Shown here: piece after piece, positions 1 to 64,000 of the stretch | Layout: each line of letters opens with the position of its first letter | How positions within the stretch are numbered: the stretch's first letter is position 1 | NCBI RefSeq assembly: GCF_000430765.1 | Contig: NZ_AUMQ01000016.1 | Span: forward strand, 62,001-126,000 | Length of the DNA stretch: 64,000 nt | From: Peribacillus kribbensis DSM 17871 | GTDB taxonomy: Bacteria; Bacillota; Bacilli; Bacillales; DSM-1321 | Reading direction: 5' to 3' | The notes under the pieces: model-generated | What the model was told of the DNA's origin: nothing | What the model saw: only the letters and a program-made list of their open reading frames with translations | Database searches by the model: none | Position numbers and translations under genes: made by a program

Positions 1-1456
1 GATTATACTTTTCTTCTAGCTGCTTTTGATCATAGTTAGTGATATTATCTAACCGAGTAACTGTCTCCGATTGAATTGTTTCAAGAATCTGTTTAAATCG
101 TTTGCTTTGACCAGAAAGTGTGTCCTTTAATCTATTCTTTAGGATATCTTCTTTATCATTGAGTATAGATGGAAATTCTTTCTCTTTGATTCGATCGATA
201 TTTGAAAGGTACTTAAACAGCTCTGGATCATTCTTCATTGCTGGAAAAGTTACCTTTAGTCGCTCGACAACATGGCCTTCAAGCTCGTCCAGATTCTTCA
301 ATCTTTTATGACCTATGCTGTATAAAACAGACGAAATGAATTGTGGCGGCATATATTCTTTCAAGGAGAGGAGCGTTTTATTATTTGGATTTTTTTTTAA
401 TTCTTCATCGACAATATGAAGGGCATGTCTTATCAGTTTATTCCTTAATTCCAAATACCCCTCTTCCAATACCCCGCCTGGTTTTAGGTTTAGTAATGCA
501 TTGTCAAATTTGCTTCCAAGAATGATGCCTTTACGAATGCCTTCCGTCGGTAAAGTATTTACAATAAACTCCACGTCATGACTACTCATGAAACGACTAG
601 CTCGGCTTAATAGGAAGATGGCATCGCATTGTCCTAAATATTTTCTTGTAACCATCCCACGAGAAACGATAGGATCGTTTGTTCCTGGTGTATCAATGAT
701 TTCTAAATCCTTCAAACTTGGAACATCTAGATAAACATTGGTGCTTTTTACAATAGGTGTTAGTATACCAGTTGCCCCCACGTAATAACTAAGCCGGCCA
801 ACTAAATCATCAATATTTTCAACTCCAATGATTGTTTCCGATTTCCCAAGGTAACTATCAACATCTAATCCGTTTTTCAACACAAGTTGAGTAAGCTCTT
901 TACAGCCTGACTTTTCTTTAGGCACTCTTTCCTCTACATATCTCTTAATTTCTTCAGCAGAAATGTTGACCTTTTCTGCTGTATTAGAACTTTCTAAACT
1001 TAATCGTAAGGAAGAAAAAGGATTGGAATTTTCACTTCTTTTTTTCGCAATTAGTTCATTTTTGAACTTCTCGTAATCTAGGTCATATTGATGGGAGAGA
1101 TCTTCAATTGTTTCCCAGTCCTTACGGCTGTAGAAAAAAACTTCCGCCTTTAGATTTCTAGAATAGGATATTTTGGTCAAAGCGGCTGTCATCGGTGTTG
1201 GTGCCTCCGGCAGAATCTTTTTGCCTTCGAAGAGGAATGCATTTATAAAAGAGGACTTTCCAGCTTTCACTTCCCCAACAATACCAATTTTCAGCAATTT
1301 TTCTCCACGGACAATTCCCTCGATTTTTTCACGGAATTCAGACGAAAAGACATGCAAATCAGTAAGTACCTGATCAGAAATCAGTTCTGTTTTTGGTACA
1401 TATTTTTTTGAGATTTCCTCATATCTATTAATCATAATTTCATAATTGTGTTCCAT
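1..1456 (-). CDS. Dynamin-family GTPase (3' end cut by window edge)
   Basis: Large GTPase of the bacterial dynamin family; 485 codons are visible and the C-terminus lies beyond the left edge. Motifs seen: P-loop GEVKAGKSS at about residues 61-69, Thr in TPMT (87-90) as a possible G2, DTPG at 255-258 (G3) and SKFD at 315-318 as a probable G4. The remaining visible part is helical and charged, as expected for a dynamin stalk. Family knowledge: these proteins hydrolyse GTP and bind, tether or remodel membranes. The ATG at 1456 has a purine-rich GGATGTGG upstream. It begins 12 bp after the stop of another dynamin-like gene, so the two probably work as a pair, as other tandem bacterial dynamins do. 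This is the last visible gene of a long operon. The family call is firm; the role is unknown. Confidence 0.85.
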   Translation of the reverse strand, partial: MEHNYEIMINRYEEISKKYVPKTELISDQVLTDLHVFSSEFREKIEGIVRGEKLLKIGIVGEVKAGKSSFINAFLFEGKKILPEAPTPMTAALTKISYSRNLKAEVFFYSRKDWETIEDLSHQYDLDYEKFKNELIAKKRSENSNPFSSLRLSLESSNTAEKVNISAEEIKRYVEERVPKEKSGCKELTQLVLKNGLDVDSYLGKSETIIGVENIDDLVGRLSYYVGATGILTPIVKSTNVYLDVPSLKDLEIIDTPGTNDPIVSRGMVTRKYLGQCDAIFLLSRASRFMSSHDVEFIVNTLPTEGIRKGIILGSKFDNALLNLKPGGVLEEGYLELRNKLIRHALHIVDEELKKNPNNKTLLSLKEYMPPQFISSVLYSIGHKRLKNLDELEGHVVERLKVTFPAMKNDPELFKYLSNIDRIKEKEFPSILNDKEDILKNRLKDTLSGQSKRFKQILETIQSETVTRLDNITNYDQKQLEEKYN

Positions 1457-1468
1457 ATCGACCACATC

Positions 1469-3151
1469 CTAAGCTAAGTTTTGTCTAATGCTTTCTAGCC
1501 TTTGAATATCGGATTTTAACTGATTAAGATATTCAGCTAATTCACTCTCTTTTTTCTCTTTACTATTAATTGATTGGTGTAGCGCTGACGATAAACTTAA
1601 CATTTCTTCTTCCATCTCTTGCTTAAACTTTTGTAAAAATTCATTCTTTACATTTTCTAAATTGTCTTCGATATTCCCACGAATTTTATTAGTAATTTGG
1701 GGGATGATTTGCGTTTCAACCTGCTCTTTCAATTTCTCAAGTTGGCGTTCCTCACTGCCAATACCAAGTACTTTTAAAATATCCGGCAGGAAAAATATAA
1801 TTAACTCAACCCACGGGGCCACCACACCTGTTATAATAGCCAATCCACCAACAGAAACTTTATATATCTTTTCAAAGCGTTTCATAAACTCTGCATTTTC
1901 TGCAAGCTTATTAAGCCCCTCTTGAACAAGTTCAATCGCAGCTCCTACTTTTTGTGATGATACATTTATGCCTTGGGCGATCTGATTAGCATCTAATAAT
2001 TCTGTTGACATGGAAGCAACGAGATCAGAAAAAGTGAGCTCTAAATGTTGATTAGTTGAACAAATTAGAACTGGGCGGACGAGTTCATTTATTTTTTGAT
2101 TAAATGAGGTTTCCCCTGCCTTTGCACTTAGAGCTAGCGAGTTAGACTCATTCATTAGTACATTCTGTACATCACTTAAAATATTTTCCTTCACAACATT
2201 TCTTATTCTATGCGTAATTTGTGTTTCTTCCTGTTTAAATTTATTAGTTAAACCCTTAATTTTTGCTTCAATTTCATGAATACGGGCAGTAATCTCATCA
2301 GTATCAACATCTGAGTTTCTTACAATAACATCAAGATTCAGTTTTACTCTAGCTATGAATTGAAGCAGTTCCGGTAGAAATCTCTTTTTAAATAAATCAT
2401 CCTTTTGGAAAGATTGAATTGCCTTTAAAAAACCAGCATTTCCATTTTCTATCCGATCAGAAGCCGTCTCAACCATAACCCCTTTTGAGATTCCATCAAC
2501 CACACTTTTTACATTGTCAACGACTTTCCCCATTTCCGCCTTTGTCCTTTGATCAATCTTGTTTACAATGACTGCATAATTTAATTGGTATAGATCAAGC
2601 TCATATAAGAAATTTAGTACACTTGACTTAATTGAACCATCCTCAGAGTCAACGACAATAAGGAAAACAATTCCTTCTTTTAAATATTGAAAAATGGCTT
2701 TATTGTGCTCTTTAATTCCTGAGTCAAAGCCAGGCATATCAACTAGAGTCACATCCCCTAATGCCCGGATTTTCTCGTTTTCTAAATAAACTTCAATAAA
2801 TCGAAAGGTAGTTGCATCTATTTCCTTAATTTTCTCAAGTGGGAAAATCTGAGTTTCGCCCGTTTGTTTATGAGCAACAATTTTATTTTCTCCGTATTTA
2901 ATTTCTGCAGCAATAGCTGTCTCAGGTGTAATTTCTACTGGCAATAGCTCGGTTTCCAAAAAGGAATTAATGAGTGTACTCTTTCCTGCATTGAACCCTC
3001 CAACAATAGGCATCTTCACTGTAAACGACTCCATTTCTGAAGCCAACTTATCTAAAGACGCAGGAATTTCTTCTGGCAGATGATGATTAACCGCTATTTC
3101 CTTAATTTCCATAACCGTTTGTACATATGTTTGCTTTTGATTCACGTCCAT
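1469..3151 (-). CDS. Dynamin-family GTPase, full length
   Basis: A 560-residue dynamin-like GTPase. The GTPase domain has GGFNAGKST at 51-59 (P-loop), a Thr-rich switch region near 76-80 (TPETA), DMPG at 138-141 (G3) and NKID at 197-200 (G4), all intact. Long helical segments follow. A strongly hydrophobic stretch at about 432-462 could be a membrane paddle or insertion segment. The C-terminal 100 residues are predicted coiled coil. Expected activity is GTP-driven membrane association at the inner face of the cytoplasmic membrane. It lies 14 bp after the SUKH gene and 12 bp before the partner dynamin, so it is probably translated from the same transcript. The membrane role is inferred from family and the hydrophobic segment. 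Confidence 0.88.
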   Translation of the reverse strand: MDVNQKQTYVQTVMEIKEIAVNHHLPEEIPASLDKLASEMESFTVKMPIVGGFNAGKSTLINSFLETELLPVEITPETAIAAEIKYGENKIVAHKQTGETQIFPLEKIKEIDATTFRFIEVYLENEKIRALGDVTLVDMPGFDSGIKEHNKAIFQYLKEGIVFLIVVDSEDGSIKSSVLNFLYELDLYQLNYAVIVNKIDQRTKAEMGKVVDNVKSVVDGISKGVMVETASDRIENGNAGFLKAIQSFQKDDLFKKRFLPELLQFIARVKLNLDVIVRNSDVDTDEITARIHEIEAKIKGLTNKFKQEETQITHRIRNVVKENILSDVQNVLMNESNSLALSAKAGETSFNQKINELVRPVLICSTNQHLELTFSDLVASMSTELLDANQIAQGINVSSQKVGAAIELVQEGLNKLAENAEFMKRFEKIYKVSVGGLAIITGVVAPWVELIIFFLPDILKVLGIGSEERQLEKLKEQVETQIIPQITNKIRGNIEDNLENVKNEFLQKFKQEMEEEMLSLSSALHQSINSKEKKESELAEYLNQLKSDIQRLESIRQNLA

Positions 3152-3165
3152 CTCTCCGTTCTTAT

Positions 3166-3576
3166 TTAGTAAATTGCATTTATAAACGTTTGAAAATTTT
3201 TACTGACGTACTCCACCCCATCAATTTCATGGTGATATAAGACTACGATTGGCTCGGTTTCTCCTTCACCACTACATAAGCAAAGATAATCTCCAGATGG
3301 TGTATTGGCGAAAGGGAACATCGTTTTTGGAAGCTTGAGCCATGTTCTCACTTCATAAACATTAACTGTATAGTCTTGTTTAATCGGCAAAAAGGATTTT
3401 ATTACGCGTTCTTTTCGGGTATATGTAATAAACCTTCGCTTGTTTGGCCTTCCTCCATGATAATGATAGAGAATTTTTTTATAGGCTAAAGGAAAACTTA
3501 TTTGAAAATCAAATTCAAGTTTTTCGATATCTTTAATTACTAATGGCATTTTCACAAAATTCCATTCAAGCTTCAC
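3166..3576 (-). CDS. SMI1/KNR4 (SUKH) superfamily protein, likely immunity protein
   Basis: A 136-residue protein with the layout of a SUKH/SMI1-KNR4 domain: an N-terminal helix pair with IEKLEFDFQISFPLAYKKIL, then a Gly-rich turn (HGGRP), a strand with FLPI, the PFANTPSGDYLCL core typical of the fold, and a C-terminal helix (VSKNFQTFINAIY). Single-domain SUKH proteins are the commonest immunity proteins of polymorphic toxins, neutralising nuclease or other toxin domains by direct binding. The gene directly follows a WHH-nuclease gene with a 12-bp gap, the usual toxin-immunity arrangement. No signal peptide is seen, so it is cytoplasmic. Start chosen at the ATG 12 bp after the toxin stop. Fold assignment is by pattern, not by search. 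Confidence 0.75.
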   Translation of the reverse strand: MKLEWNFVKMPLVIKDIEKLEFDFQISFPLAYKKILYHYHGGRPNKRRFITYTRKERVIKSFLPIKQDYTVNVYEVRTWLKLPKTMFPFANTPSGDYLCLCSGEGETEPIVVLYHHEIDGVEYVSKNFQTFINAIY

Positions 3577-3588
3577 ACATTACATCTC

Positions 3589-4563
3589 CTAACGATATTC
3601 TGTTCCGCCTCCCCAAATAAACCTGCCTCCTGTATGCCCGGTATGAGCATGGATTCCCTCAGGGACCAGTTCTAATCTTCCGGGAACTTGATGGTGATGC
3701 CAGACATACCCGTCTGGTGTCTCTCCCATTCGAATTTGATCCAACTGTTCAGATGAAAACTCCCCTCGCAATTCCGGATTTAGTTCAAGCTGATTGGCAA
3801 GGTAACTATTGGCTGCTTCGAACTGGACATAATCACTTTCTAAATAAAGATCCTCAGGAATAGAAACAGCTGCTGTCTCTTGAAAATCAGGATATACACC
3901 CGTAACAAGCTGACCGTTTGAAAGTTCAATCGTCTCTTTTTCATAAGGAACTCCTGTTTCATCATGGACATCGCCCTCAATATCAGCATTCACTGTTTGA
4001 ATGACGTATTCATCAGAGGAGTCATCCGTTAAATATAAACCTTCGTTTTCCTGTAGCCCATGGATACTATGAAAGAATAACTCATTTGAATCTACCGTTT
4101 CTGTTACCTCTGCTGCATGCTCGACGATACCATCTATTACATCCACAATCCCCACTGCTACGCTCCCAACAATCATCGTTTTAGCAATTCCTTTTGTTCC
4201 ATTAAGCAGCCTCCGAGAATCCCTGTCTACTACACCAACAACAATATCCTTGCCGTTTTGAGCAGTATGGATAACCATAGTTTCAAGCCCATTTGCTGTC
4301 CTTTCCATTACAGCATATAGCTCTTTTAATCCTTCATTTCGCACATGCTTATTATTGGTAAGCAAGCCTTTTACGGTACTGACTGTTCCAGAGCCCAATT
4401 GGCCAATCGATTGCCCGGTACTTATGGATACCTTTTGAATATCCGTGCCAACTTCCTGAAAAAACTCACTCCCCGTTATTCGTCCAAAAAATTTGACTGG
4501 TTCTCCCAGGACATAGCCAGAAGCCTGTCCAAAAGCATAACCTCCAGTATGAAAAAATCCCAT
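3589..4563 (-). CDS. Toxin-like protein with C-terminal WHH/HNH nuclease domain
   Basis: A 324-residue protein when started at ATG 4563, which has a good AGGAG seven bases upstream; an in-frame start at 4608 lacks one. The last 40 residues contain WHHHQ (about 288-292), then VPEGIHAHTGHTGG and WGG. This is the signature of the WHH branch of the HNH/Endo VII nuclease superfamily found at the tips of polymorphic toxins. The N-terminal half is Gly/Ser/Thr-rich with amphipathic helices and one hydrophobic stretch (IAKTMIVGSVAVGIV). There is no signal peptide, LXG, RHS or pre-toxin domain, so secretion is not evident. It sits between an Hsp70-vWA gene and a SUKH gene, suggesting an intracellular effector held in check by immunity protein and chaperones. 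Target (DNA or RNA) is not decidable here. Confidence 0.78.
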   Translation of the reverse strand: MGFFHTGGYAFGQASGYVLGEPVKFFGRITGSEFFQEVGTDIQKVSISTGQSIGQLGSGTVSTVKGLLTNNKHVRNEGLKELYAVMERTANGLETMVIHTAQNGKDIVVGVVDRDSRRLLNGTKGIAKTMIVGSVAVGIVDVIDGIVEHAAEVTETVDSNELFFHSIHGLQENEGLYLTDDSSDEYVIQTVNADIEGDVHDETGVPYEKETIELSNGQLVTGVYPDFQETAAVSIPEDLYLESDYVQFEAANSYLANQLELNPELRGEFSSEQLDQIRMGETPDGYVWHHHQVPGRLELVPEGIHAHTGHTGGRFIWGGGTEYR

Positions 4564-4669
4564 TCCACATCTCCTTCCATCTATAGAAAAGAAAAACAAA
4601 AAGCACAAAAAATCAATTTATAAAAATGATTGAATTGTGCTTTTACCGCTAAGCCTTTTGATTCTACTA

Positions 4670-6736
4670 CTAAACTGCAACCAATGATGCAACCTCTTCT
4701 GCTATTTCATTAATAACTTCTACAAAACGATGGTATTCAGATATTAAATAATGCTTTCCTCCTGTAGAAGTAGCAAAGTTCCGGTAATAATTATAGTTGG
4801 GCGATACGACAAAGGTTGTCATTTCCGCACCTTTCAATTCTTTCAATACTTCATCTGCGCTGTATTTCCCCTTTCCAGCTGATGTATGGGCTGACGCGTC
4901 TGTGACTACAATCGCCACACGATTGACATCTTCATTCGATTTTTTAAATGTTTTCGCACAAAGCATTATCGCCTCAAAGGTAGTTTCTGGCTCATCCCCG
5001 CCATAATATCTAGGACAGTTGGTGACCTCACGTTTAAACTGATCGATATTCTGAGTCAGGCCGTATAGCACTGGCTGTTCGCCATAACATTCATCCCCAT
5101 AAACCAGTAATCCGAGTTTCAGATTAGCACCAGAACGTTGTACTTCATTTGCAAAAGCATGACAGGTCTGCTTAACACCCTCAATATATGGAGCCATACT
5201 CCCTGTCGTATCAATGACAAAGTAAACATGAACCGGTTTTGCTGTTGGCTTTTCAATTGGCTTTCCCTTTTCCATTACAACTGTTTTACTAGACCCCGTT
5301 TTCTTATCAGTAGCAGTTACGGTTAATATCCGACTTTCATCAAACTCAAAAGTAACCTCAATGCGCGGCACCCCTTTTGGTGCTCGCTCAATATTGTCAA
5401 GGGTAAATCCTCCGTAACATTCATTTTGATTGACATCTTCTGTGTTTTCCCCCTCAAACACATTAATAGCTATCGAGGTTTGGTTATTCATTACCGTTGT
5501 AAATTCCTTTGTCTCTTTGGTAGGATAATAGCTCCCTTTTAGAAGAATCGGTTCAAATTCTTCACCCGTTACTTCTATTCCTAAAGAATGAGATATCATA
5601 TCTTGAACGACATCACCTAAACCATGGGCAGTATTATAAGCCAATTGGGCAGCTCCCATAGCGACTATCTTTGAAAGATCGATATCTGAATAAGGATTTT
5701 TTTTGAAATAATTCTTAATAAACTCTTTCACAAATGGTAATTGGGAACTTCCTCCTACTAAAATCACCCTTGATATCCGATCTATTGAGGTCTCAGAACG
5801 ATTTAGTAGCATTTTCACCTCTCGTTCAATACGATCAATCAGTTCTTCTGATTTACTTCCAAACTGATCTCGTGTCACAATCATATCTAAACTATGTTGA
5901 ACCCCATCTTTTTCATATAAATTGGCTACAACGATATTAGCAGAATCCGATTGGCTTAATTCCTTTTTTGCCGCTTCTGCAGCCTGTAATAATTTTTGAC
6001 GTAAATTCGCATACAGGGAGGCATCGAGTCCGGATTGGGCTTGACTGGCCAAATTTATGCCTTGAGTTTTCCTAAGTTCTGAAAAAATCATCCCTAATAA
6101 AACGTCATCAAAATCATCACCGCCGAGTTTCTTATCCCCGCCGATTTGGTTAGTCACATACGAACGGCTGGCACCTGTTCCTTTAACGGTAAGTAACGAA
6201 ACGTCAAACGTACCTCCACCTAAGTCGAATATGAACAACTGCTCATCGCTTCCCATAATTTCATGCCCATACGCAATAGCTGCTGCAACAGGCTCTGTAA
6301 CAATACGCTTTACTTTAAACCCTGCGCGTTCTCCTGCTTTTTTTGTTTCATCAATTTGATTTGATGTAAAATAAGCTGGTACTGTAATGACCGCTTCAAT
6401 CTCTGCACTATCATCAACACCAAAATGTTTTTGAACATTTTTATAAATGTGAGAAAGCAGTTCGGTTGCTACATCTGTTGGTGTGAAAATCTCGCCGTCA
6501 ATGTTCCATGCTTTTTCCAAATCTCCCATATACGTTTTGGAAGAGCTAATATAATTCGTTGCATAAACAACTGATTTTCTCTTCGCTATTGAACCAAATG
6601 CCTTTTTACCACTCTGATATAAAAAGACAGATGGCAATACTTCTTCACGTCCAAATGAAATAAATTCATATCGTCCATCTATTAACGTACAACATGCTGA
6701 ATTGGTTGTACCTAAGTCAATCCCCACTGTTAACAC
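4670..6736 (-). CDS. Hsp70 family ATPase with C-terminal vWA domain
   Basis: A 688-residue fusion. Residues 1 to about 380 form a complete Hsp70 ATPase domain: IDLGTTNS at 6-13, FDLGGGTFDVS (phosphate 2) and ILVGGSSQLPFV (adenosine motif). A substrate-binding beta domain follows to about 490, with SLGIEV and FEFDESRILTVTATD strands typical of DnaK. Instead of the helical lid, residues 500-688 form a von Willebrand factor A domain with a full MIDAS: DTTGS at 509-513, Thr near 586 and VVTDAS with Asp near 613. vWA domains bind partners through a metal ion, so this may tether the chaperone to another operon product. It lies 19 bp after the preceding Hsp70 gene. The domain calls are clear; the partner is unknown. 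Confidence 0.9.
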   Translation of the reverse strand: MLTVGIDLGTTNSACCTLIDGRYEFISFGREEVLPSVFLYQSGKKAFGSIAKRKSVVYATNYISSSKTYMGDLEKAWNIDGEIFTPTDVATELLSHIYKNVQKHFGVDDSAEIEAVITVPAYFTSNQIDETKKAGERAGFKVKRIVTEPVAAAIAYGHEIMGSDEQLFIFDLGGGTFDVSLLTVKGTGASRSYVTNQIGGDKKLGGDDFDDVLLGMIFSELRKTQGINLASQAQSGLDASLYANLRQKLLQAAEAAKKELSQSDSANIVVANLYEKDGVQHSLDMIVTRDQFGSKSEELIDRIEREVKMLLNRSETSIDRISRVILVGGSSQLPFVKEFIKNYFKKNPYSDIDLSKIVAMGAAQLAYNTAHGLGDVVQDMISHSLGIEVTGEEFEPILLKGSYYPTKETKEFTTVMNNQTSIAINVFEGENTEDVNQNECYGGFTLDNIERAPKGVPRIEVTFEFDESRILTVTATDKKTGSSKTVVMEKGKPIEKPTAKPVHVYFVIDTTGSMAPYIEGVKQTCHAFANEVQRSGANLKLGLLVYGDECYGEQPVLYGLTQNIDQFKREVTNCPRYYGGDEPETTFEAIMLCAKTFKKSNEDVNRVAIVVTDASAHTSAGKGKYSADEVLKELKGAEMTTFVVSPNYNYYRNFATSTGGKHYLISEYHRFVEVINEIAEEVASLVAV

Positions 6737-6755
6737 TATAATCCCTCCGAATCTA

Positions 6756-8204
6756 TTAGTCTTCTCTTACCTCATCCTCAACAACCAACTCGCCATCTTG
6801 ATATATTCGAAATAAGATGGCTCCTGTTTCATTCGTTCCTAATTTCAATGCTGCATCTTCTATAACATCGGGAATGTATGAAGCAACATCGATTGTTCCA
6901 ATTTGAGAGCAATTCTTTAGAAGAGAAGAATTCCCCTGATAAACCGCGACACTTGGTTTATTAATTGAATAGAAATCCTCTGACCATTTACCATAATTAG
7001 AGTTTCTTGGGAGGATGGCTTTCATTCGGCCTCCTTCATTAATGCCCGTACTGTGACTAACTTTTTGTATCACTCTAAACGGGGACTTTCCTGACACAAG
7101 CATACCGCAATACATACCAGCCCCTAATCCAACAAGTTCCTCCATGTTTTGAGGCATAATCGGCTTTTTATCAAAAAATTCGGTAAGAAGATCTTGGACC
7201 GCTGTGATTCGGCTTGAACCTCCTACTAACACAACATGCATAATATCTTCTACTTCTAGTTCGATATCATCAAGCGTATCTTCAAGCTTATCTCTTATTT
7301 TTACAAGTAAATCAGGCTCAATCCATTCGTTAAATGAATCTCTTTCGATATACTCATCGTATACTCCGCCCCATTCATCTTCAAAGAACAGGGGATATTC
7401 TTCTTCATAAGTGAGGGCTTTCTTTAGTTCTTCTGCCTCATGACGAATTTTATTTCGGAAGTTGTCCAAGCGTTTATCGGCAGGTTTGGTCGACAGATCA
7501 ATCTTTAACAGAGAGATGAGTTTATCAATAATCCTTTGGTCAATATCTTTTCCACCCAGTTTTTTATGACCATCTGTTGTAATAACTTCTATACAAACCG
7601 TCCCATCTGACTCAAACTTTTTTTCAAAAATAGTAATGTCTAGTGTTCCACCACCAAAGTCAAAAACCAGTACTTTTTCACCATCATGAATTTCCTTGTT
7701 TTCGAAAATACCGCAGGATAACGCAGCCGCAACTGGTTCCTCAATTAAGGCAAGAACCGGTAACCTGGCTAATTGAGCTGCTTGCTTAATTTTCTGCCTT
7801 TCACGGTGTCCGAAGGCAAAAGGCACACTGACGACAACACCATCAATTTCATTGCCACCATACATATTCTCTACCCTTTCCCGGATATAAGAAAAAATAT
7901 CTGCTGCGACATCAATAGCCGTTTTCAATTGATTAAAGATTGTCCTCTGCCAGCCATTCCCCTCAATTTCTCTTTTTATTGCACTAACAAATTGATGAGG
8001 ATCTAGTTCCATTTTTTTTATAGCTGGGGCACCAATCAAGTGTTCCTCCACGCTGTCATAGAAGATGACATTTTCAATCGGCCCAGACTTGCCATAACCT
8101 GTGCTAACCAACGGTGGAACCATCTCTACTTGATTATTATTCTCTTTCCAACGTGTCACACATAAAGTAGATGTTCCGAAGTCAATACCTAGATATATAC
8201 CCAT
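6756..8204 (-). CDS. Short Hsp70-family ATPase
   Basis: A 482-residue Hsp70-type actin-fold ATPase. It has GIDFGTSTLCVT at the N-terminus (phosphate 1), VFDFGGGTLDITIF (phosphate 2), EEPVAAAL (connect region) and VVLVGGSSRITAV (adenosine motif), so ATP binding looks intact. After about residue 375 only some 100 residues remain, too short for a DnaK substrate-binding domain plus lid. FGTST replaces the usual LGTTN, which marks a divergent subfamily. It closely resembles the gene at 13354-14811 over its full length, including the C-terminal extension, so the two are duplicates. It is co-transcribed, 19 bp before the Hsp70-vWA gene. Likely role: ATP-dependent conformational partner of other Hsp70s or of the helical proteins (inference). 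Confidence 0.87.
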   Translation of the reverse strand: MGIYLGIDFGTSTLCVTRWKENNNQVEMVPPLVSTGYGKSGPIENVIFYDSVEEHLIGAPAIKKMELDPHQFVSAIKREIEGNGWQRTIFNQLKTAIDVAADIFSYIRERVENMYGGNEIDGVVVSVPFAFGHRERQKIKQAAQLARLPVLALIEEPVAAALSCGIFENKEIHDGEKVLVFDFGGGTLDITIFEKKFESDGTVCIEVITTDGHKKLGGKDIDQRIIDKLISLLKIDLSTKPADKRLDNFRNKIRHEAEELKKALTYEEEYPLFFEDEWGGVYDEYIERDSFNEWIEPDLLVKIRDKLEDTLDDIELEVEDIMHVVLVGGSSRITAVQDLLTEFFDKKPIMPQNMEELVGLGAGMYCGMLVSGKSPFRVIQKVSHSTGINEGGRMKAILPRNSNYGKWSEDFYSINKPSVAVYQGNSSLLKNCSQIGTIDVASYIPDVIEDAALKLGTNETGAILFRIYQDGELVVEDEVRED

Positions 8205-8314
8205 TCACCTTTCCCACCTTACAAAGAAGAACAAGGTTGATACACTCCTTATTCTATTATTCGTGTCAATCAAAAATTTTGTTTTAGTATTATTACCCAT
8301 ACAGAATTACTACT

Positions 8315-9748
8315 CTATACGCCATATAGTTCACTATATTTTTGAAAATGGTTGCGATGCATATATGTCTTTACAGCAGGATTCTGCGGGACATTTGTGC
8401 ATACAATATGGAAAACCAGCTTGTCCATCTGAGAATTTCGTTCCGCATACTCTAATACTTTTGTCCAAATAAGCCGCTTACGATCTCTAAGCAATGCGGT
8501 CAGAAAATTAATATGTGTCTTATTGTTCATATCAATCTGACTAAGAAGCATATTCATCTGGTAATCAAAATTCCGCAGCTTTGAAAAAGAAATTGCTAGA
8601 TACTCTAGTCTCTTCAAGTTACCTGAATCCGTATCCTCTAACGCATTCATTAATCCCTCAACATCCTCAAATTCAGACAGGAACACCTTTTCTTTAATAG
8701 AATGTACATCGTCCACATAATTTATATGATAATTAGTCTTTTCGAAATATGCCGAAAACCTGCCTTTCAAATCCTCATTTTTCAGTTTTCCAAAACAATG
8801 ACGAATTATTTGACCAGCTTGAAAGGGATTTATTCGATATATATTTTCATAAAACGTTCTTAACTCCTCATAAATACCGTCATATTCATCTGTCAACCCT
8901 TTATCCATAAAGATTTGATCCAATACTGTCCGAAGTATTTTCAACCATTTCTTCATATTTTGAAAGGCGAGGTTGTCACGCACACCTCTTGGCTGCCTTG
9001 CCACTTTCTCCGTGGATATATTTGCTTTCGTAAGCACGATATCAAAAGCAGTGATTTTCCCGTTTCTTAGTGCTGCAAGCATATATCGTGGTGCAATCTC
9101 TGTCTTATCAACTTGCTCCACAATTAACTCTAGATGTTTACTCAGCTTATTTTCCTCTACGGGCATGCCACTTAAAATATAATCATCTCCACCTAATACG
9201 GGATACTGTTTCAGAAAGCTATTCCATTTGGTAAAAAACAGTGGAGAGCCTGCATAATACCCTAAAACACGCTGGACAAGGACTTTAAGTCGTTTTAATC
9301 CTAAATTACTTCCGTTTTCAATCATTTCTTCTGCTTCTAATGGATCAACCGTTCGCGCATAGTGTCCCAACAGATTTTTTCTAAAAATTTCCGGAACATC
9401 TAATTTATTCTCAGCCACCTCATTTAACAATTTCTTGCTAAATTCAGGATGAACCTCATTTATAATGGGCCGGATGATTTTGGAGAAATGTACTGGCTTC
9501 ATATCTCGTATCAGCCATGCATTCCGAAGAACCGTTTTAAAGAAAACATCCGGATGGTAGTTTTCTGCTTTGTACTTGCTGTACATTAATTCAAATTCAC
9601 CGTTAGAGAGACATTCTTTTATAAATGCAATATCCTGATTGCTGATATACATTTCGGCATCCCTTTCAAACCGACGGTTCAAAGCATCTTCAACACGCCG
9701 ATTTGCCAAGTGGATTTTATTCAAATCAAGAGCAATGTCTATGCTCAT
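8315..9748 (-). CDS. Helical protein of unknown function in the Hsp70 operon
   Basis: A 477-residue protein that I do not recognise. It looks almost wholly alpha-helical, with repeated Leu-rich amphipathic segments such as LKRLKVLVQRVLGYYAG and FQNMKKWLKILRTVLDQIF. This suggests a TPR-like or HEAT-like helical repeat scaffold. No signal peptide, membrane segment, nucleotide-binding motif, Cys cluster or HPD J-domain motif is visible. It lies 30 bp downstream of one Hsp70 gene and 110 bp upstream of another on the same strand. From position it may be an adaptor that presents a substrate to the chaperones. The reading frame and codon use match neighbours, so it is a real gene. The function is open. 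Confidence 0.7.
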   Translation of the reverse strand: MSIDIALDLNKIHLANRRVEDALNRRFERDAEMYISNQDIAFIKECLSNGEFELMYSKYKAENYHPDVFFKTVLRNAWLIRDMKPVHFSKIIRPIINEVHPEFSKKLLNEVAENKLDVPEIFRKNLLGHYARTVDPLEAEEMIENGSNLGLKRLKVLVQRVLGYYAGSPLFFTKWNSFLKQYPVLGGDDYILSGMPVEENKLSKHLELIVEQVDKTEIAPRYMLAALRNGKITAFDIVLTKANISTEKVARQPRGVRDNLAFQNMKKWLKILRTVLDQIFMDKGLTDEYDGIYEELRTFYENIYRINPFQAGQIIRHCFGKLKNEDLKGRFSAYFEKTNYHINYVDDVHSIKEKVFLSEFEDVEGLMNALEDTDSGNLKRLEYLAISFSKLRNFDYQMNMLLSQIDMNNKTHINFLTALLRDRKRLIWTKVLEYAERNSQMDKLVFHIVCTNVPQNPAVKTYMHRNHFQKYSELYGV

Positions 9749-9778
9749 TCATACCCCTTCTTTCCTTTAATCACCTAT

Positions 9779-11455
9779 TTAGCTCCCAAAGATAGAACCG
9801 TTCACTTTCAAACGGTGAATCGGATCCTTTAACGCTTCACTTGGCGATAGTAAAACAGTTTTCTCCTCAATAGTTAATTCACCATGCTCCAGAATTTTTA
9901 AATGAACAGTTTTGTTTCGGTCGAAAAACCATTCAATCCGAATTACATCATCTTTATCAACTGCTTTTTGTAACTTGAAAAATCGTCCATCAATTGGTGT
10001 ATAGGCTGATGGGTCATTCCCAAGTCCATAATAGAGGAAAATAGGAATATCAATCATTTCTTCTTCTGGTACTTGATATTCAAAAACTCCCTGTTCACCA
10101 GGATTGACCGTTCTTGGGATCATAACATCGTAGGAGGAACCAATCTTGATTAAAATATCATCTGCCATGCGGTCCTGTAATTTTAATTTTTTGATTTCAA
10201 CGTGGTCTTCCTCCTGGGCAAATTGGTAAATGGACGCACCTTTGGAAACAGCCGAAACCGGATCAATAAATTTATATTGGATCATGTCAATATCTGTGAA
10301 ATATTGACGAATTGTTTCCTCAACTAAATAAAAATTGGACATACCGCCTGTAAATAAAATTTCACTGATGTCCTCAGGCTTAATATTAGCTTCTGAAAGT
10401 GTCTGTTTAATTGGTGCAAGAAGAGTTTCACGGCCCTCACGATCTGTATAACAACTGAAAATTTGATTCAGCATCGGATAGGTTATCGTTGTTAAGGTAC
10501 TTTGTCCATCAATCACTTCAAACCCCACAGCCTGCTCTTGTCTATCGCGACGCCTAGGTTTATCAATATATTGAGAAATTCGATCATTAAATTCAATCTT
10601 TGCCTTTTCCGCTTCGGAAACAATACGGGCAATGATTCGATTCTGCTCCTCTATTGCACGATCTGTAATCGAAGAGCGGGCCCTTTCAAATTCTGAAAGG
10701 AAATAAGCTCCTAGCAGCTGGTCGAAATTATTTCCTCCCAGATCCATCCGTGGCGATCTCGCAATAATATTTATATCAACATCCCCTGTTAGATCCTGTG
10801 AGATATTAGCAATACTCACATCGAGCGTTCCTCCGCCAATATCGTATACAAGAACATTCATTCCTTCTTCTGAAAGCTGTTCTTCAACAAATGCCTCAGG
10901 ATCATGAATATGCCAATAAAGTGCTGCGGTTGGCTCATCAAGTAAGTTAACATTTTTGAATCCAGCCAGTCTTGCGGCATTTTCAGTCGCTATCCGTTCA
11001 TCATTATTAAAAGCTGCGGGAATGGTAATTGTCACTTCATCAATTTCCTCATTCAATTGTTTTTCCAATGAGAGTCTGATGGTTTTTAAATACAAAGCCG
11101 AGCATTGTTTCATATCGAAATATTCAGATGACTTCTTCCCGCTAATACTTGGAATTTCGACTGCCGATTCTCCACCTATTCTTGTTTTGACTCCTCGTAC
11201 TGTCTGCATTGGACGAGATCCGCCGCCATAAATACTTTTCGCATATTCCCCTGTATAAACCGTTTCATTATCTAAGTCAAAGTAAAGAACTGAAGGTAGT
11301 TCTACTGCGTTTAAATTAGGTGAATGATTTTTGTCATATTGATAGATTGATAGTGTTTTTAGCTTTTCAATTGGATTATCCAAAAAATCATTATACTCGA
11401 TCACAGATACCGTGCTGTTTGTTGTCCCTAAGTCTATTCCCACAAAATACGCCAA
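9779..11455 (-). CDS. Hsp70 family protein with substrate-binding-like C-terminus
   Basis: A 558-residue Hsp70. Motifs: GIDLGTTNSTVS near the N-terminus, VYDIGGGTLDVS (phosphate 2), DEPTAALYW in the connect 1 region and ILFTGGMSNFYLV (adenosine motif, where Gly-Met replaces the common Gly-Ser or Gly-Thr). After about residue 420 there is a beta-rich region with DVMIPRTVNPGEQGVFEYQVP and KTVHLKILEHGELTIEE that resembles a DnaK substrate-binding beta domain. No helical lid follows. The ATPase also has an expanded segment with RRRDRQEQ near residue 300. It starts 152 bp after the coiled-coil gene, the largest gap in the operon, and ends 30 bp before the helical-protein gene. It is a distinct paralogue, not a recent duplicate of the others. 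Confidence 0.88.
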   Translation of the reverse strand: MAYFVGIDLGTTNSTVSVIEYNDFLDNPIEKLKTLSIYQYDKNHSPNLNAVELPSVLYFDLDNETVYTGEYAKSIYGGGSRPMQTVRGVKTRIGGESAVEIPSISGKKSSEYFDMKQCSALYLKTIRLSLEKQLNEEIDEVTITIPAAFNNDERIATENAARLAGFKNVNLLDEPTAALYWHIHDPEAFVEEQLSEEGMNVLVYDIGGGTLDVSIANISQDLTGDVDINIIARSPRMDLGGNNFDQLLGAYFLSEFERARSSITDRAIEEQNRIIARIVSEAEKAKIEFNDRISQYIDKPRRRDRQEQAVGFEVIDGQSTLTTITYPMLNQIFSCYTDREGRETLLAPIKQTLSEANIKPEDISEILFTGGMSNFYLVEETIRQYFTDIDMIQYKFIDPVSAVSKGASIYQFAQEEDHVEIKKLKLQDRMADDILIKIGSSYDVMIPRTVNPGEQGVFEYQVPEEEMIDIPIFLYYGLGNDPSAYTPIDGRFFKLQKAVDKDDVIRIEWFFDRNKTVHLKILEHGELTIEEKTVLLSPSEALKDPIHRLKVNGSIFGS

Positions 11456-11607
11456 AAGTGGTCATTCCTTTCGTTACACAAGAATCATAGTTATGAATTA
11501 CAGAGAGTCCTGGAAAACAAGGGGGAACCCTTAGTTACCCCAGTATTGTCCAGTTTACTTACATTTCTATTGGTGCTCATTGTTTTCTTGTGTTTCTTCT
11601 ATGGTAG

Positions 11608-13335
11608 TTATTTCTTCACTATTTCTGCTGAAAGAGTGTCTGTTTTTTGTAGTTCTTCAACCACATCGTTGCTTTCCTGTTTTTGTTCTGTTGGTTGTTG
11701 TTCTTCAGTCGGCTGCTCATTTTCAGCAGCTTCATTGGTTTCGTTGGTTAGATTTTGATGATGAGCAGCACCCGTTTCTAAGCTGTCTTCAAGTACACTG
11801 GAAACATCCATAACTCCTACTTGTTTAGTGCTATCTTGGAATGAATTATTTGTTTCCTCAACCAGTTTCTCATTAGGAATCTTAACAGCTTTGGCTTTTT
11901 TAAAGGATTGATTCGTGTCTTTCCAGACAAACTGTGATTCTTCAATTAAATACTGACCTTCATCCTCATATTCAAAAGTAACCGCAGCCTCATAATCTTT
12001 ACGATTCTCATCGGTAATGGTGATTTGTTCCCCTAATTTCAGTTCTTCACTTCTAACTAGTCCATTGTTTGTGAAAAAAGCTTGCACCCCATTTAGTTTC
12101 CCATCTGTATATAAGTCATCTAAATTTGCAAATGCTCTTGCAAACTTTGATATTAATTGCTTGGTGACTTCAGTTTTTACCATTTGTTCTACTTTCTTCG
12201 TTGTCATTGCTTCAATCTGTTCGTGTTCTTGCTTAAGTTTTTCATTTTCTAATTTTAAAAGTTCCATTTCTTTTCTCTGGGCAACATAGTGTCGGGATGC
12301 TAATGTGAGCTGTTCGAGAATAAGTTGACCTTGCTCAGCCAATTCAATGACGACATCATCTTCACGATTAAATGGCTCTAACTTTTGTGAAAAGTTCACT
12401 TTGTCTAGCTTACCTTTCAAATCATCTAAAACACTTGATTTCCCTAGCAGTTCTTCTACTGTTTCTTTTGTCTCATTTACCATTGTTTTGATGCGGCTGA
12501 TGTTTTTAGATGTATCTTCTAAATGCAGTGTAACGGTATCTCCAATCTTCCCTGGCAATTGACCTAATTTTGACTCCATCTGTGAAATGGAAGAAGTTGT
12601 AGTATTAGAAATTTGGTTCAAACGTTCCGAATTCTTATTGACAGAAGATAATATTTTTGTTGTATTATTTTCAGCTACACTTTCAAAATCCGACTTAATC
12701 TTTCTAGGTAACTGGTTAAGTTTATAATCCATATTCTTTGCTGCTTCCGGCATTTCTGTAACAACAGGCTTTAAAAAGCTATCTAAATCATTTAACGTTA
12801 CCGGCATAGGGTACTTTTGTACTAATTGTGCAATTCCATCAATTTTTTGGTTAGTATTTGCAAACTCATGATTATTATCCAACCTATCAAGGTTTCCCTT
12901 AAGATTTTTATTTTGTTCCCTTAATTCCTGGTAGCCTTCGTATAACTCACTGAATTTGTCACCTAACTTTTCCTCTAATAATCCGTCTATTAATCGTAAT
13001 AATTCTTGATTATTTTTCACCCAATTGCCTCTTTCTTCTTTAGAGTCATCTTTTCGCAATAAATTCAAACTCAAGAAAGATGACTTAGAAGTTCTTTGTT
13101 CATTATCATCCGATTGTTCGTTTTGTATCGCATGAACACTCTCATTTTCTACCTTTTCTTTAATCTTTCCTGTTCTTATTAATTCATTAACAGAAGGTTT
13201 ATATTCTTTATTGGGATCATACGTAAAAGGTTTTTCGCCAACTGTGAATTTTATGTTGGTATTATTCTTTTTACCTTTATTTTTAATAATCTCTACAGAA
13301 AAATCTTGTAGGACTATATAAACTTTTTCTGACAT
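11608..13335 (-). CDS. Long coiled-coil protein, possible GrpE-like exchange factor
   Basis: A 575-residue protein. Residues 1-55 form a small strand-rich head. Residues 100-300 contain heptad-type helices with Asn/Gln-rich linkers, residues 335-395 a strong coiled coil (KEMELLKLENEKLKQEHEQIE). Residues 395-425 form a short helical bundle and 430-487 a beta-rich segment (EAAVTFEYEDEGQYLIEE, then VWKDTNQSFKKAKAVKI). The tail from about 490 is acidic and disordered. The order coiled coil, helical bundle, beta wing is that of GrpE, the DnaK nucleotide-exchange factor. Five Hsp70 genes in the same operon would need such a factor. The GrpE link is an inference from order and spacing, not from a diagnostic motif. 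The gene is 18 bp after a short Hsp70 gene. Confidence 0.6.
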   Translation of the reverse strand: MSEKVYIVLQDFSVEIIKNKGKKNNTNIKFTVGEKPFTYDPNKEYKPSVNELIRTGKIKEKVENESVHAIQNEQSDDNEQRTSKSSFLSLNLLRKDDSKEERGNWVKNNQELLRLIDGLLEEKLGDKFSELYEGYQELREQNKNLKGNLDRLDNNHEFANTNQKIDGIAQLVQKYPMPVTLNDLDSFLKPVVTEMPEAAKNMDYKLNQLPRKIKSDFESVAENNTTKILSSVNKNSERLNQISNTTTSSISQMESKLGQLPGKIGDTVTLHLEDTSKNISRIKTMVNETKETVEELLGKSSVLDDLKGKLDKVNFSQKLEPFNREDDVVIELAEQGQLILEQLTLASRHYVAQRKEMELLKLENEKLKQEHEQIEAMTTKKVEQMVKTEVTKQLISKFARAFANLDDLYTDGKLNGVQAFFTNNGLVRSEELKLGEQITITDENRKDYEAAVTFEYEDEGQYLIEESQFVWKDTNQSFKKAKAVKIPNEKLVEETNNSFQDSTKQVGVMDVSSVLEDSLETGAAHHQNLTNETNEAAENEQPTEEQQPTEQKQESNDVVEELQKTDTLSAEIVKK

Positions 13336-13353
13336 AACTTCCCCTCCAAAATA

Positions 13354-14811
13354 TTAAACTCGGGCCACTTCGCCCTCACTAACAAATTTACTTTTTTCAT
13401 TAAACGTCCGGTAACACACCAAACCACTGTCAGACATTTTAAGCTGCATGCGGATAATCCCATTTGGATAATCTTGCTGATTCACAACCAAGTAACCAAC
13501 TTCGCTACAATGCTCAATAAATGGAGAATTCCCTTGATAGATGACAACTTTGCCTTTCTGCTTATCCTTTGGGAGGGAGAAGTCATAGAATGGTGAATAT
13601 TGCCCATAAAGTTCGTTACGAATTAAAATTGGTTTAATCGTTTTATTCGTAACCCTTACACCGAATCCGTGACTCGAACGACGGATTACATCGATCTTCT
13701 CACTTCGCCCTGTAATTATTCCGCAGTAAATAGCTGCTCCCTTTCCCACTAATTCACCAGGATCATCTATCATCTTCGGTCGTTTTCCAAAGAAGTCCGT
13801 TACTCTTTTAGCTATTATTGGTATATTACTTGTCCCTCCGACAAGGATGATTTGTTCGATCTCTGAAATTTGCACAGATATGTCATCTAGGACACGGTCT
13901 AGAACGTTATCAATCTTGTATAAGAAGCTGCCTTCTAACCACTCTTCAAGTTGGCTTCGTGTAATAACTTCCTCTAACGGATTATCGACTATCTCAAACT
14001 TTTTAAAAATCTCGTACTCTTGCATATCTGATAGTCCAATTTTCGTTTGACGAGCTTCCTCAAAAAGTTCATTTCGAAATCTAGCATCATGTAAAGGCCC
14101 TGAGCCCGCAGTCATCATGGATAAAAATTTATCGGCAATTAACTGATCGATATTTGCGCCTCCTAAAAGACGCTCGCCATCGGTATTTTTTACAATGACA
14201 CTTTTTTTCCCATCATTGCCCAGTATGGCATCAAATAATGTCACATCAAATGTTCCGCCGCCTAAATCAAAGATAAGTACAGTTTCTTTCGACCCTGGTC
14301 TTAATTCATCAAATAATCCGCTTGACAGCGCTGCTGCAACTGGCTCTTCTATTAACGCTAACACTGGCACACCCGCTGATTTCGCTGCTGTCTCGATCTT
14401 TTTCCGTTCTTTAGGCTCAAAGGCATAAGGAACACTAATAACTGCCCCCGTAATCTCTTGGCCTCCGTAAATTGTTTCAACCCGCATTTTTATGAATGTA
14501 AAAATATCGGTAATAATATCTTTAGCCGTTTTCTTATGCCCTCTTATTTCACGGGACCATCTATCGTCATCCAAATGTCTTTTAATTTCACTTACACCGT
14601 TCCAAGGGTCTAATTGACAATGCTTAACAGCCTTTTTCCCCATAATCAAGTTACATGACTCTTCGTAGTAAACGACATTATCAACGTAGTTACCGGAACC
14701 ATATTCAGATGGGATTAAATTCGGTACAGGTAAAGCTATTTGTTTCTCTTCATCCCACTTTGTTACATATAAAGTGGATGTACCAAAATCAATGCCTATG
14801 TATAATGACAT
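13354..14811 (-). CDS. Short Hsp70-family ATPase, duplicate of the 6756-8204 gene
   Basis: A 485-residue Hsp70-type ATPase. GIDFGTSTLYVTKW opens the protein, IFDLGGGTFDVTLF is phosphate 2, EEPVAAALSSGLF is in the connect region and IILVGGTSNIPII is the adenosine motif. The FGTST variant, the overall length and the short C-terminal region (FRVT-type hinge, then GNSPFIEHCSEVGYLVV) all match the protein at 6756-8204, so an ancient tandem duplication is likely. It lacks room for a canonical lid. Spacing is 15 bp after the upstream helical gene and 18 bp before the coiled-coil gene, consistent with translational coupling. Two such short Hsp70s each beside a helical protein (262 and 477 residues) hints at matched pairs. 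Confidence 0.87.
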   Translation of the reverse strand: MSLYIGIDFGTSTLYVTKWDEEKQIALPVPNLIPSEYGSGNYVDNVVYYEESCNLIMGKKAVKHCQLDPWNGVSEIKRHLDDDRWSREIRGHKKTAKDIITDIFTFIKMRVETIYGGQEITGAVISVPYAFEPKERKKIETAAKSAGVPVLALIEEPVAAALSSGLFDELRPGSKETVLIFDLGGGTFDVTLFDAILGNDGKKSVIVKNTDGERLLGGANIDQLIADKFLSMMTAGSGPLHDARFRNELFEEARQTKIGLSDMQEYEIFKKFEIVDNPLEEVITRSQLEEWLEGSFLYKIDNVLDRVLDDISVQISEIEQIILVGGTSNIPIIAKRVTDFFGKRPKMIDDPGELVGKGAAIYCGIITGRSEKIDVIRRSSHGFGVRVTNKTIKPILIRNELYGQYSPFYDFSLPKDKQKGKVVIYQGNSPFIEHCSEVGYLVVNQQDYPNGIIRMQLKMSDSGLVCYRTFNEKSKFVSEGEVARV

Positions 14812-14826
14812 TGGTCCTCACCCTCT

Positions 14827-15615
14827 TTATTTTTTTTCATATTTCCATACATAACATTGCCCTGTACATATTGGTACCTGGCCACTATAACGCTTATCAT
14901 TAAAGAAATACGGGAGCATGACTAAATCAGCAATCTTCCCATGAAGAGCCTGATTATCGGTACTTTCTGGAATGAGTTCTAAATGGTCAAAATCCACATC
15001 TTGGCTAACTTTGTATATTTTTGTAAAAATACCATATTGTGCGATAAACTCATTAAAAAAGTTAACAAGCCACTTATAGTAGTTTGGACTACTCTTTAAG
15101 CCTTCTAGTAACGCAGGCATAACATGCGAAATAAGCCCTTCTCCAAATGCTTTTCGAAGGACATCTTTCACTTTTTCCTGGACTTCATCTACATCATTAC
15201 ATTCATCAAATGATGTCCTTAAAGCCATTTGCAGTCGTTTTTGAAATTGAATTACATATTTAGGGAGAATTTGTATATTTCTTTTTACATCATCAGGAAT
15301 TGATTCCTGAGTCAGTACACTTTGTATCTTAGTCAATAATTCTCTCGTATCTTTTTGAATTATGGATTGGGCAAGTTTTAGAAACATAGTCCCGTTTGTT
15401 ACTTGTTCATAAAGGGCTGGAATCTCATTCTTCTCGATATGCATTTGTTCAATAACATGTCCCTTTGTTTCAAGTAGTTCCTCCGGTTTCTCTCCCTCGG
15501 GTTCTGGATACGGGGTACGAATAAGAATAATCCCTCGTTTTTCAAATAGCTTTCTTCCTTTAAGCAAGACCTCATGCATATCCTCTAATGATATATTCTT
15601 TAACTGATCGGTCAT
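14827..15615 (-). CDS. Helical protein of unknown function
   Basis: A 262-residue protein that I do not recognise. The N-terminal 60 residues hold a strand with IILIRTPYPEPEGE. The middle is helical (YEQVTNGTMFLKLAQSII, then RKAFGEGLISHVMPALLEGL). The C-terminus is rich in aromatics and contains two Cys (PICTGQCYVW), which could bind metal or form a redox pair, though two Cys alone are weak evidence. No HPD motif is present, so it is not a J-protein. It lies between the Hsp70-PIN gene (37 bp) and a short Hsp70 gene (15 bp) and is clearly part of the operon. It may serve as a dedicated co-chaperone or adaptor (inference). Confidence 0.68.
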   Translation of the reverse strand: MTDQLKNISLEDMHEVLLKGRKLFEKRGIILIRTPYPEPEGEKPEELLETKGHVIEQMHIEKNEIPALYEQVTNGTMFLKLAQSIIQKDTRELLTKIQSVLTQESIPDDVKRNIQILPKYVIQFQKRLQMALRTSFDECNDVDEVQEKVKDVLRKAFGEGLISHVMPALLEGLKSSPNYYKWLVNFFNEFIAQYGIFTKIYKVSQDVDFDHLELIPESTDNQALHGKIADLVMLPYFFNDKRYSGQVPICTGQCYVWKYEKK

Positions 15616-15652
15616 ATAAGCATCTCCTTTCTAAACTGATAACGAAATCCAG

Positions 15653-17998
15653 CTACTTTGCACTATGTTTCGTGACATGTCCATGTGATAACAATTTACC
15701 TGTCATTTTGTCTTTCACTTCAGCTGCTACATTTAACCCGTATTTTTTAGACATTTCAAAAGTGATTTCTACATCAACATCCGTTCTTACACGAGGCGGA
15801 ATGTTTGAAATGGTCAATTTTTCTATATGCATCATATCTTCGTCTGTCGTATAAAGGCAGCGGCTGCTTACATCCCCACGATAGACATTTATTTCAAGGG
15901 TTTCCGCATAATCATGTAAGGGCATAAGTATTACAGATTCACGTGCTGGAAGTTCTGAACCACTTGGAATGACCATCTGAAAATCAATTCGATTTTTCAA
16001 CACGCCAAAGTGATGCATTGTTTTATCAAAGATTTTCGGTTTGTCAGTAATACCCCCTTTGCGGCCAAATTCACTAGCAGCATAAATAGCTGCCCCTTCC
16101 GCAATGACTATAGCTGCATTTTTCTCATAATTTGGTTTAAAGCCAAATGCTGCTTCCACTTGTTGCTGAACATAAGGAATTAACGAAGTCCCTCCAGCAA
16201 GAACAGTAATATCAATATCGCTATATTGCAAACCTGCTCTCTGCAAAGCATTTGAAGTTTTTTGCAGTGTACGCTGAACAAACCTTGCAATCCATGTTTC
16301 AAAAGATTTACGTAGAACAATAAACTCAAATGGCCTTTTCTCAGCTGGTGCTATATATAGTGAAACAAGAAAAGAAGCCGAATCAAATTCAGATAGCTGT
16401 ACTTTCAGTTCTTCTGCTGCTTTATACATGGCAGTCTTATTTTTTTGATGCTCTTCATCACTGATACCTAAGAAATCAGGTTCATCCAAAATAAGGTCAT
16501 GCTCATCTTCAAACATATCCATCATCTTTTCCACAATCGTCCGGGTAATGTCTTCGCCACCTAATTTCACATCCCCGTCATCGCCAAGGTTTCGGTACTT
16601 TCCATCTGCTTCCGTTTCAATAATGGAAACATCAAACGTACCTCCGCCCCAATCGTAGACAAGAATCTTCTTCGCAACACTCGAATCATATCCATAGGCA
16701 ATCGCAGCAGCAAAGGGCTCACGAATTAATCGGATCTCGTCAAAACCAGCAGCATAGGCAGCTTGGCGTGTAGCATCTTCTTGCTGTGGGGTAAAGGAAG
16801 CCGGTATACCGATTGCAGCTTTTGTGACATTACCTAGTTCTTTCATTGCCTTTTCCCTCAAATGGCGCAAAAACAATTGTGTAGCTTCTTCCGCTGCCAC
16901 TTTGAACGTTGACTCCTCGCGATCCTTATTCATGGTCATCTCTAATCGAAACTCATCATAATTTTGGGTTTTAACATCAACAATGTTTGCCTTTTGCCGT
17001 AATCCGCGGTCATTCGTAATAAGTATCGGATTCTCACTGTTTAGTTTTAAGGCAATAGACAATATTTTGTTGTCATTTTTATCGTTGTTTGTGGTCCCTT
17101 TAAAGAAATCATCCGGTAACAAGGTTAAATCTGAGCTCTCATATCGAATTCGGTTTTTATGCTTATCTAAGTAATCAACAGCCTTCTCGGCCTGAAATTT
17201 AGTAGAAGGATTTGTTTCGATATGGTAATTAAGTTCTTCTGATACTGTAACAGGTACGCAAACATCATCCTCATCCAGAAACTGCTTGATTAATTCAGGA
17301 ACTTCGATGAACACATTGGTATCGACTACGTATGTAGCTTTTGCTATGTCTGTTGGCTTAGTTTCAGAATTAGCCTTCTGATATTTCACCTGGAAATAGC
17401 GGTCCTTCAAATCTCCTAGTTTTCTTTTAAAATAGCGGATTCCACTTTCAGGGTTCACAATGCGTTTGTTAACTGCCTGTTTGCCAAATACAATTTTTCC
17501 TGGCTCTTCAAAATACACCGCACTTGGGATAATGGATTCAGATCCAAATTTTAACGTTTTTACTGACCCACCATCATAATAGGTTACAACTGAATTAGTA
17601 GTTCCAAGGTCAATTCCTATTTCACGGCCATCAGTCATGTCTAGCACGATATCTTCAAGTTCTTCGTATTCCTCTGCAACTGTTTTATAGTTGTGAACGT
17701 TTCCTTCTTTTTCATCTATAACTCGAGCATCATGTTCATCGTTATCGGCCGACTCTTCTTCAAACAATTCAAAATCAATATTAGCATCTAAATTATCTGA
17801 ATCCCATACATAATCAGTCTTTTCTAGGTCAGTTTCTATTTCACTATCATCATTGCTTAAATCAAATTCGTAAACGTCCAAACCATCATTAAAATCATCA
17901 TCTTGTTCTGACTCTTTTGGAGTTTCATCTGATGTATCTACTTTGTATAGATTAATAGTCTCGAATTCATCTTCAATTGAACCTGATTTTTTTGTCAT
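15653..17998 (-). CDS. Hsp70 with acidic N-terminal extension and inserted PIN nuclease-like domain
   Basis: First gene of the operon, 781 residues, ATG with GAAGGAGTG upstream. Residues 1-120 are very acidic and probably disordered. The Hsp70 ATPase begins at IGIDLGTTNS (127-136) and resumes later with VYDWGGGTFDVSII (447-460) and VLAGGTSLIPYV; a substrate-binding-like beta region ends the protein. Between them, at about 222-346, a PIN domain of the PhoH-associated type is inserted: VVDTN with Asp226, SEEL with Glu254/255, NDNKIL with Asp309 and TNDRGLR with Asp330. All four acidic positions expected for metal-dependent RNA cleavage are present. The insertion falls in subdomain IB of the ATPase, so nucleotide state could control the nuclease. 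I know of no described Hsp70 with this layout. Domain identity is by motif. Confidence 0.85.
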   Translation of the reverse strand: MTKKSGSIEDEFETINLYKVDTSDETPKESEQDDDFNDGLDVYEFDLSNDDSEIETDLEKTDYVWDSDNLDANIDFELFEEESADNDEHDARVIDEKEGNVHNYKTVAEEYEELEDIVLDMTDGREIGIDLGTTNSVVTYYDGGSVKTLKFGSESIIPSAVYFEEPGKIVFGKQAVNKRIVNPESGIRYFKRKLGDLKDRYFQVKYQKANSETKPTDIAKATYVVDTNVFIEVPELIKQFLDEDDVCVPVTVSEELNYHIETNPSTKFQAEKAVDYLDKHKNRIRYESSDLTLLPDDFFKGTTNNDKNDNKILSIALKLNSENPILITNDRGLRQKANIVDVKTQNYDEFRLEMTMNKDREESTFKVAAEEATQLFLRHLREKAMKELGNVTKAAIGIPASFTPQQEDATRQAAYAAGFDEIRLIREPFAAAIAYGYDSSVAKKILVYDWGGGTFDVSIIETEADGKYRNLGDDGDVKLGGEDITRTIVEKMMDMFEDEHDLILDEPDFLGISDEEHQKNKTAMYKAAEELKVQLSEFDSASFLVSLYIAPAEKRPFEFIVLRKSFETWIARFVQRTLQKTSNALQRAGLQYSDIDITVLAGGTSLIPYVQQQVEAAFGFKPNYEKNAAIVIAEGAAIYAASEFGRKGGITDKPKIFDKTMHHFGVLKNRIDFQMVIPSGSELPARESVILMPLHDYAETLEINVYRGDVSSRCLYTTDEDMMHIEKLTISNIPPRVRTDVDVEITFEMSKKYGLNVAAEVKDKMTGKLLSHGHVTKHSAK

Positions 17999-18609
17999 AG
18001 AATTATCACTCCTTCATTGTATCCTAGTACTTTTGCCAAAAAGCCCTTAAAACTTTGAGACAATTTAACTATTTAAACTTAATTAAGCAAATTTGGAAAT
18101 AATAAAATTTTACCACATGGTTTTTATAGAAATTGTCGTTTTTTGTCGAATTTAGTAGTGTTCTTTCTTTTTTGAAATATAATGTTGTTCTTTGTTATAT
18201 TTTGTTAATAAAAAACCTCGATGAACTATACATATGAAATACCGCTAAAAACCAAATTACTAATAGCAATGGGATTATATAATCTTTCTCGGTGATCCCA
18301 GTTGCTAGTAAAATCGGTTAACTTCATTCTCACGGAAACATTTCATAATGTTTAGATTTTTAGCAATTCTTAATTCCTTACTTTGCCATACAGGGGTTAT
18401 TCGGAAAATCACGCTACCAATCAGAAGCGAATTCCAATCGATCATCCAGTGTATAATTAACTATCAAAGCACAGTTAATATAAATCGAAATCACCGGGAT
18501 TAAAATGATTTCTGAAAGGTAAAACCAAAAGGCCAAAAAGTATCAGGTATTTCCCGGAATCAATGAACTTACTAGATTCTTAAGCACACATGTAAAGAAA
18601 TGAATTTAG
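17999..18609 (-). promoter_or_regulatory. Leader region of the Hsp70/dynamin operon; no gene seen
   Basis: About 610 AT-rich bases upstream of the operon's first gene. A GAAGGAGTG ribosome binding site lies just before the start. A weak promoter-like pair, TCGACA and TATAAA, is visible on the minus strand around 18125-18155, but the 15-base spacer is short. I do not see a CIRCE inverted repeat (TTAGCACTC/GAGTGCTAA), so HrcA control as for dnaK is not supported. The part from 18230 to 18600 has stops in all frames and no recognisable coding remnant. The promoter position is uncertain. Confidence 0.35.
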
Positions 18610-18972
18610 ATGTCTGTTAAGAACTTTGAAAGCAACAGTAAAGAAACGAAAGCTAACTGCTTTGAAGCAGAAAAATCCTTTATTTCTCTTGGCTTGCTGG
18701 AAATGTTCGATCTCTTATTATACGAAGTAAAGGGTGGAGATAATCCGGAAATTTTCGTCCGGATCAACTCAAAGCTACAAATTGAAAACACCATTAAAAA
18801 CGCTGACAATTATAATAACACCATTTTAAACAATGTCCACAAAAGACATAAAATTTCTGTTGAGATGCTCACGTACCTTTTTGAGAATGAAGTCAAAACA
18901 GTAGAGTTTTGGAATTATATCGAGGAATATTTCCTTGGTAGAGTTCCACAGCAGGTTTTAGAGAGAGTTTAG
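18610..18972 (+). pseudogene. Stranded C-terminus of a helicase-like protein
   Basis: A 120-codon frame whose latter part (GGDNPEIFVRINS, then WNYIEEYFLG) matches the extreme C-terminal pattern of RecQ-like or DEAD/DEAH defence helicases as I remember it. No helicase motifs precede it, there is no ribosome binding site before the ATG at 18610 and upstream frames are closed. I therefore read it as the 3' remnant of a deleted gene, not a small gene. A good terminator follows 8 bases after the stop, which fits retention of the original gene end. The family assignment is tentative. Confidence 0.5.
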
Positions 18973-18980
18973 TAGGTATA

Positions 18981-19017
18981 AAAAACAGTACCCAAATGAA
19001 AAGGGTACTGTTTTTTT
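18981..19017. terminator. Bidirectional rho-independent terminator
   Basis: A 13-base-pair stem (AAAAACAGTACCC paired with GGGTACTGTTTTT) with a 9-base loop, flanked by A and T runs on both sides. It lies between the plus-strand helicase remnant and the convergent DUF2357 gene and can end transcription from either side. Confidence 0.85.
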
Positions 19018-19049
19018 ACATAATTTTTATTATAACTGCACTTGTATCC

Positions 19050-20864
19050 TTAAACCTGTTGTCCTTCCAGCAATTGCAAAAAAGGCTCACTAAGCTGGAT
19101 AAGCCGATCAATAGCCTCCACCACTTTATCCTCGAGATGTGAGTTATCAAAGCCTGGTGTTAGTTCTATAAGGTTAAGCTTGTGATCAGGAAATTCCTGC
19201 TCACCTGGTATGCTATAGCGATTTGGATAGATTGCCCATACCTCATAAACCGGACTGAATTGCCCCTTGTATAAACTTTTTACATCTCCGAACAGGTATG
19301 GTGACTGAAGATTGTCTCCGTAGCTGACCAATTGCCTCATGACACCGTTCTGCTGGTTTGAGAAGATCAGGGTTTGATCCCAAATCGCCCTTCTTGGTCG
19401 ATATTTAAAATCAAAAACAATCGTTCCGATAAATATCTCGTCCTTATAAACATCTATTCTTCCGTCAGGGCATGTATGAGTACCGCGTGTGTATAGAGGC
19501 CTTTCCATAGTTGTGAACTTGCTTTGGGTAGGAAGTAAGGCTTCATAGACTAAGTGTACTCGAACATTGTCCTTTCTGAATACGACTTCTGTAGCTGACG
19601 GCAGAGTGGGTACTAACAGCTTATGGCCGTCAAAACGTTCATTGAAGACCCAGCCCTTTTCAGCTGTGTATCCTACCTTCCTGCTTCCCAACGCTTTGAT
19701 GAACTGGAGGTAACCCCAAATTTCATATAGCTTATCGGTCCGTTTCCATTGATATGAATACGACTTATCCATCACAAGCTGGATCTGCTCACTATTTAAT
19801 TCACGGTAAACCTGGTAAAGGGCCCTGTACCGTGGGTCGCTGTTCATTACGTAAGGCGGTACTGTTGAATAGTATGGCCCAACGCTTTCATACCACGGTG
19901 CCGTCTTAATCCACTGAATCGCCCCTCTCATCTTCCTCGCCATTTCACTAAATGACTCCAGTTCAGTCAAAGTCCTATCTTTTTCCCTCTTAGTTCGGAA
20001 TTCACCGAATTGCCCCTCAGTTTTAACCTTGTATTCCATCCGCTCTACAGCATCTATAAAATTTGAAAGAATGTGGGAGAGAGAATTAATAATCTTTTTA
20101 GTAAATCGATTCTCGGGAATGTCATATAACGTGCTACTTATGGGTGTTTTCAGGACATTCTCATTTTCTGGATGGCTAACTCGATGCCTGATTGTTCTCT
20201 CATCGATTTGTCTTGATTTTTCTTTGGGAACAAGCACATAATTCTTGGTGATCTTATAGTTCACGTTTCTGTATAAATCACTTAGGGCAGACATAACAGA
20301 TGGAAATCGATTCTTTATAACAATGAATTGGCCCAGCAGCCCCTGAGAAATACCTTCGTAGCCTGTGTGCATTCCCGTTTTCTTCAGAATAACATCACGT
20401 GCTAGCCCTCTAAGCTCTTTTTCAACTTCATTCCTCATTACTTCCCACTGTGCTTCTTCCAGTTGCTTCGGAATTACCTTTATCCAGCTGTAATACCGCT
20501 CCCCCTCATGATGAACAACAAGACGGTAGTACCCCGGTATTAACGGATAATAATTATTGCCATTTGCAAAGAGAGTGACAGGCTGTTCTGATGGCGGTAG
20601 AAATACATCACCTTCCAGTGGATCCACCTCAAGCAATCTCTCCGATAATGTATCCAATCCATCCATATAAAATCTGGAGTCTATATTATTCGAACGAAAA
20701 GTGACCGATAGGTCGATATTTTCCTTTATTTCGACAAAGCTCTCTTCCCGTTTTACATAGAAATCCGTTTCCGAGTTGAAATAATCGTTTATGGGAAACT
20801 CAAGGTAAGCCTCCCCACGCTTTTGAGTAAAAACTACTTCAAAGCCTTTAGAGGGTATAGCCAT
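19050..20864 (-). CDS. DUF2357/McrC-like PD-(D/E)XK nuclease
   Basis: A 604-residue protein, last gene of an McrBC-like cassette. The central part matches DUF2357 proteins (IKNRFPSVMSALSDLYRNVNYKITKNY). The C-terminal region holds a PD-(D/E)XK nuclease core: CPDGRID with Pro466-Asp467, then IVFDFKYR with Asp485 and Lys487, giving the D...DxK pattern. DUF2357 proteins pair with McrB-type AAA+ motors and are thought to cut modified or foreign DNA. The start overlaps the upstream ATPase gene by 17 bases, which is strong evidence for coupling. The N-terminal 130 residues are beta-rich and may be a sensor or contact domain. Which DNA feature is recognised cannot be seen. Confidence 0.82.
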   Translation of the reverse strand: MAIPSKGFEVVFTQKRGEAYLEFPINDYFNSETDFYVKREESFVEIKENIDLSVTFRSNNIDSRFYMDGLDTLSERLLEVDPLEGDVFLPPSEQPVTLFANGNNYYPLIPGYYRLVVHHEGERYYSWIKVIPKQLEEAQWEVMRNEVEKELRGLARDVILKKTGMHTGYEGISQGLLGQFIVIKNRFPSVMSALSDLYRNVNYKITKNYVLVPKEKSRQIDERTIRHRVSHPENENVLKTPISSTLYDIPENRFTKKIINSLSHILSNFIDAVERMEYKVKTEGQFGEFRTKREKDRTLTELESFSEMARKMRGAIQWIKTAPWYESVGPYYSTVPPYVMNSDPRYRALYQVYRELNSEQIQLVMDKSYSYQWKRTDKLYEIWGYLQFIKALGSRKVGYTAEKGWVFNERFDGHKLLVPTLPSATEVVFRKDNVRVHLVYEALLPTQSKFTTMERPLYTRGTHTCPDGRIDVYKDEIFIGTIVFDFKYRPRRAIWDQTLIFSNQQNGVMRQLVSYGDNLQSPYLFGDVKSLYKGQFSPVYEVWAIYPNRYSIPGEQEFPDHKLNLIELTPGFDNSHLEDKVVEAIDRLIQLSEPFLQLLEGQQV

Positions 20865-22899
20865 TAATCTTCAACTCTTTCGCCTTATGAATTATCATAT
20901 TTCTTGTATTATAAAACTCGGATACTTCATGAAACTTATCAAGTATATCTGCCAAGCTGCTGTCTATGACTGTGCCGTTAATGGAATCATAAGTACCTAG
21001 AAACTTCTTGAGCTGTTCTTCTGGTCCCCTTACCTTGGTCATAATTCTTTGTACTATTTGCAAATCAACTGCATCCTGTCTCGATAAAATCTCACTATTA
21101 GGAAGGTTCTTTAGATACATATCAATCTGGCGAACAATCCTTGGCCCTGCACCGATGTTTTTATTTACGCTCTGCAGCTCTTGATGGATTTCCCAAAGCA
21201 GCTCAAGTTCATTATTACTAAGTTGAATTTCACGGTCATTATTCCGGAAGCTTTCATACATTTCAAATGTAATCGACTCTTTTTCTTTCTTTAGCGGCCA
21301 TCGCTTTTCCTCAGCTGCATTTTTCATCTCTTCCGATAGCAGCCTTAGATTTTTGAATGGTAGTACATTAAGTGAAATGACATTTGCGCGATCAAGGACC
21401 TTGTCAGAAAAATGATAGGTCGATTCATCAAGATTTACAGTTCCAACAAAAATTACGTTTTCCCCAATAGGAATAATAGGCGGATATTGTGCCGAATTAT
21501 ATAATCTATTTTCCAAGTCTTCATTGTAAAGCCTCAATACACGGCGAGGGCCAGATTCATTTTCAAGTACAGACAGGAACTGAGAGAAGTAATGCTCTAC
21601 ACGCGCCAAATTCATCTCATCAAAGCAGATAATATGGAGTTTCTTTTTATTTTCTTTCGCGCTCATCAATGTATTGATGAGTCCTGAATCTCCTGGGCGG
21701 TAAACCATGTGAAGTGTATCCGCATAGCCAATGAGATCTGCATCGTCCGTCCAGGCTGGCCTTACAGGGATAAAGGTCATTTGATGGCTGTCAAATAGCC
21801 CCAGAGCCTTGGCGTAGGCTTGTACAAGCTTGGATTTTCCTGTACCGCTCATGCCGGCAAGAATTACAAGGTTGGAGGATTTCATAGCTGTATGAAAATT
21901 ATATAAATCAGCCTGATCGTATAATAATCCTTGTTCACGAGTGATATGTGTGAACTCATCCATTAATCTCTCTTCTGATATTTCAACCTCGGTAAGCGGC
22001 ATAGGTTCGGTTTTTCGTTCCTGTTCCTGCGTTTGCTGCTGTGGGATAGCTTCTTTAACCGTATCCTTACTTTTTGGAGGCTCGACGGCTATGGCAGCGG
22101 CCACTTCTTGAGAAGCTATGTGAGCTTCGTCCGGCTTGATTTCTGGAACGTCCTCATCCAAATCTTCTCCCACAGCAACCAATTCAGAGATGGCAGAAAG
22201 GATATCAAATGTTATAAACATGATGCTTTCTCCATAATCATAACAGTCATCAATCCATTCATCCTTAAAGGCAATAGATTTTAAGGGTTCATGTACTGAA
22301 AGAGCAAAGCCGCCGTGTGCGTAGTGGTGACCACTGAACTCTCCAAACACTCTATATTCCTCATTATTGTTTTTCCACAGAATATATTTAGGAGTATCAT
22401 TTGGTTCATTGGAAATATTGTCAACACGCCCAATGTATTTTCGATTTTGCAGCCGATACACAAACTCTGAATAAGAGCTTCCATGTTCATCCTCACTAAA
22501 TATCGGAAGAGGAATCAGAGATACATCATCCTGGAAGCTTTCGGCTTTTGGAATTAATCTGATTTCTCGGCCCACAAACACTTCTGTATGATCGAAAAGA
22601 ACCTTCCGTATTGGTTTAAAAACTACAAGATTATCCTGCAGAAAATCCTGCAGCGCGCGAATCCTAAAGTGCTGCAGGTCATTATAATTGTCTTCAAATC
22701 CCCATCTTTCGAGATCGGTCGCATAACAGGTTACTAGCTTAACATTTGGAAAGCTTTCCGGTTCCTCCGAAATGATTTTTACAAAAAACTGAATAACATT
22801 TTGGCTGTTGATATAAATTGCCTGTTTATCTATCGTATTTAGGACATAATCCTCATCAGCCAGGATACCTACTAAATCACTGTTCCAAGATTTATTCAA
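20848..22899 (-). CDS. McrB-type AAA+ ATPase/GTPase
   Basis: A 683-residue protein. Residues 1-260 are an unrecognised N-terminal region that may act as the target-recognition part. A Gln/Glu-rich linker follows (about 275-305). The AAA+ motor spans about 320-600: Walker A GMSGTGKS at 349-356, Walker B IICFDEMNLARVEHYF with Asp428-Glu429, and the sensor-like TVNLDEST...SDKVLDRA typical of the McrB clade. McrB relatives form hexameric rings that translocate DNA or remodel the target and activate an McrC-like nuclease. It is 6 bp after the coiled-coil gene and overlaps the DUF2357 nuclease gene. Whether it uses GTP, as McrB does, or ATP cannot be told from sequence. Confidence 0.83.
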   Translation of the reverse strand: MNKSWNSDLVGILADEDYVLNTIDKQAIYINSQNVIQFFVKIISEEPESFPNVKLVTCYATDLERWGFEDNYNDLQHFRIRALQDFLQDNLVVFKPIRKVLFDHTEVFVGREIRLIPKAESFQDDVSLIPLPIFSEDEHGSSYSEFVYRLQNRKYIGRVDNISNEPNDTPKYILWKNNNEEYRVFGEFSGHHYAHGGFALSVHEPLKSIAFKDEWIDDCYDYGESIMFITFDILSAISELVAVGEDLDEDVPEIKPDEAHIASQEVAAAIAVEPPKSKDTVKEAIPQQQTQEQERKTEPMPLTEVEISEERLMDEFTHITREQGLLYDQADLYNFHTAMKSSNLVILAGMSGTGKSKLVQAYAKALGLFDSHQMTFIPVRPAWTDDADLIGYADTLHMVYRPGDSGLINTLMSAKENKKKLHIICFDEMNLARVEHYFSQFLSVLENESGPRRVLRLYNEDLENRLYNSAQYPPIIPIGENVIFVGTVNLDESTYHFSDKVLDRANVISLNVLPFKNLRLLSEEMKNAAEEKRWPLKKEKESITFEMYESFRNNDREIQLSNNELELLWEIHQELQSVNKNIGAGPRIVRQIDMYLKNLPNSEILSRQDAVDLQIVQRIMTKVRGPEEQLKKFLGTYDSINGTVIDSSLADILDKFHEVSEFYNTRNMIIHKAKELKINGYTL

Positions 22900-22905
22900 G
22901 TCAAT

Positions 22906-24081
22906 CTACCCCTTTTTCATATGATTCTCTAAGTCTATAAATGTAGTAAATTCCTGTATTTCTCTGTCCTTTAGCATCGTCTTGATGCGCTTTTGCACTC
23001 CCCGTGGAGTCTTATAGGTCAGCAGCCAGATTCTATCGGCTGAATCAAACAGTTCATGGGTCTTTTCTTCGTCCAATTCTGAGGCTTCAATAATATGGAG
23101 ACTGAATCTTTTATAACGCTGCACCCTTGAGTTTTTTGGATCTCCGATTACAGCTACCTGAATCCGTTTTCCCTGGGACTCAAAGGTTGATTTTGTCTGA
23201 TCTGTGACTGTTTCAGTTGCGACGACTGGTTCATGGCTGTTTTGAGGCGGCTGAACTTCTTTACTGTGGTCTGTTTTGAGTTTTAAAATGAGTGCATTTA
23301 ATCTCGAGATCTCATCATCCTTTTTCTTCATAGCATCCTGCTGCTGTTCCAGCTTTTTTATAGCGGCATCCTTTTCACCAAGTGCTGCTCTAGCATCACT
23401 TTTTGTCTTCCCATTTTCACTGCTGAGGGTTTGAATGTCTTTTGTCATCTTCTTCTTTTCTTCCTTCCATTGCTTCTTCTCTGCATCATAAGAGGCTTGT
23501 ATGGAAGCAAGCTGTGCCTTCAGGTTTTCATTTTTCTGCTCCGACTTTTTCAATTTTTTTTCAGCTGAATTTATTTTCTCATGAGCTTGTTTCAGCTCTT
23601 GTTCCGTATCCACAGCCTTGCTTTCAACATCCATTACTTCACTGTCATTTTCTTCATTTAACGTTCCCTCTGCCTGCCTTTCCAGTTCTTCAAGCCTGTA
23701 TTCCTCCTTTAGAGAGGTATAGATGTACAGCGCTGTTTTAACATCATCTTCATCCGGGCTGGATAATAAGGCACTCAACAGAATAGAAGGAACAATTACT
23801 GTCCCTATCGTCGGCATGAGCTCCACCTGCTTCTGTCCTCTATACTTAAGAGCTTCTTCATTTTTCTCTGTAACAGTATTGAAAAAATCCTTTAAATCGC
23901 CTATTTTTTTAGGCGAAAGCGCTTCTTGTATCAATTTTGGACGGAGCACAGTAAAATTCTTCTGCATCGGATTGATCTGTCGAAAACCCGGGATCTTTAT
24001 TCCAAGTGTCTTCCCGATATTTGCTAATCCTTTATCCGAAAAATTCTCTAGAATCCACTTCCACAAATCCTTTTCATTCAT
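22906..24081 (-). CDS. Coiled-coil partner of the McrBC-like cassette
   Basis: A 391-residue protein opening the cassette, with AAAGGAGG seven bases before its ATG. Residues 1-120 are helical. Residues 150-265 form a long continuous coiled coil (heptads through AHEKINSAEKKLKKSEQKNE). The last 80 residues form an alpha/beta domain (IQVAVIGDPKNSRVQRYKRF, then DSADRIWLLTYKTP) that looks like a small Rossmann-type fold without a clear P-loop. Coiled-coil proteins beside McrB/McrC-type genes occur in the CoCoNuT type IV systems, but the specific nuclease layout described there is not seen here. It may control ring assembly or sense the target. Confidence 0.7.
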   Translation of the reverse strand: MNEKDLWKWILENFSDKGLANIGKTLGIKIPGFRQINPMQKNFTVLRPKLIQEALSPKKIGDLKDFFNTVTEKNEEALKYRGQKQVELMPTIGTVIVPSILLSALLSSPDEDDVKTALYIYTSLKEEYRLEELERQAEGTLNEENDSEVMDVESKAVDTEQELKQAHEKINSAEKKLKKSEQKNENLKAQLASIQASYDAEKKQWKEEKKKMTKDIQTLSSENGKTKSDARAALGEKDAAIKKLEQQQDAMKKKDDEISRLNALILKLKTDHSKEVQPPQNSHEPVVATETVTDQTKSTFESQGKRIQVAVIGDPKNSRVQRYKRFSLHIIEASELDEEKTHELFDSADRIWLLTYKTPRGVQKRIKTMLKDREIQEFTTFIDLENHMKKG

Positions 24082-24288
24082 AGTATAGCCTCCTTTATGA
24101 TTAAATCTCTTGTTTTCCTCTATTTCTCTATTCGCTGGATGTTCGTTTCATTTCTACAATAAATTCCCCCCTAAAAAATACCCCATTTGACATCTTTTTT
24201 ATTTTAATGGATTTTTCTGGGGAAATATATATTTTGTTAAAAAAATTTTATATTTTCCAAGCTTTTATCTTCCCCATTCATTTATCAC

Positions 24289-24316
24289 AAAAAAACCCCA
24301 TTCATAGTAAATGGAG
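24289..24316 (-). terminator. Rho-independent terminator for the 24.4-27.3 kb operon
   Basis: On the minus strand a 7-bp stem (CTCCATT with AATGGGG, one G-T pair) is followed by seven T. It lies about 110 bases beyond the stop of the last gene of the upstream operon and 210 bases before the McrBC-like cassette, separating the two transcription units. Confidence 0.7.
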
Positions 24317-24427
24317 TTATACTAATATAATTATTTCTCGTTCCTCTACATTTTTATTAAGAAGCAAATAGAAATTTGATTGGTTTTCTACAATTTCTTT
24401 CTGTTCTTATAACAGAAAAATTTTTAT

Positions 24428-24712
24428 TCAGTCATTAAAAATATTAATGACATAATTCCAGTAAATCTCCAATCCAGTATTCTTATAATACTCCTTTACA
24501 ACCCCTTTTTTCTTAAGCAGTTCAATAAGGGTATGAAACTGATTTTTCATTCTGCTTTTGGCCAGGAGACTTTTTACTCCATAGCGTTTACAATAATTAG
24601 CAAGGGATTCCTGGTCTTTGTAATACTCATTTACAAACATTTCCTTCAGCTGATCCTTTATTACATAACCGGCTTCGTTACTGTCCTCTAATATTAGAGT
24701 AATCAAAAACAT
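24428..24712 (-). CDS. Small helical protein, unknown
   Basis: A 94-residue frame at the end of a four-gene operon. It is helical and basic in the middle (LANYCKRYGVKSLLAKSRMKNQF) with an aromatic C-terminus (LEIYWNYVINIF). I do not recognise a family. The ribosome binding site is weak, but the gene follows the previous stop by 33 bp, runs the same way and is followed by a hairpin and a terminator. An inverted repeat (TTCTGTT/AACAGAA) lies just past the stop. It could be a small regulator or an antitoxin-like partner; nothing in the sequence decides this. Confidence 0.5.
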   Translation of the reverse strand: MFLITLILEDSNEAGYVIKDQLKEMFVNEYYKDQESLANYCKRYGVKSLLAKSRMKNQFHTLIELLKKKGVVKEYYKNTGLEIYWNYVINIFND

Positions 24713-24745
24713 GATTTCTTTTACTGATTTTTTTTCTTTTGCAAT

Positions 24746-25864
24746 TTATTCTGATAAGCTTTTTAATCTACTTTGATTGATTGTAAAAATTGTGTATGAC
24801 TGTTCTCCAGTGAAGTCCTGTTTAGTCTGAAAAGGAATTTCACTTGCAGAAAGGGATTTGCTCTTGATAAGAAAGTCAAACCAATCTTTGTATTCCTTGT
24901 GTGTCTTCTCATCCGAGTAATCATTATTCTTCGTCACAGTAACTTCAACAGGTTTTTGGTCTATCGTATTAGTTGCTCTTTCCTTTTCGATAATATCGTT
25001 ACTTCTTGGACTAAATTCATTCTTAAGGGAAAGTAAGTCTTCTTCAAAATCTTCTGACATTAGAAGATTTTTTCGAATGTCTTCCATTTCCTTTTGAAAT
25101 TCCTTCTGGTCTGACATTAACTCTTTCCTGTCCCAAATATTATTTAGAGAGTTTTTATACTTTTTTATAGATTGTTTTATTAACATTTCTAAATGGAAAA
25201 ATACTTTTTGGGCAGAATCTTCACTCAGTTTCATACTATCTGTCAGTTGTTCAGCACGGAATCTGTCAACAGTATTAATTTTCCCATACCATTTCTCAAG
25301 AAATTCCGGCAGTCGGCTTCTCTCTCCTCCAAAAAAAGAATCGTATATTTCTTGTATTTCTTTGATTCTACCTTCCCAAAAATGGGACATTACTTGTTTA
25401 AAAATATTTTCATCGGGGCTCTTAAAAAACAGGGGATTTTTACAAAAGTAACCTGATAGCACTGTTAGAGGAAATAAAATAATGCTTTCATTTTCACTTG
25501 ATCTGCCTGACTTTAATATCCCTGCGGTGATATTCTCCTTAGTTTCATCTGCCATACCCGTAAGATACCATCCCAACGGCGATATTTCATATTCGAATAA
25601 AACTGTAAGGCCGGATAATGCCTTAACATTCCATCCAGATCCATATAGTTTAATACTCCAGTCCTCTTTTGACGGCCGTACCATTAATACATCACTTCCA
25701 TTTTTTTTGTAAGTGATGTGATATGAAGCTATAGTCATTGTTTCCACAGCCTCATCTATTATATCTTCATGATAGATGGCATTTTCAAGAGCAGTGATTC
25801 CATCTATTACATTCTGATCCGGTTCTATTGATTGAGCTATTTTTGATTCGTAAAAATGTTTCAT
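24746..25864 (-). CDS. Unknown protein of 372 residues
   Basis: Not recognised. The first 160 residues look alpha/beta, with several aromatic and Gly-rich strands (WSIKLYGSGWNVKALSGLTVLFEYEI is the longest). Residues 160-290 are helical with a predicted coiled coil near 240-275. The Glu/Lys-rich section at 290-325 is probably a flexible linker, and the C-terminus (TGEQSYTIFTINQSRLK) forms a final strand-helix element. AGGTGA lies four bases before the ATG. It is the third gene of an operon with 23-33 bp gaps. The mixed globular and coiled-coil build would fit a structural or adaptor subunit, which is only a guess. Confidence 0.6.
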   Translation of the reverse strand: MKHFYESKIAQSIEPDQNVIDGITALENAIYHEDIIDEAVETMTIASYHITYKKNGSDVLMVRPSKEDWSIKLYGSGWNVKALSGLTVLFEYEISPLGWYLTGMADETKENITAGILKSGRSSENESIILFPLTVLSGYFCKNPLFFKSPDENIFKQVMSHFWEGRIKEIQEIYDSFFGGERSRLPEFLEKWYGKINTVDRFRAEQLTDSMKLSEDSAQKVFFHLEMLIKQSIKKYKNSLNNIWDRKELMSDQKEFQKEMEDIRKNLLMSEDFEEDLLSLKNEFSPRSNDIIEKERATNTIDQKPVEVTVTKNNDYSDEKTHKEYKDWFDFLIKSKSLSASEIPFQTKQDFTGEQSYTIFTINQSRLKSLSE

Positions 25865-25887
25865 TTGGTCACCTGTAGCCTGTCAAT

Positions 25888-26130
25888 TTATTTAAGAAGT
25901 TCCGTTAGATCCTCTATCAAATCATGTATGTGATCTCTGTGCTCCATAATACCGATCATCTTTGCTGACCTTTTTGAAGGTTCTAAATTGCGATTTGACA
26001 TTATAGCCAGAATTTTTTTTTCATCATTTTTATAAATTTCCAATAACCGCGCCTGGACAGTTTGAACCTCTAGCATGTGTTTATTAACTATTGTTCTATA
26101 TCTATAAAGTAATGATTCCATATCACTCAT
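25888..26130 (-). CDS. Small helical protein, start overlapping upstream gene
   Basis: An 80-residue protein when started at the ATG at 26130. That ATG sits within ATGAGTGA, so it overlaps the end of the upstream gene by 8 bases, a classic coupling arrangement. An upstream in-frame start at 26190 would overlap far more and is unlikely. The protein is a helical hairpin rich in Leu, Arg and Glu (LLYRYRTIVNKHMLEVQTVQARLLEIY, cut here to its first helix). No known family is recognised. It probably forms a complex with the 402-residue product it is coupled to. Confidence 0.55.
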   Translation of the reverse strand: MSDMESLLYRYRTIVNKHMLEVQTVQARLLEIYKNDEKKILAIMSNRNLEPSKRSAKMIGIMEHRDHIHDLIEDLTELLK

Positions 26131-27331
26131 TATTTTCTGATTCGCCCCATTTCCGTAGAAGATTTTCAAACTTGGAAAGATAATCAGCAATCTTGTCTGC
26201 CTCTTGATATCCTCTTAACAATGCATTCATATCTCCTGCAAGAAATGCTTCTTTTACTGCTCTTTCTATCTCATGCTGAAACTGAGTGTAAGGTACCGCA
26301 CTTTGGTCTAACATACGTAAGATATCAACTGTGGACAGTTCTCGCTCAGAGCCTTCCTCAATTTCTTTCACTTTCTCAACATGCTCTTTTGTTGTACCGT
26401 CTGAAGTAACAACTTTATGATCAAATGTAATTCTACTTTCCCATTCGTATATAAGCTCATTTTCTGTGGAGTTTCCTGATGCATCCACATAATATCGGGC
26501 TATTTTATCAACTCTTACCGTCCATTTGTCTTGTGTGATATCAAAAACAAAACAGTCGTTCATCTTTAATAAACTCTTTAAATCATTCATGGTCACTATT
26601 TTATAATCAAGAATATAGTTATATATTTCGATTAGAGTTAATCCCTCAGGATAAATAGAAAGTAATTTATACAGAATCGTATAATCGGAATATTGATTTC
26701 TCTGCGAAAGCTGTTCTTTAATAGATTTAAAATCATAATCTGAAGCTGCAAGACCTATATTTTCACCCGGAACTACCTTGAGAGTGTTAATACCATTATT
26801 ATAATTAAAAAGAATCTTCTGACCGGGAATTACACTTGCCTCTGATAGAAAATCCATTACCCCATTACCGTAGACTATATCCTCACCATTTACAGTTGAA
26901 CAAATAAACTCATATTTACATCCATCAAATACAACCTCAATAATATTAGGACTCGTAAGGCCGTCAATTCCTAAAATAGACAATTTAACTTTCATTAATC
27001 CATTCACACGTTCGGTGTAAGAAATTGAATGTACTTTTTCGGTAGCTTGTATATCCGACTGATCTATTTCTTTGACTTTTGGTTCGGAGGTAAGATGGGC
27101 TTTCTTATAGAACCATCTCCCCTGATTATCCCTGCCTATATCCTTGTTGGCTCGTAAAAATGTTTCCACTGCCCTGCAATATAAAGGAAAATCGTATTCC
27201 AGCTTTTGCGTTCCGGTAACCCTAATAATTAAATCTTCTACAGAAATTGGTGAACCACTAAGCCTAAGACAATTGAAAATGTCAGTACTATTACGGGCTA
27301 CCCAGTAGTCAAAAAACCTGTTAGATTTCAT
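26123..27331 (-). CDS. Unknown protein with winged-helix-like N-terminus
   Basis: A 402-residue protein, first gene of its operon; AAGAGGGGG lies upstream of the ATG at 27331. The first 75 residues (SVEDLIIRVTG, FPLYCRAVETFLRANKDI, GRWFYKK) resemble a winged-helix or HARE-HTH type module, in which a Trp/Phe-ended wing follows three helices. A second such module may lie at about 215-275 (YPEGLTLIEIYNYILDYK, then WTVRVDKIARYYVD). The C-terminal 90 residues are helical. Tandem winged helices suggest DNA binding or a protein-contact scaffold. No enzymatic motif is visible. The link to the McrBC-like cassette downstream is by neighbourhood only. Confidence 0.6.
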   Translation of the reverse strand: MKSNRFFDYWVARNSTDIFNCLRLSGSPISVEDLIIRVTGTQKLEYDFPLYCRAVETFLRANKDIGRDNQGRWFYKKAHLTSEPKVKEIDQSDIQATEKVHSISYTERVNGLMKVKLSILGIDGLTSPNIIEVVFDGCKYEFICSTVNGEDIVYGNGVMDFLSEASVIPGQKILFNYNNGINTLKVVPGENIGLAASDYDFKSIKEQLSQRNQYSDYTILYKLLSIYPEGLTLIEIYNYILDYKIVTMNDLKSLLKMNDCFVFDITQDKWTVRVDKIARYYVDASGNSTENELIYEWESRITFDHKVVTSDGTTKEHVEKVKEIEEGSERELSTVDILRMLDQSAVPYTQFQHEIERAVKEAFLAGDMNALLRGYQEADKIADYLSKFENLLRKWGESENNE

Positions 27332-27586
27332 GGCTGCCCCCTCTTAATATAATTGTGATACATAGTAAGTATTAATCTAATATCAATAATAGCTTCAGAT
27401 TGATTCTCCCTTTCAAATATTGTGAAATTTATACAGAGACCACGAAGTGAAGAGCATGAGCTTATTAAAATTAAATTCTTTAAATGCCCTTTCTATCACT
27501 TTAGAATTTCTCTTTAAAAAGTAAAGTCTTTTGCAGTTAGAATTCAGTATTTAGTCGAATCCTATGCCCAAAGCGGAATCATTATT

Positions 27587-28507
27587 TTAACATTTGAGCT
27601 TCTGTGGAAATTCATTTACATTAATAACGTCCCCATTTAAACCCCTTAGTTCTAATTTATAAATTAGCCCACTAATATGATTTGGCAAATGACCGTTTTT
27701 AAAGCTTTCAGGTACAATTTTCGGGAAATTTTCATCAATTTCATATTTCATTACTTCAAGCAGGCGATATGATTTTTTACGAACTTCACTATCCTTTGGA
27801 TATTTCAGTTTTTCAAGAACAAGTTCGATTTTCGATTCTTCAACACCAAGATCTATAAGTGCTAGGACCATATCTTGAATAGAAACACCATTAATAGAGG
27901 GCTCAAAACGATAAAATAATAGGTAGTTTGCTTTTAATTGATATTGGCTATTGATGGTAATTTCAGATCCATAACGTGCTACTGTTGATTTCACCTCATA
28001 GCTCCCATTGGTACAATTGAAATCAACGGAACCGTCAAATGGCCCTACCCAAGAAACATCTTTTTCTTGTTTCAACAAATAAAAATAACTCAACATTTCT
28101 GCCAGTACACTATAGGCTGCTTTTTCAACATTAGCATTCCCCATTAGTTCTTTCATTGTGAGCCACCAGGATATTGGATTATCCTGGATCTCTTCATATG
28201 ACTCAGCATCAAGTACCTTTTCTAAAAAGCCTGCACAAATTATAGCAAAGTCATCGTATAATGTTTGGTGGTCAGAAACCAGCATTAATAGGTGCCGTTC
28301 TTCACCACCAAGTACATATTCTTTCGTATAATAGGAGATACTTGCAAACTGCTCATTTACATGTTTATCAGTTGGTATTTCAATGGCAACACCTTGCATA
28401 CTATTTATTTTAACAATCCAATAATACGGCTCTTTTAATGTAATTGAATGTTTTGCAGACGTGCGAAAATACGCGAAACCATTTCTAATTTTTTGTATTG
28501 TTTCCAT
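27587..28507 (-). CDS. DUF4420 PD-(D/E)XK nuclease-like protein (cassette A)
   Basis: A 306-residue PD-(D/E)XK motif protein and last gene of cassette A. The catalytic core is visible: Glu137 in the helix LAEMLSYFYLL, then WVGPFDGSVDF with Asp162, and SYEVKST with Glu171 and Lys173, giving E...D...ExK. These proteins recur in the Z1/GHKL restriction cassettes and are the likely DNA-cutting subunit. A homologue with the same motif order is at 52366-53268 in cassette B, though the two are distant in sequence. The gap from the previous gene is 34 bp. No methyltransferase lies in this cassette. About 255 bases without a gene follow it. Confidence 0.82.
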   Translation of the reverse strand: METIQKIRNGFAYFRTSAKHSITLKEPYYWIVKINSMQGVAIEIPTDKHVNEQFASISYYTKEYVLGGEERHLLMLVSDHQTLYDDFAIICAGFLEKVLDAESYEEIQDNPISWWLTMKELMGNANVEKAAYSVLAEMLSYFYLLKQEKDVSWVGPFDGSVDFNCTNGSYEVKSTVARYGSEITINSQYQLKANYLLFYRFEPSINGVSIQDMVLALIDLGVEESKIELVLEKLKYPKDSEVRKKSYRLLEVMKYEIDENFPKIVPESFKNGHLPNHISGLIYKLELRGLNGDVINVNEFPQKLKC

Positions 28508-28541
28508 GTAACAAACTCTCTTCTCTCCAATTTGTTATTGC

Positions 28542-29216
28542 TTATAAGAAATAACTATATAACTCCGATACATATGTTTCTATCCCGCCTTCTACTAAAC
28601 TTGGTTCAATCGTATTTAACCTTGCGGTGTTTAGTTTTAACACTCTACGAAATAATTGCGGCACTTTTCTACCCGCAAGTAATTTGTGCTGTCTCATAAT
28701 TTCTCGTGTTAATTCTACACGATAACCCGCACTCCCTGAGCGATCAAGTAATTGACTGATTTCATCTGAAGAATTATTTCTTAGCGTTTCGAATGTCTCC
28801 TCCGCTGTTCCCTGCCAGGACAGATGTATATACCACCAAATGCTTTTCAGCCATATACGGCGAGTTCCTTTATAAAAACGTTGGTCATTTATACCAAATC
28901 GTTCATATACTAAATCAGGAAAAACTTCCAATGACAAATATCGCCACACTTCATCCTGTGCTGCCAATCTCTCATTAAAATCAAAATCCTCTTTCAATAT
29001 ACGGTACAATACTAATCCCATATGCAGGTCAAATCCGTAGGAATTAATTTTCTTGATCTCATCAAGTAAAAATTTTTCCTTTTCATCAATCATAATTTCA
29101 CGAAGCCGATCAAAAGGCGCTCTCACTTGGCGTGGAGCGCATTTTTCCGGGTCAGCCTCAATTTGTTGAAATTTAAATTTGGCCTGGGCTTTTGTATAAA
29201 CTACATTTTGCCACAC
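28542..29216 (-). CDS. Unknown protein of Z1 cassette A (possibly DUF6339-type)
   Basis: A 224-residue basic, helical protein. The start is a GTG at 29216 whose G is the last base of the TAG stop of the preceding gene, so the two are coupled. It is rich in Arg and aromatics (TRRIWLKSIWWYIHLSW, then YRVELTREIMRQH). This resembles proteins listed as DUF6339 beside Z1 genes, as far as I can recall, but I cannot confirm this. There is no visible catalytic motif. The RSG-S-AGYR segment and the repeated basic helices would suit nucleic-acid binding. It is found only in cassette A of this window. Confidence 0.6.
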   Translation of the reverse strand: MWQNVVYTKAQAKFKFQQIEADPEKCAPRQVRAPFDRLREIMIDEKEKFLLDEIKKINSYGFDLHMGLVLYRILKEDFDFNERLAAQDEVWRYLSLEVFPDLVYERFGINDQRFYKGTRRIWLKSIWWYIHLSWQGTAEETFETLRNNSSDEISQLLDRSGSAGYRVELTREIMRQHKLLAGRKVPQLFRRVLKLNTARLNTIEPSLVEGGIETYVSELYSYFL

Positions 29217-30169
29217 TACATTTCACCCGTCTTTACTCGTGTTTCTAAATCTTTACGTATCGACATCGCCAGTTTTTCCGGTGTGTCAAAATCCCAATTT
29301 AAGGTTGATTTAAAATAATGTATAACTTGTCCAATAGAACCTTCTTCGCAATTGGTCCCGTCCTGGATATCTTTCCATTCTGAACATTCCATCAAATTAT
29401 GCAAAATAAGCTGTAAGGCACCAGCTAAAAATTCTATATATAATGCTTCATCGATCTTTGTTTTTGGTTTTTGAATCGATGGGAATGCATGATGGGCCTG
29501 ATTCAAGTAAATTGCAATATATTCTTTATCAAAGGGCTCTATAAGCGGGTCAGAATAATTAAAATCTACATACCACAAAGGTTTATCCGGTTCATTAACA
29601 ATAACAATAGGGAAAGTGGAACCCGAGCCATCTAAAATGACAACCCATTCTATTAACTTACCTAAAATAGTTCCAGGCACTTTTGCTTGACCCCGCATAC
29701 TATTGCGGCTAGCCTTTTTCAAATAAACAATAAGTGAAATATGTACTTCTCCAAATAATTTATTTTGTTGAAAATAGTAATCAATAGGGATAATTATACC
29801 CTTTGGTGTTAAACTCGTAATGGTCTCGATAGGGAATACACCGCGTTGTGAAGATTGCTTGGACATCCATTGTAATGCAATCCCTATCTCCGCATCAGCA
29901 TTGACCATTTGCGTTGGTCCAAACATACTTGTTGGATTACCTAATTTTAGATTTCCTGATATCCCAAAACCTTTTTCTACAAAGTCCCAACTATCATCCT
30001 CATTACTCAACAATGTTTTAAACTCATAGTCTTCATATTGATTAAGCGGGTGATTTAAACCCCCACTATCTTTATAATAAAAGTGAAAATCTGTATCGAC
30101 ATTTACCAACTCTTCCATAGCCTCATCGTAAAGCCGATTCATGCTAACCTTATTAGCCAATGTTTCCAC
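29216..30169 (-). CDS. Unknown protein of Z1 cassette A
   Basis: A 317-residue protein not recognised. It is predicted alpha/beta, with a beta-rich middle (GEVHISLIVYLKKA, then WVVILDGSGSTFPIVIV) and a helical C-terminus (EFLAGALQLILHNLMEC). There is no P-loop, metal-binding cluster or membrane segment. The start overlaps the end of the GHKL ATPase gene by 17 bases and its stop overlaps the next start by one base, so it must be part of the same complex or pathway. Cassette B has no counterpart, which marks cassette A as a separate subtype. It may be an accessory subunit linking the ATPase to the nuclease (inference). Confidence 0.62.
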   Translation of the reverse strand: METLANKVSMNRLYDEAMEELVNVDTDFHFYYKDSGGLNHPLNQYEDYEFKTLLSNEDDSWDFVEKGFGISGNLKLGNPTSMFGPTQMVNADAEIGIALQWMSKQSSQRGVFPIETITSLTPKGIIIPIDYYFQQNKLFGEVHISLIVYLKKASRNSMRGQAKVPGTILGKLIEWVVILDGSGSTFPIVIVNEPDKPLWYVDFNYSDPLIEPFDKEYIAIYLNQAHHAFPSIQKPKTKIDEALYIEFLAGALQLILHNLMECSEWKDIQDGTNCEEGSIGQVIHYFKSTLNWDFDTPEKLAMSIRKDLETRVKTGEM

Positions 30170-32162
30170 TTCCTTCTGGCTTCATCAGTATTTCCACTTG
30201 CACATGAGGATCCGTACATGTGAATACTAATTGGCCTGAACATTGGACAGGTTCTGCCTTTTTCTCAATACGTACAGCATACAGCACTTTTTTTTCACTT
30301 TTTTGAGCCGCAGATCTGCCAAATAGACCAATCGTGTTAGGAATTGAAATCCGCGTAACCTGAACCGGAAATGCTGTTCCTACACTATCTTCTGATTCCC
30401 AATCATCTGCCGAGATCCTTCCACCCTCGGAGGCAATAAATAACTCTATTGTAAAAGCAGCGACATCTTTTGCCAGCTTCAACTGAAAATCCACTTCTAA
30501 AGCCCCAGTATCTAAATATTTTTGAGATATAATAGTAAAACTATTACCCCGAACCCTGCTTCTTTCTGCAGAATTCTTTGTACTTCCAGCCTGATTACGA
30601 CTGGAAGCACGACGGCCAAATCCTGTTGGTGGCAGCAGCATCTTTCCTACATTGCGTGCCAGCATATTGATACCTTGCTTTTCCTTTACTTCTTCCTTTT
30701 TTTCATATGACGCTTTAATTTTTCTTTGTACTTGGGAACGTATTTTTTCAACAATATCAAGCGGCCTGTTTTTAATAATAATGTCCGTCCAAGAGGTGTG
30801 ATCTGCCATTTCACTTTTTCGTAAATACGCTTCTAAATCCACTACATCATTATCTGGTTTCAGTAATTTCGTATCGGAATTTGGCACAAAAATAGCCACT
30901 AAATACTCATTTTCTTCTGTTGCTCCAAGTCCCTTGCACCATTCGCCATCTGTTTCATAATTGACAATCATTCCCGGTCTTCTCGCATAAGCCATTAACG
31001 GAGCATTTTGCTCAATCATAGGATTTTTTTCATTTACACATGTAAAAGGACTGGGACCATTTGTTGGTGCCAACATATCCAGTTCCTTTTTAGTAAATTT
31101 TTTAAATACTACCCGACCCGCGTTATTCACTTTATTATTTTCAAAATAATTACGAATTTGAATATCATTAACAAAATATCGATTTGTTTTACTTCCAAGT
31201 ACCGCAGCGTTGTACATCATTTGAAGCTCAAGGAATATTTGTAGAAAATCATCCTTTTCCAGCCTATCCCCATTTATATGTCCGTCTAAATATTTGCCAT
31301 AAATGTATTTATTATTAGCTAAACGAGGGGCGTACCAACGTTGCATTGCAACACGGATATAATCAGCAACATTTGATTCCCAGGGTTTGTTATCTTCCGG
31401 ATTAAATTCATGCTTAATCAGTAATTGTTGTTCATCAATAAACGGAATTATGATTTTTGTACCTACACGCTTTCCCTCAAATGGCTCTATAGATAAGGAA
31501 TGTAATATTTCCCGTATTTTATTTTCATCTGTAATTGGGACGGTATCATTACTATTTGATCTCACTCGTTTGCCCCACCAGGCAATCCCACTCGGAACCT
31601 TTCCGGCAAATTTTGGAATTATAGTATCTGGCGATTTTTCGTTTTCTACTAAAGTCACTGCTAAACGATGCTCATACTGACCATCGTCCTTTAAAATATG
31701 CGAATAGTAAACCACTAGACCAATGCCTACACGGAAGTATACAGTCTTACCCAGTCCCCATGACCCTCCCGCGCCTGGTGTATCCTGTGCCATACTAATC
31801 CCATAAACCAGTTTAAAAATATTTCCGTTTGGCGAGTGTTTAAAATCCAGTGATCCCGTCAATCCTGTTGTATTAGCATCTTCAATATAAATAGCCTTTT
31901 GTGATGAGGCTCCAAATCTATCAATCAATTGTTCTGTAATTCCATCTAAATGTCCGGCAAAGTTTGGAACATGGACATCCCGAATACCAATATCCACATA
32001 CACAGAATCGTGCCCCTCTACGCGTATGCCAGCATCTAAACTATTTTGTACAGCTTCGCGTACAAGTAGATCTAAAATAGGTAAATCGTTATTTTGAATA
32101 AGTTTTAACAATGAATTGCCGGATTGGGACATTTTCCCGAACTCTGCAATCTCAAGTTGCAT
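30153..32162 (-). CDS. GHKL (Hsp90-like) ATPase of Z1 cassette A
   Basis: A 669-residue GHKL-superfamily ATPase. The Bergerat fold motifs are clear: LVREAVQNSLDA with Glu36, Asn40 and Asp43; IEDANTTGLTG with Asp95 and Gly100; and GAGGSWGLGKTVYF near 130-143 (lid/G2). The C-terminal 250 residues contain a beta-rich region and no HATPase kinase parts, so it is not a sensor kinase. In restriction cassettes such MutL/MORC/Hsp90-like proteins act as ATP-gated clamps that couple recognition to cleavage. The start shares one base with the stop of the Z1 gene. Its low similarity to the cassette B ATPase suggests the two cassettes diverged long ago. Confidence 0.83.
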   Translation of the reverse strand: MQLEIAEFGKMSQSGNSLLKLIQNNDLPILDLLVREAVQNSLDAGIRVEGHDSVYVDIGIRDVHVPNFAGHLDGITEQLIDRFGASSQKAIYIEDANTTGLTGSLDFKHSPNGNIFKLVYGISMAQDTPGAGGSWGLGKTVYFRVGIGLVVYYSHILKDDGQYEHRLAVTLVENEKSPDTIIPKFAGKVPSGIAWWGKRVRSNSNDTVPITDENKIREILHSLSIEPFEGKRVGTKIIIPFIDEQQLLIKHEFNPEDNKPWESNVADYIRVAMQRWYAPRLANNKYIYGKYLDGHINGDRLEKDDFLQIFLELQMMYNAAVLGSKTNRYFVNDIQIRNYFENNKVNNAGRVVFKKFTKKELDMLAPTNGPSPFTCVNEKNPMIEQNAPLMAYARRPGMIVNYETDGEWCKGLGATEENEYLVAIFVPNSDTKLLKPDNDVVDLEAYLRKSEMADHTSWTDIIIKNRPLDIVEKIRSQVQRKIKASYEKKEEVKEKQGINMLARNVGKMLLPPTGFGRRASSRNQAGSTKNSAERSRVRGNSFTIISQKYLDTGALEVDFQLKLAKDVAAFTIELFIASEGGRISADDWESEDSVGTAFPVQVTRISIPNTIGLFGRSAAQKSEKKVLYAVRIEKKAEPVQCSGQLVFTCTDPHVQVEILMKPEGSGNIG

Positions 32163-35053
32163 TACTCTTTTCCTTCTTCCGTTTCAGACTCTCCCAATGG
32201 GTTTTCTATACGAATCGACAATTTTGTCGCTAAATTTTTTCCCGAATGATAACCCGGGACAAATAAACTTACGCCAATTATATCCTCTGAGGCATTTAAG
32301 TCGTAACGTTTATTAGCTTCTTTTGTATTAATGCTTTGTTCTTTTTTAACTTTGGAATCTTTGTTAATACGATATAAAAGCAGCTGAGGTGTTAAGCCAA
32401 TACCGGCAACCTTACGTAATTCATTTATCACACTTTTCTTGGGCTGCTTTTGATTAATTTCTTCCAATTCATCTTCTATTCGTGCACGTTCTTCTTTCCC
32501 ATCTTTTGAAAACTTATACTCCTTAGGGATCGAATTATACGTCTCACTTGACATGTCTGCATATAAATCAGGAGGATTTCGTAAAACACCAATATTAATT
32601 TTTTCGCCAGTTGCCGAACCACGACGAGTACGTGTTATAAGCCCGACACCACGACCACCTACTACCCATTGGTTAGGTACGTTTTCATCTAATTTCCCAC
32701 TACCAGATAATACGACATTCCAATTAGTAAATCCCGCTTCGGATTCCTTCTTTTGGTACCAATCAAAGAAGGTTTTCATATTGGAGAAATCACTCTGTTC
32801 ACTAAAGGTAAATTTAAGGAAAAATTCATCCAAAATTGTTTGGAAAGGTACCCCTTCCCAATAAATCCCTCGTTTATTTCGGGTTTCATTTGGAGTCCCA
32901 AGACGATTTAAAAATTGCTCAGTGTTTTCGATATTTTGTCTTTGAATTACGGCGTTATCATCAAAAATTATGGTTTGATTAGATGTTCCAGAAAAGTCTA
33001 AATCAATTTCCTCAGCACTTTGCATACGGTTCTTCGCAGTAATACGAACCCAGGATAGTTTTGGTGAGTTTTTTATTTTTGGTCCATATTCGTTTGCACC
33101 CATACCTTCAAGAATATAAGTTTCGATATCCTCACGTAATTCTTCTTCAAGTGTGGCTAAAAATCTAAACTTAGCCTCTGTATCTGCAGTTACCCAAATT
33201 CGTGGAAGCATTTCATAGCCTTTACGATATCCAAAAAATCGGCCCATCTGGAGTAACGTATCTGCCTGGGAAGTAGTACGAAGGAAATATGTACTCACTA
33301 ACCCTTCAATTGTTAAACCACGCGATAAAGTACTTCCGCCAATAACAATAAATGCCGGGGCGGGTGCAGGGTAATTTGGTGATTTAGGGTCAGGATATGC
33401 TAAACGGACATGCTCTAATTCCTCCGTTATTCCATTATTTGCACAATTATCGATACACAGATGAAGACCGTCATGATATTCCAACTTTTTTGTATCTTCC
33501 AATACATTAATATGAGAAGGGAAATTCCGGATTAAACGTTTTAATTCATCTTCAATTTTTTCAAATGGTGGATAATCTTTCACACCATCTTTATTTGGGT
33601 ATTCCTCAAAATCCATTTCAAAGTCTTCTTTCGTGAACTCTTTCTGCTCCTGTTCATAAAGAACACGACAAGCTTTAATAATTTTCACCTTCGGCGTACT
33701 ACGGAAATAATCATTGATCAATTCCGCAAAAATTTTATGATGTTTTTGCTTTTGGCTGGTATGTACAAGCATACTTATCGGCTTTTTATATTTGCGATAG
33801 CGCATAATCGAAGTCGCTATTAGAAACCAATGAAGTGCATCTTCGAATGATTGAGGTAGATATAAATCCTCTTCCTTATGAATACTATGTACTAAATCAT
33901 AGTCATCTTCCGTAATTTCCCGTACAATTGGCAGACCCCGATAATATTCATTGGTTTCCAAACCAAAAATTTGTTTCGCACCAAAATATTCTTTTGCAGG
34001 ATTTAAAACTGCGACAAAATCGTGCGGATATAAAGATTCTTCCGAAGCTTCATTTAAAAAATTTGCATAAGGTGTCGCTGTGTAGCTGACGTAGTTCATA
34101 CTCAACGGTCTCGCACCATCATTTGCCTGGATATTCACCAGCTCCACGATGGCTTTATTCAGCGCTGTACGTTCTGCCAAAGAATTTATATCATTTGTAT
34201 TTATTCCACCCTGATCAGATTCATCATCTATAATTAAAACACGCATTTGAGAAAGCTTTTTTCCATCTTCTTTTAACCAAAGAATTAAATCATTTAAACG
34301 GGTTTTATTTTTCAAGCATACATTTAAGTAACGCTCACGCGACCCTTTATTTAATAAAAGACTGCTTACTTTATGTGAAGAACCTGCTTTTAATGAAAGC
34401 TTACTTAAACGTTCCCAAGATAGATTACCTGACGTTTTTAAATCGCTCATCAGCCGATCTTCTGTTTGTTTACGCAAATTTTCGATTGTTCCGGATAATA
34501 CAATGAATAAATTAAACTCCCAATCTGCAGCCATTGCCATTAACGCAGCCATACTTGCTGTTTTACCTGATTGTACATGACCGATAGTTAAACCTTTAAC
34601 GGGTTTATCAGTCTCTACACGGAGTTTTTTTAAAATACTAATTGTTGTATTTTCAGTATCTTTTACCGATTCTTCAGTCCATCCTTGACGGATTAACTTG
34701 TTTTTATATAGTTGCCAGCTGCTGGCTTCGCCACCTGGGATGGTTAAATTATTATCTTGACGCCGACTTAGGATACGATTAGTGGCAATTTTATCTTCAA
34801 TCATTTGTTCACGCTCAGCTGCTTCGCGTAAAAATTTTACAATCCCTAACCAGATTGTTGCATTCAAATCTTCGGGAATCATATCATCTTCTTGTAATTG
34901 TTCGAGTTTATTCTGCAGCCCTTCTTCATCCTGCTTGCCGTAATATTTAATAAAGTCCCAGTCGCGTCCTCTTTTCCGCAACTTTTCAACCGCCATTCTA
35001 TGCTCATCATATTTTGGGGAAGAATAATCATTTATATAGGTTATAGTACTCAT
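32162..35053 (-). CDS. Z1-domain superfamily 2 helicase-like ATPase (cassette A)
   Basis: A 963-residue Z1 protein, first gene of cassette A. Walker A is GHVQSGKT at 158-165, Walker B is LIIDDESDQGG with DDESD at 276-280, and the Z1-specific TATPYANFLN and GGSTLSRGLTIEG...LLQMGRFFGYRKGY segments are present, so the ATPase looks active. Z1 proteins are translocase-like motors linked to MutL/MORC-like ATPases and PD-(D/E)XK nucleases in bacterial restriction systems. The order here is Z1, GHKL, two unknowns, DUF4420, with 1-17 base overlaps at most joints. Cassette B has a different order. Most likely it moves along DNA and drives cleavage; the target signal is unknown. Confidence 0.87.
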   Translation of the reverse strand: MSTITYINDYSSPKYDEHRMAVEKLRKRGRDWDFIKYYGKQDEEGLQNKLEQLQEDDMIPEDLNATIWLGIVKFLREAAEREQMIEDKIATNRILSRRQDNNLTIPGGEASSWQLYKNKLIRQGWTEESVKDTENTTISILKKLRVETDKPVKGLTIGHVQSGKTASMAALMAMAADWEFNLFIVLSGTIENLRKQTEDRLMSDLKTSGNLSWERLSKLSLKAGSSHKVSSLLLNKGSRERYLNVCLKNKTRLNDLILWLKEDGKKLSQMRVLIIDDESDQGGINTNDINSLAERTALNKAIVELVNIQANDGARPLSMNYVSYTATPYANFLNEASEESLYPHDFVAVLNPAKEYFGAKQIFGLETNEYYRGLPIVREITEDDYDLVHSIHKEEDLYLPQSFEDALHWFLIATSIMRYRKYKKPISMLVHTSQKQKHHKIFAELINDYFRSTPKVKIIKACRVLYEQEQKEFTKEDFEMDFEEYPNKDGVKDYPPFEKIEDELKRLIRNFPSHINVLEDTKKLEYHDGLHLCIDNCANNGITEELEHVRLAYPDPKSPNYPAPAPAFIVIGGSTLSRGLTIEGLVSTYFLRTTSQADTLLQMGRFFGYRKGYEMLPRIWVTADTEAKFRFLATLEEELREDIETYILEGMGANEYGPKIKNSPKLSWVRITAKNRMQSAEEIDLDFSGTSNQTIIFDDNAVIQRQNIENTEQFLNRLGTPNETRNKRGIYWEGVPFQTILDEFFLKFTFSEQSDFSNMKTFFDWYQKKESEAGFTNWNVVLSGSGKLDENVPNQWVVGGRGVGLITRTRRGSATGEKINIGVLRNPPDLYADMSSETYNSIPKEYKFSKDGKEERARIEDELEEINQKQPKKSVINELRKVAGIGLTPQLLLYRINKDSKVKKEQSINTKEANKRYDLNASEDIIGVSLFVPGYHSGKNLATKLSIRIENPLGESETEEGKE

Positions 35054-35399
35054 CTCTTTCTCATGCCTTTCTCTGTTGTACTATATTAGTTATCAGTACA
35101 TAAATACTAGTACAATCGAAGTCTCAATAAATTGTAAATTTGATAAAAAGATAACCCAGAAATATACTTCTTAACACCTGCAAGCTACTATTAATTTTCT
35201 TTAAAAACTTTGAATTTTAAGACTCTCCTACTAAGTTTATATATTATAACGCTTATTAAATAATCTTACTATAATTGTAATAAAAGGTCGACAGTAGATA
35301 AAAAGATCTTAATAGGGAAAATAATCTATGTGGTTAACATTAAATATAAATTGTTTTTATAAGAATTTTCAGGTAAAAGTACTAAAGGAGGTGTCATTA
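35054..35399. promoter_or_regulatory. Divergent intergenic region between Z1-A and vsr-A
   Basis: 346 AT-rich bases between two divergent genes. It must carry the start of the minus-strand Z1 operon and of the plus-strand vsr copy. A strong AAAGGAGG precedes the vsr ATG by 8 bases. I see no convincing palindromic operator and no coding remnant. Promoter hexamers cannot be set with confidence. Confidence 0.4.
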
Positions 35400-35744
35400 A
35401 TGACTGATGTAATGACAAAAGAACAGCGCAGAAAAAATATGCAGGCAATAAAGTCAATATCTAAATTAGAAAAAATTGTTTCAAAAGAGCTGTGGAAAAA
35501 GGGCTTAAGATTTAGAACAAATACCAAAAACCTTTTTGGAAAACCAGACTTATCGATTAAAAAATACAAAATTGTTATATTTGTTGACTCTTGCTTTTGG
35601 CATCGCTGTCCCATACATGGGAATATGCCAAAAAACAATGCGGATTTTTGGTATAGGAAGTTAACAAGAAATGTTGACAGAGATAAAGAAGTAAATGATT
35701 ACTATACTAAAAAGATTGAGTTTCATCCTCAAACCCATGTTTAA
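35400..35744 (+). pseudogene. vsr: Very short patch repair endonuclease, 3' end replaced (copy A)
   Basis: A 114-codon Vsr frame with start ATG at 35400 behind AAAGGAGG. It follows the intact copy at 46769 through KNMQAIKSISKLE, FGKPDLSI, VDSCFWHRCPIHG and RNVDRDKEVNDYY. After Tyr-Thr-Lys-Lys it leaves homology, and its last residues (EFHPQTHV) are read from the antisense strand of a dcm fragment. The catalytic Asp and His positions of the Vsr core are present, but the C-terminal helix (about 30 residues) is gone. Vsr nicks T-G mismatches that arise when 5-methylcytosine deaminates, and so protects Dcm sites. It is probably inactive or impaired; expression remains possible. Confidence 0.8.
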
Positions 35745-35992
35745 TTCCTAATGAATTTTTCTTTGAGACTCCAGCAAGACTGAAAGGATGGCATGGAAAT
35801 CCGGCTAATAAAATATCATGATCAGGTATTTCTGTTTCCTTTATCTTAGTTATATCTCCAAATGGGACTTCTTTAAAATTTTTTTCATAAACCTTTTGTG
35901 CATTTTTATCCCATTCAGAGGAAAAAACGCATTTTTCCGCCTAAGCTTTCAAAGGGAAGTCTTAAGCCGCCTATGCCTGCAAACAAAAAATT
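35712..35992 (-). pseudogene. dcm: N-terminal fragment of a Dcm-type C5 methyltransferase
   Basis: Minus-strand debris encoding FAGIGGLRLPFES, then [34 protein letters not shown] and [16 protein letters not shown]. This parallels the intact enzyme at 48615-49604 from motif I to just past motif IV. An extra A in an A-run near 35935 shifts the frame. The motif IV loop reads PCHPFS, not PCQPFS. The fragment ends exactly where the vsr copy loses homology, so a deletion joined the two genes tail to middle. No start or C-terminal half is present. Confidence 0.82.
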
Positions 35993-36236
35993 TAAAATTA
36001 AACATAAAATTCCTCCCCCTTCTATCTCGTGCATTATCTTCATTATATCATTTTACCTCAAAAAACGAACGTACATTCTTTTTTTATTTTAGATTAAAAA
36101 TCAAAATTATTGCAACTAAAAAAGTTTCCTTTTCTTCACGATTTAAGTCCAAAGTTTTACTCAATAATACAAAAACAGCAAAAGACAATGGTACATTACT
36201 CATTGCCTCTTTTCTCTTAAAACAAGTGAATATTTA

Positions 36237-36446
36237 GTGAAAAGCAGATCAGCAATGTTATTAGAATTTCAGTTGAAAAAATATCCAAATGGTTTTATAA
36301 AAACAAGTAAATTTGGGATTTATACTACTAATGCTATTTCTATATATATTTTAGAAGTAGATCTTAATTTTTATCAAAATTTATTCAAAAAAGATTTTGC
36401 TATTATTAACGAAAATTCAAGTTATGATTTTTCCGATTTAGAATAA
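36237..36446 (+). pseudogene. Fragment of the small protein family also found at 44871-45143
   Basis: A 69-codon frame with a GTG start and no ribosome binding site. KSRSAMLLEFQLKKYP, TSKFGIYTTNAIS, ILEVDL and KDFAIINENSSYDFSDLE line up with the 90-residue protein at 44871-45143. The N-terminal 20 residues of that protein are missing or unrecognisable. This looks like a truncated duplicate left over when the vsr/dcm region was broken. The family itself is unknown. Confidence 0.6.
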
Positions 36447-36986
36447 CCGTGATATAGATATCTTGGTTACGATTTAGAGAAAGGTGGCAAATGGTGATAT
36501 AACCCCAACTGAGCAATTTATAGTTTTCTTTATAAAATTCAAGCTCCATAAATGGGTTCCCTCCCAACTTATGAAGATGAGAGTCTACTCTTTTTGGTTA
36601 GTCACAGTTATCCACTATTAGGTCAGTAAAATGCAAAATAATAATTTTACAAAAAAATTTTTTAATACTGTTCTTGTCTCGAGTTGATTACCTCTATCAA
36701 TTATATGCAATGAAAAAAGCTATCCCTAGCTAAGTATATCTCCATATATTTGTAAATATTCTTCTTCATTTAATTAAGATTTGATCTCTACTAACTTCTA
36801 CTAATAGTTACAGTTACATGTATTATAACCCCAGATAGCATAACATTTTTCATATGCAAATCAATTTTTATTTGTAACCAAACTAACTATAATATCAAAA
36901 ATTTAATTGAACATATCATTATGATTAAGTAGTGCTAATACATATTCATCTTTTCACCTGTATTCACCCTAATACTTTTCTATACT
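36447..36986. other. Gene-free AT-rich stretch
   Basis: About 540 bases between the small-protein fragment and the IS21 relic. All frames are broken. I see no RNA gene, repeat or recognisable coding debris. Confidence 0.5.
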
Positions 36987-37017
36987 TGTAACCGTCATGT
37001 AGAAAACAACAGTTTTT
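36987..37017 (+). repeat. Left terminal inverted repeat of the IS21 relic
   Basis: Begins TGTAACCG and contains AAACAACAGTTTTT. It pairs with the reverse complement of 39278-39308, with the first five bases and the AAACAACAGTTTT core identical. A weaker internal copy (CATCAGTTTTCATC) lies at about 37030-37045. Confidence 0.6.
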
Positions 37018-37046
37018 AGTAAATAAAATTCATCAGTTTTCATCAA

Positions 37047-37819
37047 TTAAGATTCAACGCTCTGGTTATCAAATAATGCTTTTCTGTATTTCATTCTGAT
37101 ACTGTCCTGTTCTTCGCTGAAGGTCAAAATTTCACTCCGATGAAGGAGACGATCCAGTATGGCTGTCGTAAGTGTCGTATCCCCAAGGAACTTTCCCCAT
37201 TCTCAAGGACCTTTATTAGAGGTAAGGATAAATGCAGCTTTGTCATACATCTCATAAATAAATTGAAAGAATAGATGGGCATCCTGTGGTTCATAAGCCA
37301 TATACATGACATCATAAATGATAATCAAATCAGATTTAATTATACGGTTATACCTTGTTTTAGATTTGCTAATATACTCTCTTGATTTCAATACACAAAT
37401 TAAACGATCCATTGATATAAAAGAAACCTGGTATCCACGCTCAATATCGTGGATACCTAAAGCAGTTGATAGATGGGTCTTGCCAACACCTTTTGGCCCC
37501 ATCATAATTAAGGTATAATACTCATCAATCCAGATAATTGTTTTAAAATATTCAGCTGTTTTTCTCCAATCGCTGTCTGTTCCTTAAGTCGAAAGTTTCC
37601 AAATGTTAAAGCTTCCGGAAACTCAGCCCACTTCATTAATCTTTCACTGTTTTTTCTTTCCCTACAACGCATTTCATGACTAAGAAACTCTTGGATAAAT
37701 TCAAGATAGGTCCATCCCTTTGCCTCATCTTCGCTTAGAAGAGAACGTAATTCCTTGGCTGTCTCAGTCAGTCGTAAGGTTCTGCATTTATCCTGAAGTG
37801 ATTCGTAAGGTTGGCTCAT
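37047..37819 (-). pseudogene. istB: istB helper ATPase of IS21, broken
   Basis: IS21 IstB is the AAA+ helper that delivers the transposase complex to target DNA. The N-terminal helical domain (LRLTETAKELRSLL, FLSHEMRCRERKNSER) and Walker A (GPKGVGKTHLSTALG) are readable, but they lie in different frames around 37520. The typical SNKG-F-EEWG segment reads SNKGP, stop, EWGKFLGD because of an in-frame TGA near 37200. The end (LDRLLHRSEILTF) is recognisable to a TAA at 37047. Walker B also looks decayed (IIIYDVM where IIDE is usual). Not functional. Confidence 0.85.
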
Positions 37820-39177
37820 TGATTTGCTCCTCCTTGAAGGACAATAAAATAAATATCTTCCCTTCGTTCGGGGGCAACTAGAGTCTTATATTTCTCATTC
37901 GGGATTCCAGTTACTTTATGTTTCTTTCGGCTATGGATTTCTAAAGTAATGGCAATATCCCTAAGATCATTTGCACTAGTCAACCGCAAACGTCTCATTT
38001 CGCTAAGTGCCTCATCAATGAAATATGGATGTTTCAAAATGACAGATTGTACAACTTTAAGCTGATCTACCATATGGCGTGGATATTGATTAGAGAGAAT
38101 TTCAATTAGCCAATTTGCAGCTTGTTTGTCGGTTAACATTTCTTTGATTTGCTGTATTATAGATCCCGTTTAGGCTGTTCACGTTCCCGATGGGAAGGGC
38201 CTGATATAACTGCACCACTTCCTTGGGCAATTTTATGTTTTGCTAATGGTTGCCCATTTTTCTGCAGTCGTATGTATAGATACTCAGTATCTGTTTCGAC
38301 ATAAGCTATATTGGGAGCTCCTTTTCGGTAAGTACCGCGCGGTACGCTGTACCTGTTCCCATGAAACCGTATGACATTGTCATTGTTTATAGTTCTGTTA
38401 TACTGGTACCTAAGATATCTTCAAAAATGTAAATACCGGAGACCGGTTGTAGGTGTGGCTTTTCCAGGGCGAACACCTCGACAGGTCTCTTTTTCGTATT
38501 ATGATGTACCTTGTAATTCCCGGTCCTCTTTAACCAATTTATACTAGATTCCTGCCAATCTCGTAGATTATCAAAAGTGCGGTTCTTCGCAAAATTTTTC
38601 TTTACGTATTTCACTACCTGCTCTATTTTTCCTTTGGACTCTGGATCAGATTTTCTGCATAGGTATACCTTAAACTTTCTTGACTGTTGATATTTAGTGA
38701 ATTCCACCGTCATGATAAGATCTCCAGCGTTTTCACTAACAGCCAGTAATCGATCTTGGTCGTAGACGATTTCTATAGACATGCCCCCATAAAAACGGAA
38801 AGCATTTTCATGCATTCTAATAAGATCTGATGCTCGAAACGGTCGGTCTAGCCATTCTACATATTTATATCGAGAATGTGCTAAAATGAATCCAATAAAG
38901 TAGAGCCGTTTAAATGTTCCATTCGTTGCAGGGACCTTCACCTCGCCAAATCTACTTGTAACTGTTGACCCATTGGAAGGTCCGGTACTGTACTATAACT
39001 TCTCTCAGATACCATTTTAGGGATATGATAAGCTTCACGTAATTCATTGACATAATTCGTCACAGTTCCTTCTGAGACTGCACTAACGTCTAATTTCTCC
39101 CCCAACCAGTCCAATACTTGAGCTCCTGATAAGTCTGGGTGTTCCTTTAACCATCCAATGATTCCACTCCTGTTCAT
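37816..39177 (-). pseudogene. istA: istA transposase of IS21, broken
   Basis: Pieces of the IS21 DDE transposase in several frames. WLKEHPDLSGAQVLDWLGE (39160-39100) is the second half of the HTH region. The rve core appears as QVDLAR, then EIVYDQDRLL and PESKGKIEQVVKY (D, D, E). The Mu-type C-terminal barrel (NRYSVPRGTYRKG) and tail (HPYFIDEALSEMRRL) follow. Stops or frameshifts fall near 38940, 38390 and 38165. The first 60 or so residues of a normal IstA are missing between 39177 and the terminal repeats. Total readable length plus the missing part is near 510, normal for the family. Confidence 0.85.
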
Positions 39178-39277
39178 TCCTCACTTTCCATAGACTGCTT
39201 TAAGTATATAGAAAGGGGAATCAATTAAGATAAACTGTTGATTCTTATTTGTTGAAATCTGTTTATCTTTATTTGTG

Positions 39278-39308
39278 GAAAACTGTTGTTTCTAGTTTAT
39301 CGTTTACA
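39278..39308 (-). repeat. Right terminal inverted repeat of the IS21 relic
   Basis: Read on the minus strand it begins TGTAAACG and contains AAACAACAGTTTTCC. Further internal repeats of the same core (AAACTGTTGATTC, AAATCTGTTTATC) lie at 39230-39265, as expected for transposase binding sites of IS21 elements. Confidence 0.6.
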
Positions 39309-39448
39309 AAAGTCCTCCTGGGGAATTTTAAACCGGCGATTTTGAGGAAGTTATAACCGGCCTTGACAATAAGCATCAAATCAAGCCTAAACCTAAGTAA
39401 CTTAAACCCAAAGAGAAGTAGATTATATTTACAGGAGTAATCGAGGAA

Positions 39449-39475
39449 TAAAAAAAACCCATTAATCAATGGGTT
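39449..39475 (-). terminator. Terminator overlapping the stop of the DUF3883 gene
   Basis: On the minus strand AACCCATT and AATGGGTT form an 8-bp stem with a 4-base loop, followed by a run of eight T. The stem includes the last codons and TGA of the DUF3883 gene (stop at 39466-39468), so coding sequence and terminator overlap. Confidence 0.85.
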
Positions 39476-40257
39476 AAGGTTACTAACTGATTACTGTCTA
39501 TTGACCAATTAGTAGCAATTGTTGTATAAACTCTTTTAGTAGGATTAAGATTTCTGAATGGATTTTTTAATATAGTTACTTTAGGGTTTTTTCCTATATC
39601 ACTTATTAATATCAAAACATATTTTTCACCCAATTCTTTAGCTGTGTTCCATTCCTTATCTGTAAAATTTACCCCACCTTTACTATCTAATAAACCCTTA
39701 ATTTCAAAGAGATATTTAGGTTCATCTGTCATTTTAAAATCATATCCACAACCGTCGTCTCTTCTATCCACTAGTTCACCAGAAAGCCCTTCAATTATTC
39801 CATTATTAAAAAACTCAACAAATAATTCTTCTGCCTTTTTTCCTGTTATACCTCTTGTGGTATATTCCCTATTTCCTTTTACCTCATCTTCTTCATCATT
39901 ACCGATTAATTCTACATATGTTTGTAATTCAACCGTAGGTTCTTCATTTTCATTAGATCTCAATATATCTTTAACAATCTCAGTAAATGCAACCTCACTA
40001 AGATTTTCATATTTCTCTACAACCTGTAAACGGCTAGGTCTAAGTTCACGTTGATACCAGCCTAGCCTTTCATTTGGGTTTAGGGGATCAAACTCATCTC
40101 TCATATTTTTAATTGTATTTGGTTTAACATTTAATATCCTACCTATGTCTTCAAATGCATGCCTAAATTTTTTATAGCCTAAGTTTTCTATAGCCTTCCA
40201 ATCAAACTTAGAAAGATAATAAGCCACAATTAATGCTAACTTATGATTATATTCCAT
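39466..40257 (-). CDS. DUF3883 domain protein, PD-(D/E)XK-like
   Basis: A 263-residue protein, apparently intact amid broken genes. The N-terminal 80 residues look like an HTH or scaffold region (AFEDIGRILNVKPNTIKNMRDEFD, here abbreviated by its helix ends). The C-terminal 130 residues match DUF3883: GKKAEELFVEFF, DRRDDGCGYDFKM and YLFEIKG, followed by NFTDKEWNTAKELGEKYVL. Asp in GYDF and Glu-x-Lys in EIKG give a D...ExK pattern like restriction nucleases. DUF3883 domains are common in defence helicases and as stand-alone nucleases. It has its own terminator and no close partner on the same strand. Confidence 0.78.
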   Translation of the reverse strand: MEYNHKLALIVAYYLSKFDWKAIENLGYKKFRHAFEDIGRILNVKPNTIKNMRDEFDPLNPNERLGWYQRELRPSRLQVVEKYENLSEVAFTEIVKDILRSNENEEPTVELQTYVELIGNDEEDEVKGNREYTTRGITGKKAEELFVEFFNNGIIEGLSGELVDRRDDGCGYDFKMTDEPKYLFEIKGLLDSKGGVNFTDKEWNTAKELGEKYVLILISDIGKNPKVTILKNPFRNLNPTKRVYTTIATNWSIDSNQLVTLTH

Positions 40258-40326
40258 TTAATTGCCCCACTTTTAATTAATTAACTTTATAGTAAGTAGA
40301 TATTCCATTTAAGCTACCATATTAAA

Positions 40327-40360
40327 ACAAAGACGATTTAAAATAGAACGTCTTTGTAAA
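40327..40360 (-). terminator. Terminator for the copy A EcoRII-like nuclease gene
   Basis: A 9-bp stem (ACAAAGACG with CGTCTTTGT) and 13-base loop, followed on the minus strand by TTTTAAT. It lies 27 bases beyond the stop of the nuclease gene at 40384 and ahead of the DUF3883 gene start at 40257. Confidence 0.7.
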
Positions 40361-40383
40361 TATCAATGTTTTAATAGGTTTTT

Positions 40384-41559
40384 TTATACTGCATACTTGT
40401 CTATAAGATAACCGAGAAAATCGCCCACACTCATCAGTCCATCCCTATACTCTGGTGGATAATAATCATGGTATGGTTTCGGAACTACTAAAACAACCTT
40501 TTCTTCCTTCATTTCCTCCATTTGATTCTTAGAAATACCTTGTTGTAATGTTATTAGATGTTTAACAGGAATCCTATTCGCCTCATTCAAAATCTGCCTC
40601 CAGCGGTCTTTACACGTTGTTTTTGCCCCTAAAAAAGTCAAATTTTTCTCGTCGTATAAAAGATATGCATACGCTTCATTCGAAGGTAGGATGAAGTCCG
40701 GTTTCTTTTTTCCTTCTGTTTTCCCAGGATGAATAATAGGAACTTCTGCTTGATACAATAAAAAATCCGCATGATGTTCCAGTGAGTGTCCAGCACGACT
40801 TTTTCTTCTATTAAGTGCACTGTTGGAGAAATCCAATAATAAATCTAAATTACAAAATGGTTCTGTTAAATAGGGCTTATAAACACTTTTTTCAATCGCC
40901 CTGAAAAGTTGATATTCTATATCAATCCATCTTAATAAAACTGAATCGACAAGGTGTGGCCGGTTAAAGCAATTAAAATAAATTTGCCTTGCCTTTTCTG
41001 ACATTTCCATAGTTGAAGGAAATTCTTCAACAAATGAAGATGCATAGGTATTTATTAATGAATTAATTTTCAATTCTATTTGTGTTTCTTTATCATCAGT
41101 ATCCAGTCCATAGACTGCATTATTTTTTAATAGTGATATTGAAAAAGATTGAAGAAATGTTTCTATCTCTTCTTCTCCATCCAGTAAGAAGCAATAAAAA
41201 TCATCGATACTAGCTTGAATAAAAATAATAAGATTACCTACTTGGTCATATTTATTAAAAGGTGAATTTGTCCAAAACCTAGTTAACCGGTATTCCCTTC
41301 TAGTCTTACTCCCGTACCATATAGCACGACTTTCAAACGAAGGATGTCCATCAATATGGACTTTTATAAAGTGGTCTTTGTTTTCACCTCTTTGTCCTTT
41401 TTCATCAAAAAAAATTTGTGAAGCATTTATGGATATGTATAAGCCTTCTTGATGTGCTTTTGTAAGTCCAACATCATTTGCAGAAATAAATTTACAATAG
41501 AAACGACCAAATTTATTAGCCATTTCTATTGCCTTAGTTAATTTATCACTTGGATGCAT
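40384..41559 (-). CDS. EcoRII-type restriction endonuclease, copy A
   Basis: A 391-residue type II nuclease. Residues 15-150 match the EcoRII N-terminal effector-binding (B3-like) domain (NDVGLTKAHQEGLYIS, then REYRLTRFW). Residues 250-380 hold the EcoRII-C catalytic core: SRAGHSLEHH with Glu261, KKPDF with Pro287-Asp288, and [12 protein letters not shown] with Lys313. All are intact and shared with copy B at 47450-48628. EcoRII enzymes cut CCWGG-type sites and are activated by binding a second site. The cognate methylase that once overlapped it is reduced to a fragment (41546-41712), so it now lacks a local partner. Protection may come from the methylase at 48615-49604. Related specificity is inferred from copy similarity. 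Confidence 0.85.
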   Translation of the reverse strand: MHPSDKLTKAIEMANKFGRFYCKFISANDVGLTKAHQEGLYISINASQIFFDEKGQRGENKDHFIKVHIDGHPSFESRAIWYGSKTRREYRLTRFWTNSPFNKYDQVGNLIIFIQASIDDFYCFLLDGEEEIETFLQSFSISLLKNNAVYGLDTDDKETQIELKINSLINTYASSFVEEFPSTMEMSEKARQIYFNCFNRPHLVDSVLLRWIDIEYQLFRAIEKSVYKPYLTEPFCNLDLLLDFSNSALNRRKSRAGHSLEHHADFLLYQAEVPIIHPGKTEGKKKPDFILPSNEAYAYLLYDEKNLTFLGAKTTCKDRWRQILNEANRIPVKHLITLQQGISKNQMEEMKEEKVVLVVPKPYHDYYPPEYRDGLMSVGDFLGYLIDKYAV

Positions 41560-41712
41560 ACTCCAAACCTCTTTCTTCAGTTACTTGTGACGTTTCAATG
41601 TCCTCATTTTATATAAGTTCATTGTTCGATTGCTTGAATCATTTCATATGCAATAGGTTCCACCACTGGAACTTCAACATTGTTTCCGAACTGTTTGTAT
41701 TCGCAAAATTAA
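41546..41712 (-). pseudogene. dcm: C-terminal remnant of a Dcm-type methyltransferase
   Basis: Encodes YKQFGNNVEVPVVEPIAYEMIQAIE, in which the motif X region [19 protein letters not shown] of the intact enzyme is plain, then an early TGA. A last piece VTEERGLEYASK overlaps the nuclease start exactly as [13 protein letters not shown] does in copy B. Everything upstream of motif X is missing. It shows that copy A once had the same dcm-nuclease overlap. Confidence 0.82.
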
Positions 41713-41769
41713 TAGCTACTTTGACACTATCCTTACAAGAAAAATGATTTAATAAAATCAAAAATCTAT

Positions 41770-42988
41770 TCATTTTAAAACATATACAAGATGGATAAAA
41801 AAATAATTGGGGATAGCTAGTCCCTCACTTTTAAGTTTAGTTTCATTTTTTACATATAATATTTCATCAAACTTCATTGTGTGTAATGGAGATATAATAG
41901 TTCCGTATCTCAGTATACTAATATTAGCTATCCTATGTTCATATAAAGGAAACTCCTCAATTTGATTTAAAATCCCTCTTCCCAAAACAGTAGCATTACT
42001 CACTGTTCTAAATGTATCTAAATCGATTCCTATAAAAACCGCAGATTCACGTCTAAGCCTAGGATATAATTGATTTAATGTGAAATTTAAAAAGTAAGGG
42101 ACAAACATGCCAATAAACCTTTTATTTCTTAAGCTAGGTAATGTTGACCTCCACACACCAACTGGTATCTCAATCTCCCTTGGCAGTGTATAATTAAACC
42201 TCAAAGCATCCCCTAACTCAAACATCCCAAGAATTTCAAGAGAATTAGTATAATGCCCTGCTATAATCATTTGTCCTATTTCCTCAGGCCAATTATCTAA
42301 CTCTTAAAATCTTCCATCCCAGGTGTATAAGGGTCTTCGGCTAGTAAATTGGGTTTTACTGTCTTATATTCGTCCTTCGTTAGTAACCTAGTAGCTACAT
42401 ATATCCCTTAATAGAATGAGCTACTCCACTACTATCACTAATAGTTACCCTGCTAAATTGGTTCCTCCAGTTTGCAAATTCTTTATTCCTAAAACTAATT
42501 GAGCCCTTTCTCCCTTTTGCTTCTGCTATATATATTTTTCTTGCAGATTTAGCACATAGATAATCTGGTGTATCTCCATTAACTGTTCTTTCAATCTTAT
42601 ATCCTCCTTCAGCTAAAATTGATTTATCAAGAACTTCATCCATATGTACGAAATATTTGATTCCTAAATGTTCGTGTAGAAACCACCTGCAAAAAGCTTT
42701 CCCCCATCTATTGCTTTCTCATATTCTTACCTCTTTATGTGAACCTAATCCTCTTTTTTCAAATCTAAAATAATCATCACTATTAATAAAGGACTTATAA
42801 TGTTCAAACAAATGTTGAGAACGTGAAAAAGCAGGAGAACCGCCATATGCATCCATATATAGGAAATGACAAATGTTCCGAACATCTATTGTTATGTAAT
42901 CTACAGGTATACTAGGATGACCTGTCTTTTGAAGAGTAGTTGGAATATTGGTAAACTTGTTCATGCCAAAAGATAGTTTTTTCTTCAT
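41770..42988 (-). pseudogene. Broken gene for a possible PD-(D/E)XK protein
   Basis: Three open pieces on the minus strand (42719-42988, 42395-42643 and 41770-42270) read as one original protein of about 400 residues once frameshifts near 42720, 42390 and 42290 are allowed. Between them the linking text continues in other frames (RWGKAFCRWFLHEHLGIKYF, then RLLTKDEYKTVKPNLLAED and LDNWPEEIGQM). The middle piece has DTPDYLC and IYIAEAKGRKG, a D...ExK-like nuclease pattern. The family is not recognised. The first ATG at 42988 follows a GAGGTAGAAAA. Not functional as it stands. Confidence 0.65.
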
Positions 42989-43352
42989 TTTTCTACCTCG
43001 ACCAACGTTAATTATATTACAGAATCATTATAAAGAATCTCTTGAGTTTATTCATAATGATTTTTGATATAAAATTTATTCTCCCTATGCCATTTCATAT
43101 ACTACTGCTGGCATTTGTTCATTCTAATATTCATAGTTTCATTGATATTAAGAATACTAGAATGCTTATACAGACCTATCGGAAATAAAAATTACCCCAT
43201 CACTATCCTTTCAAACACACTTCCATCTTCAAAGATATAAAAGCTAAAATTAGTAGTATTATCTTGAAAACAACATTGCTCATTATTTTGAAATATACTT
43301 TCTTACAGGAGAGAATTTATTGTGTTGTTTATAAATATGCTCAGCCTAACTG
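42989..43352. other. Gene-free AT-rich stretch
   Basis: About 360 bases between the broken nuclease-like gene and the broken integrase. I see no open frame of note, RNA gene or repeat. Confidence 0.45.
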
Positions 43353-44307
43353 TTAATATTTCCTTGTAGTCTTGATATCAGAAATGGACAACAATCTTTT
43401 GGAGTGTGAAAATATCCCACCATACAATATGTAATTCCTACAAAAGGTATGCCGAAACATATAAGATGTAGTCTTTCTATCCCATTTTATCATTTTTTCG
43501 GTTAAGCCTACGTCGAAACGCATCTGCTGTAAAAGGCTCACCATAGGCATTGAAAAATACATATTCACAATCACCAAAGTAATTAGAGATTTCCATGTGT
43601 AGTTCTTGCAATAGCTTTCCTACCTCCCTAGTAATAGACACATCTCTGCCTTTTCTATTTTTTGCTGTTTCAGAAGGGATATGAATGGTTAACAGTTTTA
43701 AATCGATGTGGGATACCTGCAAATTGACAGCTTTATTAATCCTCATACCAGTATCCAGTAGCAGAAGAATCAATACTTTATCCCTCCATTGGGCGTATTC
43801 TCTCGTGTCAAACTGGCTAAGCAGCTTATTCAAGACTTCATCATTCAACCCTTGTACTTCCTTTTGTTCATCATCCCTAACAAGTTTGATGTTGCTGACT
43901 GGATTAGTCTGAATAATCCCTTCCTTAAACCCAAAGTTACACATGGTTTTTAGTGTTCTTAGTCGAATGTTACTTGTATTTACAGAAAGTCCTGCAGATT
44001 CCTTTTCCCTGTTCGCAATTCCTTCGTAAGCTTTTTTTGTTTGTTTCAAGTAAATGATGTATTCACATATTATTTTTGCTGATAAGCCATTAATTAAGTT
44101 CACCTTATACTGATACTCCTCTAAAAACATCTTAAGATATCTTTTATAATGCCGATATTCCTCAATTGTTCGTGAACGGACTCCTTCTGCTTCTTTAGAT
44201 AAAATGAATGTTTCTAAAGCTTCATCTATAGTGTACTCTTCAACATCCACAAAACTTGTACTCTTAGTTGCTGCTTGTCCTCTTCCGCCTATATATGCTC
44301 TTGCCAT
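43353..44307 (-). pseudogene. Tyrosine recombinase/integrase, broken at the catalytic C-terminus
   Basis: A phage-type integrase starting at ATG 44307 (GGAGG ten bases upstream). The SAM-like core-binding domain (TIEEYRHYKRYLKMFLEEY) and the first half of the catalytic domain are intact, with LLLLDTGMR where the catalytic Arg is expected. A frameshift near 43494 throws the rest into another frame, where FRHTFCRNYI (the HxxR box) is readable. More indels follow, so the GGDIFTLQKIVGHSDIKTTRKY motif with the final His and Tyr survives only in pieces. It lies next to a tRNA-like sequence, as many integrases do. It probably once moved an element now partly lost. Confidence 0.85.
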
Positions 44308-44468
44308 TTTACCTAAACCTCCAAATAGAATGGAGGACACACAAAGGATGCCTTCTGTCCCACAAAACGTCAACCCAAAACTACACAAAAAAGGTTGATA
44401 TATGTTGGACAACCAAAACCCATTTAAGTTTTGGAAACCCTTATATATCAACCTTTTTCACAATTCAG

Positions 44469-44543
44469 CGTTCCAAAAGAGATTCGAATTCTCGACCTAC
44501 AGCTTAGGAGGTTGTTTCTCTTGCCAGCTGAGTTACTGGGAGC
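44469..44543 (-). tRNA. Degenerate tRNA-Arg(CCU)-like sequence, possible att remnant
   Basis: A 75-base minus-strand sequence with tRNA architecture: GCTCCCA acceptor strand, a D arm with CAGCTGG, an anticodon loop CTCCTAA (anticodon CCU, Arg), a T arm GAGA-TTCGAA-TCTC and a 3' acceptor strand TTGGAAC plus G. Two of seven acceptor pairs and one D-stem pair fail, an extra base lies in the D arm and no CCA is encoded. It is probably a pseudo-tRNA or an attachment-site copy. It sits 160 bp upstream of the dead integrase gene. tRNA-Arg genes are frequent integration sites. Confidence 0.5.
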
Positions 44544-44870
44544 TATTATATGAACATGGCTACAAATCTCATACAAAAGTGATTATCCCCCTACTATTTT
44601 TCAGAACTTCATGAGAAAAAAGAATAATCTTCAATTTAATAAGTATTTATTATACAAGATAGAATATTTAAAAAACTCACATATTGTAAGTTGATAAACG
44701 TTGGTATTATTAACATGAACGTTATACCACCATATTCACTAAAGAATATTAGAGGTTGATGTATCAGCTTTGTTAAACTAATTTTATATTAAGGAGAGAA
44801 TATCACTCTTGTTAAATATTATTAACCCTGCGCAATGTATATAAAAACCTAAGAAAAAGACATTATATAA
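44544..44870. other. Gene-free stretch
   Basis: About 330 AT-rich bases beyond the tRNA-like sequence. No supported gene or structured element is visible. Confidence 0.45.
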
Positions 44871-45143
44871 TTAGTAATGATCCATATCAAAATAATTATA
44901 ACAAGCATTTTCATTAAGAATAGCAAAATCATTCTTCACTATTTGAGGCTGTAATAATAAATCTACTTCAAGGATGAATGCTGATAAAGCATTGTTTGTA
45001 GAAAAACTAAATTTATTAGTAGCGATGATCCCTTTTGGATATTTACTTAATTGCGATAGAAGTAAAGCTCCCGATCTACTCTTAAACCAAAAATTTTCAG
45101 TACGATTATCAATAAATGTAACATAAACAATGAAATAACGCAT
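44871..45143 (-). CDS. Small protein of unknown function
   Basis: A 90-residue protein with AGGGGGA six bases before its ATG, so it looks like a real gene. The N-terminus is a hydrophobic strand (MRYFIVYVTFID), the middle has SRSGALLLSQL and the C-terminus is acidic with FAILNENACYNYF. It is likely a small single-domain alpha/beta protein. A truncated relative lies at 36237-36446; both are near vsr copies, so it may be an accessory of that restriction locus. No family is recognised. Confidence 0.6.
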   Translation of the reverse strand: MRYFIVYVTFIDNRTENFWFKSRSGALLLSQLSKYPKGIIATNKFSFSTNNALSAFILEVDLLLQPQIVKNDFAILNENACYNYFDMDHY

Positions 45144-45214
45144 ACTCTATCCCCCTAATTATATATTCGACTTTAATATTATATTTCCTTTATACTAATA
45201 AAAGAAAAAATCAA

Positions 45215-45580
45215 TTAGTAAGGAGCCACGACAGTAGTAGCCAATTATCCAAAATGAACAAGAAGAGATCTTATGCGAATTGAGATCCCCTGAAATGTCC
45301 CAACATGTGGGAGTTTCCAGGAGGAAAAGTCGAACCAAATGAAGATATCAACTCGGCTCTCGTAAGAGAAACACATAATATACCTAGGGTTCTTCAACGA
45401 AAATACACATGATAAGACACCTTTATCATTAATCTCATATCAATTAAGTGAAAAGTTGCCAGCGGAGAACCACAACCAAGTAGCATTCAAAACTAATCTG
45501 GCTCAAAAAAAAAAATCTTAGCTCCCTTTAATGGGCACCTGCTGATTTTCCAGCGGTAGAACAGTTAATGAATGGAAAAT
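45215..45580 (+). pseudogene. NUDIX hydrolase remnant
   Basis: Plus-strand debris of a MutT/NUDIX protein of the nucleoside-triphosphate pyrophosphohydrolase type. Pieces in several frames read IIQNEQEEILCELRSPEMS, then MWEFPGGKVEPNEDINSALVRE (the NUDIX box, whose RE-x-x-EE end is lost), HDKTPLSLISYQLSE and WAPADFPAVEQLMNG near the end. At least three frameshifts and an A-run of eleven break it. NUDIX proteins often accompany Vsr and DUF3427 helicases in restriction islands. Confidence 0.7.
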
Positions 45581-45581
45581 A

Positions 45582-45616
45582 GTCTTCTCATATGAGAAGA
45601 CCATACTTTTTTCGTG
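45582..45616 (+). terminator. Palindromic terminator after the NUDIX remnant
   Basis: A perfect 20-base palindrome (GTCTTCTCATATGAGAAGAC) followed by CATAC and six T. It stands just past the NUDIX debris and probably ended that gene. Confidence 0.65.
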
Positions 45617-45649
45617 TATTCTGTATATAAGTTGGTTGGAATTTCATTC

Positions 45650-46300
45650 TACAGCTTATACTTTACTGTTATTGGTTTTGCTCCGGAAAATTCCACGCTA
45701 TCCCCTTTTCCTATATAAATATACGGCTCTACCTTACCTTCGATTTCCTTGTACTTTCTAACAAACAAGTGAAGATTAATGCACCTTTGTTTTAAAAATA
45801 ATGTTTTTTCCTCTATCGGTTTGCTGGGAGACAGTGTTTGGTGTTTGCCACTCCTTTATATCTTCTTCCTTGTGTAGATCAATATAGAGGAAATATTCAT
45901 TCCCATTTGTAATGAGCCCAGATCCTCGAAAGGTGTTATGTAGCTTTCGGTAATTTGATAAAAGAGCTGCATCTACCATTCGGTAATGCTCATACAATTT
46001 AATTTGAAATGTGATACTCCATAGTAGACATTTTTAAAATCTAACTGAACACTATCATAGTAGTTCTGGTTTAAGTATTCCATTGCGTGCAGTACACTTT
46101 CTCTCCATCATCAAGGACTTTCTGAATTTCATTGATTACTTTGTCCAGTGATATTTCTTCATGCTGAAGAAGATATTTTATCAACACGAACTCATAAATT
46201 CTCTTTAAAGGCACCTTACTAGAAAGTTCTTTAGGGTACCTTCAAAGTGAGGATTCCCCAATAATTCTATGTTTTTTCACGGTCAATGAATTTAATTGGA
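45650..46300 (-). pseudogene. C-terminal (DUF3427) debris of a defence helicase
   Basis: Minus-strand fragments in several frames. They read LKRIYEFVLIKYLLQHEEISLDKVI, VQLDFKNVYYG, LHNTFRGSGLITNGNEYFLYIDLHKEEDIKEWQTPN and HLFVRKYKEIEGKVEPYIYIGKGD to a TAG at 45650 (each shortened here). The RGK box and final VRKYKE...YIYIG segment are typical of the DUF3427 domain that ends PLD-SF2 helicases. All helicase motifs are gone. It is not the missing end of the helicase at the right edge of the window, which ends in its own way. Confidence 0.65.
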
Positions 46301-46309
46301 TCAGGTCCC

Positions 46310-46615
46310 GGTAGGGATCTAACTTTTTACTTCTGGAACCCAAAGATTCAACCCTATCCACTGCCTCTTCAAATGACATATTCAAATATTTTTACACAGT
46401 GTTTCTTGATATACCAACGTCTTTGAGATAGCAGCTACCTTAAATCCTTGTTTCTTTAATTGTTGAACATGAATATACAATTGCAATTTTCCCACCTTTC
46501 AAATCCTCCAGCTAAACTATGTTGAAAAACTATCATAGCTCAACTAGCCTTAATTTGGTGAGAAAATGTTCATTTTTATCTAGCATAAATTGTTCAATTT
46601 AGTCTAGCAGTTACA
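46310..46615 (-). mobile_element. Second IS21-family relic: istA N-terminus and terminal repeats
   Basis: Minus-strand text encodes KLQLYIHVQQLKKQGFKVAA, then MSFEEAVDRVESLGSRSKK and LDPYRDLI in shifting frames, the first 65 residues of an IS21 IstA. Upstream two repeats with GCTAGA...ATGAACA or TTGAACA cores (46555-46612) look like the multiple terminal repeats of such an element. Its terminal repeats differ from those of the relic at 36987-39308, so it is best read as a separate element. Confidence 0.6.
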
Positions 46616-46768
46616 TTCCTTTACGGTGTGTTGGATATTCCTCCACACCAATTAGATTTAATATTCCATCACATACACAAATCATAAGTACAACTCTGAT
46701 TAGTCATTCTTAATCCTTACCTGTTTGCAAATAATCGGAAGAGGTAAATATATTATAGAGGTGGTACG

Positions 46769-47206
46769 ATGACTGATGTAATGACCAAAGATCAACGAAG
46801 GAAAAACATGCAAGCCATCAAGTCAATTAGTAAATTAGAAGGTATAGTATCAAGGGAATTATGGAAAAGAGGCTTAAGATACAGGAGAAATACAAAGTTG
46901 TTTGGTAAACCTGATATATCAATTACTAAATACAAAGTAGTTATTTTTATTGACTCTTGCTTTTGGCACTGCTGCCCTATACACGGGAATACGCCAAAGA
47001 ATAATTCGGAGTTCTGGAAAAATAAATTGGGAAGAAATGTGGAGCGGGATAAAGAGGTAAATCTATATTATCTAGAAAAAGACTGGCACCTTAAACGAGT
47101 ATGGGAACACGAGATTAAGCAGGATCTAGATGAGGTGGTCAATGATATCATTCAATTTATTAGCGAGGCTAAAAAAAGTAGTAGTGGGAAGCCCACTACT
47201 ACTTAA
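46769..47206 (+). CDS. vsr: Very short patch repair endonuclease (copy B, intact)
   Basis: A 145-residue Vsr mismatch endonuclease with GAGGTGG before its ATG. Conserved parts: RRKNMQAIKSISKLE, FGKPDISI, IFIDSCFWHCCPIHG, WKNKLGRNVERDKEV and the C-terminal helix HEIKQDLDEVVNDI. Vsr nicks 5' of the T in T-G mismatches made by 5-methylcytosine deamination, and so limits mutation at Dcm sites. It serves the methyltransferase at 48615-49604, which lies on the other strand. Ser replaces the commoner Gly in the DGCFWH box in both copies. Length is normal, so it is likely active. The stop lies within a hairpin. Confidence 0.92.
   Translation: MTDVMTKDQRRKNMQAIKSISKLEGIVSRELWKRGLRYRRNTKLFGKPDISITKYKVVIFIDSCFWHCCPIHGNTPKNNSEFWKNKLGRNVERDKEVNLYYLEKDWHLKRVWEHEIKQDLDEVVNDIIQFISEAKKSSSGKPTTT
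47177..47205 (+). terminator. Hairpin spanning the vsr stop codon
   Basis: A 13-bp perfect stem (AAGTAGTAGTGGG with CCCACTACTACTT) with a 3-base loop. It includes the last eight codons and touches the TAA of vsr. A loose T stretch (TTTT) follows eight bases on. It is a probable terminator or mRNA 3' stabiliser. Confidence 0.65.
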
Positions 47207-47422
47207 CTGCTTTTATAATTTTCCTGTTTCATTTCTAAAGGCTTAAATGTGTAGACAACGTATGATATTTCCACCTTTTTTGTATCCGTCTTCAAACTTT
47301 TTCAAATCTTTCAGGTTACTTTACCGTTTAATTTGTGATTTTGTAAGGTTATTTCTATTAATTCTTCTTCATTATTTACTTTCAAGTATATAACATAATC
47401 TACTAATACTCTATTTAGAAAA

Positions 47423-47450
47423 TAAAAAGAAGACCCTTTACAGGTCTCCT
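47423..47450 (-). terminator. Terminator after EcoRII-like nuclease copy B
   Basis: On the minus strand AGGAGACC pairs with GGTCTTCT (one G-T pair, 7-base loop) and is followed by TTTTTATTTT. It begins at the stop codon of the nuclease gene and ends the dcm-nuclease transcript. Confidence 0.75.
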
Positions 47451-48628
47451 TATACTGAGTATTTTTCTTTTGTATACTTTATAAACTTTTCCACTGTCCA
47501 TAGACGATCCTGATATGCCTCTGGATACATCTTATGATATGCCTCTGGTACAACGAGTGTCACTTTTTCTTCTTGCATTTCGTCAAGTTGGTTCATTGTA
47601 ATACCTTGCTGCAATGTTAATAAATGTTTTTGTGGAATCCTGTTTGCCTCATTTAATATCTGACGCCATCTGTCCTTACAAGTTGTCTTGGCGCCCAGCA
47701 TAATAAGTTTGTCAGAGTCATACAACAAGTTGGCATAATGCTCATTACTTGGCAAAAGAAAGTCTGGTTTCTTGGTGCCTTCAGTCTTTCCAGGATGACT
47801 GAAAGGAATATTAAAAAAACAAAGAAGAAAATCAATATGGTGTTCAAGTGATTTTCCTGCCCTACTCTTTCTTCTATTTAAAGCACTAGAGGCAAACTTC
47901 AAAAGAGGATCTAATTCGCAAAATGGTTCAATTAAGTATGGCTTATATATATTTCGTTCTATTTCTTTAAATAACTCATATTCAACATCTATCCACTTTA
48001 ATAATGTATTATCTGGATTACCTATTCCTTTAGCAAACTTCATTACAATATCCCTTGAATGCTCTGCTAAAACAGTAGTTTCTGGGAAACTGTCAGGATA
48101 TAGACTGCCATATTTTTTTATCCAATCTTCTATTCTTTTTTGTACAAGAGTAGTCTTTTGGTTTTCTACTCCATAAACTGCATTGTTGCTGACAAGTGAT
48201 AGGGAGAATGTCTCTATAAAGTTCTCAATCTCTTCTTCAGTATCAAATATATAAGCCTTAAAATTCTCAAAATCTACTGGGATAAATACAATAAGATTTC
48301 CCACCTGCTGATTTTTATCCCACGGGGAATTTGTCCAAAAGCGAGTTATCCTATATTCATTCCTTGTTCTAACACCATAGTATATAATTCTACTTTCGAA
48401 AGGGTAATAACCGTCTATATGTATTTTGACAAAGTTATCTTTATTTTCCCCTTTTACTCCTTCTGTTTCAAAAAATACACTCCAAGCATTCTTAGCAATG
48501 TGCAATCCCTCTTGGTGTGCGTTAGTCAATCCGACATCATTGGCTGTGACGAATTTACAATAAAAGCGGCCATATTGCTTGGCCGCTTCAATCGCACTCG
48601 TCAGTTTATCTGACTCATTTTGTTGCAT
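47450..48628 (-). CDS. EcoRII-type restriction endonuclease, copy B
   Basis: A 392-residue nuclease when started at ATG 48628, which matches the start context of copy A (GGTTGGAGTATG); a longer frame from 48679 adds a basic tail with no ribosome binding site. It has the EcoRII N-terminal effector domain ([16 protein letters not shown]) and the C-terminal core with SLEHH, KKPDF and [12 protein letters not shown], as in copy A. The gene overlaps the end of the dcm gene by 14 bases, so methylase and nuclease are made together, methylase first. The pair forms a type II restriction-modification system, probably for a CCWGG-like site (family inference). The two copies share most residues in the catalytic half. 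Confidence 0.87.
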
Positions 48629-49604
48629 ACTCCAACCGACCCTCTTCCGTTTCCACTTGTAGTATCTTGTCGTTTTCAATTGCCTGTATCATCTTTTCAG
48701 CAATTCTTTCTACGACAGGAACTGCAACACTATTGCCAAACTGTTTATAAGCAGCAGTGTTACTAACTACAATTTTAAACTTTTCTGGAAATCCCTGCAA
48801 GCGGGCGCATTCTCTTGGAGTCAATCTTCGAGGGTTTTTTCCTTCCTGTGGAATCAAAACTTCTGAACCATCTTTATAGTATCGAGCTGATAGGGTACGA
48901 CTATAAGAGTTCAAATCTACCAAACCGTAACCAAATCCATTGCCCTTTTTGCTATGCTTTTCTTTATAAGCCTGTAAGTACTCCCACAACTTGTCTGACA
49001 ATGTGAATTTATCATCCACATTCTCTTCTAAAATAGTACGGATAGCGGGACCTTCTTTTGGTATTTCAGGAAATTCAAACTTGAGCGGCTTTTTAAAGCC
49101 CACTATGTAGATCCTTTCCCTGTTCTGTGGTACTAAACCCTTTGCGTTCAGGACTTCCGAATAAACGGTATACCCCAATTCTTCTTCTAGTACTTTCTTT
49201 ATTACTCTAAATGTATTTCCTTTATCATGAGATTTCAGGTTCTTTACATTCTCCAACAGAAAAGCCTGTGGCTTTTTTTCCTTTATAATACGGGCAATAT
49301 CAAAAAATAAAGTCCCTTGTGTATCATCAAGGAAACCGTGTTGACGACCTAAACTGTTCTTCTTACTTACTCCAGCAATACTGAACGGCTGACAAGGAAA
49401 ACCCGCGAGAAGTAAGTCGTGGTCAGGAACTTCCTTTTCATCTACCAAGCGAATATCACCAACTGGTTTTTCACCAAAGTTAGCCTCATAAGTTTCCTGC
49501 GCTTTTACATCCCACTCACAAGAAAAGACACACTCTCCATATGGTTGGAAGGCTGTCCTTATGCCTCCAATGCCTGCAAATAGATCAATAAATCTGTATA
49601 GCAT
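48615..49604 (-). CDS. dcm: Dcm-type DNA (cytosine-5) methyltransferase
   Basis: A 329-residue C5-cytosine methyltransferase with all key motifs: [10 protein letters not shown] (I, AdoMet), GFPCQPFS (IV, catalytic Cys), LENVKNL (VI), [11 protein letters not shown] (VIII), [13 protein letters not shown] (IX) and [19 protein letters not shown] (X). The target-recognition region between VIII and IX is short. It methylates the site cut by the overlapping EcoRII-like nuclease and creates the 5-methylcytosine whose deamination Vsr repairs. CGGAGG lies 8 bases before the ATG and a TATAAT hexamer 35 bases upstream. Damaged relatives lie at 35712-35992 and 41546-41712. Intact and very likely active; sequence specificity is not readable. 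Confidence 0.93.
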
Positions 49605-49638
49605 AGATTTCCACCTCCGAACACTTGTCCTATTTTTA

Positions 49639-49644
49639 ATTATA
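49639..49644 (-). promoter_or_regulatory. Probable -10 box of the dcm promoter
   Basis: A perfect TATAAT (minus strand) 35 bases upstream of the dcm ATG in the 127-base divergent gap. No good -35 hexamer is seen 17 bases upstream, so an activator or an extended -10 could be needed. The opposite gene has a candidate TAGAAT box about 30 bases away. Confidence 0.45.
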
Positions 49645-49731
49645 TCAAAGTTTATTGTAGTTTGGTCGTTTTTTGTGCTAGAATATTAAAGTTACTTTTA
49701 TACAATACCTCTAACAGGGGAGGTTAAACAA

Positions 49732-50016
49732 GTGGCAAATGCAGTAATTTACTATAAATTGGACGACAACGAAAGTACCAAACAGGCAGTTCCCCGTGTC
49801 AATGCTCTGATAGAACAGTTGCAGACACCTCATGTCATCAGAGGTGTATATATTGATTTACCTGGCAGTAGCAATGAATTAATGGAACTGTTGAATTCCT
49901 CACTAACTGAAATTGACATTATATATGTAAATAAAGAAATTGAAGACGAATTTGATATTACTTTGATAAGTGAGTTATCTAGAAGAGATCACTTTGAAGT
50001 AATACTGCTTGATTAG
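49732..50016 (+). CDS. Small protein, resolvase-N-terminus-like
   Basis: A 94-residue protein with a GTG start eight bases after GGGAGG, divergent from dcm. The sequence has alternating strands and helices: AVIYYKLDD, VNALIEQL, IRGVYIDLPGSSNELMELL and IDIIYVNKEIEDEF, then VILLD. This is reminiscent of the N-terminal fold of serine recombinases (Rossmann-like, with strand-Ser-helix), but no catalytic Ser-Arg set or DNA-binding HTH is present. Being next to and divergent from a methylase, it could be a regulator, but it lacks the HTH of C-proteins. Unknown; the gene itself looks real from its ribosome binding site and codon use. Confidence 0.6.
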   Translation: MANAVIYYKLDDNESTKQAVPRVNALIEQLQTPHVIRGVYIDLPGSSNELMELLNSSLTEIDIIYVNKEIEDEFDITLISELSRRDHFEVILLD

Positions 50017-50103
50017 AATGGCCTTCTGCTATGTCTTTTTCTGATATTTACCTATCTTCCTCTAAAATTATTATTATGATGTATCACCATTTCTATATCA
50101 AGA

Positions 50104-50145
50104 GCCATACGCAATTTCTAAAGCTTACTCGTAATTGTGTATGGC
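50104..50145. repeat. Inverted repeat between convergent genes
   Basis: GCCATACGCAATT pairs with AATTGTGTATGGC over 13 positions with one G-T pair, across a 16-base loop. It stands 90 bases after the stop of the small plus-strand gene, without a T run. It may be a terminator-like or processing hairpin. Confidence 0.5.
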
Positions 50146-50260
50146 AGTATATGTTTTGAAACAAACCTTTATGGAAGTGTATGAGATAAATAATCGTTTC
50201 TTTGAACACTATAATGTGGTTTCATTTAAGCTTAGAGGATTTTCATGTCATATCACATAT

Positions 50261-50286
50261 AAAAGGGATGACTTATCCATCATCCC
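50261..50286 (-). terminator. Terminator of Z1 cassette B
   Basis: On the minus strand GGGATGA and TCATCCC form a 7-bp stem with an 8-base loop, then TTTTATAT follows. It lies directly after the AIPR stop at 50293. Confidence 0.75.
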
Positions 50287-50292
50287 ATCTTC

Positions 50293-52362
50293 CTATTTAG
50301 AAAAACTTTCCATTCTTGCTTTTTCAAGTAGCTGCAAAATCTTTGCCGCTTGTTTATCCGATGGTACTTTTCCATCGTCAATTCCCATAGCTAGTTTTAA
50401 GAAGCTGACATCCTGTATATTCCAAATTTTTTCTTGAACGCCCCAATTGTATACTTCCTTCCAAAAAGCAGAACCATATTCGTAAACTTGAAGTAAAGCA
50501 TTTATCTCATTAGCTTTTTTTTGCTCCTTAATAGCACTGTATTCTTGTGTCATTACATATTTTTTATTAACCAACTGAACAATAAATTCTTTTTCATATT
50601 CAAAATCTATTTCTTTTGCCATCGTCCAGGATATCTCACGTTTTGCCCATTCCGTAACATTTTCAACTGTACGATCCTCACGAACCAAGTGTTGATACAT
50701 TATATATGACACTTTTTGAATTTGTTTTATCCATCCATTAGATAAATCTTGATCTTTCCAAATTTGCTGGAAATCAATTGTTGATTCAGGGAAGTCTTTT
50801 TCAACTTTGTGAATGATTACTGAGAGTGTATAAGCAATAATGTTTGCTTTATAGCTATCATACCACTCTTGATTCCGCACAATATTATCTGCTTTTTTGA
50901 ACAGAATAGCTAATGCAATTACTTTACGATAGAATTCATCGTTTACAAATTCAGAATTCTTATCCCACTGTTTAATCATCCATTCACTAAACTTGTTAAA
51001 ACTCTTTTGAGATCCAGCACTTGCTATATGAGGTGTTTGAAGATATATGTTATAGTATTTTGCTAGATCAACCTTTTTAAACATTTGACTTTTTGGATAT
51101 CGCGATTCAAAATTCCTTTTAAAGGAAGCTGTTGATTTATATACTTCTTGTCTGTATTGTCCATTAGCACGTTCATAATACCAGAACTTCCCGAATTGAG
51201 CTCCCCCAACCGCTGGCGCATGGATCCTTCTTGAAAGCTCTTCAACTTTTCTATGGAATGGATGGTTAGATGCTAGGTCAGCGTCACTTACTTTATTCTG
51301 GCTGTTTGCAAACCTTGAAATATTTGGTATCAATTCTTCTGATGATTTTTGGGAGACAACCGAGACTTTCATTGGAACGAAAATCCTCTTTATTTGATTA
51401 CGAGAATTCAGTTTTATATCATTTTCCCATGCATTTGCAAGAGAAGCTGTTGTTTGTCCACCATTTACAATCTGTAATGATTTAAAACCTGTAATTACTT
51501 TCCCATCTGGTCCTTCCGAAATTTCAATTTTTTCTGCGGTTGCAGCAATACCATTATTAAATGCAAAGAACATTTGGGGATTATTTAAAATTGTATTCCT
51601 AATACCTTTATTAACTTTTCCTTTGGATTGTAAGAATGAACGAACATTTCCTTCAAGCAACCTTGACTGATACTTATTATACATTCTAGCCAATAGTTCT
51701 CCAGGAATATTACACAGATATGCTTGGTAATCATCAGTTTTAGACGCTGGAAGTACCGGAATCCCCTCCGCTTGAAAATCCTCCCAAAGATCAATTATTA
51801 ATGGTTCTTTACCATTTGCTGACTCATCAATTAATTTCATTCGGGAAATATCAAAAATTGAGTAATTTACCCGGACGCTATTTTCAAGTGTGCTGTCAAT
51901 AATGTTAATTGTATTTGATTTCAAATAATCTGTTAATATGATAATTTCAAGAACATCAATCTCAATTTTCTTGTTCAAGATATCATAAGCCAAACCATAA
52001 CCTTCTGAGCTTTCTTCTGCTTTTGAAATAATTTTTTCTACATCAAAATAAAAATATTTGGCGCGATTAAATAATGAATCGGCATCAGTCATTGTTAATA
52101 TCTTATCTTCATAGTATGCCAAAGAAGGAATAATGAAGAGTGTCAATTTACTATCTAACTCACTGTATACATATCCATCAATCTGAATTGATCGGTTGCG
52201 ACTGCCTCTACCTTTAAAATGAAGATAGTGGAAATCCTCTATGATTTCAGACTGTTCAAGCTTCTCACAATATAATTGAAAAAACGACTCACGATCCGAC
52301 ATATTATCAGATACAGCTTGGACTTTCAGTTCGTTTACTAATTCCTCTCTATATGAATCCAT
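50293..52362 (-). CDS. AIPR family protein (abortive infection phage resistance)
   Basis: A 689-residue AIPR-domain protein. Its hallmarks FFAFNNGIAATA (266-276) and LQIVNGGQTTASLANAW (296-312) are intact. The family was named for a lactococcal abortive-infection protein and recurs in MORC/Z1 restriction cassettes. The N-terminal 150 residues are alpha/beta (a possible degraded nuclease domain) and the C-terminal 250 are helical. It is the last gene of cassette B, 4 bp after the DUF4420 gene. Its likely role is part of the effector complex that senses or cuts invading nucleic acid; catalysis is not established for the family. Cassette A has no AIPR gene. Confidence 0.9.
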   Translation of the reverse strand: MDSYREELVNELKVQAVSDNMSDRESFFQLYCEKLEQSEIIEDFHYLHFKGRGSRNRSIQIDGYVYSELDSKLTLFIIPSLAYYEDKILTMTDADSLFNRAKYFYFDVEKIISKAEESSEGYGLAYDILNKKIEIDVLEIIILTDYLKSNTINIIDSTLENSVRVNYSIFDISRMKLIDESANGKEPLIIDLWEDFQAEGIPVLPASKTDDYQAYLCNIPGELLARMYNKYQSRLLEGNVRSFLQSKGKVNKGIRNTILNNPQMFFAFNNGIAATAEKIEISEGPDGKVITGFKSLQIVNGGQTTASLANAWENDIKLNSRNQIKRIFVPMKVSVVSQKSSEELIPNISRFANSQNKVSDADLASNHPFHRKVEELSRRIHAPAVGGAQFGKFWYYERANGQYRQEVYKSTASFKRNFESRYPKSQMFKKVDLAKYYNIYLQTPHIASAGSQKSFNKFSEWMIKQWDKNSEFVNDEFYRKVIALAILFKKADNIVRNQEWYDSYKANIIAYTLSVIIHKVEKDFPESTIDFQQIWKDQDLSNGWIKQIQKVSYIMYQHLVREDRTVENVTEWAKREISWTMAKEIDFEYEKEFIVQLVNKKYVMTQEYSAIKEQKKANEINALLQVYEYGSAFWKEVYNWGVQEKIWNIQDVSFLKLAMGIDDGKVPSDKQAAKILQLLEKARMESFSK

Positions 52363-52365
52363 TAG

Positions 52366-53268
52366 TTATACCTCAACTTTAAATTGCTTTAATTCAGGCA
52401 AGTAAAGATCATATTCAATATTCGTTATTGCCTTACCCAATTCAACATTGGATATTTGAGGGAAGCTTCCGTTTACTTCATAGAACACAATTTCATGGAA
52501 CTCCAGGTTTATTTCCTTATACTTTTCATCCGGGACAAAATTTAGATTAGCTAATTTCCTGTCGAACTCTGCTTGCAAGCTCTGTGTTTGAATAAAACTA
52601 CTAATTTTTTGATACAAGTCGAACAAGTTAGTGGACTTCGAATTTGCTAAACTGCTTTTTTCGTATGATACGATGGTCAAATATCCAATACTATTAGAAA
52701 CAAGTTGCGACTTACTGTTTAAATGAATTGTATCTTTGTTTAAAGATTTTGTCTTTACCTCAAACCAAGTATTATTTATTTTAAAATCCTTATCAGCCCC
52801 TAATGGACCACACCAGGAATTCAAACTATCTATTATACCATATTTTTCAACCATGAATTCACTTATAAAATATAACTCGCCTGCTAATCCCACTGCTTTG
52901 CTAAAATCGAGGCTTGACTTTATACCTTGTTCAAACAGTGTTTTCCATTCAACAAAACGCTGTATAAACATCCTTTCGGCAACTACCGATATACTTGCGT
53001 CACGGACAGTATCAACCAAATCAAAAACAAGCTTATTAAAAACTCCAAGATACCGTTGTTCAGCAATCGAGACTGTCAACGCCCACAACCCGTCCTGTCT
53101 TTTGTTATATTCATAAATGAGATACTTGCTACTATTATTAAACTTAGGCTTTTTCGATAGCTTAACAAACATACTTGTCCTACCTTTATTGTCCAATCCT
53201 AGATAAATGCCGAATTTATCAGTTTTTGGAATTCGCTTATATTTATTTTCTTCGGCAATCATGTTCAA
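52366..53268 (-). CDS. DUF4420 PD-(D/E)XK nuclease-like protein (cassette B)
   Basis: A 300-residue PD-(D/E)XK motif protein. Core residues: Glu131 in LAGELYFISEF, WCGPLGADKDF with Asp161 and TWFEVKTKS with Glu170 and Lys172. The N-terminal part is beta-rich (TSMFVKLSKKP, DGLWALTVSIAEQRYLGVF). It is the probable DNA-cleaving subunit of the cassette. A second Met two codons on (MIAEE) could be the start. It follows the Z1 gene by 8 bp and precedes AIPR by 3 bp. The relative at 27587-28507 keeps the same motif spacing (about 30 residues from helix Glu to Asp, then 9 to the ExK). Confidence 0.85.
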   Translation of the reverse strand: MNMIAEENKYKRIPKTDKFGIYLGLDNKGRTSMFVKLSKKPKFNNSSKYLIYEYNKRQDGLWALTVSIAEQRYLGVFNKLVFDLVDTVRDASISVVAERMFIQRFVEWKTLFEQGIKSSLDFSKAVGLAGELYFISEFMVEKYGIIDSLNSWCGPLGADKDFKINNTWFEVKTKSLNKDTIHLNSKSQLVSNSIGYLTIVSYEKSSLANSKSTNLFDLYQKISSFIQTQSLQAEFDRKLANLNFVPDEKYKEINLEFHEIVFYEVNGSFPQISNVELGKAITNIEYDLYLPELKQFKVEV

Positions 53269-53276
53269 GCTCCTCG

Positions 53277-56117
53277 CTAATCATCTAATGCATCAACATC
53301 ATCTTCGTCATATTCCTCATCCCAATCGTGCTGACTAGAGCTACCTTCTATAAGTTCCATTTGATAGACCTTGTTTACCACATACTCATAGGTTACGGAT
53401 TGTACGCCTTCAATATCGGGGATACCTATACTTATACCCGTAATTAGTTGTTTCAACGAATCAACATATCCTTCAACTTCAGTATCAACGCCTTTTGAGT
53501 TCTTTATTAACTTTACAGGGTAAATAACTATAAGTGGGTTGCGTGGAATTCCTGTATTAAAGTACATATTTTGAGTTGGAGCTTTTTGACCGCCTTTCCT
53601 GTTTTTTTGGCCTTTCAAAAGATCATCTACACTATTTTCGATTAATTCCATTTGCTCTTTTTCGAGTCCTGTCAAAGCGTAATCTCTGGAACCTAACCTT
53701 TTCTTAGATTTAGAAATTCTGACATAGTGCCCCGTACCGAAGAAATCAAACCCACGTGAAATTGGATAAATTGGAATTTCTCCAAAAACTACAGGTTCTT
53801 CATCATTTTTAGCGTTATTAGTTGCAACAACAACGTCCCATTTATTAAATATTTTTGATGCACTCTTCTTAACCTCACCAACAAAAATACTATCTTTAGA
53901 AAATTCATTCATGTATGGATATTCTACAAATGTCAGCAGCTCAATTATTGCTTCTTTCGGAACATCTTTAAATGTTGGTTTCTGACGACCCAGTTTGTAA
54001 ACATCTTTTACAAAATATTTTTTGTTATTCACTAACCAACGCTCAATCACATTGTTATTAGCTTCTATTTCGTCTTTCTTCGAGGGAAGAATCGCTGTCT
54101 CGATCATTCGGCCATTCAATTGTCGTACAAGTTTGATTTGTTCGGAATGCCTCATTTTATTTCTTGCAGTTACAATTAATGGAGTATCTTCAGCAGAACG
54201 TACACGTAGCCCAAAATCTATTGGACGTTTATTTTCTCTAGACATCCGTTTAATTTCATTTCGTAATTCTTCAGTAGCTACGGCGATATGTTCATACCAT
54301 CCAGCAGACTCACTTGATGTCCAAAGTCTGCACAAATCGGAATATCCGTCACGATATCCAAACCATCGTCCCATTTGCATTAGCGTATCATACATTTTTG
54401 TATTTCTATAGAAATAACTTATTGTTAACCCTTCAAGTGTAAGTCCACGTGCAAGGCTCAGGCCTCCAATTGCAATTAAGCGTAAACCGTCTTCATACTC
54501 ATCATAATTCAATCTTTGAGATGCTGACCCACTATTTACTGTATGAACTTGAATTGGACTAATAGCCTTATAAAGTACTTGTTTTACATCATCCCAATGC
54601 TCTTCAATTTCTTTTTTATTAAAAGACTCTTCTCCGTAAATAGCATATTTCTCTTTACCAAACTCCTTATCAAAAAGGTCGTGTAATTCTTTTATGAAAG
54701 GCTCCTCAGATTCAGAAAGCGCATAGTTTTTAATCTGTTCTTTTGCGAATTTAAAGTAATTTTTCACCTGTTCTTGAACAACTTTTTGAACGCTAATAAA
54801 TCTTGATACATGAATTAGCATAGATCGATGTTTCTTTTGTTGACCACGTAAATCCCGAACAGCATTGGCGAGTAAAAACAACAGTATAGATGTCTTAAGA
54901 GATTCAGGAAGTGTTGAAATTTTAGTACCATTTTTGTGTTTTAAATCCAAGATATTTTCCATATCATCGTTATGGCGAATCATGTAATGGTATTGCCCAT
55001 TCTCACTATACATTTCCATTGGACCAACATAATTTGAAGGTTGCTCTAGTAAGTAAATAAAATCTTTTGGAAATAGATCATTTTTTGTTTCGACCTCTAA
55101 TTGAGGATCAATAAAAATATTTGCAAAAGGCGTTGCTGTAAAGCCCACATAACTATATTTTCTAAACAATTTCAACAAATTACGAATTCCATTGTTAATT
55201 GCTGTCGGATCTTTATCAGGATTGTTAGTATTTACTGAAGCGTTGTCTGCCTCATCATCTATTAACAAAAGTGGAAAATCGATAATACCTGTTGATTGGT
55301 CTGTATTTTTTTCTTTCAGCCAAGAATGAAGCTTTTCTAAAATTGACTTGTTCTTCTTAATTACAAAAATTACCGGATCAGCTACAGATGACAGTCTCAT
55401 ATTTAGACCTTTTAGGTCAAAATCTTTCTCGGTGGTAGTGAAGGATGCCACATTGATTTTCGTGTTGTATTTTCCAGCACCAAGAAAAGAGTTTCTCTTA
55501 TTCAAGAATTTGACTAAATTTCGACTGTCCCTTCCAACAAAACCTTCATCAATACGTCCTTGTGTTTGTTTTCGCAGCTTCTCGATCGTACCAGTCAACA
55601 AAATAATTACTTTGTATCCACTATCAGCTGCCTTATTTATTAAGGCTGTATAATTCGAAGTTTTCCCAGACTGAACAGAGCCAATAATGAGCCCCTTACG
55701 TTGAAATCCTGTTTCTGACAACGGATCACCAAGAACATCCATAGTATCTTCCGAAGCTTCATCAATTTTGTTAATAACAATTTGTGGCAAGTTCACATCA
55801 TTTAGAAGATATCGACTATATCTATCCCAATATTCAGTTCCTCGATCGGCTTTGGAATTATAATACCATTTCTTATAATTGTCCTCTTTAAGGAGTGTCC
55901 CAGTATCCATAGTAATAGCGTATCTTTCCTCTAGATTTACAATAGCAGTATCAATATCGTCTTGATTTATGTTGATTCCACCAAATTTCATTTGAGCCAT
56001 TGGAATAATTGCCTTTACAGTTTGCTTAATTTGTTTTTCTGTAATATCTTCTAGATTCTCTTTCGGCAACATAATACTTGCAAGATCTTCTATTATTGCA
56101 ATGATTTCTTTACCCAT
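53277..56117 (-). CDS. Z1-domain superfamily 2 helicase-like ATPase (cassette B)
   Basis: A 946-residue Z1 protein when started at ATG 56117, which has AAAGGAG ten bases upstream; it overlaps the GHKL gene by 8 bases (ATGGGTAA). Walker A is GSVQSGKT at about 146-153, Walker B is LLLIDDEADNASVN, and FTATPFANIFID plus GGLSLARGLTLEGLTIS...LMQMGRWFGYRDGY are the Z1-typical later motifs. The C-terminal tail is highly acidic (DEEYDEDDVDALDD). It is the ATP-driven motor of the cassette, working with the MORC-like ATPase and the DUF4420 nuclease. It resembles the cassette A protein in all motifs but is clearly diverged. Confidence 0.88.
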   Translation of the reverse strand: MGKEIIAIIEDLASIMLPKENLEDITEKQIKQTVKAIIPMAQMKFGGININQDDIDTAIVNLEERYAITMDTGTLLKEDNYKKWYYNSKADRGTEYWDRYSRYLLNDVNLPQIVINKIDEASEDTMDVLGDPLSETGFQRKGLIIGSVQSGKTSNYTALINKAADSGYKVIILLTGTIEKLRKQTQGRIDEGFVGRDSRNLVKFLNKRNSFLGAGKYNTKINVASFTTTEKDFDLKGLNMRLSSVADPVIFVIKKNKSILEKLHSWLKEKNTDQSTGIIDFPLLLIDDEADNASVNTNNPDKDPTAINNGIRNLLKLFRKYSYVGFTATPFANIFIDPQLEVETKNDLFPKDFIYLLEQPSNYVGPMEMYSENGQYHYMIRHNDDMENILDLKHKNGTKISTLPESLKTSILLFLLANAVRDLRGQQKKHRSMLIHVSRFISVQKVVQEQVKNYFKFAKEQIKNYALSESEEPFIKELHDLFDKEFGKEKYAIYGEESFNKKEIEEHWDDVKQVLYKAISPIQVHTVNSGSASQRLNYDEYEDGLRLIAIGGLSLARGLTLEGLTISYFYRNTKMYDTLMQMGRWFGYRDGYSDLCRLWTSSESAGWYEHIAVATEELRNEIKRMSRENKRPIDFGLRVRSAEDTPLIVTARNKMRHSEQIKLVRQLNGRMIETAILPSKKDEIEANNNVIERWLVNNKKYFVKDVYKLGRQKPTFKDVPKEAIIELLTFVEYPYMNEFSKDSIFVGEVKKSASKIFNKWDVVVATNNAKNDEEPVVFGEIPIYPISRGFDFFGTGHYVRISKSKKRLGSRDYALTGLEKEQMELIENSVDDLLKGQKNRKGGQKAPTQNMYFNTGIPRNPLIVIYPVKLIKNSKGVDTEVEGYVDSLKQLITGISIGIPDIEGVQSVTYEYVVNKVYQMELIEGSSSQHDWDEEYDEDDVDALDD

Positions 56118-57579
56118 TATTTTGAAACTCCTTTTCCAGCATTCGAATAACTTCCGGGTACTTCTGGAACATATCAATTGAAGACAAACTTTTTAAATGC
56201 TTAATTTGCTCATCCTTATTTCTAGCTAATCCGTCAATCGTATTTTTGGCTACTTGGTAAACTTGTTCGACTTCAAGTATCTTATCCTCAAACTGTTCGT
56301 CCTGGGCTAAGTCATAATAGACAGCTGAATACGGAAAGCTATCTTCAATACTCTTAACAAAACCGTCTAAAAGTTTGAACTGCTCATCATTTAAAGATTC
56401 TTGCAAAACTTTAAAAATTGGTATGTCACGATTCACCAAGTATTGCATTTTTTCCCGATTCTCAATCTTGTTCCAGATGTGTTGGTAACTATCATGGACA
56501 ACTTTTCTACCTCGATATCTATAAACTCGTTCACTCTTACCAACGACACGAAGAACGATTTGCTTAAGTTGTTCTTTAATCATACTGGGGATTTGAGCAG
56601 ATGATTTTTTTACGTCTATTGTCCAATGCGTATCAATATTGTTCGGAAGATCAATACGTACTTTCGCAAGACGTTTAAGTTCCCCGTCACTTAATAAGCG
56701 GAACCATTTTCCCCAAACAATTAGTCGATTATTCCGATAAATATATAGCCCCTGTTTTAAATTCAACTCTCTATATTCGTTTAGTAATTGTCTTTCTTCT
56801 GTTGATAACTTACTGACGAAAGGAGTAATATATGGAGTAATTTTTATCGGTATCTTATCTATAAATAAAGTTTCTTCTTCAAGTCGCTGTGTAGCTCGAT
56901 TAGACAACATATATGGATCAATTGGTTCAACTTTTCTATTATTGAAAAAAAGTTCAAAATATTGTTTGGATATTTTATTCTCTAAGAATCTATGAAAAAC
57001 TAGCGCCATGTGTTTATCTGCGAAATTTAACTTTTCATTGAACTCTCTATCAAATTCCTTAGGAGATTCCGAAATTCTATCTATTTTTTCCCATACAATC
57101 ACTGTTCCTGACTTATAGTTTTCTAATTCAGATGAAAATCTAAGATTAGCTATTTGTTCTTCTGTATATCTTATCAGAGACCAATTTTTTGTTTTGTGAA
57201 TATGGTCTAAATCCCAACACGCAGCTGAAAGTTTTCCTCGTTGTTTTGAAATTACGGTCAGTTTCCTACATTGCGACATAGATGCCATTTTTAAACCTAA
57301 ACCGAATCGTCCCAAATCGTTTTCTCCACGTTCATCTAAAGAACTGCTACTTCCATATCGCATTGCTTTTTCAAGTTCAATATTTCCCATTCCTATTCCG
57401 TTATCAATTACAACGACATATGGAACTTTAGAATTTGAAAATTTCACGTCGACGCGCTTTGCAAAATTACTGATTGAATTGTCAATAATATCTGCCATTG
57501 CCGTTTCAAAAGAGTAGCCAATTGATCGTGTCGACTCTACTAAATTTGGTGCATAAGGAGTTAAAATTAAATCTTCCAT
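56110..57579 (-). CDS. MORC/MutL-like GHKL ATPase (cassette B)
   Basis: A 489-residue GHKL ATPase, first gene of cassette B. Bergerat motifs: MADIIDNSISNFA with Asp30 and Asn34, VVIDNGIGM with Asp59 and Gly61, and LGRFGLGLKMASMSQCRKLTV with the G2 loop at 93-97. The region after (YRNNRLIVWGKWFRL, then KSSAQIP with a Lys in place of the MutL-type transducer Lys) fits the S5 transducer fold seen in MORC proteins. Such clamps close on DNA with ATP. This gene, Z1, DUF4420 and AIPR match the MORC-origin restriction cassettes described by Iyer and colleagues. The N-terminal LVESTRSIGYSFETAM is typical of that clade. Confidence 0.88.
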   Translation of the reverse strand: MEDLILTPYAPNLVESTRSIGYSFETAMADIIDNSISNFAKRVDVKFSNSKVPYVVVIDNGIGMGNIELEKAMRYGSSSSLDERGENDLGRFGLGLKMASMSQCRKLTVISKQRGKLSAACWDLDHIHKTKNWSLIRYTEEQIANLRFSSELENYKSGTVIVWEKIDRISESPKEFDREFNEKLNFADKHMALVFHRFLENKISKQYFELFFNNRKVEPIDPYMLSNRATQRLEEETLFIDKIPIKITPYITPFVSKLSTEERQLLNEYRELNLKQGLYIYRNNRLIVWGKWFRLLSDGELKRLAKVRIDLPNNIDTHWTIDVKKSSAQIPSMIKEQLKQIVLRVVGKSERVYRYRGRKVVHDSYQHIWNKIENREKMQYLVNRDIPIFKVLQESLNDEQFKLLDGFVKSIEDSFPYSAVYYDLAQDEQFEDKILEVEQVYQVAKNTIDGLARNKDEQIKHLKSLSSIDMFQKYPEVIRMLEKEFQNNG

Positions 57580-59023
57580 AACATTGCCATCCCTTTTATA
57601 TATCCACTTTTAATCTATTCTTATAAAATCAAATTTTCCAAAATGAAAAATAAGCTAACACTTGTAAGTCTTAACTTCAAGTATACTATGAACAAGTAAA
57701 CTGTTGTACTAGTGAATTCTGTGCGACTCTTCCTAATAGAAACGGAATACATGGGAAACACATATAATCATCGTCAAAAAAAAATTAAGAAAACTAAAAG
57801 AAAAATTATACTAAGAAATTCTAATTCACGAGAAATTTTCGGCTTTTTTCGCTCCCCCGCTAATAATTTAAACATATATAGAAGTACCGCTTAACAAATT
57901 GAAGAGCTGCTGCTTCCTATTATTCAGCTTTTTATCATACTAAAGTAACATTATGTCCCTTTGAATAATAAACCAAAAATGGTTTTTAATCCGAAAGCAG
58001 GACATCAAATACCTGGTAGGTACAGCTCTTAATTAAATTTCTATATTCCAAACATGAATAGAAATAATGCTTTTTCCACCCTAAAGGACTATAGAAGCGT
58101 ATTCAACTAACTTTCACTTGCATTTGGCCTATCAAAGTACGCTAGAAGTCGTCTTTTCAATAAGTTTAGAAGAGATTTACAAAACTGATCTACTGGCGCC
58201 GTCTATTTTTGCGTCTTCCCTAGTTCTTCTTTCGGAAAGTTAGTTCTGTTACAAGCTATAAACACCGCCATCCAGATTGGCTTACGCAATCGTCGCACCA
58301 ATTGTGTATTTCAATTTACCCAATTCTTAAACTTGTCTCTTGAGTATATTTAATACCATTTGTTTTTTACTAATGACTACAGCAAATGCATCTGCTCCTT
58401 ATCAAAAGCATATGAATTGCATTTGTGTTCAGACCCTCAATTAAATCCATAACAACGATTATTGTCCCCCCCTACTTTCCTTATTTTTACAGGTGGGGCT
58501 TTGTTCGTGATAGGGTTAGACCAATATTAAATTATTACTGGAAAGCGAAATAGCGAACCATCATCAGTTCGCCTGTTGCTGTTACTCCTCCTACACCTTA
58601 TTTAACTTATAGTTATCCGTTTTATTAAGTTTAGACGGGAGTGTGGTATATCCTATATGTTCACTTCCATGCATTCGAAATCCTCGTCATTCTGTGTCCA
58701 TCACTAGGAACATACCGATACGACCCCTATGTGTTTAGGATGTTGCAGCTTACTGCGCTTAAGAAACTTTGTAGAAAGCATATTTGCTCCGTATGCTTTC
58801 GTGGTCTTCCCTCTCGGAAATCTTCTCGCTTCAAACTAATCATAGGTAGAGAATTACTAGGTGCTATTAAATAAAAAACACCTTTGAGGAATGATAAATT
58901 TGGTTGTACAAGAGATATTTTACTACAGTATTGGCAGGCTCTATGGATATACATTTGCAAGAAAAAGATTCCAACTATTTTCATATAATTGATTTATACT
59001 ATTAAAAAGGAGGAGGTAAATAT
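57580..59023. other. 1.4-kb stretch without supported gene
   Basis: AT-rich, with short frames only. Frames at 57712-57894, 58641-58874 and 58727-58984 lack ribosome binding sites and recognisable content. A loose hairpin of a C run and GGTGGGG lies at about 58468-58497. The last 30 bases hold a strong AAGGAGGAGG for the next gene. It may contain the promoter of cassette B at its left end. No RNA gene is recognised. Confidence 0.5.
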
Positions 59024-59977
59024 ATGAATTTTAATTATTTGTATTATCCGTCTATATCATTACCTAATGATGCTTGGTTAAGAAGGGTACTTTTATATTC
59101 AAATAAGATAGCATCCATTGTCCCTGAAAAATTACAGGGCAACTTAAATGGCGATATTGATATTTTAAAAGGTTGTAATGAATATATCCCATTTTCTCCA
59201 GAAGAGTTTTTGAGTAATAATGAAGATTGTCTAACTAATTTCGAGAATGAAGTAACAGAATATTTTAATTCTGAATTTTTTAGTAATTTGCTAACTCAAA
59301 AGAAAAATACAGAAAAATTCCTAGTTCATGATTCTAAGTTTACATATGAATTAAAGAAACTGTTCCAAAAAAAAGAGTTTTTCGACCTAGAACTTGATAG
59401 CTGGAATCAGACACCCAAAATTGTGGGTGATGTATACATGGGGTTGCTAGCTAAACACATGGGAGAACATTATTCTTACATCCCAACAACAAACAGTGTT
59501 TATCATCAAAATAAGACTTTTAAGAATAACAGATTATCAATGGAAGAAATTGGAGAATTAAAGATGATAGATAGTCTACCTTCACCATCTGTTGATGTTC
59601 CAATCCTTGATATAATTAGATTTAAAACAAAAAGAGAGCAGGAACTACTTAAATTTAGATGTGTACTAAGAGAAAATATAGAAATATTAAGTACAATTGA
59701 TAATCAGGAAGATTATTCACTGACAGCTTTAATACAACCAAGTAAAAAACTAATATCTGGGATTGGGGGAGGTACAATAGTTTCAGCCCTTTCTGGAAAT
59801 TTAATAATAGGAGCTGCTATTGGTTTAGGAGGAGTAGTTTTCGACATTAGTAAAATAGCTAAAGATTATCATCTAAAAAGAAACAATATTATAGCATCAT
59901 CTCCCTATTCTTATGCCTTTTACTCGAAAAAGTTTATGAAAAGGTCATTACGAAGAAAGAATGTATTTTTAAAATGA
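59024..59977 (+). CDS. DUF6236-like protein with C-terminal hydrophobic hairpin
   Basis: A 317-residue protein with AAGGAGGAGG eight bases before the ATG. The opening LYYPSISLPNDAWLRRVLLYSNKIASIVP recalls DUF6236 proteins as I remember them. The middle is helical and charged. Residues 250-280 (ISGIGGGTIVSALSGNLIIGAAIGLGGVVF in the sequence, shortened here: GGGTIVSALSGNLIIGAAIG) form a hydrophobic, Gly-rich segment that may insert into membrane. The C-terminus is very basic (KKFMKRSLRRKN). It stands alone with its own terminator. DUF6236 members are often found in defence islands, and the build suggests a membrane-acting effector. The function is unproven. Confidence 0.68.
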   Translation: MNFNYLYYPSISLPNDAWLRRVLLYSNKIASIVPEKLQGNLNGDIDILKGCNEYIPFSPEEFLSNNEDCLTNFENEVTEYFNSEFFSNLLTQKKNTEKFLVHDSKFTYELKKLFQKKEFFDLELDSWNQTPKIVGDVYMGLLAKHMGEHYSYIPTTNSVYHQNKTFKNNRLSMEEIGELKMIDSLPSPSVDVPILDIIRFKTKREQELLKFRCVLRENIEILSTIDNQEDYSLTALIQPSKKLISGIGGGTIVSALSGNLIIGAAIGLGGVVFDISKIAKDYHLKRNNIIASSPYSYAFYSKKFMKRSLRRKNVFLK

Positions 59978-60118
59978 GTCGTACTAAAATTAAGAAATGA
60001 CTTGGATTATTAACATATCAATAAAATTTATAACTATAACAGATAAATTATCTAATAGGTTTAAATTTTATTTTACTTATGTTAATAAAGTAGTCGAACT
60101 ATTTAGGGAATAATTTTG

Positions 60119-60144
60119 GGCACTCTATAAAGAGTGCCGTTTTT
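60119..60144 (+). terminator. Terminator of the DUF6236-like gene
   Basis: GGCACTC and GAGTGCC form a 7-bp stem with a 6-base loop, followed by G and five T. It lies 140 bases after the stop at 59977. Confidence 0.82.
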
Positions 60145-60146
60145 GA

Positions 60147-60174
60147 TGTATACCTACTAGATGGTAGGTATACA
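60147..60174. repeat. Perfect inverted repeat beside the terminator
   Basis: TGTATACCTAC and GTAGGTATACA form an 11-bp perfect inverted repeat with a 6-base spacer, only two bases after the terminator T run. It may be an operator-like site, a recombination site or a second hairpin. Nothing around it decides. Confidence 0.6.
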
Positions 60175-60386
60175 AATGTATTTCTATTTTACTATGATCT
60201 TACTATTTATTATTGAGTACAAGAACATGACAGACAAATAAACCATACTTATTAAGCCCCTGTATTTCGGCAATACATTCTCCATACAATATATATCCAA
60301 CTGCCCCAGCACACCTGAACTGTGTTTCCAGCTCAATTTCTTGGACTTCATACCCTTAATGCAGCTCCATCCTTTATTTAACCCTA

Positions 60387-61808
60387 TTAAAAATATCTTA
60401 CCTTTATCATGGGATGCATTGCTAAGAACCTTTCTAATTCTAAAAACGACCAATTGTCAGTTTCTAATTTTAATCCTCGCTTTGTCATTGTCTCCGAAAT
60501 ACCATCGAGCGTATCATAAAGCGTAGAGTCAATGACTACCGATGTCATAACTCCATATCCATCCGCATTATACTGGTGAATTATATCTGATATACCTATT
60601 ACTTTTGAAGCTGTTAAAGATGAACCAGGTTTATACAATTTACATTGAAAAATATATTTCTTTGGCCTTTCTCCTGGTAAGGCTTTAGTCCAAACCACAA
60701 TATCCCTGCCTCCATCTCTAGAGCGTGATTTACCCATTTTTCTAATAGTTTTTGAATCGAATCTTTCATTATAATATAAAACGTCATAACAAAGTGTTTC
60801 AAAGGTATCATCATCAAGTTTTGACCAATCACAACTTATATCACTATTTATCCCCTCTACCAAGTCAATTGAATTAATTGTAATGGAAATATTTTGCCTA
60901 AGATGCGATATATCACTAGATAGTAATTTTTCAGGGTAAAAAAATATATAACTATATTTTTCATCTTGAAAAACAACTATATTTCCTGAACTAGATATAA
61001 AGGACTCTATAATAGTAGTATCGTGCAAGTAATTAAAATCAAGTAAATTATTTTTTTCATTTTTATTAATTATCGATGCACATTTTTGAGCATTTAATAA
61101 ACCTTCTGGCATTCCAACAAGGTAACCCGAACTAATTAATACCTTTTGTGTTCTGAACATTAAAAGAGCTGCATTTTGCAGTTCAAGTTCTTTTATATCG
61201 AGGTAAAATTCCAATACATCCTTCAAATTAACCTCGTTGGGGACTATCCAACCGTTATTCACTGAAATATAAATATCGAAGCCGATGCTATTGCTAAACA
61301 GTGATCGCCAGTATCCATACTTTCTTTCAGGAAAACGACTAATCTCCGCTATAACATCCTCATTTTCTAACTCAAAATAGCAACCACCAATATAATTCGC
61401 TAAGAAACTATCAGCAATCTTGGGGAACTTAATAGTTTCTTTCCCCTCTAAAATTTCAAGTTCGTGTTTATAACGTTGGTCGTAGAAAAGATCAGATGCT
61501 TGGGTTATAAAATATATTTCTTCTGCTAAAGATAATAAATTTCTTGGTCTTATTTGAAAAATCATTGACTTATAAGGAAGTCCGTATTCAAAGTAATTTT
61601 CTTGATAATCTATTTCCTTGCTTACTTTACACAATAACTCCCCAATAAAGGAGGCGGTTAGATAATCATCTACTATATCTAAATAAGAATTTGCAGTACC
61701 AATAGAACTCATATTTAGTTCAATATTTATTATTTTTCCAGCTTTATTAAGCCCATTATGTATTTCCTCAACAGTTTGATTTTCAAAATGAGACAGGTTA
61801 AATTTCAC
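60387..61808 (-). CDS. Restriction endonuclease with C-terminal Mrr-type catalytic domain
   Basis: A 473-residue protein when started at GTG 61808, which has AAGGGGA six to seven bases upstream; an in-frame GTG at 61862 has none. The first 340 residues are an unrecognised alpha/beta region with many aromatic strands. The last 130 form an Mrr-like PD-(D/E)XK domain: LDDDTFETLCYDVLYY, SRSRDGGRDIVVW with the catalytic Asp, and YIFQCKLYK with Gln-x-Lys. Mrr-family enzymes cut modified or foreign DNA. It lies 86 bases downstream of a defence helicase on the same strand, so the two may act together. Length is greater than simple Mrr proteins, so the N-terminus is probably a sensor. Confidence 0.83.
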   Translation of the reverse strand: MKFNLSHFENQTVEEIHNGLNKAGKIINIELNMSSIGTANSYLDIVDDYLTASFIGELLCKVSKEIDYQENYFEYGLPYKSMIFQIRPRNLLSLAEEIYFITQASDLFYDQRYKHELEILEGKETIKFPKIADSFLANYIGGCYFELENEDVIAEISRFPERKYGYWRSLFSNSIGFDIYISVNNGWIVPNEVNLKDVLEFYLDIKELELQNAALLMFRTQKVLISSGYLVGMPEGLLNAQKCASIINKNEKNNLLDFNYLHDTTIIESFISSSGNIVVFQDEKYSYIFFYPEKLLSSDISHLRQNISITINSIDLVEGINSDISCDWSKLDDDTFETLCYDVLYYNERFDSKTIRKMGKSRSRDGGRDIVVWTKALPGERPKKYIFQCKLYKPGSSLTASKVIGISDIIHQYNADGYGVMTSVVIDSTLYDTLDGISETMTKRGLKLETDNWSFLELERFLAMHPMIKVRYF

Positions 61809-61894
61809 AAAAAATCCCCTTTTCTTTAATTTCCATATAAAGGAGTTATATATATATAACACATAAAATATTAATTTAACTAAACTGTAATGTT

Positions 61895-64000
61895 CTAATT
61901 ATTAGCTTGTCGTGCAAAATAATAGTGTAGTCTATACTCACATATCTCCTTAGTCATTCCATACAGTGTGTCCTGATCTTCAGGCATTACGTCAAACTTC
62001 AGACTAAATCCATGATCATTTAAGGCTGTTTGACTAGTCGCATTTCCACTCCATTTACTCATCGGCATTCTAGCAATCAAGCTGCTGACTCCCTTTTGAT
62101 CATACTCCCATAGCTTAAAGGTACCTTTATCCGAGAAGTCCTTCTGCTTTCTATATTCTGCCTCTGTTAAGTATCTGTGGAAGAAAGGGGCAGCCTCTTC
62201 TGGAGTAAAGGGCTTAAACCAGTTATCAACACCCCTCTCCAGCATGGCTAGAAGTAAAACCATTTTGTAACTTTTTTTCATATCTGTTTTCTCTACATCC
62301 TTCAGCCAGTCTATATATCGGAAAAATAGGCCCGATTCTGTAGCTGACAGTTCCCCTGCCCATTCTAGGAACCCAAAGTAGGAGTTAAATTCAATTGAGT
62401 ACTGCCTGGAGTCGGAAGCACCAAATAAATGAAGCTCCACATAACTCGGCCTTCTACCAAGCTCCTGCTTCACCTTCATGTAATCGGAATACAGCTTGTC
62501 CTTCCTTGGCTGCCTCTTCCTGTTCATTTCTTCTAAAAGATTAATAACCTTTACATCCAAGTCTATTTCACACATTTCAGGTACAACCGGCTGGATCTTT
62601 TTAGCCTTTCCCTTTGGTTCAGGATCCTTGTTAAATAGGCTGAGCTTAATATCCGCATTGCGATAGTTCCCAATCAGGTCAATAATGATACAATACTCCT
62701 TGCCTTCAGCAAGACGCAGGCCGCGGCCTATCTGCTGTGTGAAAACGGTCAATGATTCGGTCGGCCGGACGAATAAAAGGGTATCGACAGTAGGAATATC
62801 GACTCCTTCATTAAACAGGTCCACGGTAAAGATTAAGTCTATTTCTCCCTTAGACAGCTTATCAATGGCCTCTTTACGTCCAACACCCAGCTGTTTCGAG
62901 TGAAGGCTGACTGTTTTATATCCCTGCTTATTAAAGTAGCTTGATAAAAAGTTGGCCTGCCTGATTGAGGAACAAAAGCCTATTGTCCGGGTCTGTCTGT
63001 TTTCGTTCCATGCATTTAGGATTTTATCCGCCATTTCATCCCTTAGCTGAACCTGCAGGAGCTCCTGCTCATCATAGCGATTTCCGAGCCAGGTAATCTG
63101 GCTGTAGTCAGTATCATCATATACTCCGAAATATTTAAAAGGAGACAGCCATTTTCGTTCGATTGCTTCCAGGAAGTCCAGCCGGTAGGCTACATTTCCG
63201 TCGCAGATGGCGTACACATCTTTGTTATCATTGCGATCCGGTGTGGCTGTTATCCCCAATAGGAATTTCGGTTTGAAATAATTGAGAGCCCGCCTATACG
63301 TGTCAGCAGCGGCATGATGGAATTCGTCCACTATAATCAGGTCGAAATGATCAGGAGCGAACCGATTGATATGCCTTTGCATTCCAAGTGTATAAATAGA
63401 CGCAAAAATAATATCGGCATCTGCTTCCTTTAGGCTTCCGTTATAGATGCCATATTTCTTTTCAGGCATGATCCTTCTGAATGATTTCCTCGCCTGATAG
63501 AGAATCTCCTCTCGGTGAGCGATAAACAGCACTCGCTTGAACTTCTTTGCAAAAAACCCTGCCAGATAGGTTTTCCCCAGCCCTGTAGCCATAATGACAA
63601 GCGCCTTCTTATAGTCTTCCTCTAATGTGCTGTTCAGCTGTTCCAAAGCTTCTAGCTGGGCAAAGCGGGGCTGTATCTCTCCGTAATCTTCCCTCGTCTC
63701 ACCAATTTCCCCAGGTTGTTCGAGCTCTTCTTTATCTTCTCTCTGAAGCATCAATTCGTATTCATCAAGATCAGACCATTTTTTTGCGAGATGCTGGTTC
63801 TCTTTATGAAATATTTCATAACGCTGTTTATAGTCCTTTAGAGTCTCTTCATTCAAAGGCACCGTTTCATCTGCAAGGAAGGTCTTTAGAAATTGGTCCA
63901 GTGCTGTATTGAAGATTTCCTTTTCATCACTTACCGATAGATTCCATTCAACCCCATGATCCAAAGCAGATCTTGATAGGTTGGAGGAACAAACATAAAG
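61895..64000 (-). CDS. PLD-nuclease/superfamily 2 helicase, 5' end beyond window
   Basis: 701 visible residues, open to the right edge. The first visible residues (VCSSNLSRSALDHGVEWNLSVS) are the end of a phospholipase D-type nuclease domain, so the true start lies outside; the TTG at 63964 is a codon within the gene. Then come SF2 helicase motifs: ATGLGKTYLAGF (I), IVDEFHHAAADTY (II, DEFH), GITATPDRND (III), FTVDLFNEGVDIP (V) and QQIGRGLRLAEGK (VI). The C-terminal 200 residues are helical with WEYDQKGVSSLIARMPMSKW. Such PLD-helicase proteins are anti-phage or restriction factors. It ends in CEYRLHYYFARQ and lacks an obvious DUF3427 RGK box. Confidence 0.88.
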   Translation of the reverse strand, partial: LYVCSSNLSRSALDHGVEWNLSVSDEKEIFNTALDQFLKTFLADETVPLNEETLKDYKQRYEIFHKENQHLAKKWSDLDEYELMLQREDKEELEQPGEIGETREDYGEIQPRFAQLEALEQLNSTLEEDYKKALVIMATGLGKTYLAGFFAKKFKRVLFIAHREEILYQARKSFRRIMPEKKYGIYNGSLKEADADIIFASIYTLGMQRHINRFAPDHFDLIIVDEFHHAAADTYRRALNYFKPKFLLGITATPDRNDNKDVYAICDGNVAYRLDFLEAIERKWLSPFKYFGVYDDTDYSQITWLGNRYDEQELLQVQLRDEMADKILNAWNENRQTRTIGFCSSIRQANFLSSYFNKQGYKTVSLHSKQLGVGRKEAIDKLSKGEIDLIFTVDLFNEGVDIPTVDTLLFVRPTESLTVFTQQIGRGLRLAEGKEYCIIIDLIGNYRNADIKLSLFNKDPEPKGKAKKIQPVVPEMCEIDLDVKVINLLEEMNRKRQPRKDKLYSDYMKVKQELGRRPSYVELHLFGASDSRQYSIEFNSYFGFLEWAGELSATESGLFFRYIDWLKDVEKTDMKKSYKMVLLLAMLERGVDNWFKPFTPEEAAPFFHRYLTEAEYRKQKDFSDKGTFKLWEYDQKGVSSLIARMPMSKWSGNATSQTALNDHGFSLKFDVMPEDQDTLYGMTKEICEYRLHYYFARQANN

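Follow-up and report, generated by a model that had tools for sequence, protein, structure and literature searches.

Can a nuclease sit inside the ATPase of an Hsp70 chaperone, and what would such a protein do for its host? The question is raised by a 781-codon gene in a 64,000-nucleotide stretch of the Peribacillus kribbensis DSM 17871 genome (contig NZ_AUMQ01000016.1, positions 62,001 to 126,000 of the forward strand). This whole stretch is referred to below as the window, and all positions are counted from its first letter. A sequence-only reading of the gene had placed a PIN nuclease-like domain of PhoH type at 16949-17335, inside the Hsp70 ATPase. Profile searches, alignments and fold comparison bear this nesting out. 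We can confirm that a complete PIN domain lies inside the ATPase of a divergent bacterial Hsp70, and we call the protein Hsp70-PIN.

A complete PIN domain inside an Hsp70 gene

The reading frame runs through 781 codons of the minus strand without a stop, and both junctions of the insert are in frame. In Pfam searches the HSP70 family matches in two pieces (1.8e-70) around a PIN_4 match (8.7e-21, residues 223-347). Both scores are far above their cut-offs, which excludes chance matches. The interval first proposed for the insert is equivalent to residues 350-222 of the open reading frame and was confirmed. Coordinates of the parts of the gene and of its neighbours are given in Table 1.

Table 1. 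Hsp70-PIN, the other genes of the putative operon and the adjacent McrBC-like pair, in window coordinates
Feature	Position	Strand	Description or evidence
Hsp70-PIN gene	15653..17998	-	781 aa ORF; PF00012 1.8e-70 and PF13638 8.7e-21
Acidic N-terminal extension, residues 1-120	17639..17998	-	composition: 45 D/E, 8 K/R
Hsp70 nucleotide-binding domain (NBD), piece 1, residues 125-207	17378..17626	-	phosphate-1 motif, K191, pre-insert strand; DnaK alignment
PIN_4 (PhoH-type) domain, residues 222-347	16958..17335	-	Pfam, alignments, AlphaFold2 model, PDB comparison
Acidic codon D226	17321-17323	-	
Acidic codon E255	17234-17236	-	
Acidic codon D309	17072-17074	-	
Acidic codon D330	17009-17011	-	
Hsp70 NBD, piece 2, residues 362-648	16055..16915	-	post-insert strand; IGIPA, EP, DWGGGTFD and GGTS motifs
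Divergent interdomain linker and beta substrate-binding subdomain, without lid, residues 649-781	15656..16054	-	PF00012 match
Gene 2, 262 aa	14827..15615	-	no family above cut-off, no homologue in searches
Gene 3, Hsp70-like, 485 aa	13354..14811	-	without insert
Gene 4, 575 aa	11608..13335	-	no family above cut-off
Gene 5, Hsp70-like, 558 aa	9779..11455	-	without insert
Gene 6, 477 aa	8315..9748	-	no family, no homologue in searches
Gene 7, Hsp70-like, 482 aa	6756..8204	-	without insert
Gene 8, Hsp70 with C-terminal von Willebrand A (VWA) domain, 688 aa	4670..6736	-	PF00012 1.5e-97, VWA 2.5e-10
McrC-like (DUF2357-PDDEXK_7, 604 aa) and McrB-like (683 aa) pair	19050..22899	-	profile matches

The insert is a PhoH-type PIN domain

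Taken alone, the inserted stretch matches PF13638 over profile positions 1-131 of 132 (3.1e-22; 75.0 bits, cut-off 21.9) and, with 27.7 bits, also exceeds the 23.6-bit cut-off of the general PIN model. Among the NCBIfam models, PhoH2 aligns its positions 2-168 with residues 221-376 (3.4e-8), a score far under the cut-off of this full-length model. No PhoH domain was found in the 781-residue protein at E values up to 1, so that Hsp70-PIN is not itself a PhoH2 protein. PhoH2/YlaK-type proteins belong to the same PIN_4 family, which all 14 aligned members match; they have the acids in common with the insert and resemble it in the DNK/DNR and TND/TKD motifs. All ten scanned relatives of the insert (seven from genomes of the phylum sample, three from viral contigs) consist of PIN_4 joined to PhoH.

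The AlphaFold2 model of residues 206-360 alone has a PIN fold (mean pLDDT 89.8, pTM 0.81). It was built from 52 PIN sequences of viral contigs, namely 52 of the 56 non-redundant ones among the best 80 of 221 relatives. Foldseek comparison of the model with the PDB returned as top matches PIN domains or PIN-bearing chains (SMG6, 3ix7, the exosome) with E values of about 1e-6 to 3e-5, and VIA-align superimposed it on the SMG6 PIN domain 2hww_C with a Z score of 15.6 and an rmsd of 2.6 over 119 residues. Structure prediction, which had been named as a check on the sequence-only reading, has therefore yielded PIN and no other fold; the PhoH-type affinity likewise stands, on profile, alignment and fold.

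Four acidic active-site positions had been proposed, and these proved correct: D226, E255 (adjoined by E254), D309 and D330 are, together with R334, invariant in the 53-row alignment of the insert and its 52 relatives. Mean identity to these relatives is only 0.30 (range 0.25-0.36). Retention of the acids at such a distance suggests that they have been kept up for a long time. The domain has otherwise diverged considerably. Thirty-two columns are conserved in at least 90% of the 52 relatives; 19 of them are kept here and 13 lost. The lost columns include positions D257, K260 and R271, conserved without exception in the relatives, where the insert has N, I and E; a deletion removes two conserved glycines. 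That the 13 losses spare all five catalytic-type columns fits retained catalysis. Judged by its residues, the insert would be a live metal-dependent endoribonuclease.

The Hsp70 part is divergent and the insert probably lies in subdomain IB

The Hsp70 part contains the motifs GIDLGTTNS, K191, E427-P428, DWGGGTFD, GGED and GGTS. With these ATP-site motifs present, the protein is likely to bind ATP and perhaps to hydrolyse it. Fold comparison bears out the actin fold of the NBD: DnaK-type structures align over 459-468 residues with Z scores of 41.7-42.4, the rmsd of these alignments being 3.1 for 9a5j but 22.9-23.4 for 2v7y and 5obu. In common with DnaK (Geobacillus kaustophilus 2v7y, Mycoplasma genitalium 5obu), the protein combines an NBD with a beta substrate-binding domain, as profile and DnaK matches reach residues 763-768. 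It differs from DnaK, to which it is about 30% identical, in the PIN domain within the NBD, the 120-residue acidic extension, the missing lid and an altered linker. The PF00012 match stops at profile position 487 of 599 and the chain ends about 13 residues past the beta domain. Residues 1-90 of the acidic extension are unstructured in the full-length model (pLDDT below 50). The interdomain linker LLL is replaced by KIF, and the Asn before the EP motif by R426; in E. coli DnaK these residues have a role in coupling with the substrate domain and with J-proteins. Hsp70-PIN retains 72 of the 137 columns that are invariant in 43 Hsp70 sequences (42 from viral contigs, one bacterial DnaK) and has lost the other 65, and the DnaK equivalog model scores 251.4 bits against a cut-off of 648. 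Given the lost linker, the absence of a lid and the acidic extension, Hsp70-PIN is an Hsp70 by family and not a canonical DnaK.

In the best match to PDB sequences (phmmer), residues 125-196 correspond to DnaK residues 3-74 and residues 369-768 to DnaK 109-489, with PIN between them. With G. kaustophilus DnaK, the phmmer alignment pairs 126-195 with 4-72 and 369-762 with 86-458, so that the break comprises residues 73-85, a short stretch of about 13 residues in that protein. From the subdomain boundaries of DnaK, we take this break to lie in subdomain IB. On this basis, the insertion site may be the beta-hairpin of subdomain IB, which the full-length model draws with low to middling confidence.

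The insertion also shows in the spacing of motifs. K191 and IPA are 205 residues apart here, against 67-70 in all of the 80 best viral-contig Hsp70s listed and 48-53 in the four sibling Hsp70s encoded downstream, none of which has an insert at the corresponding site.

In the full-length model, built from 46 Hsp70 rows, the strands beside the insert, 200-207 and 362-368, come out poorly and moderately well, respectively (block means of 58 and 46 over residues 191-210 and of 69 over 361-370), and the second ATPase piece is modelled confidently (block pLDDT 82-98, residues 371-640). The underlying Hsp70 alignment holds 42 of the best 80 viral-contig Hsp70s, near-duplicates having been removed, and omits one Hsp70 of the window (558 aa) and one DnaK (L090). 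Residues 204-266 and 280-360 have pLDDT below 50 and PIN is left unplaced. Since Hsp70 and PIN sequences were modelled apart, this model is uninformative on the place and contacts of PIN. A joint Hsp70 and PIN alignment was dropped, its PIN rows being scattered across Hsp70. A simple global alignment with the genome's own DnaK was also scattered and was not used; that DnaK aligns over 510 residues with the G. kaustophilus protein (4.2e-291), which makes a Bacillaceae-like host probable. About 13 and 15 residues join the two strands to PIN, a length sufficient for a flexible tether.

Genomic context of Hsp70-PIN

Hsp70-PIN is the first of eight genes on the same strand, separated by gaps of 15-152 bases and reaching down to position 4670. 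Their spacing suggests that the eight genes, five of them encoding Hsp70s, form one operon; scans of 14500-19100 for promoters and terminators gave results near chance. PADLOC returned weak matches for the operon Hsp70s, chiefly to one candidate family. No Pfam match to MoxR, GAP1 or FNIII, the core components of MoxR-vWA and GAP1 conflict systems, was obtained in the eight proteins, three of which have no family above cut-off. Likewise, no cognate antitoxin was recognised, and that the 262-residue neighbour might act as one is only a guess. A search with the C-terminal 249 residues of Hsp70-VWA gave matches in 61 of 126 other genomes, the matches listed covering only residues 3-57, which belong to the Hsp70 part. 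This search was weak, as it missed a 747-residue Hsp70-VWA fusion in one of the sampled genomes (G532, locus L306).

The surroundings are a dense defence island. Downstream of the operon lie genes for a colicin-DNase/WHH protein, a SUKH protein and a dynamin-like GTPase. Upstream are the McrC-like and McrB-like genes, Z1 and DUF4420 genes, two EcoRII-like enzymes and an integrase, as well as a C5 methylase, a ResIII (type IV-like) helicase and, together with AIPR, MzaB-, MzaC- and MzaE-like genes. The McrB-like neighbour reads NLD in place of NxxD and has a DUF2357 partner. We considered the McrBC pair as a part of the Hsp70-PIN system and set it aside, because no Hsp70 is annotated near its relatives in two plasmid records: none within 10 kb of a similar pair in a Companilactobacillus record and none nearby in an Enterococcus record, both judged from PLSDB gene tables, which are incomplete. 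The pair is probably a separate system.

One known member of the fusion in the samples searched

To look for further fusions, we used a 231-residue query consisting of PIN and both flanks. At a threshold of 1e-6 it matched its own genome only, both among 43 genomes of the family (it is thus absent from the 42 others) and among 397 genomes drawn from the order. Among 398 genomes of the phylum, a sample that partly overlaps the other two, 29 other genomes were matched at the same threshold. In 28 of these the match was in the PIN part (open frames of 222-515 residues) and in one only in the Hsp70 flank. At 19 of the 28 PIN-matching loci, no frame of at least 200 residues matched both PIN and Hsp70. 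Two odd frames were met with, one of 222 residues that covers the start of a PIN domain and one of 747 residues that is an Hsp70-VWA fusion without PIN. At 1e-5, the 72,556 plasmid and 50,697 phage records searched gave no match.

Searches with the full protein gave the same picture. It matched 249 of 250 class genomes, its own included, and outside its own gene none of the matches listed begins before residue 366. In viral contigs, none of the best 80 of 221 confirmed PIN relatives has an Hsp70 match, and none of the best 80 Hsp70s listed has a PIN match. A whole-protein search of genome contigs, which reaches close relatives only, returned 84 pattern stretches and no relative. We discarded a scan of genome contigs with a degenerate PIN and Hsp70 pattern, because the pattern fails to match the Hsp70-PIN gene itself. 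With tblastn at 1e-3, three of its 79 loci matched the query, two by way of DnaK and the third by a PhoH-type PIN, and phmmer found PhoH-type PINs in two further loci; no frame held both domains.

The fusion is therefore known from one member in the genome, plasmid, phage and viral-contig samples searched. A comparison of homologues with and without the insert had been suggested, and the search for other carriers came out empty in the genome, plasmid and phage samples. Among the papers returned by full-text searches, mostly outside subscription journals, no title or visible abstract describes a PIN-Hsp70 fusion, nor does one occur in the available parts of PMC11090510, PMC7159879, PMC8195603, PMC7824862 and PMC3710099. 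The sequence-only reading knew of no example either, and a PIN domain nested in an Hsp70 ATPase is apparently undescribed so far.

Discussion

The nearest precedent for a PIN RNase joined to an ATPase is PhoH2. PhoH2/YlaK-type proteins have, like Hsp70-PIN, PIN_4 and an ATPase in one chain, but their ATPase is PhoH and PIN precedes it, whereas here the ATPase is Hsp70 and PIN lies inside it. The same genome encodes another, better-scoring PIN_4 protein in a 447-residue frame, probably YlaK. A mycobacterial PIN-PhoH protein is an RNase and RNA helicase whose antitoxin relieves growth inhibition (PMC4826407, in part).

Two kinds of defence systems come close in their components. CoCoNuT systems with the Hsp70-like CnuD bring together, as here, Hsp70-like ATPases and nucleases in defence loci (PMC11090510, in part). 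Their definition includes an NxD McrB GTPase, long coiled coils and a McrC partner with other Cnu domains. In the available part of the same source, Hsp70 is encoded separately or fused to McrB or McrC, and HEPN is the typical RNase; the words "PIN domain" are absent from its main text. Hsp70-PIN differs in that PIN lies inside Hsp70 and in that the neighbouring McrBC pair seems to be separate. In the conflict systems described by Kaur et al. (PMC7159879, in part), Hsp70, vWA and PIN all occur as components. An effector role of PIN is reported there separately from the occurrence of Hsp70 or vWA in other conflict systems, and PIN goes together with vWA components, FHA or NACHT, not with Hsp70, as far as the available text extends.

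Our best explanation, tentative and yet the one with a real prospect of being right, is that in Hsp70-PIN a defence-type Hsp70 carries PIN as an RNase effector. The Hsp70 part and its siblings would bind an exposed peptide, or another protein signal linked to infection or damage, through the beta substrate domain. ATP-dependent assembly would then bring PIN to RNA or concentrate it there, and cleavage of host or phage RNA would halt growth or infection. Attachment to Hsp70 would serve mainly as a tether and placement device, with direct control by nucleotide state as an option. We infer the effector role, the recruitment by substrate domain and sibling Hsp70s and the RNA target. In its favour are the nested PIN with its intact acids, the PIN-PhoH nature of the scanned relatives, the preserved ATP-site motifs, the putative operon of five Hsp70s with a VWA domain, the defence island, and the published reports of PIN effectors and of Hsp70 or vWA in conflict systems. 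Against this explanation count the single representative, the weak PADLOC matches, the failure to recognise a cognate antitoxin and the loss of three fully conserved PIN columns.

A less probable alternative follows the sequence-only reading, in which nucleotide state opens or closes the active site. As a nucleotide-gated nuclease, the protein would have its PIN site covered and uncovered as the lobes of the ATPase move or as an exchange factor binds at the cleft, so that the ATP/ADP state would switch RNA cleavage. This mechanism agrees with the insertion in the subdomain IB region, as placed by DnaK alignment and model, and with the preserved ATP-site motifs. GrpE contacts subdomain IB. At least one exchange factor clashes with this subdomain (PMC4753570, in part), which makes control by nucleotide state plausible. 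A client or an exchange factor might thus move subdomain IB and license RNA cleavage, giving a chaperone-sensed, ATP-gated defence RNase; this elaboration we regard as similarly doubtful. The stretches beside PIN suggest a loose tether, the interdomain linker is divergent and the full-length model leaves PIN unplaced. It is slightly less probable still that the protein works in RNA quality control outside phage defence, with Hsp70 docking on ribosomes or nascent chains and PIN cutting the mRNA where translation is stalled or damaged. The best structural matches of PIN include the SMG6 PIN domain and RNA-exosome chains, and SMG6 acts in mRNA decay; fold similarity, however, does not show function. 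Hsp70s are also reported to associate with ribosomes (PMC11090510, in part). The absence from the 42 other family genomes searched and the location in a defence island count against a quality-control factor.

The lost conserved columns, above all the three invariant in 52 relatives, could also mean that PIN is catalytically silent and serves for RNA binding or oligomerisation. We consider this rather improbable, as the four acids and R334 have been kept at 25-36% identity to these relatives. A recent accidental insertion or an assembly artefact without function, as might be imagined for a single copy in a draft genome of 38 contigs, is very improbable indeed: the junctions are in frame, the reading frame is intact, the GC content of the PIN part (0.36) falls inside the range of the other parts of the gene (0.33-0.42), and the acids show signs of long upkeep.

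Hsp70 and PIN are both old families; it is a nuclease nested in an Hsp70 ATPase that looks new in the light of the papers searched. Its position would show that the Hsp70 ATPase can accommodate a whole enzyme domain in its IB region. Should the effector explanation be correct, the protein would combine, in a single chain, the sensing of protein state by a chaperone with the cleavage of RNA, and would offer a compact, testable model for the action of chaperone-type defence systems. Possibly, it also provides a design for a nucleotide-responsive RNase.

An apparent Hsp70 operon and its neighbourhood

The window holds an apparent operon with five genes of the Hsp70 family. One of these Hsp70s is fused to a VWA domain. 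In the Hsp70-PIN protein, a divergent Hsp70 whose ATPase carries a nested PIN_4 domain, the ATPase is preceded by a long acidic N-terminal extension (residues 1-120), which is largely unstructured in the full-length structure model. The operon also encodes proteins of 262, 575 and 477 residues without recognised family, and a homologue search with the first and last of them found none for either. Genes for a Colicin-DNase/WHH domain protein, a SUKH immunity-like protein and a dynamin-like GTPase adjoin its downstream end.

Elsewhere in the window, the McrB-like ATPase is partnered by a DUF2357-PDDEXK protein, and its NLD motif is of the NxD type described in PMC11090510. The two Z1/DUF4420 clusters each have an MzaC-like protein, one of them additionally containing MzaB-like, MzaE-like and AIPR proteins.

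Features of the window
Feature	Position	Strand	Remarks
Colicin-DNase/WHH, SUKH, dynamin-like GTPase	within 1469-4608
Apparent five-Hsp70 operon	4670-17998	-
Hsp70-PIN protein	15653-17998	-
McrB-like ATPase	20848-22899	-	NLD replaces NxxD; PADLOC PDC-M26A, 1.2e-49
Z1/DUF4420 clusters	50293-57579; 27587-35053
EcoRII-like restriction enzymes	40384-41559; 47450-48679
Integrase	43477-44451		between the EcoRII-like enzymes
C5 cytosine methylase	48615-49604		adjoins one EcoRII-like enzyme

A second Hsp70-VWA fusion, a 747-aa frame, was identified in a different genome of the same phylum (locus L306, G532:C155). The same contig also carries another partial Hsp70 frame and a CxxC-pair protein, and this fusion with its companions hints at a multi-Hsp70/VWA system of wider extent.
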